DNA of 32,892 nt from Aggregatilineales bacterium (GTDB lineage Bacteria; Chloroflexota; Anaerolineae; Aggregatilineales; Phototrophicaceae): positions 1 through 32,892 of the forward strand of contig JARKOK010000025.1 in assembly GCA_029975765.1 (NCBI GenBank), in the 5' to 3' direction. The notes beneath the pieces are model-generated. The model had not been told where the DNA came from. It did no database searches and worked only from the letters and a program-made list of their open reading frames with translations. Each line of letters opens with the position of its first letter. Position 1 is the first letter of the stretch. Made by a program: the position numbers and the translations under genes. Positions 1 through 32,892 of this stretch are shown piece by piece.

Positions 1-1956
1 TTCCCGACGACGGATAACGCGTTTGATCCGGTGGGTACATCACCGGAGTTCATCAAGAATTTTGTAGCCAGGATTGATACCAACCAGTCTGGCGCAGCCT
101 CGCTGGTGTATTCGACCTTTCTGGGCGGCACGAGTACGACGAACAGTGGGATTGGTATGGCTGCCGACGAGAGCGGCAGCGTGTTTGTCACCGGGGTGAC
201 ACGTGATACCGCCTTCCCGACGACGGCCAATGCTTACCAGCGCACAATAAGCCGTAATCCAGACTCAGGCCTGGACAGCGATGAGGTATTCATCTCTCAG
301 CTTGACACCACTCAGGCAAATGCGGCGTCGTTAATTTATTCCACGTTCCTCGGTGGGGGGTGGTCGGAAAACTGGGGCGAACTGCCCGCCGAACATTACC
401 CGCGCACGCTGGCGCCGGATATTGCGGTGGCCGACGGCATCATCTATATAACCGGGTACACCATGTCGCCTGATTTCCCCATCGTCAACGGCTTTCAGAC
501 TGTGAAGGGCAGTGTCAGCGGCGGTTCCCTTTATGGGCCGTATTATGATGCGTTTGTGGCGCGTATTAACCCGCAGAAGTCCGGCGCTGCCTCGCTGGAA
601 TACTCTACCTTTCTGGGCGGCACGCAGTTCGACGCAGGTACGGGTATTGCCGCGACACGGCAGGGCAACGTCTATGTGACCGGGACTACCGCCGCGCTGA
701 ATTTCCCGCTGCGTGATGCGATCCAACTGCGGCCCTATGGCGCGGTCAGCGCGTTCGCGGTCAAGATAGATACCAACCTGAGCGGCGATGCGTCACTGGT
801 CTATTCCACCTACGTCGGACGGAACAGTGTGAGTCACGGGGGTATCGCGGTAGATGGGCTGGGAACAGCCTATATCGTGGGTGCCGTGAACGACGCCGGG
901 TTTCCGGTTGTGGCCGGTTTCCAGCCAGCTTACGGCGGCGCGACTGACGCTTTCCTGGTCAAGCTGGCCTTCCGGGCTGATCTTCAGGTCACCAAGACCA
1001 TGACGCCCAATCCGGCGGTGGTGGGCGAACCGGTGACGATCACGATCAAGGTGAAGAACAAAGGCCCCGAAACCGCAACTGCCATCTTCATGACCGAAAT
1101 CCTGCCCAGCACGGTGCTGAATTTTGTTTCGGCGACGACGACCCAGGGCAGCTGCCAGTACGCAGCCAGCGTGCTGCGGTGCAGCCTGGGTTATCTGGAA
1201 AACCAGCGGACAGCCAGCATCACGATTACTGTGATTCCGCATGAGGCAACACTGTTCCCGCCGCCTGAGGGAATGATGCTGGGGCCTGGGGCGCTGCCGG
1301 CGGAGGGTGATCTGCCCACTGTGCTGGCGACTGCTGATGGTGTGGAGCAGGATGTGAATGCCGCCGACAACAGCGCCGAAAGGCCGCTGGCGGTGTATAC
1401 CTTTGACACGTTTATACCCACGCTGCTCGAACCGTCCGGCATCACCGCCAATACACGCCCCGTTTTTCGGTGGCAGCCGATTCCCGGCGCGGTGGCTTAC
1501 GAATTCCAGCTTGATCGGGCTGATCTTGATACAGCGGTGATGATCACGCTGGGCAGCAGCACGTACCAGCCGGCGGCCTCTCTGCTGACCGCCGCTTATC
1601 GCTGGCGAGTGCGTGCCGTAAACAGCGCCGGTGTACGAACGGTCTGGAGCGCACCGGGTACGGTCATGATCGCCGCGCCTAACACGGCTGCGCCTAAGCT
1701 CAATTTCTTTGAGACGATCACGATACCGTTGAGTTGGAATCGAATCCCCTGGGCGGCAGGTTACCGGCTGCACATCGCGCGGGACGCGGCCTTCAGCAAA
1801 CTGCTGGCGCAGCCAACCTTCGACGCCGATACCCTGAGTTATATCTTCACCGCGCCATCGGATGGTGTTTATTACTGGCGCGTGCAGGCGCTCAGGGCTG
1901 GCGGTGGTACGCCGAGCGCCTGGAGTGCAACGGGTATCTTTGTGGTCGAGCAGTAA
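1..1956 (+). CDS. SBBP-repeat beta-propeller surface protein with DUF11-like domain (5' end missing)
   Basis: The reading frame is open from base 1, so the true start lies left of the window. The first bases continue the same repeat (FPTTDNAFDP), so the in-frame GTG at 31 is not a real start. About 310 residues form SBBP-type repeats. The tag ASLVYSTFLGG recurs four times with variation, each copy followed by a segment of the type GIAxDxxGxxYVTGxT and an FP motif. Next comes a DUF11/CARDB-like domain (about residues 315-450, starting near LQVTKTMTPNPAVVGEPVTI). Two fibronectin-like domains follow (WRVRAVNSAG and YWRVQALRAGG). There is no C-terminal anchor or sorting motif. Families of this kind are exported surface or adhesion-type proteins; the specific ligand is unknown. 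It ends 23 nt before the convergent hydrolase gene. Confidence 0.85.
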   Translation, partial: FPTTDNAFDPVGTSPEFIKNFVARIDTNQSGAASLVYSTFLGGTSTTNSGIGMAADESGSVFVTGVTRDTAFPTTANAYQRTISRNPDSGLDSDEVFISQLDTTQANAASLIYSTFLGGGWSENWGELPAEHYPRTLAPDIAVADGIIYITGYTMSPDFPIVNGFQTVKGSVSGGSLYGPYYDAFVARINPQKSGAASLEYSTFLGGTQFDAGTGIAATRQGNVYVTGTTAALNFPLRDAIQLRPYGAVSAFAVKIDTNLSGDASLVYSTYVGRNSVSHGGIAVDGLGTAYIVGAVNDAGFPVVAGFQPAYGGATDAFLVKLAFRADLQVTKTMTPNPAVVGEPVTITIKVKNKGPETATAIFMTEILPSTVLNFVSATTTQGSCQYAASVLRCSLGYLENQRTASITITVIPHEATLFPPPEGMMLGPGALPAEGDLPTVLATADGVEQDVNAADNSAERPLAVYTFDTFIPTLLEPSGITANTRPVFRWQPIPGAVAYEFQLDRADLDTAVMITLGSSTYQPAASLLTAAYRWRVRAVNSAGVRTVWSAPGTVMIAAPNTAAPKLNFFETITIPLSWNRIPWAAGYRLHIARDAAFSKLLAQPTFDADTLSYIFTAPSDGVYYWRVQALRAGGGTPSAWSATGIFVVEQ

Positions 1957-1979
1957 AATGGCGTCGCCGCCGGGTGTGC

Positions 1980-2837
1980 TTACTCAAAGGCGCGCCCGGC
2001 CACCAGCGCGCGAACCAGGTCGTCTGTATCCTCATCGAGCAGCTGGCCGAACCGTGCCTGTGCCGCCGCCAGTGCTGCCGGTTCGTCAGCGCCAACCTGC
2101 TGTACGATGCTTCCGATCTGGCGCAGCCTGTCCATCAGGCTATTAAATTCGCTGCTGCTCATGACTGCGGGGGTATGCCCTTCAATGATATGATGTGCGT
2201 CAAATACGCGCAGCGTGTCCAACAGCGGAAACAGATGTCTGATGGTGTAATGGCGTACCGGCGCGTAAATCGCATCATACAGGCAGTCCCCCAGGAATAA
2301 TACCCGGTCGGGTTCAACGTACATCACGCAGGAGTCTGCCGCATGGTCGCCGCCCGCGTGGCGCAGGTGGCAGGTTACACCGCCCAGGTTGAGGTGCAGC
2401 GAGTCCTGATAAACAATATCCGGGATGACAATCCGCACCTCACGCGGTTCGGGCAGTTCCAGTTTGATATTCCGGGTGCACTCCGCGATTTCCAATCCAG
2501 CAGCGACACGCTGGTCAAGTGCTGCATCATCCCACGTATAGGCGGCCTGGATGCTGATCTGCTGCGCGGTAGCTGCGCCGGCGATGACCGGTATGCCCAG
2601 CGCCGCCGCGCCAAAAATATGATCCCAGTGCCAGTGTGTCAGCGCGACATAACGCGGCGCGGCCACACCGGCGGCTGCCAGCGCGTTCAGGAACAGCCGG
2701 GCGTGGGCGGCAGATGCACCTGCGTCCAGCATCAGTGTGTGCTGCGCGCCAACCACCGCGCAGAGTGAGGGGCGGTCGGGTTTGTCCGGCGGCAGCCAGT
2801 AAACGTGATCGCTGATCCGGGTAAGTGCAGTAGACAC
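1980..2837 (-). CDS. metallo-beta-lactamase-fold hydrolase
   Basis: The protein has 285 residues. The zinc-binding HxHxDH motif is complete (HWHWDH, residues 68-73). A downstream His is present in HAGGDHAADS, a bridging Asp in FLGDCLYD, and a last His in EGHTPAV, so both metal sites look intact. I chose the GTG at 2837 because AGGAGG lies 7 nt upstream of it (2845-2850). The ATG at 2861 lies upstream of that ribosome site and has no good site of its own. There is no signal peptide, so it is probably cytosolic. The family hydrolyses esters, thioesters, lactams or phosphoesters; the substrate cannot be told from the sequence. It is divergent from the kinase gene with only about 74 nt between starts, so the two may share a control region. 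Confidence 0.85.
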   Translation of the reverse strand: MSTALTRISDHVYWLPPDKPDRPSLCAVVGAQHTLMLDAGASAAHARLFLNALAAAGVAAPRYVALTHWHWDHIFGAAALGIPVIAGAATAQQISIQAAYTWDDAALDQRVAAGLEIAECTRNIKLELPEPREVRIVIPDIVYQDSLHLNLGGVTCHLRHAGGDHAADSCVMYVEPDRVLFLGDCLYDAIYAPVRHYTIRHLFPLLDTLRVFDAHHIIEGHTPAVMSSSEFNSLMDRLRQIGSIVQQVGADEPAALAAAQARFGQLLDEDTDDLVRALVAGRAFE

Positions 2838-2911
2838 CGGTGAACCTCCTGCTGAAAACATGGTGAAAGGATAGGTTTATGCTGTATCGCTGATAAGGTA
2901 AAGGTGTTAAT

Positions 2912-5900
2912 ATGAAAAGGTTAAAGTTGATTGATGGCTGGATGTCAGTGTCGGCGGGTGAGGGGACTAATCGTATGAGCGCCGTGTTTGGAATGCCCGT
3001 AGGCCGGCGGTATGCGCTGCTTGAAAAACTTGGCGAAGGCGGCATGGGGGAAGTTTACCGCGCTTTCGATGGATTGACACGCCAGACTGTTGCTCTTAAG
3101 CGAGTACGTATCCCAAAAGACCTGTCACACGCCGACCCTGAGGCGCTGCGCTCCGAGTCGGACGGCCTGCGACTGGCGCTGGCGCAGGAATTTCACACCC
3201 TGGCATCGCTGCGGCACCCGCACATTATCAGCGTGTTGGATTACGGTTTTGACGAGGAACGGCAGCCGTACTTCACGATGGATTATCTGGAAGATGCCAA
3301 AGGTCTACTGGCAGCAGCATACGCTCAGCCCGTCGAAACCAAAGTCAGTCTGCTGGTGCAGGTACTTCAGGCGGTTGCGTATTTACACCGGCGCGGCATC
3401 ATCCATCGGGATTTGAAACCGGCGAACGTGCTGGTGACGGACGGGCAGGTCAAAGTCCTGGATTTTGGTCTGTCGCTGATGCATGATCGGGCGGACGAAA
3501 CCGAACAGAATGTCGTGGGTACGCTGGCCTATATGGCGCCGGAAGTGCTGGCCGGCGACACCGCCGGGCAGCCGGCGGATCTGTATGCAGTTGGCATCAT
3601 GGCCTACGAACTGCTGGTGGGCCGGCATCCATTCAATGCCGATAATGTCGGTATGCTGATCCACGATATTATGTACAGTTCGCCTGATCTGTCCGCGCTG
3701 TACGAATTGAATGATCTACCATCGGCGGATCCTATTTTCCTGCCAGATGATTCAACTTCAGAGCTGGAAATAACATTCCCGGACTCTGACCGCGCCTCAC
3801 CGTTCGATACCGATGTATTTCTGCCGGAGGAAAGCCTGGCGCTTGAACCGGATGATATGGACGCGCTGGCGGGATCGCTCACACCGACGGCGCTGCCGAA
3901 TATCATCGCCCGGTTGTTAGAGAAAAAACCCTCTCAACGTTATGCCAGCGCCGAGGTCGTGATCGCTCAACTGGAGGCATCCGTACTCTTTCCGCTGCCG
4001 AAGGAAGGTGCGGCCATCCGCGAGAGCTACCTGCAGGCGGCGCGGTTTGTGGGGCGCGGCGCGGAACTCCACCAGCTTGAGGCGGCACTGGAAGCAGCCG
4101 AGCGCGGCCAGGGCAGCGCCTGGCTGATCGCCGGCGAAAGTGGTGTGGGTAAAACCCGGCTGCTCGATGAACTGCGGATTCGCGCGCTGGTGCGCGGCTG
4201 TCAGATGCTGCGCGGGCAGGCGGTGGCGGAAGGCGGTCTGCCGTACCAGCTCTGGCGTGACCCGGTGCGGCGGCTGATTCTGAGCACCGATCTGGATGAT
4301 CTGGATGCCGGTATTCTAAAAGACCTGGTGAGCGATATTGATCTGTTACAGCAGCGTGAAATCCCGGATGTGCCCGTGCTGGAAGGCGTGGCCTACCAGC
4401 AGCGGCTGGTCGGGGCGATTGCCAATCTGTTCCAGCGGCAGCAGCAGCCGACTGTTCTGCTGCTGGAAGATTTACAGTGGTCGCGGGAAAGTCTGGATGT
4501 GCTCAAACAACTATGTGGCATGGCGCAGGATTTGCCGCTGTTGATTCTCGCAAGTTATCGCGATGACGAACGGCCTGACCTGCCGCAGATGTTCCCAACG
4601 GCGCAGCGGCTCAAACTGGGCCGGCTGGAGGCGCAGCACATCGCCTCGCTGAGCGGTTCCATGCTGGGGGAAGCCGGACGGCAGCCGCAGTTAATCAGCT
4701 TTCTGGAACGTGAAACCGAGGGTAATGTTTTCTTTCTGGTGGAAGTGGTGCGCGCGCTGGCGGAGGAAGCCGGCAGCCTGGATCGGGTAAGCGCGGCGGC
4801 GCTGCCGGCCTCGGTGGCGGCAGGCGGTATTGACCGGTTTGTGCAGCGGCGGCTGTCCCGCGTGCCAGAGGGGGATACCGAACTGCTGTGGCTGGCGGCG
4901 GTGGCCGGGCGGGAACTGGACCTGGCGCTGCTGGACTGTGTGAAAGGCGACCGGCATCTGGAAACATGGCTGACAACATGCAGCAACTGCGCCGTGCTGG
5001 AAGTTCAGGATGGGCACTGGCGCTTCGCGCATGACAAACTGCGTACCGGCACGCTGGCGATCATCCCGCCGGACGCGCGGCCTGACCTGCACCGCCGGAT
5101 GGCCGAGGCGATTGAGACGGTTTACGGGGAGGCGCCCGAATACGCGGCGATACTGGCGCAGCACTGGGGCAGCGCGCAGAACCTGTTGAAGGAACGCCAG
5201 TACCGGCAGCGGGCCGGGCAGCACGCACTGCATGTCAGCGCGTTTCTGGATGCGATCAATGCGTTTGAACGCGCGCTGGAACTGCTGGACAAGACGACCG
5301 AACCAGGGGCGGCGGCACAGACGCTGCAAGCCGAACTGCTGCTGCATCTGGGTGAGGCACTGAAGTACACCGGCGAATACGACGCGGCCTCGCTGCATCT
5401 CGAACACGCGCTGGAGCTGCGCCGCCACCTGAATGATCCGGCAGGTATTGCCCTGGTGTCGCTGGAACTGGGCGACTTACGAATCTATCAGGGTGATTAT
5501 CAGGAAGCCAAAAACCTGTGCGAAGCCAGCCTGACGCTTTACCGCGAACTGAAGCAGGAGGAGGGCATCGCGCACGCGCTTGACCGGCTGGGGCTGGTGC
5601 TGTTCCACCAGGGCGATTATGCCGGCGCGATTGCTTTGTGCGAGGAAGGTTTAAGCATCAGCCGCACGACCGGCGACCAGAAATCCATCGCCAGCGCGAT
5701 CAATAATCTGGGCATGGCGGCCTTTGCGCAGGGCGACTACCTGGCAGCGGGCCGTTATTTTGAAGAGACGTTAACCATCACGCAGGCCAGCGGCGAGCGG
5801 CGGCGAGCGGCGGCGGCGCTGCTTAATCTGGGCAGCGCGGCAGGCGAACAGCAGGATTATGAAACGGCTAACCGCCATTTTGAACAGTCGTTGACGATTT

Positions 5901-6418
5901 TCCGTTCGATTGGTGAGCGCCGCGGCGTGGCGCTGGCGCTGGATAATCTGGGAGTGATTGCGGAATTTCAGGCGGATTATGCCCGCGCAACCCATTATTA
6001 TGAGGAAAGCCTGACGCTGGCACGCAGCATCGGCAATCGGCGCGGCGTGGCTACCACGCTGGTTAATCTGGGCAACGTGGCACGGGCGCGCGGCGAAAAC
6101 GACCGGGCGATGGCCTATTATCAGGATGGTTTGCGGCACGCGCGCGAGATTGAAGCTGTGCCTACGCTGCTGGAAGGGCTGGTCGGACTGGCGGCGCTGC
6201 AACCCGACCCGCTGCGCGCGCTGGAATGGCTGGGACTGGTGCTGAACCACCCCGCCACCTATGAGGGTACGCGTAAGGTCGCCGCGCCGGTGCTGGAACG
6301 CCTGAAGATAACGCTGCCGGCGGATCACATCGAGGCCGGACTGGCGCGGGGAACATCGCTCGATCTTCACGCGGCAGTGGCCGACGCGCTGGTCGTGAAC
6401 AGCCTGCAAACGAAGTAA
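2912..6418 (+). CDS. Ser/Thr protein kinase fused to AAA-type ATPase and TPR repeats
   Basis: This 1168-residue protein has three modules. (1) A Hanks-type kinase spans about 33-350: glycine loop GEGGMGEVY, VAL-Lys in strand 3, catalytic HRDLKPAN (about 164-171), DFG at about 184, and GTLAYMAPE. All catalytic residues are present. (2) An ATPase (AAA_16-like) starts at FVGRGAEL with Walker A GESGVGKT (about 408) and Walker B-like LLLEDLQW (about 516). (3) Seven TPR units of 40 residues run from about 800 to 1080 with a repeating GDY signature. A roughly 60-residue acidic Asp/Glu/Pro-rich stretch (about 265-325) interrupts the kinase C-lobe. No membrane segment is visible, so it is cytosolic. 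AGGTG sits 5 nt before the ATG at 2912. A stronger GGTGAGGGG sits 9 nt before the in-frame ATG at 2975, so the protein may start 21 residues later. Targets are unknown. Confidence 0.9.
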   Translation: MKRLKLIDGWMSVSAGEGTNRMSAVFGMPVGRRYALLEKLGEGGMGEVYRAFDGLTRQTVALKRVRIPKDLSHADPEALRSESDGLRLALAQEFHTLASLRHPHIISVLDYGFDEERQPYFTMDYLEDAKGLLAAAYAQPVETKVSLLVQVLQAVAYLHRRGIIHRDLKPANVLVTDGQVKVLDFGLSLMHDRADETEQNVVGTLAYMAPEVLAGDTAGQPADLYAVGIMAYELLVGRHPFNADNVGMLIHDIMYSSPDLSALYELNDLPSADPIFLPDDSTSELEITFPDSDRASPFDTDVFLPEESLALEPDDMDALAGSLTPTALPNIIARLLEKKPSQRYASAEVVIAQLEASVLFPLPKEGAAIRESYLQAARFVGRGAELHQLEAALEAAERGQGSAWLIAGESGVGKTRLLDELRIRALVRGCQMLRGQAVAEGGLPYQLWRDPVRRLILSTDLDDLDAGILKDLVSDIDLLQQREIPDVPVLEGVAYQQRLVGAIANLFQRQQQPTVLLLEDLQWSRESLDVLKQLCGMAQDLPLLILASYRDDERPDLPQMFPTAQRLKLGRLEAQHIASLSGSMLGEAGRQPQLISFLERETEGNVFFLVEVVRALAEEAGSLDRVSAAALPASVAAGGIDRFVQRRLSRVPEGDTELLWLAAVAGRELDLALLDCVKGDRHLETWLTTCSNCAVLEVQDGHWRFAHDKLRTGTLAIIPPDARPDLHRRMAEAIETVYGEAPEYAAILAQHWGSAQNLLKERQYRQRAGQHALHVSAFLDAINAFERALELLDKTTEPGAAAQTLQAELLLHLGEALKYTGEYDAASLHLEHALELRRHLNDPAGIALVSLELGDLRIYQGDYQEAKNLCEASLTLYRELKQEEGIAHALDRLGLVLFHQGDYAGAIALCEEGLSISRTTGDQKSIASAINNLGMAAFAQGDYLAAGRYFEETLTITQASGERRRAAAALLNLGSAAGEQQDYETANRHFEQSLTIFRSIGERRGVALALDNLGVIAEFQADYARATHYYEESLTLARSIGNRRGVATTLVNLGNVARARGENDRAMAYYQDGLRHAREIEAVPTLLEGLVGLAALQPDPLRALEWLGLVLNHPATYEGTRKVAAPVLERLKITLPADHIEAGLARGTSLDLHAAVADALVVNSLQTK
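5791..5810 (+). repeat. 10-bp perfect tandem duplication inside the TPR region
   Basis: CGGCGAGCGG occurs twice head to tail, followed by CGGCGGCG, within the fifth TPR of the kinase-ATPase-TPR gene. The unit length is not a multiple of three, so gain or loss of one copy would shift the frame. The present two copies keep this TPR exactly 40 residues long, like its neighbours. Confidence 0.8.
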
Positions 6419-6423
6419 ACCGC

Positions 6424-6446
6424 CGGGGCGCAGCCGGTACGCCCCG
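6424..6446. terminator. possible terminator hairpin after kinase gene
   Basis: CGGGGCG (6424-6430) and CGCCCCG (6440-6446) form a 7-bp GC-only stem with a 9-nt loop directly after the stop codon at 6418. There is no T run, so it would be a weak or factor-assisted terminator. It lies between two convergent genes. Confidence 0.4.
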
Positions 6447-6459
6447 ACGGAAATCTGGC

Positions 6460-6484
6460 ATAAGCCGGCAGGTGTGCGGCTTAT
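6460..6484. terminator. second inverted repeat between convergent genes
   Basis: ATAAGCCG (6460-6467) pairs with CGGCTTAT (6477-6484) across a 9-nt loop. The right arm contains the stop codon of the minus-strand FG-GAP cytochrome gene (6481-6483). Lacking a clear T run on either strand, it is only a candidate bidirectional terminator. Confidence 0.4.
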
Positions 6485-8622
6485 CCTGGATTGTCTCGCA
6501 GCCAGCGCAGATAGGCAATAATGTCCAGAAATTCGGCATTAGTCCAGTCTGGTCGCCCGCCGCTGGGCGGCATGGAGATGCCGGTTACATTATCGGGATG
6601 ATCGGCAGGGCGGCCAACCCGCAGAAAGGCCAGCAGTTCCGTATCCGGCGCGTACATCACCAGCGGTGATGTTACCAGCGGCAGCCCCAGTGCCGTCACC
6701 CCTTCGCCCTTAAAACCATGACAGCCGGCGCAGGTTTCTTCAAAGTATTTTTTTCCGCGTTCGAGATCGCCCTCGACAGCCACTACCGTTGCCGATGGCA
6801 GAGGGGTGGCGGTCAGGCGCGGCGCGGCGGTCTCGACGGTGGGTTCTGGAATTTCAGCGGACGACTCCGGCACATAAACATGCTCGTTCGAGAGGAATTC
6901 CGCGCCGGATAACACGTAGATTTCGCCCGCGTTGATGCGGTCGTTGCGCTGGCCGTCGCCGCCCATCGCATTTGGAGCAATATCTATCACACCGTCACGG
7001 TTTACATCGGCGACCGCCAGCGCGTAGGGCATCATATCGTTATCGTCCGCGCCGATGATGAACTTCACCCGCAAACCATCCGGCGGATCGAACAATAATA
7101 TCTGCCCGTTATCGTGCGGCAGGCCGCCGCGTTCGCCAAAAATGATCGCCATCAGGCCGGCATTGTGACGCAGTCGGCCATCATAACCGCGTGGGTCGTA
7201 GTCCGGCGCGCCATAAAAGAGATCGGCTATGCCGTCGCCGTCGAGGTCTGCCGCGCGCAGGGTGTCACCGGCTTTGCTGTCCGCCTGATCGGGGTAGATA
7301 ACAACGGTGCGCCCCGGCGGGGGATCGGCCAGGTCTATCATCTGGCCGGCAAACGGGTCATAGGTGTAAATGATCCAGGCCTCACCCGCTTCGTCCATAT
7401 CCAGGTTCGGCCCATCACCGACTAACGTACCCAGAATCAGATCGTACCGGCCATCACCGTCCATGTCGCCGACGGCGATTTCTTCGCCCAGCAGATCATT
7501 GGCATGGCGGCCATAGATGACGGTGATGCTGTCATCCACCGGTCTGCCGCTCTCATCTACTTTCGCCGCCAGGTCTATCGTCTGACCGCGCAGGCGCGAG
7601 TGGCCGAAAATGACAAAGGCTTCACCGCTGTTGTACCGTTTGTTGGCCGGGCCGTCCGCGCCGCCAAACGACAGGCCGCCGATCCCACTGGACGCTCGCC
7701 ACAGCGCCGCGCTGACAATCGCATCGTCGTAACCGTCGCCGTTCAGATCGTCACCCCATACGGTCGAACCCAGCAGATCGTCGTAGTCCGCGCCGATAAT
7801 CCGGGTGGCGTCTGCCGGGGGCTGCTGCATGTCCGTCACCGGGCGATACTTGCTGGTCAGATTCATGTCACCATAGAGAATCCAGGCTTCGCCGGCATTA
7901 ATGCGGTGGTCGCCCTCGCCGTCGGCCTGATTCGCGCCGATGAGCATATCGTGGATGCCGTCACCATCGAAGTCTCCGCCTTCGACCCACAGGCCGAAAC
8001 GGTCTTCAGCCGTCGCGCCGTAGAAGGTGAGCAGATTCGCGGGTGGGTCGCGCAGGTCAATGTCCGGGCGCAGGGCGAAGGTTGAACCACCGAGCAGCAG
8101 ATAAACCGCGCCGGCATTGGAGCGATCCTGGTACGGGCCGTCGCTGTTCTGCGCGCTGAACAGCAGATCGTCAAATCCATCCCGGTTAAAATCGGCGACA
8201 TATGTTTCCGTTCCGGCCATATCGCCGGCATACGCACCGTAGATGGTAATGACCCGCTGCATGGAGGTCAGCGCGTCCATGCCAATCTGGCCGGAGATGG
8301 TGCAGAGGTTCATCACAATGCGAACATGGCCGACGCTGCCGCGCCATGCACCTCCAATCGAGTGCGTGGCGTTCTGCCCGGTGATAGCGATGTCACCACA
8401 GCCATCACCGTCGAAGTCGCCAATATCCAGCGGCTTGCCAGTGGTCGAAGCGCCGGCGGGCGCGTCATAGAATACAAACTGCCCGGCCTGCGCGGTATAC
8501 GTCAAATCCCAGGGCTGGCCGCCGGTGGGCGTGGGTGCAGTCTGCGCGGAGGCTGAATGCAGCCCCAGCGCCGCCAGCAGGATAAGCAAGAGAGGCCGCG
8601 TAATCGAGAGGAACGTGTGCAT
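6481..8622 (-). CDS. exported FG-GAP beta-propeller protein with C-terminal cytochrome c domain
   Basis: The protein has 713 residues. A signal peptide (hydrophobic run LLLILLAALGLHSASA) ends near residue 26. Seven FG-GAP/integrin-type calcium loops follow, for example DFDGDGCGD, DFNRDGFDD, DLNGDGYDD, DLDGDGIAD and DVNRDGVID. Seven loops match a full seven-bladed propeller. After a Pro/Thr linker (about 600-630) comes a mono-heme cytochrome c domain of about 85 residues with CAGCH as the heme site and SMPPSGG supplying the likely axial Met. AAGGTGAT precedes the ATG by a few bases. The gene starts 19 nt after the end of the peroxidase gene, so the two are probably one operon. The domain order suggests a surface protein that moves electrons at a propeller-mediated contact; partner unknown. 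Confidence 0.88.
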   Translation of the reverse strand: MHTFLSITRPLLLILLAALGLHSASAQTAPTPTGGQPWDLTYTAQAGQFVFYDAPAGASTTGKPLDIGDFDGDGCGDIAITGQNATHSIGGAWRGSVGHVRIVMNLCTISGQIGMDALTSMQRVITIYGAYAGDMAGTETYVADFNRDGFDDLLFSAQNSDGPYQDRSNAGAVYLLLGGSTFALRPDIDLRDPPANLLTFYGATAEDRFGLWVEGGDFDGDGIHDMLIGANQADGEGDHRINAGEAWILYGDMNLTSKYRPVTDMQQPPADATRIIGADYDDLLGSTVWGDDLNGDGYDDAIVSAALWRASSGIGGLSFGGADGPANKRYNSGEAFVIFGHSRLRGQTIDLAAKVDESGRPVDDSITVIYGRHANDLLGEEIAVGDMDGDGRYDLILGTLVGDGPNLDMDEAGEAWIIYTYDPFAGQMIDLADPPPGRTVVIYPDQADSKAGDTLRAADLDGDGIADLFYGAPDYDPRGYDGRLRHNAGLMAIIFGERGGLPHDNGQILLFDPPDGLRVKFIIGADDNDMMPYALAVADVNRDGVIDIAPNAMGGDGQRNDRINAGEIYVLSGAEFLSNEHVYVPESSAEIPEPTVETAAPRLTATPLPSATVVAVEGDLERGKKYFEETCAGCHGFKGEGVTALGLPLVTSPLVMYAPDTELLAFLRVGRPADHPDNVTGISMPPSGGRPDWTNAEFLDIIAYLRWLRDNPG

Positions 8623-8641
8623 ATATCACCTTCAGGCCGCG

Positions 8642-10480
8642 TTAAAGCGACAACAAAAACGCGATCAGATCGTGCAACTGCTGCTCGGTCAGTTGATTCG
8701 CAACACTGTGTACCGGATCGGTGCGGGTCAGCAGTTCAGCCAGGGTTTGCGCCACGCCGTCGTGCAGATATGGCGCGGTTGCCCACAGGCCGCGCAGCGT
8801 GGGGGTATCAAACGCCTCATATTCTTCCAGCGAAAAGCCCGCTCCGGCCAGATTGTGCGCTTTCAGGTCGGTGTACAGCGGCGGCGAGTGGCAGCTGCAA
8901 TCCGGCGAGCCGCTCAGAAACAGATTCATACCGCGCTGCGCCGCTTCGCTTAACGAGCCGTCCGGCAGACGGTAGGGACTCGGCCAGGGTTCGAGCGAAG
9001 CGACATAGGCAGCCAGCGCATCCAGATCGGCGGAGCGCCCGGCGTCGGGCTGGTTGGTGGTAGGATCAAACTCACCGCTGATGAGGCCGTCACCGAACAT
9101 AACATTACGAATCTGATCCTCAATCGTATCGTGCAGTTCGGCCATATCGCCCGCCCAGTTGTACGGCGGCAGCGCCGCCGCGCCGCCCAGCGCCGGGGTG
9201 TTACGCGGGCCGCTGCGGAAGTTGATCCAGGTGCGCCCGTCGGCGCCGCCATCGAAGTGGCAGGTGGCACAGCTAATCGAGCCGTCACTTAAGGCCGCAT
9301 CGCCGGCGCGGTGGAACAGGATTTTGCCGCGCAGCAGTTGGGGAGTGAGAGGAATAGTTGTGAGATGGACGGCTGCCGAAACGGTGTTTTCGGCTGTGTT
9401 GATGACTGACAGCGTGCCATCCAGCGCGTTGAGCACGAACACACGGCGGTCATCAGCCAGCACGCCAGTGGGATTCGCGCCGACTGGAATCCGTGCCTGC
9501 ACCTGGCGGGTGGCAGCGTCCAATGCCAGCACCGCATCGCTGCTCGCCAGCGCAACATACAGCGTATCGCCGGCAAAGGCCGCATCGCTTGGGCGATTGG
9601 CGGCGTGGTCGAGGGCGGAGAGGGTCAGTCGGGCGGCGCGGTCGCCGGTCATGGTAGTTACATCCAGCACGCTGACAGCCGGAAACCAGTCCTGCATGTA
9701 CTGTAAGGAGATCAGCGCCAGACCGGTACGGGTCAGCGGCAGGTAAGCGCGCTGGCCGTCCGGCGCGAGGACGATGGAGCCGGCGAGATGGCCGTCGGGT
9801 TCGACATTGACCGTGCCAGCTAAAAAAGGCGTGCGCTGCACGTTCAGGAGCGAAACCTGCCCGCTGTAAAAATGCGTGACCAGCAGCCAGTCGCCGCTGA
9901 GTGCCAGACCGGCGGGCGCGTCTGGAACGGAAACGGTGTGCAGAACGGCACCGGTGTTAACATCCAGCACGGCGATTTCGTCGCTGCCAAACAGGCTGAC
10001 ATAAACACGCCGCCCATCAGTGACAACACCGTAAGGCAGGTGGCCGACAGGTAGACTGGTTTCGGGCTGGAGGGTATCGAGATTGATGACCGCCAGCGCG
10101 TTGTCGCCGCGCAGCGCCACCAGCGCGCGTGTGCCGTCCGGCGTGATGGCGACCGAACGCGGGTCGTCGCCCACCGGGATTTCGGCCAGTATGTTAAGGC
10201 TGGCGGTATCCACCAGTGTGATACTGTCGCTGTCCGCATTGGCGGCGATGAGCGTCCGGCGGTGCAGCGCCATAGGTTTGCTGGATTGGCTGTTCATCAG
10301 CGGCGGCAGCGCGGGCAGCGGCAGGGGTGTTTGTACCGGCGTCAGCAGCAGCGGCACGGGCGTGATTTCGACCGTCGGTGTAGGAGTGCGGAACAGGGTC
10401 GGCGTGGGTGCCGGCGGCGCGGCACAGGCAGCCAGCAGCCAGAGCATACCGAAGATGAGGCTGATGCGGCGGCTCATCAT
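8642..10480 (-). CDS. YVTN beta-propeller / dihaem cytochrome c peroxidase-like lipoprotein
   Basis: The protein has 612 residues. It begins with a lipoprotein signal (LLAACAAPP, lipidated Cys near residue 19) and a Pro/Thr linker. Residues about 70-375 are YVTN/NHL-type repeats (NILAEIPVGDDPRSVAITPDG, shortened here to its core VGDDPRSVAITPDG, and similar). Residues about 380-610 match the MauG/cytochrome c peroxidase family: first heme site CATCH (about 402-406) and the family signature TPTLRGLWATAPYLHDG. The second heme site is read as CSCH (about 527-530), one residue short of CxxCH, which is unusual. The family reduces peroxide or oxidises protein or small-molecule donors outside the membrane. 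Its start overlaps the pentaheme cytochrome stop by 4 nt (ATGA), so the two are translationally coupled. Confidence 0.87.
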   Translation of the reverse strand: MMSRRISLIFGMLWLLAACAAPPAPTPTLFRTPTPTVEITPVPLLLTPVQTPLPLPALPPLMNSQSSKPMALHRRTLIAANADSDSITLVDTASLNILAEIPVGDDPRSVAITPDGTRALVALRGDNALAVINLDTLQPETSLPVGHLPYGVVTDGRRVYVSLFGSDEIAVLDVNTGAVLHTVSVPDAPAGLALSGDWLLVTHFYSGQVSLLNVQRTPFLAGTVNVEPDGHLAGSIVLAPDGQRAYLPLTRTGLALISLQYMQDWFPAVSVLDVTTMTGDRAARLTLSALDHAANRPSDAAFAGDTLYVALASSDAVLALDAATRQVQARIPVGANPTGVLADDRRVFVLNALDGTLSVINTAENTVSAAVHLTTIPLTPQLLRGKILFHRAGDAALSDGSISCATCHFDGGADGRTWINFRSGPRNTPALGGAAALPPYNWAGDMAELHDTIEDQIRNVMFGDGLISGEFDPTTNQPDAGRSADLDALAAYVASLEPWPSPYRLPDGSLSEAAQRGMNLFLSGSPDCSCHSPPLYTDLKAHNLAGAGFSLEEYEAFDTPTLRGLWATAPYLHDGVAQTLAELLTRTDPVHSVANQLTEQQLHDLIAFLLSL

Positions 10481-12165
10481 TCGATCACCACCCGGGTTTG
10501 TTCCATCAGAATGTCTGGCGTGTCCCAGCCTTTTTGCTGCATCAGTTCGATGAAGGCGCGGCGAAATATCAGGCGGGCTTCGACCACTGACGCACCGCTG
10601 GAGGGGAGGCGAAAACGATAAACGGACTCGTCTGTCGCCAGCGCCGGTATGCGGTTGTCGCTGACCAGCCGCGTCTGCCGCCAGTAGGCGGTGGTCGGTG
10701 TTTCGCCGGTGTAAAAGTCAGCCAGCACTTTCGCATACAGCACCCCCGGCAGTCCGGCATAATTGCCGCTTTCGGGATCACCCACGCCGCCCCAGTCAGG
10801 GATAATCGGGCCATCCACCAGCGCGAGCGGCTGTCCCTGCGAGTCGCGGGCATCCACCAGCAGCAGCATATTCCGCAGGGGATTATCTGTCGGGATGTGG
10901 TGTCCGGCTAAAGCGTTGGTGACACGCGCGGTCACGACCAGATCAATCCCCTCCACACGGGCTGTCAGTTCCAGTTCTGCCGTGTTTTGCAGCAGATGAA
11001 CATCTGCCGCGCCGGGCATCCGGTGGCTGAAGATCGTCGCCGGGTCGCGTTCCGGTACGAACTGGTTCACATCCGGCGGCAGGCTGACGAAGGTGGTCAT
11101 GCCCAGGCGCGGCATGTGACAGTCCTGGCAGGTCTGGCCGGCGGCGGGGTCACTGTACGGGCTGGCGAGCCATTCACCATAGCTGTTGTACATCGTGACG
11201 CCCCAGAACGTGCCGGTATGGCAGGCCGCGCACAGGCGGCTGTCGTCCTGCAAAGGGGAATATACGTCGTCACCGGGTGTATCGTCGAAGGGGCCGATGA
11301 AAATTTGTTCGCCATCCGGTGGGCGCAGCATCGCTATAGATAACACGCCCGGTAAATGAGGGGCGGGCAGGTTGCTTGCTGCCACGCGCACATCCCAGAG
11401 TTTGTGGCAGAAATCGCAGGTGATGCCCTCGCGCGCCACTCCGGTCGCCTGGGTTGGATCGGCGTTGTAGGGCGATTCCAGCGCCAGCAGCGGCACGTGA
11501 CAGGTGGCACATGGGCCGGCTTGATTGGGAAAATCCAGCCGGAAACCCGCGCCTGTGCTGTCCTGTCCCAGTGATGGCGCGACCGGTATGTTTACGGCGC
11601 TGGCCGAGTCAAAGCGGTAGGTGGTGGGTTCGCCAGTTTCGCCGGTGAGCGTTGTGCCGGTGTAGAGCGAGAGGAAACGTGGATTGACGGCGGCGCTGGC
11701 GTGAGCGTCCTGGAGCCATTCGTCCACCGGCAGCGAAAGCTGCGGCGCATCGGCGGGGGCGCGATGGCAGCGCGCGCAGGCTGAAGGGTGGTCAGGGTCA
11801 AGCGTGGGGCTGATGAAAGCGTAGTCGGGATTGTCGGTGGTCGGGTGGCGGTGCAGATGCAGGTTTACAGCCTTATCAGGCGAAACGGCCTCTGTGACCG
11901 CAATATAATACCCCGGCGACCAGGCCGTAATATGCACCGGCGCATCCGAAACGGAAAGTTCAAAAGCGCCGTCGGTATTCGTCAGAACGTACTCGGCATG
12001 GCCCTGCACGCGGACAACAGCGTTGACGACCGGCTGCGCTTCAGCCAGTACCACACCGCGCAGAACCAGGGTCGTCGGTTTTGAAGCCAGTGTGCCGATT
12101 ATGAGGAGGCCGCCAGCGGCCAGCGCCAGCAGTCCGATTCCCGCCAGTCGTTTGATGTTCATCAT
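10477..12165 (-). CDS. membrane-anchored pentaheme cytochrome c
   Basis: The protein has 562 residues. An N-terminal hydrophobic segment (about 7-27) acts as signal or anchor. Residues about 32-100 resemble a carboxypeptidase-regulatory-like beta-sandwich (LRGVVLAEAQPVVNAVVRV, then TDGAFELSV). Five CxxCH heme sites follow: C130-H134, C219-H223, C250-H254, C312-H316 and C346-H350. Extra His residues (for example SHRMPGAADVH and AGHHIPTDN) could be distal ligands. The arrangement resembles the cytochrome c554/multiheme group. The C-terminal 200 residues form a beta-rich domain without hemes. It is coupled to the peroxidase-like lipoprotein by an ATGA overlap, suggesting that this cytochrome and the lipoprotein exchange electrons. 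The start is ATGATG; no strong ribosome site is visible, so residue 1 or 2 may be the start. Confidence 0.88.
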   Translation of the reverse strand: MMNIKRLAGIGLLALAAGGLLIIGTLASKPTTLVLRGVVLAEAQPVVNAVVRVQGHAEYVLTNTDGAFELSVSDAPVHITAWSPGYYIAVTEAVSPDKAVNLHLHRHPTTDNPDYAFISPTLDPDHPSACARCHRAPADAPQLSLPVDEWLQDAHASAAVNPRFLSLYTGTTLTGETGEPTTYRFDSASAVNIPVAPSLGQDSTGAGFRLDFPNQAGPCATCHVPLLALESPYNADPTQATGVAREGITCDFCHKLWDVRVAASNLPAPHLPGVLSIAMLRPPDGEQIFIGPFDDTPGDDVYSPLQDDSRLCAACHTGTFWGVTMYNSYGEWLASPYSDPAAGQTCQDCHMPRLGMTTFVSLPPDVNQFVPERDPATIFSHRMPGAADVHLLQNTAELELTARVEGIDLVVTARVTNALAGHHIPTDNPLRNMLLLVDARDSQGQPLALVDGPIIPDWGGVGDPESGNYAGLPGVLYAKVLADFYTGETPTTAYWRQTRLVSDNRIPALATDESVYRFRLPSSGASVVEARLIFRRAFIELMQQKGWDTPDILMEQTRVVIE

Positions 12166-12285
12166 CCGGGGCGATCACGTCTGTGAAAACGCTACGAGTG
12201 TAACATGTTGTATCCGATTCGCCCGACGCTGGCCGCGCGGCGCGGCGGAGTGATAACATTTGACATGGACAGGACGTGACGATGC

Positions 12286-13497
12286 TCACAACGCTGGCTG
12301 CCGCAGCCCCAGCCGCAGCGCCGGGTCTGCCGTCAGCAGGCTGGCTAACCTTTCGTCCAGCGGCAGGCCGCCGGGAATCACATCAATCTGTTCCGGGCGA
12401 CCACCGCGTAATATATCGTAGGCGAGGTTAATATGGGTAAGGGCATCGGCAGCGGCTACGGGATCGAAGGTGGGCAAATCCTGATACCCCGCGATTTCGT
12501 TATCCCAGGTGACGCGCACAAACCACCAGTTGAGGCTGTTCGATTGGGCGGGATACGGGTCCTGGGCCAGCGCGTCTTTAGGCGTTTGCTGCCGCGCCCA
12601 CAGCAGCGCCAGCAGCGCCACCTGATCATGGCTGACAATATCCTCCGAGGCAATGATTAACGGCTGCCGCAGCGAATAGTGATACCCGGCATCTGGGCCA
12701 TAAGTCGTAAGCGCCTGATCGGCCAGAGTCAGTGTCAGCCGCAGTTTATCCGCCAGCTGCGGAATGGTGTTAATCTCCGCGATTTTCTCATGGAAGGTGG
12801 CTGCGTCCCGGTGTAACACCATACGGCTGTGATCGCTGATCCAGCCGACTGCATTTTTCAGGCCGAGTGATGCCCCGGCCAGGACATGTTTGCCCAGACG
12901 CGGCAGATTGATAATGTGGTCTACCCGGTCGAGGATTTCGGCCACGCGCAGATCATCGCCCCAATGATGCTCGCCAGACGGCACGCCGGGGATGTAGGCT
13001 CGTTCATAGGGGACTTCCTCGAAGCAGTGGATGGTCGCTCCTGCTGCTTCCGCCGCCGCCAGCAGGCCATTGGTTCGCATATTGTCGCGGGTTGAGCCAA
13101 TCGTTTCGGTAGGCAGATGCCGCACGAACTGCGCCCCGCTCATATCACCCACATAGATGGTTCCCGCGCCGGCTTCCTTCAGCAGCGTAATTACGCCTTC
13201 CAGCGCGGCGGGTGATGTGACCGACGGTGGTTTGTAGTTTGAGTTACTGGCGACTTTGACGAAGACGGAATCGCCCTGGCGCAGCCAGCTTAAATCGGCA
13301 GCGGCCAGCATGGCCGCGCGCACCGCATCGGTAGCAGTGGTGGTGGCCGGGTCATAGGTATGCAGGTGAACGGTTGGCACCGCAGCCGGGTTATCGGTTG
13401 CGGCAGTCAAAGGCTGCCGGTTCAACAACGCCAGCAGGCCGGTGAAACTGATGCCGAGAAAGCTGCGCCGGGAGAGGTTAGAGGAAGGGGTAGACAT
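12286..13497 (-). CDS. Tat-exported DUF362 protein
   Basis: The protein has 403 residues. The N-terminus carries a twin-arginine signal (SRRSFLGISF followed by a hydrophobic run). The body matches the DUF362 family, including LPRLGKHVLAGASLGLKNAV and the region around residue 165-250. DUF362 proteins are often found with redox enzymes, and Tat export is typical for proteins folded with a cofactor, but no CxxCxxC iron-sulfur motif is visible here. I start at the ATG at 13497, preceded by GAGGG, and not at 13521, which has no ribosome site and would leave almost no leader after the predicted promoter. It is upstream of, and in the same direction as, the three cytochrome-type genes but separated by 120 nt. 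Confidence 0.82.
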   Translation of the reverse strand: MSTPSSNLSRRSFLGISFTGLLALLNRQPLTAATDNPAAVPTVHLHTYDPATTTATDAVRAAMLAAADLSWLRQGDSVFVKVASNSNYKPPSVTSPAALEGVITLLKEAGAGTIYVGDMSGAQFVRHLPTETIGSTRDNMRTNGLLAAAEAAGATIHCFEEVPYERAYIPGVPSGEHHWGDDLRVAEILDRVDHIINLPRLGKHVLAGASLGLKNAVGWISDHSRMVLHRDAATFHEKIAEINTIPQLADKLRLTLTLADQALTTYGPDAGYHYSLRQPLIIASEDIVSHDQVALLALLWARQQTPKDALAQDPYPAQSNSLNWWFVRVTWDNEIAGYQDLPTFDPVAAADALTHINLAYDILRGGRPEQIDVIPGGLPLDERLASLLTADPALRLGLRQPAL

Positions 13498-13536
13498 ACC
13501 ACCCTCATTTCGTATGGTCATAACAACTGAACCGGA

Positions 13537-13542
13537 ATTATA
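13537..13542 (-). promoter_or_regulatory. extended -10 promoter for the DUF362 gene
   Basis: On the minus strand the sequence reads TGATATAAT, a perfect extended -10 element (TGnTATAAT). No good -35 is seen, as is common for extended -10 promoters. Transcription would begin near 13530, giving a leader of about 33 nt to the ATG at 13497. Confidence 0.5.
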
Positions 13543-13603
13543 TCAGGCGAGTGGCGGTCTGGCGACCGGCAGGGGCAGGGCGAACCGGAACCGGGTTAAT
13601 TGC

Positions 13604-13632
13604 TTGCGGGTTCGCCGATTTGCGCTTACTAT
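13604..13632 (+). promoter_or_regulatory. weak candidate promoter for the GH13 gene
   Basis: TTGCGG (13604-13609) and TACTAT (13627-13632) are separated by 17 nt. The -35 keeps only TTG, and the -10 matches four of six. It would give a leader of about 60 nt. Confidence 0.3.
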
Positions 13633-13702
13633 CGGAGGCAGCCGGGTACGGCCGGCGTGCCGTGCTGAACGACGGCTCTTTCAAAACGATTAACGAACTG
13701 AG

Positions 13703-16700
13703 ATGACGATGGACGAACAATTACAGGGTTTTCACGTTTCCCGTTTGGCCCGTGATCGCTACCAATTTGATGATACGCTGTTTACCTTTTTAGGCAAAGC
13801 CTGGATCAATAATTTTTATGCGGCGCGTGCCTTTGCCAGCCGGATGAACCAGAAACGAGACATTGGCCGCTTTCCCGACCAGACGGTGCCGGCCAGCCAG
13901 GTGAACGCGGTGGCGCTGATACAGGGTGTTACCCATTATCTGTTCCGCCTGTATTTGCGGTCACACCCTCAACTGCTGCCGGGTATACTGGAACGGCTGG
14001 GGGCGCAGTTCGGTTCCGATCTTGACCGGCTGCTGCGCCAGTTTGTGGCGGAGTTTCCCCCGCAGCCAGTCTATCACCGCGAACTGGAGCCGGGGCAGTT
14101 CCTGAATGACGGCCTGGATGACCGGCCAGCGTCCGAAATCGCGCTCGAAGAACTGGTGATGCTGTGGCTGGCGAATGCCAACCCTGCCTATTCTCCATTT
14201 TATGAGTTGTTTGGTGACGACGCGCTGAAGCGGCAGACCGCCTATAACCGCATTACCACCGAGCTGACAGCGCAGTTCAGAAGTGCGGCGCAGGACGACC
14301 CCGGCGACCAGCAGTTTCCGGGCGGTATCAGCATCCTTGATCTGCTGCTTGAGCCGGTACGCGCCGCGCCCTACTCGCTGGATGGGCAACTGCGGTTTCT
14401 GGCGGAACGCTGGGGCGGGGTGGTCGGCAGTTCGATTTTTCGCCTGCTGACGGCGATGGATATTCTGAAAGAGGACTTTCGCGCCGTGCCGGGTACTGGC
14501 GGCCCCGGCGGCAAAGGGACAACCCCGGTGCCGCAGTATGGCGCGGCAGACCTGGAATTTGAAGCCTACACGCCTGACCGCGAGTGGATGCCGAATCTGG
14601 TCATGCTGGCAAAGAATGCTTATGTGTGGCTCGATCAACTGTCAAAAAAATACGGTCAGATCATTACGTCGCTGGATCGAATTCCCGACGAGGAACTGGA
14701 TCGGCTGGCCGAGTGGGGCATTACCGGCCTGTGGCTGATTGGTCTGTGGGAGCGCAGCATTGCTTCGCAGCGTATCAAACAGATGACTGGCAATCCCGAC
14801 GCGGTAGCTTCGGCGTACTCGCTGCTCGATTATCAGATCGCGGCGCGGCTGGGCGGCGAACCGGCGCTGAACAATCTGCGAGAGCGGGCCTGGAAACGCG
14901 GCATCCGGCTGGCAAGTGATATGGTGCCCAACCACGTAGGCATTGATGGGCGCTGGGTGGTGGAGCATCCCGACTGGTTTCTGTCACTGGATTACAGCCC
15001 GTATCCGAACTACAGTTTTAACGGACCGAATCTGTCGTGGGATGGTCGGGTAGGGATTTATCTTGAAGATCATTATTATGATCGCAGCGATGCTGCCGTC
15101 GTGTTTAAGCGTGTGGATCATTATACGGGTGATACACGCTACATCTATCATGGGAACGACGGCACATCCATGCCCTGGAACGATACCGCGCAGTTGAACT
15201 ACCTCAACCCGGAAATGCGCGAGGCGATGATACAGACGATCCTGTATATCGCGCGGCAGTTCCCCATCATCCGGTTTGATGCAGCGATGACACTGGTCAA
15301 GCGGCACATTCAGCGGTTGTGGTTCCCGGAGCCGGGTACGGGCGGCGCGATCCCCTCGCGCGCGGAACACGGGCTGACAAAAGCTGATTTCGACCGCCTG
15401 ATGCCGGAGGAATTCTGGCGCGAGGTGGTGGATCGTGCTGCCGTCGAAGCGCCGGACACGCTGCTGCTGGCGGAAGCCTTCTGGCTGCTGGAAGGTTATT
15501 TCGTCCGCACGTTGGGGATGCACCGTGTATATAACAGCGCCTTCATGAATATGCTGCGTGACGAGGAGAATGCCAAGTATCGCTCGGTCATCAAGAATAC
15601 GATTGAGTTTGACCCTGAAGTGCTGCGCCGTTACGTGAATTTCCTCAACAACCCCGATGAAAAGACGGCGGTGGAACAGTTTGGGAAAGGCGACAAATAC
15701 TTTGGCGTGACCACGCTGCTGGTGACGATGCCAGGACTGCCGATGATCGGGCACGGGCAGATTGAAGGGTTTGCCGAAAAGTACGGGATGGAATATTACC
15801 GCGCCTACTGGGACGAGCAGCCGGATACCTATCTCATTCAGCGGCACGAGCGTGAAATCTTCCCGCTGTGCCGCCAGCGATATCTGTTCGCCGGGGTAGA
15901 AAACTTCCTGCTGTTTGACTTCTATACCGACGGCGGCGTGGACGAAAACGTGTTTGCCTATTCCAACCGCGTCGGCGATGAACGCGGCGTTGTGCTGTAC
16001 AACAATGCCTATACGACCACACGCGGCTGGATACGGCTGTCGGCGGCGTACTCGGTCAAGACGGGTGAGGGCGACAACCGCCGCCTGATCCAACGCACGC
16101 TGGGCGATGGCCTGGGCGCGCCGGTAGCAGACGGCTGGTACTGTATCTTCCGCGAACACCGGTCAGGATTGGAATATATACGATCCTGCCGTGAATTGAA
16201 CGATCAGGGCTTTTACGCGGAACTGAACGCCTATCAGTGTATGGTGCTGCTGGATTTCCACTTCGTAGCGCACACTGCCGCGCAGCCGTATGGTGAACTG
16301 GCGGCTTACCTGGGCGGGCGCGGCGTGCCAGGCATGGACGAGGCCATGCGCGAAATCACATTGAAGTCGGTGCGCGCGCCGTTCCGCGAGCTGGTGAACG
16401 AGCCGCTGCTGCGGCGAGTGCTGGCGGCGCGGGTGAAACCGGATGACACGCTGTTGGATGAGGTCGAGGAAAAAACGCTGCGGCTGGTCGAAGCGGTACA
16501 GGAATTCGCCGGGCCAGCGGAGGCTGAAGCAGAGGTGACGGCGGCTGTCACTGAGGAGCAGGCAGAAGAAGAAACGGCTGAGGCCGACGCCGGAGCCGAA
16601 GCGACAGAGGCGCAGCCGCCGCTGGCAGCGGGGCAGATCGCGCGATCGCTGCGCGCTTCAGTCGAACGACTGCTGGTGCTGCCGCTGCCGGAAGCGCCGG

Positions 16701-17215
16701 AATTTATTGATCCACTGCTGACCGGTGTGACCGATAACCCGGCACAATGGGGCGGGCTGTATGCCTGGCTGGTGCTTCAGACGTTGGGCAGCGCGGAACA
16801 GAGTCGGAGCTGGCTGGATGAATGGTTGTTAGGGCGTATTATCGCGGCTGCCCTGCGCGAAACCGGCGCGGCGGAGGACGAAGCCGCGCGCATGGTGACG
16901 GCGGTCAAGCTGGCGACGGCCCAGCGCGACCTGTTTACCGGCAGCGTGGACGAACGCGCTGATAAGGTGCTGGAAACCCTGCTGCAGGAGCCGGATGCTC
17001 AGGTGTTGTTAAATGTGAACCACTTCCGGGATGTGTTGTGGTTTAATCAGGAAGGTTTTGATACGCTGCTGCGCTGGCTGGTGCTGCTGGCTCAGTTAAA
17101 TGGTCAGCCGGAGGCGCTGCAACGTCGTTACGTCGTGATCGAGCAGCTGCAGGCGGCGGCGGAACAATCGGGTTATCAGGTGGACAAACTGCGCGCCGGT
17201 GTCCAGGTGGTCTGA
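13703..17215 (+). CDS. large GH13 alpha-amylase-family protein
   Basis: The protein has 1170 residues, about twice the usual size of an alpha-amylase. The catalytic barrel starts near residue 300. The conserved GH13 regions are visible: region I SDMVPNH (D406), region II IRFDA with nucleophile D526, region III LLLAEAFW with acid/base E591, and a region IV equivalent FLNNPDE with D652. Region IV normally reads NHD, so this His is replaced. The first 300 residues show no domain that I recognise. A Glu/Ala-rich linker lies at about 937-970, followed by a helical C-terminal region of about 200 residues. No signal peptide is present, so it is probably cytosolic and may act on storage glucan, maltodextrin or trehalose-type substrates (inference). 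The start is ATG at 13703 or 13709; neither has a strong ribosome site. It ends at a bidirectional terminator. Confidence 0.85.
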   Translation: MTMDEQLQGFHVSRLARDRYQFDDTLFTFLGKAWINNFYAARAFASRMNQKRDIGRFPDQTVPASQVNAVALIQGVTHYLFRLYLRSHPQLLPGILERLGAQFGSDLDRLLRQFVAEFPPQPVYHRELEPGQFLNDGLDDRPASEIALEELVMLWLANANPAYSPFYELFGDDALKRQTAYNRITTELTAQFRSAAQDDPGDQQFPGGISILDLLLEPVRAAPYSLDGQLRFLAERWGGVVGSSIFRLLTAMDILKEDFRAVPGTGGPGGKGTTPVPQYGAADLEFEAYTPDREWMPNLVMLAKNAYVWLDQLSKKYGQIITSLDRIPDEELDRLAEWGITGLWLIGLWERSIASQRIKQMTGNPDAVASAYSLLDYQIAARLGGEPALNNLRERAWKRGIRLASDMVPNHVGIDGRWVVEHPDWFLSLDYSPYPNYSFNGPNLSWDGRVGIYLEDHYYDRSDAAVVFKRVDHYTGDTRYIYHGNDGTSMPWNDTAQLNYLNPEMREAMIQTILYIARQFPIIRFDAAMTLVKRHIQRLWFPEPGTGGAIPSRAEHGLTKADFDRLMPEEFWREVVDRAAVEAPDTLLLAEAFWLLEGYFVRTLGMHRVYNSAFMNMLRDEENAKYRSVIKNTIEFDPEVLRRYVNFLNNPDEKTAVEQFGKGDKYFGVTTLLVTMPGLPMIGHGQIEGFAEKYGMEYYRAYWDEQPDTYLIQRHEREIFPLCRQRYLFAGVENFLLFDFYTDGGVDENVFAYSNRVGDERGVVLYNNAYTTTRGWIRLSAAYSVKTGEGDNRRLIQRTLGDGLGAPVADGWYCIFREHRSGLEYIRSCRELNDQGFYAELNAYQCMVLLDFHFVAHTAAQPYGELAAYLGGRGVPGMDEAMREITLKSVRAPFRELVNEPLLRRVLAARVKPDDTLLDEVEEKTLRLVEAVQEFAGPAEAEAEVTAAVTEEQAEEETAEADAGAEATEAQPPLAAGQIARSLRASVERLLVLPLPEAPEFIDPLLTGVTDNPAQWGGLYAWLVLQTLGSAEQSRSWLDEWLLGRIIAAALRETGAAEDEAARMVTAVKLATAQRDLFTGSVDERADKVLETLLQEPDAQVLLNVNHFRDVLWFNQEGFDTLLRWLVLLAQLNGQPEALQRRYVVIEQLQAAAEQSGYQVDKLRAGVQVV

Positions 17216-17230
17216 AGGCGTATATCATAC

Positions 17231-17254
17231 TGCCCCGGTAGAACTGCCGGGGCA
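17231..17254. terminator. bidirectional hairpin between convergent genes
   Basis: TGCCCCGG (17231-17238) pairs perfectly with CCGGGGCA (17247-17254). The stem can extend by two more pairs to leave a GAAC tetraloop. It sits between the GH13 stop (17215) and the GntR stop (17271). The T run is poor on the plus side (TCGGTTT). Confidence 0.6.
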
Positions 17255-17270
17255 TCGGTTTCATAATCCC

Positions 17271-17954
17271 CTAGCGAATCGCCTGCCGTCGTTCAAGGTT
17301 CGACAGGGCTGTCTGACATTCGACTGCAACTCGCGCGTTGATCTTGTGATTGCAGGCAGTTAAGGCGTCCAGATCACGGGCGCGGTAGGCTGCTACGATC
17401 TGATGATGATCTTCCAGCGCCTTATATTCATCATAAACGAGACCCTCGGCACGAACGTATAGCAGGGCGGCGATCTGCGCGACCAGTTCTGTCCAGTTGC
17501 GAATGAGCAGCGCATGAGCGGTGCGGTCAATTAAGTACCGGTGGAAATTCATGTCAATCGTGCGCACGTGTTTGAAGTTATTCTGTTCGATGGCTGCTCG
17601 CTGCCGTTCAACCTGCGTCTCCAGCCAGTGGTGATCGTCCTCCGTGAACCGCTGGATGTTCAGTTCTCCGGCAAAATTTTCCAGCGCGGTCCGCATCGAA
17701 AAGATGTCATCCACATCCTGCGCGGTAAATGCCCGAACAAAATAGCCACGATTGGGATACGATACGACCAGTCCTTCGCGCTCCAGCAGAATGAGCGCCT
17801 CGCGTACCGGCGTGCGACTGACGCCCATCTGCTGAGTCAGCGCGACCTCAGCGATATGGTCGTTGGGTTTTAAACGTCCCTCAATAATTGCTACTCGAAC
17901 CTGTTCTACAACCTGCTCACGTAAGCCCAGGGGTTGAATGGGAGAGAATGTCAT
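17271..17954 (-). CDS. GntR-family regulator with FCD domain (FadR type)
   Basis: The protein has 227 residues. Residues about 8-72 form a winged helix-turn-helix with the typical GntR signature GVSRTPVREALILLEREGLV. Residues about 78-215 form an all-helical FCD ligand domain. Likely metal or ligand residues are D134 and H138 (DMNFHRYL), H183/H184 and H203, the usual Asp-His-His-His pattern. The ligand is normally a small carboxylate or sugar acid; which one cannot be told here. It is convergent to the GH13 gene and divergent from the PadR operon, so neither is an obvious target from orientation alone; the gene may control itself. Confidence 0.88.
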   Translation of the reverse strand: MTFSPIQPLGLREQVVEQVRVAIIEGRLKPNDHIAEVALTQQMGVSRTPVREALILLEREGLVVSYPNRGYFVRAFTAQDVDDIFSMRTALENFAGELNIQRFTEDDHHWLETQVERQRAAIEQNNFKHVRTIDMNFHRYLIDRTAHALLIRNWTELVAQIAALLYVRAEGLVYDEYKALEDHHQIVAAYRARDLDALTACNHKINARVAVECQTALSNLERRQAIR

Positions 17955-18018
17955 TGTCTCGCTGCCGGTCTACTGCCGGGCGGTCGAGAAAGCCCGGCTG
18001 ATCATGAATAAGGAGCTT

Positions 18019-18024
18019 ATTATA
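18019..18024 (-). promoter_or_regulatory. -10 element of GntR gene promoter
   Basis: A perfect TATAAT reads on the minus strand about 65 nt before the GntR start. The -35 is weak. A short inverted repeat, CGGTT (18032-18036) with AACCG (18043-18047), lies just upstream in the -35 region and could be an operator. Confidence 0.4.
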
Positions 18025-18094
18025 ACATGTTCGGTTGACGAGAACCGCTCTCAGTTGCCTTTGTCTGAAGACGCGATCACCATCTGAGATGTTC

Positions 18095-18126
18095 TTGACA
18101 AAACTATACACCCGGTGTATAGTTTT
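18095..18126 (+). promoter_or_regulatory. near-consensus promoter with overlapping palindromic PadR-type operator
   Basis: TTGACA (18095-18100) and TATAGT (18118-18123) are 17 nt apart, an almost perfect sigma-70-type promoter. A palindrome with 13-bp perfect arms covers the spacer and -10: AAAACTATACACC (18100-18112), central C, GGTGTATAGTTTT (18114-18126). PadR-family repressors bind such TATAC/GTATA dyads at their own promoters, so occupancy would block RNA polymerase. A further half-site, AGTGTATAG (18148-18156), copies the right arm (GTGTATAG) 34 bp downstream, just before the start codon. Confidence 0.85.
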
Positions 18127-18161
18127 TATCAGCTAATCTAGACTCGCAGTGTATAGGTTAA

Positions 18162-18761
18162 ATGACGGTCAAACACACGCTGCTGGCGCTGCTTTACCAG
18201 CATCCGATGCACGGCTACGAGCTGGGCAAACAGTTGAACGCGGTTGTTCATGCCGAATGGGATGTCAAACCGGGACAGATTGCCAGCACCCTGGCCCGGC
18301 TGAAGGATGCTGATCTGGTGGATTTCGAAGTCGAAGCAACCGATGACGCACCTGACCGGAAAGTGTATTTCATCACCGAGGCCGGACGGCAGGAGTTGGA
18401 GCACTGGTATCTCAGCCCGGAGGTACGTGAATACCGGCTGGGTGATGCCTTTTACGTCAAACTGGTACTCAGTCTGGTTGGCGCGCCGGTCAGCGCCGAT
18501 CAGGTGTTGATGGCACAGCGCCGTGAACTCTACCAGCAGCTTCATCAGGTCACAACCCTGCTGCGGCAGGCTGACCCGGCTACCCAGCTTCCCTGGATAC
18601 TGCTGCTGGAAAGCGCCACGATGCACCTGGAAGCTGATCTGCGCTGGATTGAAATGTGCGAGTCGCGTCTGCCCGATCTGAAGCAGTATTCCCCACCGCC
18701 GCCGCCGCCCAGGGTCAGAGGCAGACCCCGGCGGCAGGCGCTGGAAACGACCGACTCGTAA
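18162..18761 (+). CDS. PadR-family transcriptional regulator
   Basis: The protein has 199 residues. Residues 1-80 are the PadR winged helix (start TVKHTLLALLYQHPMHGYEL, recognition region GQIASTLARLKDADLV, wing ending KVYFITEAGRQEL). Residues about 100-170 are the C-terminal helical dimerisation part. The last 22 residues are unusual: six consecutive prolines (178-183) followed by RVRGRPRR (184-191), an AT-hook-like basic tail. It heads an operon with an ABC ATPase and permease, the common layout in which a PadR protein represses its own export system and is released by a ligand. The start fits the family N-terminus; its ribosome site is weak (AGG, 4 nt upstream). Confidence 0.9.
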   Translation: MTVKHTLLALLYQHPMHGYELGKQLNAVVHAEWDVKPGQIASTLARLKDADLVDFEVEATDDAPDRKVYFITEAGRQELEHWYLSPEVREYRLGDAFYVKLVLSLVGAPVSADQVLMAQRRELYQQLHQVTTLLRQADPATQLPWILLLESATMHLEADLRWIEMCESRLPDLKQYSPPPPPPRVRGRPRRQALETTDS

Positions 18762-18811
18762 ACTGCTGGTGGCCTCACTCGTTCAGTTCTGGATTCCAAG
18801 AGGGTAGAACC

Positions 18812-19552
<741 letters not shown>

Positions 19553-19567
19553 AGAAGTGAGGAAGTT

Positions 19568-22132
19568 ATGACTACGCAGTTGTCGGGAATGGGTTCAACA
19601 ACCGGGCAAATGGCGCTGATGGGGCTGCGGTATCTGGGGGGACGGCGGTTGCGAACTGTGCTGACCACGCTGGCGATTGTCTTTGGCGTGGCCCTGATCT
19701 TTGCGATTAATCTGGTGCTGCCCAGCGCGGTAGACGCTTTTAGCCAGACGATGAGCGGCATCGCCGGCGCTGACCTGACGGTTACGAGTGTTACCGGCGA
19801 AGCCTTTATGCCGGAAGCGATTCTGCCGCGCCTGACGGTCATAGAAGGGGTGCGGGCGGCTACGGGTGTGCTGCGCCGCCAGTTTCCCCTGCCCACGCTG
19901 GGGGTAAAAAATGAAAACGGCAGTACTCCACAGATTGAGCTGGTTGGCCTCGACCCGGCCAGCGCCAGGGCGGTGCGCGAGTTCATCGTCAGTGAAGGCC
20001 GTTTCCTGGAGGCGGGTGATGCTGGCAAAGCGGTGCTGCCTGCCGGGCTGGCGGAACTGTCACCACAGCTTAAGGTCGGTACGACGTTTCCGCTGGTGAC
20101 AGCAGGTGGTCTGAAGCTGTATACCATCGTTGGCCTGCTGGCCGAACAGGGCAGCGCCAGCATACCGCAGATTTATGTGACACTACCGGACGCGCAGGCC
20201 GCTTTTAATCAGCCTGGCTTAATCAACAGCGTTGAGGTCGGGATTGATGCGCGGGCTGATCGCGCGGCGGTGGCTGAGGCCATCCAGCAGGCGCTTGGTG
20301 ACACCTATACCCTGAATGCGGCTGGCAGTTCTACCGATACAGTGGCGGCCATGCAGATCGGTTTCGCGATGATGGATCTCCTGGGATTGCTGGCACTGTT
20401 TTTAGGGGCATTCCTGATCTTCAACACGTTTCGGACGGTCGTCGTTGAGCGCCGCCGTGATCTGGCGATGCTGCGCGCGGTCGGTGCGACACGGCGGCAG
20501 ATCACGCTGATGATCATGATCGAGAGTCTGATACAGGGCGTTCTGGGTACGGTTATCGGACTGCTGCTGGGTTATCTGATGGCGCTGGGCGTCGTCAATT
20601 TCATGGATCGCTTCTGGGCGGCTTACCTGAATCGTGGTTCGCTGGAACTCCGGCTGAATGCGCCCGCCCTGTTGGGTGCGGTCGTGCTTGGATTGGTAAC
20701 GGCGCTGGTCGCTGGCTATCTGCCCGCGCGCGCCGCCGGAAAAGTAACACCTCTCGATGGTCTGCGTCCGGCTTCGGCTCTCAGTCAGCATCGTGCGGCT
20801 CGATGGAGTCTGATCGCTGGCGCAGCCTGTATGGTACTCGCCGTTCTGCTGCTGCTCAGCGGCAGCAAGGGGGCGGTTGGCGGTGCGTTGCTGTTCATGA
20901 TCGGTATGGTGCTGGCGGCGCCCGGCCTCGTCATGCCGGCGGCACGGCTGTTCAGCCCTCTGCTGGCGCTCTGGTACGCACGGGAAGGTGATCTGGCGCG
21001 GGGTAATCTGGTGCGCCAGCCCGGTCGGGCAGCGATCACCGGCAGCACCCTGATGATCGGCCTTGCCACACTGGTGACGATTGCGGCCATTGTGATGGCA
21101 TTTGGCGGCCTGATTAACGCGCTGGCCGACGCGAATTTTGGCAGCGATATCATTCTGCTGCCGCCGTCCATATCCATCTATGATACAGTGGTCGGCGCCG
21201 ATGAGAACCTTGCTGCCCGGCTGCGGGCGCTGCCAGAAGTTGAGACGGTGGGTACGCTGCGCTATGCATCGGCCACCGCTGGCGAACAATCTTTACAGGT
21301 GCTGGGTATTGACCCGAAGGAATACCCGAAGGTAGCGACGTTTGAATTCAGTGAAGGGTCGCCAGATGAGGTTTACGCCGCGCTGGACAGCGGTCGGAAC
21401 GCCATTGTTTCATCGCTGGCACTGTCTTCATTACGGCTCACCGTCGGCAGCGATGTCGTCCTCCAGACCGCGACAGGGCCACAAACTTACCATATCGCCG
21501 GGGTAGCCAATGACCTGTTCACGTTCAAGCTCGCCGTGATGTTCATTTCGCAGGCAAATATGGCGGCGGACTTCCACAAGACCGAAGACATCATGCTGAT
21601 GCTCAATCTGCGCCCGGAGGCGGACTCTGCCGCAGCACTGGCGAAAGTGCAGACCATCGTGGCCGATTACCCGCAGTTCACGGCGCGATTGACCGGCGAA
21701 TACCGGGAGGAAATTGTCAGTGTCAGCACCAGCGCCATGAATCTGTTCTATGGACTGGCGTTTCTGATCCTGCTCCCGGCGGCGTTGGGACTGCTGAATA
21801 CGCTGACAATCAACATTCTGGAGCGCACCCGTGAGATTGGCGTTGTACGGGCAGTAGGCGGCAGCCGGAAGCAGATTCGCCGGATCGTCACCGCAGAGGC
21901 GCTGCTGCTGGGTGTTTTCGGCGCGGCGATGGGCGTGCTGGCCGGCGTGGCGATGAGCTACGGGTTCATCGCGGCATTTGCGACGGCTGGCTGGAACATG
22001 CCGTACCAGTTTCCGCTGCTGGGGGTGATTGCTGCTCTGGTTGCGGGTGTGACGCTGGCTCTGTTTGCCAGCATCCTGCCCGCGCGCAGTGCCGCCAGGC
22101 TGGACATCATCCGCGCCTTGCAGTACGAATAG
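19568..22132 (+). CDS. FtsX-like ABC transporter permease (duplicated MacB/LolE type)
   Basis: The protein has 854 residues. I see about ten hydrophobic membrane segments: one near 30-55, a group at about 262-390, two at about 410-455, one at about 480-510, and three at about 720-840. Two large extracytoplasmic domains of MacB_PCD type lie at about 56-260 and 515-715. Two FtsX modules are visible, each with the motif ending DLAMLRAVGATRRQI or EIGVVRAVGGSRKQI. The family uses ATP to drive movement of outer-face domains, for export of lipids, peptides or drugs, or lipoprotein release; substrate unknown. GTGAGGA lies a few bases before the ATG. Confidence 0.92.
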   Translation: MTTQLSGMGSTTGQMALMGLRYLGGRRLRTVLTTLAIVFGVALIFAINLVLPSAVDAFSQTMSGIAGADLTVTSVTGEAFMPEAILPRLTVIEGVRAATGVLRRQFPLPTLGVKNENGSTPQIELVGLDPASARAVREFIVSEGRFLEAGDAGKAVLPAGLAELSPQLKVGTTFPLVTAGGLKLYTIVGLLAEQGSASIPQIYVTLPDAQAAFNQPGLINSVEVGIDARADRAAVAEAIQQALGDTYTLNAAGSSTDTVAAMQIGFAMMDLLGLLALFLGAFLIFNTFRTVVVERRRDLAMLRAVGATRRQITLMIMIESLIQGVLGTVIGLLLGYLMALGVVNFMDRFWAAYLNRGSLELRLNAPALLGAVVLGLVTALVAGYLPARAAGKVTPLDGLRPASALSQHRAARWSLIAGAACMVLAVLLLLSGSKGAVGGALLFMIGMVLAAPGLVMPAARLFSPLLALWYAREGDLARGNLVRQPGRAAITGSTLMIGLATLVTIAAIVMAFGGLINALADANFGSDIILLPPSISIYDTVVGADENLAARLRALPEVETVGTLRYASATAGEQSLQVLGIDPKEYPKVATFEFSEGSPDEVYAALDSGRNAIVSSLALSSLRLTVGSDVVLQTATGPQTYHIAGVANDLFTFKLAVMFISQANMAADFHKTEDIMLMLNLRPEADSAAALAKVQTIVADYPQFTARLTGEYREEIVSVSTSAMNLFYGLAFLILLPAALGLLNTLTINILERTREIGVVRAVGGSRKQIRRIVTAEALLLGVFGAAMGVLAGVAMSYGFIAAFATAGWNMPYQFPLLGVIAALVAGVTLALFASILPARSAARLDIIRALQYE

Positions 22133-22153
22133 CCGGTTGACCTGCCTTTTGGG

Positions 22154-22180
22154 GGACGCGACCACAGCCGCGTCCTTTTT
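22154..22180 (+). terminator. intrinsic terminator of the PadR-ABC operon
   Basis: GGACGCG (22154-22160), loop ACCACAGC, CGCGTCC (22169-22175), then TTTTT (22176-22180). It is a textbook Rho-independent terminator 22 nt after the permease stop. Confidence 0.9.
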
Positions 22181-22202
22181 GATTCCGCGCGAGAGGCTGT
22201 AT

Positions 22203-22231
22203 TTGACTCTCCGGGCAGACCAGTACACAAT
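22203..22231 (+). promoter_or_regulatory. candidate promoter for the membrane protein gene
   Basis: TTGACT (22203-22208) and CACAAT (22226-22231) with a 17-nt spacer, just after the terminator and about 70 nt before the next start. The -10 matches only four of six. Confidence 0.35.
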
Positions 22232-22298
22232 TGCTCTGAGATTCAAATAGTTCATGGACTGCAATCGCCGGAATTAGGATTGTTGTGGAGGCGGCAGG

Positions 22299-23087
22299 AT
22301 GGACTCGTTACGGAAGCCGTTTTTGATTCTGGCAGTCGTATTAAGTGTTCTGATTGTGGTGATCGAAATTGGCGCGCAGTTGATCCCTGCTAACGCCGGG
22401 GTACTCGACAAAGCGCAGTTTGCGAAAGATCCAGAGATACTTGATGCCTTCACTAAGGTGGACATGGATGTTCAGCAGGGCGACCGTCCGCCGGGCATGG
22501 GCATTACCTACATGGCGCTGGTAGATGCCGAAGTGTTGTTTACCGTCGGGTTAATCGGCGCGGCGCTGCTGGTTCCCCCGCGCGTGCAGGCGCGCACGCA
22601 GGGCTGCGTGACCTGCGTTTTTTCGGTGCTGGTGATTCTGGGTACTATCGGCATGATCTTTCTGGCGCTGGGGCTGCTCATCCTGATGATTTCGCTGTTT
22701 CTGGCTGTGCCGTTTGGCACCATTGCTTATCTGGCAGTATATGGCTTCTTCAATCGGGGTGGCGCCAGCGGCGTCCTGGCTTTACTGATGCTGCTGAAAC
22801 TGGGCATGGGGGCGAGTTTAATCCTGGCGCAGCAGCGGTTTCTGCAAAACAAAGGACTGGTACTGCTCATCCTCACGTCGCTGCTGTGTAATGTGATAAT
22901 CGGTTTTTTACATGGTCTTGTGCCGATTATTCTGGTCAGCATTACCGACGCCATCGGCGCCATTTGTGTGGCGATTCTGGCGATTATCTGGGCGATCTTT
23001 TTGCTGATTGGCTCGGTTGGCTCCATCCTCAAGATTATCCGCCCCGACCCATCCGGTAAGGGCGATTTAAGGATTCAGCCGGAATGA
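22299..23087 (+). CDS. multi-spanning membrane protein, function unknown
   Basis: The protein has 262 residues. I do not recognise the family. It has an N-terminal hydrophobic segment (about 7-29), an outside-type loop of about 40 residues ending in QQGDRPPGMG, then about six further hydrophobic segments between 68 and 245. A short polar tail (KIIRPDPSGKGDLRIQPE) is the C-terminus. Single Cys residues occur in GCVTC (about 101-105). GGAG lies 8 nt before the ATG, so the start is well supported. It has its own weak promoter after a strong terminator, so it is probably not part of the ABC operon. Its last 21 nt overlap the 3' end of the opposite-strand gene. Confidence 0.75.
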   Translation: MDSLRKPFLILAVVLSVLIVVIEIGAQLIPANAGVLDKAQFAKDPEILDAFTKVDMDVQQGDRPPGMGITYMALVDAEVLFTVGLIGAALLVPPRVQARTQGCVTCVFSVLVILGTIGMIFLALGLLILMISLFLAVPFGTIAYLAVYGFFNRGGASGVLALLMLLKLGMGASLILAQQRFLQNKGLVLLILTSLLCNVIIGFLHGLVPIILVSITDAIGAICVAILAIIWAIFLLIGSVGSILKIIRPDPSGKGDLRIQPE

Positions 23088-23606
23088 ACATTGATTCGTG
23101 CCTGACGCGCCGTCGCTGCAAATAATCGTCAGCGTGCCGCCATGCTGACGCACGCCGATAGAGATCGTGTTCCGATTGGCGTTAAGCGTTGCGCCATAGG
23201 CAATATCACTTTTGTCCGGTATGCCGGTCACAAACGGTACGTAAGTGAGGTTGACCACCGGCGCGCCAGCGGCATTTACAGCGAGTTTGAGTGTTCGTGA
23301 ACGGGTATCCGAGGCGCGAAACGTAAACCGGCAGGAAGCGGTTTCTGTAAGCACAAATACTGGCGTTCCGCTAAAGACAGTAGTGGGGCAAGCCTGCGGC
23401 GCACCCCAGTTCACGTCATTACTGCCAATGCGTGGGCTGAAGCTGTTCCCGATGCCCTCAATCCAGGATACATCCAGATTAAAGGGGGCAGGTGTGCCCT
23501 GCGCGTTGCTGCCCTCACCGTCTTTGGTGATGAAGCCCGCCCCCATACCCACAAAAAAGAGAAGCACGAGGACTACGACCAGGATAATCAGTGTTTTCTG
23601 GTTCAT
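23067..23606 (-). CDS. single-pass exported protein, function unknown
   Basis: The protein has 179 residues. An N-terminal membrane anchor (TLIILVVVLVLLFFVGMGAG) is followed by a linker and a beta-rich extracytoplasmic part. Four Cys residues (in APQACP, TASCRF, IICSDG and NQCSF) could make two disulfides. No family is recognised. GAGGA lies upstream of the ATG. It starts 24 nt after the TolB-propeller gene and is probably co-transcribed with it. It is the last gene of this minus-strand group and overlaps the convergent membrane protein gene by 21 nt. Confidence 0.75.
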   Translation of the reverse strand: MNQKTLIILVVVLVLLFFVGMGAGFITKDGEGSNAQGTPAPFNLDVSWIEGIGNSFSPRIGSNDVNWGAPQACPTTVFSGTPVFVLTETASCRFTFRASDTRSRTLKLAVNAAGAPVVNLTYVPFVTGIPDKSDIAYGATLNANRNTISIGVRQHGGTLTIICSDGASGTNQCSFRLNP

Positions 23607-23630
23607 CCGTGTTTCCTCACTGCCTGCGGT

Positions 23631-25319
23631 CTAGGGTTGCCAGAACACCTCGTAGTCGCTGCCCGGGTCCTGGCTCACGTTGACCGCCGTTCCTCTCCCG
23701 TCAGCGGCGATGACATAGATTTCGATGTCGCCATCCCGATTTGAAGTGAAGGCAATCTGGCGGCCATCGGGCGACCAGAGCGGCCTGTAATCCTGAGCCG
23801 GATTCTGGGAGAAGTTTTCGGCTGCGCCGGTATCGGCGTTCACTACATAAATCTCCCACTGGTTGGTACGATAGGATTGGAATGCGATGCGGCGGCTGTC
23901 CGGTGACCAGACGGCGTTGTAGTCACCGGCGGGATTGTTGGAGAGGTTTCGGGGCGCGCCGCTGCCGTCAGTATTAACAACATAGATTTCATCGTTGCTT
24001 CCGGTAGAAGACTGGAAGACGATGCGGCGGCCATCAGGCGACCACACGGGGGAATATTCGTTCCCCGGCAAATTGGAGAGATTACGAGCCGCACCCGTGC
24101 CGTCGGAATTCCGCACGTAAATATCGTTGCTGCCGCTGCGGTTGGACGTAAACGCAATCAGGCGGTTATCAGGCGACCAATAGGCATCATAGTCGTGCTG
24201 GGGGTCATTTGAAATGTTAATCGGCGCGCCGCTGCCGTCCGCGTTGACAACGTAAATTTCGTTGTTGTTCGTCCGGTAGGACTGATAGAGCAGGCGGCGG
24301 CTGTCTGATGACCATCTGGGGTCGGAGTCGCTGCCGGCGTGGTTGGTCAGATTACGGAGTGTTCCGCTGCCGTCGGCGTTCGCCACAAAGATTTCGCTGT
24401 TGCCGGTACGGATCGAAATAAACGCGACAAGCCGGCTGTCCGGCGACCAGCGGGGGTCGAAATCGGCTTTAGGGTCTTTGGACAGGTTGACCGGCGTCCC
24501 GCTGCCATCGGCATTCGCCACATAAATTTCCCAGTTTGAGTTGTCTCGATAAGACTGGAAGGCGATTTTGCGGCTGTCCGGCGACCAGACTGGCGTCTCA
24601 TCCGATCCGGGATTGTTGCTGATATTTACCGGCGTGCTCTTACCATCAGCGTTGACGACATAAATTTCAGAACTCACGCCGTCGTAAGCGACATACACAA
24701 TGCGGCTGCCATCAGGCGACCATTGAGCGTTATAGCCGTTCTGTCCAAACGCCTGCCGCCCTGTACCATCGGGAAATACAACACGCAGGGTAGACACGCC
24801 CTGATTGTCCGAATTGGTGAACAGCAGCCGTCTGGGGGGACGGGTGGCAAAATAGATAATCACGCCGATGATGATCACCACTACGGCCACGACAGCCAGA
24901 ATCCACCAGGGAAATTTTTTGGGCGGTGGCGGAGGCGGTGGCGGCGCGGTATTGTCCGGCACGGTGAAGGTTACGGTTGGCCCTTCCACCAGGGTTTCAT
25001 CTGGATTGGTGATTTCCACCATATTCAGCCGGAAAACGTAATTGCCAGCCGGGGCATCCATCGGAACGAGAATCTGGACGCTGTACTGCTGAACGCCGGC
25101 GATGGGGAAGGGGCGCTCGGCGTCCCCCGATAAAGTCAGCCAGGCGGCGGACACGGCATCCTGCGGTGCTAAACTGGCGCGCCCGCGCAGCGCCCGACCG
25201 GAACGGTTGGTAACAGTATAGGCCGCTTCTCCCCGGCGCGTTTCTTTATTTAACACGACGGAATTGGTTGAGGTGGTGATGTCAAAGTAGGCGGCCATCA
25301 ATTTCTGTTCGTTATCCAT
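23631..25319 (-). CDS. membrane-anchored TolB/PD40 beta-propeller with N-terminal beta-sandwich domain
   Basis: The protein has 562 residues. Residues about 11-122 form a beta-sandwich-type domain shared with the next gene upstream (about 60 of 110 residues identical by hand alignment). A polyproline linker (PPPPPPPPKK) follows, then one membrane segment (about 139-160). Residues about 167-562 are eight tandem units of about 45 residues, each with WSPDSR and EIYVVNADGSG-type motifs, of the TolB/PD40 family, plus a split first blade. There is no N-terminal signal, so the sandwich domain is probably cytoplasmic and the propeller outside (inference; basic residues flank both sides of the membrane segment). 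GGAG lies 5 nt before the start. It lies downstream of the injection-system genes on the same strand. Confidence 0.85.
   Translation of the reverse strand: MDNEQKLMAAYFDITTSTNSVVLNKETRRGEAAYTVTNRSGRALRGRASLAPQDAVSAAWLTLSGDAERPFPIAGVQQYSVQILVPMDAPAGNYVFRLNMVEITNPDETLVEGPTVTFTVPDNTAPPPPPPPPKKFPWWILAVVAVVVIIIGVIIYFATRPPRRLLFTNSDNQGVSTLRVVFPDGTGRQAFGQNGYNAQWSPDGSRIVYVAYDGVSSEIYVVNADGKSTPVNISNNPGSDETPVWSPDSRKIAFQSYRDNSNWEIYVANADGSGTPVNLSKDPKADFDPRWSPDSRLVAFISIRTGNSEIFVANADGSGTLRNLTNHAGSDSDPRWSSDSRRLLYQSYRTNNNEIYVVNADGSGAPINISNDPQHDYDAYWSPDNRLIAFTSNRSGSNDIYVRNSDGTGAARNLSNLPGNEYSPVWSPDGRRIVFQSSTGSNDEIYVVNTDGSGAPRNLSNNPAGDYNAVWSPDSRRIAFQSYRTNQWEIYVVNADTGAAENFSQNPAQDYRPLWSPDGRQIAFTSNRDGDIEIYVIAADGRGTAVNVSQDPGSDYEVFWQP
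23640..24760 (-). repeat. eight tandem units of about 135 bp encoding propeller blades
   Basis: Successive units encode the same blade pattern (WSPDSR, then FQSYRT, then EIYVVNADGSG, then NLSNNP). Their DNA is similar enough to look like tandem repeats, with recurring segments near 23880, 24010, 24145, 24295, 24435 and 24570. The units are coding and diverged, so they arose by duplication within the gene. Confidence 0.75.
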
Positions 25320-25384
25320 ACATCTCCCGGCCTGTCTGTCAGAAGTAAAAACAGCTCAATCAGCACAACCACTGCCGGTGCAGG

Positions 25385-26182
25385 CTAAAAAGCGCCAGTT
25401 TTCCAGCGCAGCGTAATTCCCCGCGCGATCACGCCAGGCGCGATCAGCCAGAGCGGCAGCACAACAAAGAGAACGAGAATGGCACGAATGGTATCGCCCG
25501 TCAGGATATTAAAGATCAATGCGAGCAGCAGGAAACACACAATCGTCCAGGCGAAAACTACTGCCGCAAATATACCGGCAGTCTCACGCGGCCAGTTAAG
25601 TGAGCGAGTATTCAGCGCGATATACACCCCCAGTGATGAGCCGATCCACGGGCCAAGCGCCAGCGTGCCAATGGCGACAACACCGGCCAGGTCCTTGAAT
25701 ATCTGGTTGACGATAACACCGAGAATCAGCGCCAGCACGATGCCAGCCGTGATGCCGGCGAGCAGGCCAACTACCGCGCCGACGACGGTGGTGATGTACC
25801 CCTTTTGGGTCTGCGGCGGTTCCGGTGGAGGGCCGGGGCGGTCAGTGAGGGTGAAGGCCACGCTGGGGCCTTCAGTAAAGAACTCATCCGGGTTCTCGAC
25901 GCCGATCATGTCCAGCCGGAAGATATAGGTTCCGGCGGGAACATCGGCAGGGACGGCGATCTGGACGGTATACTGCTGCGCCCCCGCGATGCTGAACAGC
26001 CGCTCTGCCTGCCCCACAATGCTAAACCATGCGGGTGAGGCTGCCCCCTGGGGCGCGATGCGTGCCAGGCCGCGAACGGGCTGGCCGCTGGTGTTGGTAA
26101 CGGTGAAGGATACTTCCCCTCGGCGCTGGCTGTCCAGATTAACTCGGGTTTCAGCCGCAGTAATATCAAACAGGCTGGGCAT
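25385..26182 (-). CDS. polytopic membrane protein sharing an N-terminal beta-sandwich domain with its neighbour
   Basis: The protein has 265 residues. Residues about 3-113 align without long gaps to the N-terminal domain of the TolB-propeller protein; shared stretches include RRGE, TVTN, IAG, QQY, PAG, FRL and NPDE. A Pro-rich linker follows (about 115-125), then about four to five hydrophobic segments in the C-terminal half with glycine-rich helices. No signal peptide precedes the domain. I start at the ATG at 26182 because AGGAG lies 8 nt upstream; an earlier in-frame ATG at 26209 has no such site. Function unknown. A TATAAT element about 100 nt upstream suggests that this gene and the two after it have their own promoter. 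Confidence 0.82.
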   Translation of the reverse strand: MPSLFDITAAETRVNLDSQRRGEVSFTVTNTSGQPVRGLARIAPQGAASPAWFSIVGQAERLFSIAGAQQYTVQIAVPADVPAGTYIFRLDMIGVENPDEFFTEGPSVAFTLTDRPGPPPEPPQTQKGYITTVVGAVVGLLAGITAGIVLALILGVIVNQIFKDLAGVVAIGTLALGPWIGSSLGVYIALNTRSLNWPRETAGIFAAVVFAWTIVCFLLLALIFNILTGDTIRAILVLFVVLPLWLIAPGVIARGITLRWKTGAF

Positions 26183-26280
26183 GACGCTCTCTCCTGCTGC
26201 CGTTGCCATCCCTGGGGATGGGGTGACCGGGTAAGTGGGGCGCTGTCCTGGCCGGACGTTCGCGCGCTCACATACTAACC

Positions 26281-26286
26281 ATTATA
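26281..26286 (-). promoter_or_regulatory. candidate -10 element upstream of the paired membrane protein genes
   Basis: Perfect TATAAT on the minus strand, about 100 nt before the start at 26182 and just after the stop of the preceding gene. No convincing -35 is present. Confidence 0.4.
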
Positions 26287-26306
26287 AGTTACAACTGCCG
26301 TGATCG

Positions 26307-26639
26307 CTAACGCACCACGAAGGCGAGGATGATGACCACCACCAATCCCGCGAAGACGACCCACCAGACCCAGCTTTTTAAGTTGGTGATGGTCGCTCCA
26401 AAACTGCCGCTAAAGCCATCGGGACGGCTGCTGGCCCCGGTTACCCAGGCCAGAATCGCACTGCCGATGGCCCATACGCCGAAGGCGATCAGCCCCGCCG
26501 AAGCGGCGGGCTGATTCGTTGCGCCGGCAACCAGCCCGATTATTCCGATCACGATGATGATGCCGAACCCAAGCCAGTTGGGTATCCGCCCTAACAGACT
26601 GTTGATAAGATTATTGAGTGGATTGCTGCTGGTACTCAT
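26307..26639 (-). CDS. small membrane protein, function unknown
   Basis: The protein has 110 residues. Three hydrophobic segments are visible (about 22-40, 47-65 and 88-108) with a short glycine/serine loop (SSRPDGFSGSFG) between the second and third. I start at the ATG at 26639, preceded by GAGGTG with 6-nt spacing; an in-frame GTG at 26648 overlaps that ribosome site and is rejected. It lies 59 nt after the tail-protein-I-like gene on the same strand, so it may be co-transcribed with the injection system. I do not recognise a family. Confidence 0.7.
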   Translation of the reverse strand: MSTSSNPLNNLINSLLGRIPNWLGFGIIIVIGIIGLVAGATNQPAASAGLIAFGVWAIGSAILAWVTGASSRPDGFSGSFGATITNLKSWVWWVVFAGLVVVIILAFVVR

Positions 26640-26698
26640 TAGCTGCACCTCGATAAAGCTGGATTACGGTCCAAAATAAGACCCACTGTCCGATTGTC

Positions 26699-27229
26699 TC
26701 AATAGAATTCCAGCGTATAGGTCACGTAGGCTGGTTTTTCCAGTTCGATAACCTGCTCGATCAACCCCCGGTGGGCTTTCGTTGTTTGCGGGGCGCGCAC
26801 ATGCAGGTGGAAAGGGCGCGGCACACCATCTTCGCCCGGCACCTGTTCATCAATCTCAAAACCAAGCGTGCCGGTGGCAGTTTCCAGAAAGCGCAGCAAA
26901 CCTTTACGAGTACCGCGCCACCGGGAAATAAAAGCGGCGGCGGCGACGAGTTCTCGCAGTTGGCCGATTCCGGTTGGAAACGTGGCGGCGTTCGGCTCCT
27001 CCGTTACCCCGACGAGCAGGGTTTCCAGATCAACCCAACCGGCGAGATACGGCACGAAGGCATCCGGTGTGCGATACGGATCGAAGTAACGTTCGAGATT
27101 CTCCAGCACTGCTTCGGAGGGCGCGTGCAGGGTTTCCATCGCATTCAGCAGTGCCGCCAGCAGACCACCCGGACGGATCGTTTGCTGGAAAATGCCAGGC
27201 AGCAGGCGTTCGATTTCAGTTCGCTTCAT
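26699..27229 (-). CDS. contractile injection system tail protein I-like baseplate protein
   Basis: The protein has 176 residues. It matches the phage tail protein I-like family found in extracellular contractile injection systems (Afp12-type position). Conserved features include LERYFDPYRTPDAFVPYLAGWVD-type sequence (DP, then TP, then the aromatic-rich LAGWVDL), SRWRGTRKGLLRFLE, and a C-terminal strand YVTYTLEFY. The family links baseplate wedge arms. I start at the ATG at 27229, which overlaps the stop of the J-like gene by 14 nt, implying coupled translation. The protein is shorter than many relatives, which carry extra C-terminal parts. Confidence 0.8.
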   Translation of the reverse strand: MKRTEIERLLPGIFQQTIRPGGLLAALLNAMETLHAPSEAVLENLERYFDPYRTPDAFVPYLAGWVDLETLLVGVTEEPNAATFPTGIGQLRELVAAAAFISRWRGTRKGLLRFLETATGTLGFEIDEQVPGEDGVPRPFHLHVRAPQTTKAHRGLIEQVIELEKPAYVTYTLEFY

Positions 27230-29783
27230 CTTCCGGCACCACCTCGATCTCAGGCGCGTCACAGACGAATAACCAGGTCTGCGGCAGCGTCACCCGTTCA
27301 ACAAACTCGCGCTGCGACACAGACAGGTAATTCACACCCTGGTCGGCGCTGCGATAAATGCCGGCGATACCGCCAGCCATCAGCAGGCGCGCCTGCGGGT
27401 CGGCGGCGACGGTATCCACGATGTGAAACCGTCCGGCATCACGCAGCGGCAGGCCGCAGTTGATGTCCGGCATCTGCCATTCGGGGGTGCTGGCGCTGGA
27501 GTCCAGGCGCAGCACGCCGCCCCGGTGAGATGCCGCAAATACCCACGAGCCATGAAACGCGAGTCCCCGGCAGCTACCGCCTTTCCAGCCCCGGCTGACC
27601 GGCTGAAACTTCAGCGGGTCGTCCTCCGCGCCGCGCAGTTCCCACCGGAAACTACCTTTGCCATCTTCGCCGCCAGTGGCCGCCGCCCCCGCCCACAGAA
27701 ACGAGCGCGTGCCGATGACCTGTACGGCCAGTTCACGGATGTCTTCTCCGCGCAGGCCAATGTCGCGGAATGATTTCGTCATGCCGCCATCACTGGACAG
27801 GAACACGCCGCTTGACTTCTGCGCGGCAACGGCGACATTAACGCCCGCCGCGCCGTAGGTTGACGCCGCGACAGCATAGAAACCTAAATCCTGATCATCG
27901 GCTTTGACCACAATCTGATTCAGGCCGCCGCCCGGCGCGACGATTAACTCAAACAGGCCAACATCCGAGGCCAGCAGCAGCACCGGTTGAGTCTTGCGCG
28001 GCACCCAGGCAATGTCGCGCACGACAAAACCAAGTGTGTACGGGGTGAACTCCCAGGTTTCCCCGCAGTTTTCCGAGACATATATCCTTGACTCGGTGCC
28101 GCTGGGCAGGCTGGTGGCAACCGCCAGAAAGCCCGGACGATCCGGGTGGGACTGCACAACATCAATCACTTCGTCAGGAAATTCATTGACGGACTCAAAA
28201 CTCTCACCGTCGTTCAGCGACCGGAACAAGGTGCTGCCCGAACCGGCGTACCATGTCTGCGGCTGCGAGTAGTCCGCTATGATCGTTCGAACGGCGGTGT
28301 CGGGCACTTCGCTGACCAGCAGCCGCACTTTGTCAACCCAGCGCACACTCGGTTCGGCCAGGGCAATATCATAAACATGGGAAGCGCGCAGCGCCTGACC
28401 GAACGGCCACCCGCTGCGGCTGTAGCGCGTGGGCAGGGGACTGATCGTCTGGTACAGGCGCTCGACAACCCGCTGCCGTACCGCTGCGCGGTCTTCCTCT
28501 CGCCGCACGACGATGCGCGCAGTGACTTTTACCGTTTTGTAACGCGCCCAGTTGACCAGACAGGTGGTGCCCAGCGGCCGGCGTTCGTCCAGCGCGGCCT
28601 GAATTTGCGCGCGGGCTTCTTCGGTTTCCCGCAGTTGCAGGGCATCTGCCGTCACCTGGCTGCCGCGCTGGTCTTCTGGCAGGAAGGGTACCAGCAGCAC
28701 CTCGACCGTGCCGGGCGCGGCATACGTCCACAGCGCGGCGCGGGTGAAGGCTTTGGCACGGGCGACCGCGCGCGAGCTGTACAGCGCGATCAGCTCGAAA
28801 TCCTGGGCGGTCACGGCGCGTTGTAACGAGTGGAGTTCCTGCGGGCCGCGCAGCAGGGCGTTCTCCAATGATTCTGCCGCCCGGCCACCGGTGGCCGCGC
28901 CGGGATTCGTCACCTGCACGCCCGCGATGGGTTCTTTGAGGACGGTAAGCGTTTCCGGTGCGACGTTGCCTTCCGGTCCGCCGCCGCGTTTATACCATAC
29001 GCGGATTTCGCGGCCACTGGCCGGAATCGCGGCGAGCGCCTGCGGCACGTCTTCGAGCGTGGTATCCGGGTTCTGCATCCGGGCTGCCGGGGCAAAGGTG
29101 ATGATGCCGTCCATACGGTCAACGACATACACAAATGGATCCGGACCGAGGTTCGTAAAATTATCCACTTCACGCCAGATGCGGAATGGACGGCCATCGT
29201 ACTGGATGGCCGGGGCGCGTTCATCCAGTTCATCCGGGATAGCTTCGACCGCGACGGTTAAGTCCAGTTCGGCGACAATCGGCGGGCGGCGCACTCTGAG
29301 TGACAGCCCCGGTAAACCCGTACCCCTGCCGACCAGTTCGGCTTCAATCCAGTCCACGTGATGCGCCAGCACGTCCACAAAAGTTTCGCCGGGAGCGATG
29401 GTAGCATCTTCGGCGGTAATGAACATCGGCGGCTCGGCCTTGCTGTCGGTGCGGTTGAGCGTAACCCGCCGCCCGCGCGGGATGGAAACGGCACGTGTGC
29501 CGGCGCGGGCGCGGCTGAATCGCAGCGTGACGCTGGCCGCCGCCGGGGGGTAAACCTTGACGCCCAGCAGCCGCAGAAAGGCGATATAGGCTTTGTCCGG
29601 CAGGCGGTTAAGGCGGTAGATCATGGTTTCGGTGAGATACGCGAACAGCTCCAGCAGAACTATGCCGGGGTCGCTTTCGTTCAGGTCAGTCCAGTCCACG
29701 CCGGAACGGATGACCTCGCGGCGTGCTTCGTCTACCAGTTGGTCAAAACTGCGGTCATCGAGGTTGGGCAGCGGCAGCGGCAT
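27216..29783 (-). CDS. J-like baseplate protein fused to a C-terminal Asp-box beta-propeller
   Basis: The protein has 855 residues. The first 500 or so match the baseplate assembly protein J family of contractile injection systems (Afp11-type): VDWTDLNESDPGIVLLELFAY near residue 30-50 and KAYIAFLRLLGVKVYPPAAA are typical. Residues about 505-835 are not part of the usual J protein. They contain Asp-box/BNR motifs (RSLNDGESF, VSENCGETW, LSSDGGMTKSF, RSADQGVNY) typical of sialidase, sortilin or YCF48 propellers. The J part forms the wedge ring around the spike; the propeller would project from the baseplate, possibly as a cage or target-binding part (inference). The start ATG shares one base with the stop of the gp25-like gene. 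Confidence 0.87.
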   Translation of the reverse strand: MPLPLPNLDDRSFDQLVDEARREVIRSGVDWTDLNESDPGIVLLELFAYLTETMIYRLNRLPDKAYIAFLRLLGVKVYPPAAASVTLRFSRARAGTRAVSIPRGRRVTLNRTDSKAEPPMFITAEDATIAPGETFVDVLAHHVDWIEAELVGRGTGLPGLSLRVRRPPIVAELDLTVAVEAIPDELDERAPAIQYDGRPFRIWREVDNFTNLGPDPFVYVVDRMDGIITFAPAARMQNPDTTLEDVPQALAAIPASGREIRVWYKRGGGPEGNVAPETLTVLKEPIAGVQVTNPGAATGGRAAESLENALLRGPQELHSLQRAVTAQDFELIALYSSRAVARAKAFTRAALWTYAAPGTVEVLLVPFLPEDQRGSQVTADALQLRETEEARAQIQAALDERRPLGTTCLVNWARYKTVKVTARIVVRREEDRAAVRQRVVERLYQTISPLPTRYSRSGWPFGQALRASHVYDIALAEPSVRWVDKVRLLVSEVPDTAVRTIIADYSQPQTWYAGSGSTLFRSLNDGESFESVNEFPDEVIDVVQSHPDRPGFLAVATSLPSGTESRIYVSENCGETWEFTPYTLGFVVRDIAWVPRKTQPVLLLASDVGLFELIVAPGGGLNQIVVKADDQDLGFYAVAASTYGAAGVNVAVAAQKSSGVFLSSDGGMTKSFRDIGLRGEDIRELAVQVIGTRSFLWAGAAATGGEDGKGSFRWELRGAEDDPLKFQPVSRGWKGGSCRGLAFHGSWVFAASHRGGVLRLDSSASTPEWQMPDINCGLPLRDAGRFHIVDTVAADPQARLLMAGGIAGIYRSADQGVNYLSVSQREFVERVTLPQTWLFVCDAPEIEVVPEDEAN

Positions 29784-30217
29784 CAGCTTGTCCCTCCTGC
29801 TAAGTTGAGCGACAGGCGCAGCGAGTCCACCCGCTGCGTCACCCGGACGCGGTAGTCCAGAAAAATATCCAGCCGTCCGGGGTCAGTCTCGTTTGCCTGG
29901 GCATCCAGGCGGATAATTTCGATACGCGGTTCCCACTGCTCCAACGCCCGGCGGACATAATAAATTGCTAAACCGGCGGTCGTGTCGTCCGCTGGCATAA
30001 ACATCAGTTGATGAATCTGGCAGCCATAACGCGGGCGCATGATACGTTCGCCGGGTTCGGTGGACAGCAGCAGTAAAATTGCCTGTCGCACCGAATCACT
30101 GTCCTGCACCATCTCCACCCCGCCGCGCGGATTGAGCGCCAGCCCGGCGAAATCCGGCGGGGCATCCAACTGCGGGTAGATGAAACGCCAGGCGCGGTAA
30201 CGCGGTGCGTTTGCCAT
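29783..30217 (-). CDS. gp25-like baseplate wedge protein
   Basis: The protein has 144 residues. It matches the GPW/gp25 family (Afp9-type). The core LLLLSTEPGERIMRPRYGC (about 47-66) is the family signature. Despite the old name, these proteins are structural; they connect sheath and baseplate wedges. Its position between the PAAR-like and J-like genes fits the known order of such clusters. Start and stop each share one base with the neighbouring genes, so it is translated as part of a chain. Confidence 0.85.
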   Translation of the reverse strand: MANAPRYRAWRFIYPQLDAPPDFAGLALNPRGGVEMVQDSDSVRQAILLLLSTEPGERIMRPRYGCQIHQLMFMPADDTTAGLAIYYVRRALEQWEPRIEIIRLDAQANETDPGRLDIFLDYRVRVTQRVDSLRLSLNLAGGTS

Positions 30218-30558
30218 TAACCCACCTCCGTCACAAACATCTGGCCGGGATGGTTAACTTTGTAGTGGATCAAACCGGGCGGTGTGCCGTCGGTGAAGCC
30301 GGTGACGGTATCGAGGCAGATGCGCCGGCCTTCAATCCGAATGAAATCGGAATAACCCACCTGCACGCGCAGTGTGGTCAAACACGGTTTGATGGTGACC
30401 CCGTAGTTGGGACAGCCGCCAATCGAACGGCCTTCCGGGTCAATTTCGACCAGCACTTTACGCCGCTGAATCGTGACGAGACTCTGCGTCGGGTTATTCT
30501 TGACGATACCCAGTTCGTGTTCACAGACCACCAGTGCATCTTCAGTGAGTACCTTCAT
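30217..30558 (-). CDS. PAAR-like spike tip protein
   Basis: The protein has 113 residues. It fits the small PAAR-like proteins found between the VgrG-like and baseplate genes in contractile injection systems (Afp10-type position). Features are an N-terminal VVCEHELG (C12, H14), the motif GCPNYGVTIKPC (C49, C59) and the closing CLDTVTGFTDGTPPG (C81). Conserved Cys/His residues suggest metal binding at the tip, as in PAAR proteins; a three-fold cone cannot be proven by eye. The start shares one base with the VgrG stop. Confidence 0.65.
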   Translation of the reverse strand: MKVLTEDALVVCEHELGIVKNNPTQSLVTIQRRKVLVEIDPEGRSIGGCPNYGVTIKPCLTTLRVQVGYSDFIRIEGRRICLDTVTGFTDGTPPGLIHYKVNHPGQMFVTEVG

Positions 30559-32075
30559 CAGCCCCTCTCAAAATTAATCGCCTGACCACGAACAGTAATG
30601 GTGCGACCGGGCGCTTCGATGTCCAGATCGGTTGCCGCATGAACGCGGACTTTCTGCGGCGCGAGTTCAACATAACTGCCATCCTGATTTTCGATACGAA
30701 TCACATGATGGGTATCATCCAGCCGGATACGCTGGCCGCCAGGGGTGAGCAGCGTGTAGCGCCGTACCGCTCCGCTTTCAATGCCGACATCCGGCGGGCC
30801 GTTCACACCGTACAGGCTGCCGATAATCACGCCCTGGCCGGGGTCATCGTCGGCAAACAGCACCAGCACCATGTCGTCCACGTCTGGTTGGGCCATCAGA
30901 CCTTTGCCCGCGCCCGCGCCGACGGAGAGCAGGCTCATCCATCCGGTTTCAACATTGCCATAGGTGGGCAGCGAGACTCGCACGCGCCCGACGTTCTCCG
31001 GGTCGTCTATCTGCGTGACAATGCCCAGCGCCGCCGTTGGCGGGCGGGGTGGGGTGATGGGCGGCGGCGCGGTCGAAAATTCTGAAATGAAGCCGGTGCG
31101 TTTGCTGACCTGGTGCGTCACGGATGTCAGCACGTAGCGCCCGGTGATGGTGGGGGCGAGATTAAATACCTGTACCGGCGCGCCGGGGCGCAGACGTGGG
31201 TCACCTTCGGCCACGCCCCACAGCACCACCTCGCGGGCGACACGGGCATCCAGTTCCGCCTGGGCGAAGGCCTCGGCATGGGTGTCGTCCTGCGTAACCT
31301 CATTGACCAGATCGCGCGTACCAGCGCCGCCGACCCGTTCCGGCGGTGCATCGGCCATGACGCTGCGCCCGACACGCGCGCCGGACACCTGCGCGGTATG
31401 CATTTCCACACGCAGCGGATTCCAGCCGGCGGCGGCGACCGACCGCACGGCAGGATCGGCGTTGATGTCCACTCGCGCCTCGAACAGCGACTCGCCCAGA
31501 ATCAGAGGGATTTCATCGCCGATCCCTTCGAGCGTAAGCAGGTGGAGAATGTTTTCCCGCAGTGTCAGATACAGGCCGCAGCGTTCCGCCAGTCCAACCA
31601 GCAGCTCCATATCAGACTGCCGGTGCTGGATGAGCCGCTGCCAGATCGGGCCAACCTCGGCGGCTTCGACGGTCAGGCCGAGGTCATTCACCAGATCGCG
31701 GGCCAGATCAAACGGCGTGACCTGGATATGCGCCCGCACCGTCTGCCGCTTCCGCAGGCGGTGCAGCAGGTCGTAACCGCGCACGCGCAGTTCGCGCCCA
31801 TTAGACGTGCCATAAACATATTCGGTGCCGGTGACTTCGCCCACAAACAGCGGGGTGGGGTGTCCGCTGACTAACACCCGGAAAGCCGTACCGAGGTCAA
31901 GCATGGAGGTAATGCGCGCCGGGTCGGGCGCATCATAAAAGACCAGTTCACACAAGGCAGGCAGCGAGAGGCGCTGCTGCACGCGCACTTCGCTTAAGGC
32001 GAAGGTGTCCCCGGCGGAGAGCGCACTGCCGCCGGTTTCAATCGTAATCGTCGGTAAGGCGAAAACGCGGTTCAT
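30558..32075 (-). CDS. VgrG-like central spike protein
   Basis: The protein has 505 residues. Residues about 1-340 match the phage late control D/gp27-like barrels (for example RVRGYDLLHRLRKRQTVRAH and the central ERCGLYLTLREN). Residues about 355-440 match the gp5 OB domain (LGIVTQIDDPENVGRVRV, QPDVDDMVLVLFADDDPGQG, IIGSLYG). Residues about 445-505 form a short beta-helix-like needle (GGQRIRLDDTHHVIRIENQDGS). There is no extra effector domain. The protein forms the trimeric spike that breaks the target membrane. ATG overlaps the LysM gene stop by 4 nt. Confidence 0.9.
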   Translation of the reverse strand: MNRVFALPTITIETGGSALSAGDTFALSEVRVQQRLSLPALCELVFYDAPDPARITSMLDLGTAFRVLVSGHPTPLFVGEVTGTEYVYGTSNGRELRVRGYDLLHRLRKRQTVRAHIQVTPFDLARDLVNDLGLTVEAAEVGPIWQRLIQHRQSDMELLVGLAERCGLYLTLRENILHLLTLEGIGDEIPLILGESLFEARVDINADPAVRSVAAAGWNPLRVEMHTAQVSGARVGRSVMADAPPERVGGAGTRDLVNEVTQDDTHAEAFAQAELDARVAREVVLWGVAEGDPRLRPGAPVQVFNLAPTITGRYVLTSVTHQVSKRTGFISEFSTAPPPITPPRPPTAALGIVTQIDDPENVGRVRVSLPTYGNVETGWMSLLSVGAGAGKGLMAQPDVDDMVLVLFADDDPGQGVIIGSLYGVNGPPDVGIESGAVRRYTLLTPGGQRIRLDDTHHVIRIENQDGSYVELAPQKVRVHAATDLDIEAPGRTITVRGQAINFERG

Positions 32076-32800
32076 GCCAGCGGCCCCAGTCCTTGCAGGC
32101 GCGGCAGCCGCAGTACCGTGCCGGGGGGAATATCGTTCGGGTCAGCGAGTCCGTTGAAAGCGGCGATCAACCGCCAGAAGGAGGGATTGCCATAATGCCG
32201 GAAGGCGATTTCGTCCAGCCGTTCACCGGCGATGTATTCGTAAACGGGGATGTCTTCGTCCGAAGGTTCGATATTTTCCAGTGTCTCGACGGGCACGGCT
32301 TCCAGATCGTAGTCCGGCACGGCGGTGGGCTGCTGGGCCACCGCTTCGCTGACCCGCAGCAGCCGCATTCGCAGCCATGAGCGTTGGGCCGCGCCCGATG
32401 TGGTGAAACGCTCCAGCCGTTCGGATACGGCTGTCACCACACCGGGAATATTCCACGATTTGCCCCAGACAAAACGCACGATGCGCGGCTGGCGGTAGCC
32501 ATCTATATTGGTGGCGTTTTCCGCCAGATTCCAGAAAATGCCGGTCAGATCGCGCACGTCTTCAGTTGTGACGGAGGATCCGGCCAGCCAGATATCAAAC
32601 AGCAGATCGAGTTCAAGCTCGGTTTTCCCGCCGCCGGTGTAGAACACCGGATCATCACTGAGGCCGAGACCGGTGATATGGCCGCCCGCCAGCGGGCGCG
32701 GCTGCACGCCGGCAGTACGGCGCAGCACCAGACTTTCCGGGTTGAGCATACAGCCGATGCGCTGGTTGGTTTCCTCAATTAAGAAAGAGGCTCGCTCCAT
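32072..32800 (-). CDS. LysM-containing baseplate hub protein
   Basis: The protein has 242 residues. The C-terminus is a LysM motif (EYIAGERLDEIAFRHYGNP, then FNGLADPNDIPPGTVLRLP). The first 180 residues form a beta-rich domain typical of the Afp7-type gene placed before VgrG. It joins the inner tube to the spike. I start at the ATG at 32800 with AGGA about 7 nt upstream; a GTG at 32839 is less likely. The gene ends in a 4-nt overlap with the VgrG-like gene. It is the first complete gene of this operon in the window. Confidence 0.85.
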   Translation of the reverse strand: MERASFLIEETNQRIGCMLNPESLVLRRTAGVQPRPLAGGHITGLGLSDDPVFYTGGGKTELELDLLFDIWLAGSSVTTEDVRDLTGIFWNLAENATNIDGYRQPRIVRFVWGKSWNIPGVVTAVSERLERFTTSGAAQRSWLRMRLLRVSEAVAQQPTAVPDYDLEAVPVETLENIEPSDEDIPVYEYIAGERLDEIAFRHYGNPSFWRLIAAFNGLADPNDIPPGTVLRLPRLQGLGPLA

Positions 32801-32892
32801 GCCAATCCTCGCTGTTCTCGATCCAGGCGGTCGCGCCACTTCCAGGCGCGGCTGATAACACTTTCGTCCGTTTCAGGGCTGCCGGCTGATTC
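32779..32892 (-). CDS. possible C-terminal end of the preceding injection-system gene
   Basis: A reading frame open from the right edge encodes 37 residues, ending RAWKWRDRLDREQRGLAWSEPLS, and overlaps the LysM gene start by 22 nt. The overlap fits the coupled style of this operon. A second frame is also open to a nearby stop (ending GASLFLN), so the choice is uncertain. Confidence 0.3.
   Translation of the reverse strand, partial: ESAGSPETDESVISRAWKWRDRLDREQRGLAWSEPLS

What the first reader, a model, noticed from the sequence alone, without database searches (positions are those of the whole stretch)
27216..28290. Baseplate J protein carries an Asp-box beta-propeller of about 330 residues
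J-like proteins normally end after the wedge domain. Here four Asp-box motifs follow in one long propeller region in the same frame. A propeller on the baseplate could bind sugars or a membrane partner, or form an outer cage like the baseplate extensions described for some injection systems. I do not know of a described Asp-box version.
Basis: partly seen in the sequence, partly recalled or inferred. Interest (0 to 1): 0.75.

Follow-up and report, generated by a model that had tools for sequence, protein, structure and literature searches.

The report
Injection baseplate protein carrying a propeller
A baseplate protein of a phage-tail-like bacterial injection machine carries a seven-bladed protein wheel built into its last hairpin, a design that marks a small, widely scattered branch of these machines and is so far always found together with particular membrane proteins.

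Summary
Window 27216-29783 (-) is one intact 855-aa frame: a TIGR02243 baseplate J protein (residues 1-489) plus a seven-bladed Asp-box beta-propeller (about 498-823), predicted confidently. It is no assembly error: the fusion recurs full length in 12 further genomes or plasmid records of five phyla, and broken or split in two more. One correction: the propeller is not appended but inserted into J's last beta-hairpin, because J's canonical final strand returns after it. In my tree the type arose once (support 1.0). It marks a compact contractile injection system with no recognised tail fibre and with membrane proteins downstream: an adaptor with a conserved N-terminal domain, one membrane span and interchangeable outer domains (TolB-like, PASTA, FG-GAP). 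The adaptor scores 103 bits or more in 13 of 13 propeller-J genomes or records and at most 29 bits in the other 296 same-phylum genomes. Best reading, inferred: the propeller is a docking or trigger module for a conserved partner, most likely that adaptor. A sugar-binding role is unsupported. New variant of a known kind.

The parts
27216..29783 (-). J-propeller gene, 855 aa, one frame
28317..29783 (-). TIGR02243/Baseplate_J core, residues 1-489; lacks about 149 aa present in canonical members
27315..28292 (-). seven-bladed Asp-box propeller, residues about 498-823
28197..28220 (-). Asp-box 1 (SLNDGESF), blade 1 c-d hairpin
28053..28076 (-). Asp-box 2 (SENCGETW), blade 2 c-d hairpin
27768..27797 (-). 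Asp-box 3, looser (SSDGGMTKSF), blade 4 c-d hairpin
27327..27350 (-). Asp-box 4 (SADQGVNY), blade 7 c-d hairpin
27234..27308 (-). terminal strand of canonical J returning after the propeller (residues 826-850)
26699..27262 (-). Tail_P2_I baseplate protein, overlaps the J stop
29783..30217 (-). gp25-like sheath initiator
30217..30558 (-). 113-aa protein of this lineage, no family match; possible spike tip (inference)
30558..32075 (-). VgrG-like spike/hub
32072..32839 (-). CIS tube-type protein with LysM
32782..32877 (-). 3' end of gene 4 of the cluster; the last 141 bases of the window equal the first 141 of contig C579, which holds genes 1-4
26307..26648 (-). small membrane protein with several hydrophobic spans (113 aa)
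25385..26209 (-). adaptor-type protein 1: conserved N-terminal domain plus several hydrophobic spans
23631..25319 (-). adaptor 2: conserved N-terminal domain, FPWW motif, one hydrophobic span, PD40/TolB-like propeller behind it
23067..23606 (-). small protein with one N-terminal hydrophobic span (179 aa); relatives weakly similar
22299..23087 (+). conserved polytopic membrane protein, convergent to the cluster

Best explanation
Shown: this is a baseplate J protein whose last beta-hairpin has been opened to take in a seven-bladed Asp-box propeller, once in my tree, in the ancestor of a compact contractile injection system now seen in five phyla. Inferred: the two-strand attachment holds the wheel rigidly at the outer end of each J subunit, and it acts as a docking and trigger platform rather than as an enzyme or sugar-binding arm. 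Its most likely partner is the cytosolic N-terminal domain of the system's own single-span membrane adaptors, whose outer domains (TolB-like propeller, PASTA, FG-GAP) would sense envelope or outside signals. Contact would bring the particle to the inner face of its own membrane and pass the firing signal through J, in the way proposed for CisA and Cis11 in Streptomyces. If each wedge holds two J copies as in Streptomyces, there would be twelve wheels per baseplate.
For: Insertion point: 31 of 31 canonical J proteins examined end in a strand with one invariant His column; 9 of 11 propeller J proteins keep that His near their own end. The canonical tail profile scores 27.3 and 26.2 against the last two 40-residue segments of propeller J and at most 7.9 against all others from residue 480 on (hhalign probabilities only 44% and 38%). 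The joint alignment places window 500-824 between canonical residues 623 and 624. The tail block 841-850 is better predicted with J present (pLDDT 77) than in the domain alone (about 55). Lineage: conserved gene order; monophyly 1.0. Adaptor: every match of 179 bits or more lies in the 5 of 301 same-phylum genomes with propeller J; 15 of the other 296 have partial matches of at most 29 bits. The adaptor is in 8 of 8 further propeller-J genomes or records (103 to 237 bits). Ten of these 13 supplied rows of the profile; the three that did not (G244, G301, G305) also match, G301 and G305 on other contigs than J and with the right architecture. Position: mostly just downstream of the baseplate genes, where Streptomyces encodes CisA and other systems tail fibres; AlphaFold-Multimer named Cis11 as CisA's likely partner (PMC12237407, passages).
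Against: No contact between propeller and adaptor was shown or modelled. Co-occurrence could reflect the whole machine being inherited together, and only three positives are independent of the profile. The loop-face conservation test gave no partner face (top 0.553, bottom 0.544; 4,304 of 10,000 permutations as large). The adaptor profile has no significant match to the protein at the CisA position of a Streptomyces plasmid. Particle localisation is unknown. The N-terminal domain's Ig-like nature rests on weak Pfam hits in one member; its cytosolic side is inferred from the absence of an obvious signal peptide and from PASTA being an outer domain (recalled).
Confidence: 0.45

Rival explanations
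1. Structural replacement: the propeller stands in for the roughly 149-residue region of canonical J that this lineage lacks, stabilising the wedge ring or the Tail_P2_I contact, without a membrane role.
For: The lack and the gain are both present in the aligned propeller-type proteins; propeller conservation is close to that of the J core (0.578 against 0.644); J and Tail_P2_I frames overlap; no partner face stood out.
Against: The lacking region is internal (canonical 136-284) while the gain is at the terminal hairpin. It does not explain why the adaptor is kept even when it lies on another contig.
Confidence: 0.3
2. Receptor- or sugar-binding arm of an extracellular particle, replacing tail fibres.
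For: Asp-box propellers are common in glycosidases (PMC2716378, abstract start in a listing); the best fold matches are GH74 enzymes; beta-propeller lectins occur in other systems' fibres (PMC12923769, passages); no tail fibre gene recognised among the proteins scanned.
Against: Conserved across phyla instead of diversifying; only one propeller, whereas GH74 has two (recalled); accompanying membrane proteins suggest an intracellular, membrane-linked machine.
Confidence: 0.15
3. Outer cage around the spike, as in AlgoCIS.
For: Alg11 is a J protein whose extra domain forms a cage (PMC8894135, passages).
Against: Different insertion point, different fold, and the internal region is shorter here.
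Confidence: 0.07
4. Artefact: two genes joined by assembly.
For: The window is one contig of a 594-contig genome.
Against: Full-length relatives in independently assembled genomes and complete plasmids.
Confidence: 0.01

Closest known systems
TIGR02243 baseplate J proteins; Cis11 of the Streptomyces coelicolor cytoplasmic contractile injection system (structure 9GTP)
   Same: N-terminal and central J regions, terminal strand, gp25-J-Tail_P2_I gene order, no tail fibre recognised, membrane protein gene directly downstream
   Different: the matched chain has no propeller and about 155 extra residues in the middle; a Streptomyces cluster on a plasmid (L013) has an ATP-binding protein gene, a second tube-like gene and a 1,020-aa protein not seen at these places here; its membrane protein is unrelated in sequence
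CisA of Streptomyces (analogue of the adaptor)
   Same: bitopic protein encoded at the tail-fibre position, with an outer C-terminal domain and a proposed docking role (PMC12237407, passages)
   Different: CisA's N-terminal part is described as largely unstructured; here it is a conserved domain of about 115 aa with varied outer domains
AlgoCIS Alg11 and Anabaena tCIS Cis11/Cis12
   Same: baseplate proteins with extra domains linked to attachment or anchoring; tCIS Cis11 has an extended C terminus that contacts the fibre-like Cis13 (PMC8894136, passages)
   Different: the word propeller does not occur in either paper's main text; the AlgoCIS extra domain is internal and CBM-like
Asp-box beta-propellers (Vps10/sortilin, YCF48, GH74, sialidases)
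   Same: motif at the c-d hairpin and wheel fold
   Different: only sub-threshold sequence family matches, a single seven-bladed wheel, inside a baseplate protein

Membership tests
TIGR02243 / Baseplate_J | score over the curated cut-off | tested here: met
   250.1 bits against 155.8; 57.3 against 21.1
TIGR02243 / Baseplate_J | full domain order of canonical members | tested here: not met
   about 149 internal residues absent, propeller inserted before the last strand
Asp-box beta-propeller | Asp-box motif at hairpins between strands c and d | tested here: met
   4 motifs, blades 1, 2, 4, 7; the other three blades have none
Asp-box beta-propeller | propeller fold | tested here: met
   pTM 0.81, Foldseek E 6.4e-11 to GH74; a prediction, not an experimental structure
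Contractile injection system | sheath, tube, VgrG spike, gp25, J and cap-like genes in one cluster | tested here: met
   in the window genome the cluster lies on two contigs with a 141-base exact overlap
Cytoplasmic CIS (Streptomyces type) | membrane adaptor homologous to CisA | tested here: not met
   no significant match to the CisA-position protein L013:12524-13630; SCO4242 itself was not fetched, so this is a proxy
Cytoplasmic CIS (Streptomyces type) | particles intracellular, fire inside the producer | not testable with these tools
   needs imaging
AlgoCIS-type spike cage | internal J domain IV with CBM folds | tested here: not met
   one search compared with PMC8894135
Glycoside hydrolase (GH74 or sialidase) | catalytic residues; for GH74 two propellers | tested here: inconclusive
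   one propeller only; catalytic residues not compared; no match over a curated cut-off
Type VI secretion system | TssJLM membrane complex and ClpV | not tested
   none recognised among the proteins scanned; the genome was not searched for them

The most novel reading that the evidence does not exclude
These clusters are a separate class of contractile injection system in which the particle docks from inside on its own membrane. Twelve or so baseplate propellers would read out a family of adaptors with one constant inner domain and interchangeable sensor domains outside, so that different external or envelope signals can fire the same machine.
Probability: 0.3. Interest if true: 0.82.

Novelty: new variant of a known kind. 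Interest (0 to 1): 0.62.

Why it matters
How intracellular injection systems without tail fibres find a membrane and know when to fire is open: CisA is needed in Streptomyces, but its contact with the baseplate could not be confirmed (PMC12237407, passages), and Roseiflexus has no close CisA homologue (PMC12998442, passages). A lineage with a dedicated wheel on the baseplate and a conserved adaptor domain gives a concrete, testable pair. It also shows J's terminal hairpin as an insertion site, besides the internal cage site known in AlgoCIS.

Tried and rejected
Appended-domain model: rejected by the terminal-strand evidence. Two-gene assembly error: rejected. Phage origin of the fusion: no propeller match in 50,697 phage records, where nine records match the J part only. 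Of four viral-contig loci found with the J alignment, L069-L071 encode J proteins of 732-740 aa without the wheel; an apparent extension of L071 to residue 581 was a poor alignment over its own tail. L008 was not examined further. Conserved ligand face: tested, negative. Compact cluster without propeller: gene 7 gave one further weak hit (G025, 78 bits), in another phage-like cluster. Nostoc cyanophage paper with 'bnr' and baseplate genes: listed as separate genes, a dead end. Deinococcus systems purified or imaged in PMC12998442 as members: the D. grandis plasmid hit has the two-piece, non-propeller match, and one search lists only five plasmids with the propeller. Full-length AlphaFold model: J part unreliable (mean pLDDT 54) with only five rows, so J rests on sequence. 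TIGR02243 census: only three candidates per genome were scored, so it missed G260's propeller J, which one search found; score at most 6, 12 and 15 candidates per genome.

Rows dropped: L005 (frame broken near its end, unknown bases), L011 (near copy of L010), NZ_CP015422.1 (not fetched) and G244 (J split between contigs) were left out of the 11-protein alignment. The 30 canonical J proteins from the phylum are the 30 best-scoring loci, not a random set; L013 from Streptomyces makes 31.
Full report
WHAT IS THERE. The minus-strand gene 27216-29783 encodes 855 aa in one frame. Residues 1-489 are a baseplate J protein: TIGR02243 250 bits over a cut-off of 155.8, Baseplate_J 57 bits over 21, and a match at E 1e-61 to chain 9gtp_1K, a J-like protein of the Streptomyces coelicolor baseplate, present there in 12 chains; by its name and count I take it to be Cis11. 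Residues about 498-823 are an Asp-box propeller. Pfam sees it only below its cut-offs, but a profile from five relatives hits BNR glycosyl hydrolases and xyloglucanases in the PDB. AlphaFold gives a run of strands in both the full-length and the domain-only runs. Taken in order they make seven four-strand blades (26 strands of three or more residues, two shorter; blade 6 ends in a one-residue strand). The Asp-boxes at 522, 570, 663 and 812 are at or beside the c-d hairpins of blades 1, 2, 4 and 7. The strict motif occurs three times; 1 of 10,000 shuffles reached three. Foldseek in the PDB: GH74 enzymes first (6.4e-11), generic wheels next, no baseplate protein among the 50 shown. The viral library also gives propeller-like matches, a tail fibre and a BNR protein among the named ones.

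WHERE EXACTLY IT SITS. Canonical members end with a strand of the type LVFSYEHQVLV, with a His in 31 of 31 proteins (the 30 best-scoring loci of the census in the window's phylum and one Streptomyces). Propeller J proteins end with ERVTLPxTWLFCSGxHDIxVV; 9 of 11 keep the His, the window and L003 have Pro there. A short profile of the canonical last strand has its best hit at that C terminus in 7 of 11 propeller J proteins, weakly (2.8 to 7.1 bits); in L010 and L012 its only hit is elsewhere with a negative score, and the window and L003 have none. A scan of 40-residue alignment segments against the canonical tail by hhalign gave 27.3 and 26.2 for the last two segments (probabilities 44% and 38%), 18 to 21 for the three segments starting at 450-470 just before the wheel, and at most 7.9 for all segments from 480 to 839. 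The joint alignment places window 500-824 between residues 623 and 624 of canonical L014, and shows its residues 136-284 missing from the propeller type. So the wheel replaces the loop of J's last hairpin. The tail block is also better predicted when J is present.

HOW WIDESPREAD. Close relatives in genome contigs: 5 loci of 19 pattern candidates, all covering the wheel, labelled Chloroflexi, Gemmatimonadetes, Acidobacteriaceae, Marinobacterium and Bryobacteraceae (the Acidobacteriaceae copy, L005, is broken near its end). Plasmids: 54 records with a J match, 5 with the wheel (three Rhodovulum, one Deinococcus, one Paracoccus). Phages: none of 50,697. In 301 genomes of the window's phylum, 59 have a TIGR02243 match over the cut-off. 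Five of the 301 have the wheel at 146 bits or more: G000, G022, G116, G260 and, split between contigs, G244. Ninety-six others have matches of at most 45.6 bits, which I take for generic Asp-box proteins. The tool does not name the phylum; I infer Chloroflexota from L003, which also shares flanking genes (85.6% and 83.4% identical). Full-length copies besides the window: L003, L004, L006, L007, five plasmid records, G022, G116 and G260, twelve in all. A tree of 11 propeller J, 31 canonical and 3 viral-contig J proteins makes the propeller type one clade with support 1.0: most simply one insertion, then vertical and horizontal spread, plasmids included.

THE MACHINE. The order is Pvc16_N-like cap protein, sheath of about 393 aa, tube, a variable protein, LysM/CIS-tube protein, VgrG, a 113-aa protein, gp25, J, Tail_P2_I. 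Sheath, tube and all genes from the LysM protein to Tail_P2_I were matched in every locus long enough to hold them; gene 4 was matched in few, and the gene at the cap position in L009, L010 and L012 did not match the L003 query. The 113-aa protein, at 174 bits or more, occurs in exactly the same five genomes of 301. The window's own genes 1-4 are on contig C579, whose first 141 bases equal the window's last 141.

THE MEMBRANE MODULE. Near Tail_P2_I come membrane proteins; no fibre was recognised among the proteins scanned, though I did not scan every gene of every locus. The adaptor has an N-terminal domain of about 115 aa, often an FPWW motif, one hydrophobic span and a variable part behind it: PD40/TolB-like in the window, PASTA in L004, L006, L009, L010 and L012, FG-GAP in a third copy on another contig of the window's genome, no known family in L056, L058 and L067. 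A profile of the N-terminal part scores 191 bits or more at best in each of the five propeller-J genomes; 15 of the other 296 have partial matches of at most 29 bits and 281 none. The 54 other genomes with a TIGR02243 J over the cut-off are among those 296. It is found in 8 of 8 further genomes or records at 103 to 237 bits. Ten of the 13 positives supplied sequences to the profile, so the independent positives are three: G244, G301 and G305. In G301 (genome of L007, where no adaptor was found within 10 kb of J) and G305 (genome of L005) the adaptor lies on a contig other than the J gene's, beside homologues of the polytopic membrane protein and, in G301, of the small bitopic one (weak); PASTA domains follow. 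In G305 the J contig is only 5 kb, so the real distance is unknown there. A naive 5-of-59 coincidence has probability 2e-7, but the genomes are not independent and the system may simply be inherited whole. The polytopic protein (window 22299-23087, +) has a match in 14 of 19 loci searched, which are partly redundant and include the window; the one in L007 is a fragment.

HOW IT PROBABLY WORKS. Shown: the anatomy, one clade, the constant company in what was searched. Inferred: the two-strand mounting suits a force- or signal-bearing platform; conservation near that of the J core points to a partner inside the system; the conserved companions at the fibre/CisA position are membrane proteins with a constant inner and variable outer part. 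I therefore favour docking of the wheel to the adaptor's inner domain and triggering through J (0.45). The structural-replacement rival stays serious (0.3), because the same proteins lack another J region and because my face-conservation test found no partner surface.

COMPARISON WITH WHAT IS KNOWN. Streptomyces: two Cis11 copies per wedge, no fibres, CisA downstream and required for firing, contact with Cis11 predicted only (PMC12237407, abstract and passages). Anabaena: an extended Cis11 C terminus touches the fibre-like anchor Cis13 (PMC8894136, passages). AlgoCIS: internal cage domain (PMC8894135, passages). Roseiflexus: cytoplasmic system without close CisA homologue (PMC12998442, section 23 and passages). 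The word 'propeller' does not occur in the main text held of these four papers nor in PMC10066040, PMC8213781, PMC12210884 and PMC13314943; in the fibre catalogue PMC12923769 it occurs three times, for fibres. Library searches for propeller or Asp-box terms with contractile injection or baseplate, and for PASTA domain with contractile injection system, listed no such description that I could see in titles, abstracts and the papers opened. Subscription papers, supplements and preprints outside the library were not searched.

VERDICT. It remains a contractile injection system, hence a new variant of a known kind. Function is inferred.

Noticed in passing
L065:4628-5986 (-) = G000 contig C156: Third adaptor of the window's genome, on another contig, with FG-GAP repeats behind the span; suggests extra sensors for the same machine.
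   Followed up: partly
L080:4014-5117 (+), genome G301: One adaptor ends in a stretch like a chaperonin (Cpn60) after a PASTA repeat (PF00118 30.7 bits, below its cut-off of 34.3).
   Followed up: partly
window 22299-23087 (+): Polytopic membrane protein without a Pfam match, found near most of these clusters and beside adaptors on other contigs.
   Followed up: partly
L009, L010, L011, L012: Propeller-type clusters lie on plasmids of Deinococcus, Rhodovulum and Paracoccus, in keeping with horizontal spread.
   Followed up: no
window 32782-32877 and L066:31-939: Gene 4 is the poorly conserved protein of the cluster (37% identical to L003 where the sheath is 72%); possibly length control or cargo.
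   Followed up: no
window 2912-6418 (+): 1168-aa protein with Ser/Thr kinase, AAA_16 ATPase and TPR repeats.
   Followed up: no
window 6481-12165 (-): Run of three genes with cytochrome c-type matches, one with FG-GAP repeats and one with YNCE/lactonase-like propeller matches.
   Followed up: no
L071:6001-8196: Viral-contig J proteins (also L069, L070) have a long middle region and a C terminus without the canonical last strand (no profile hit).
   Followed up: no
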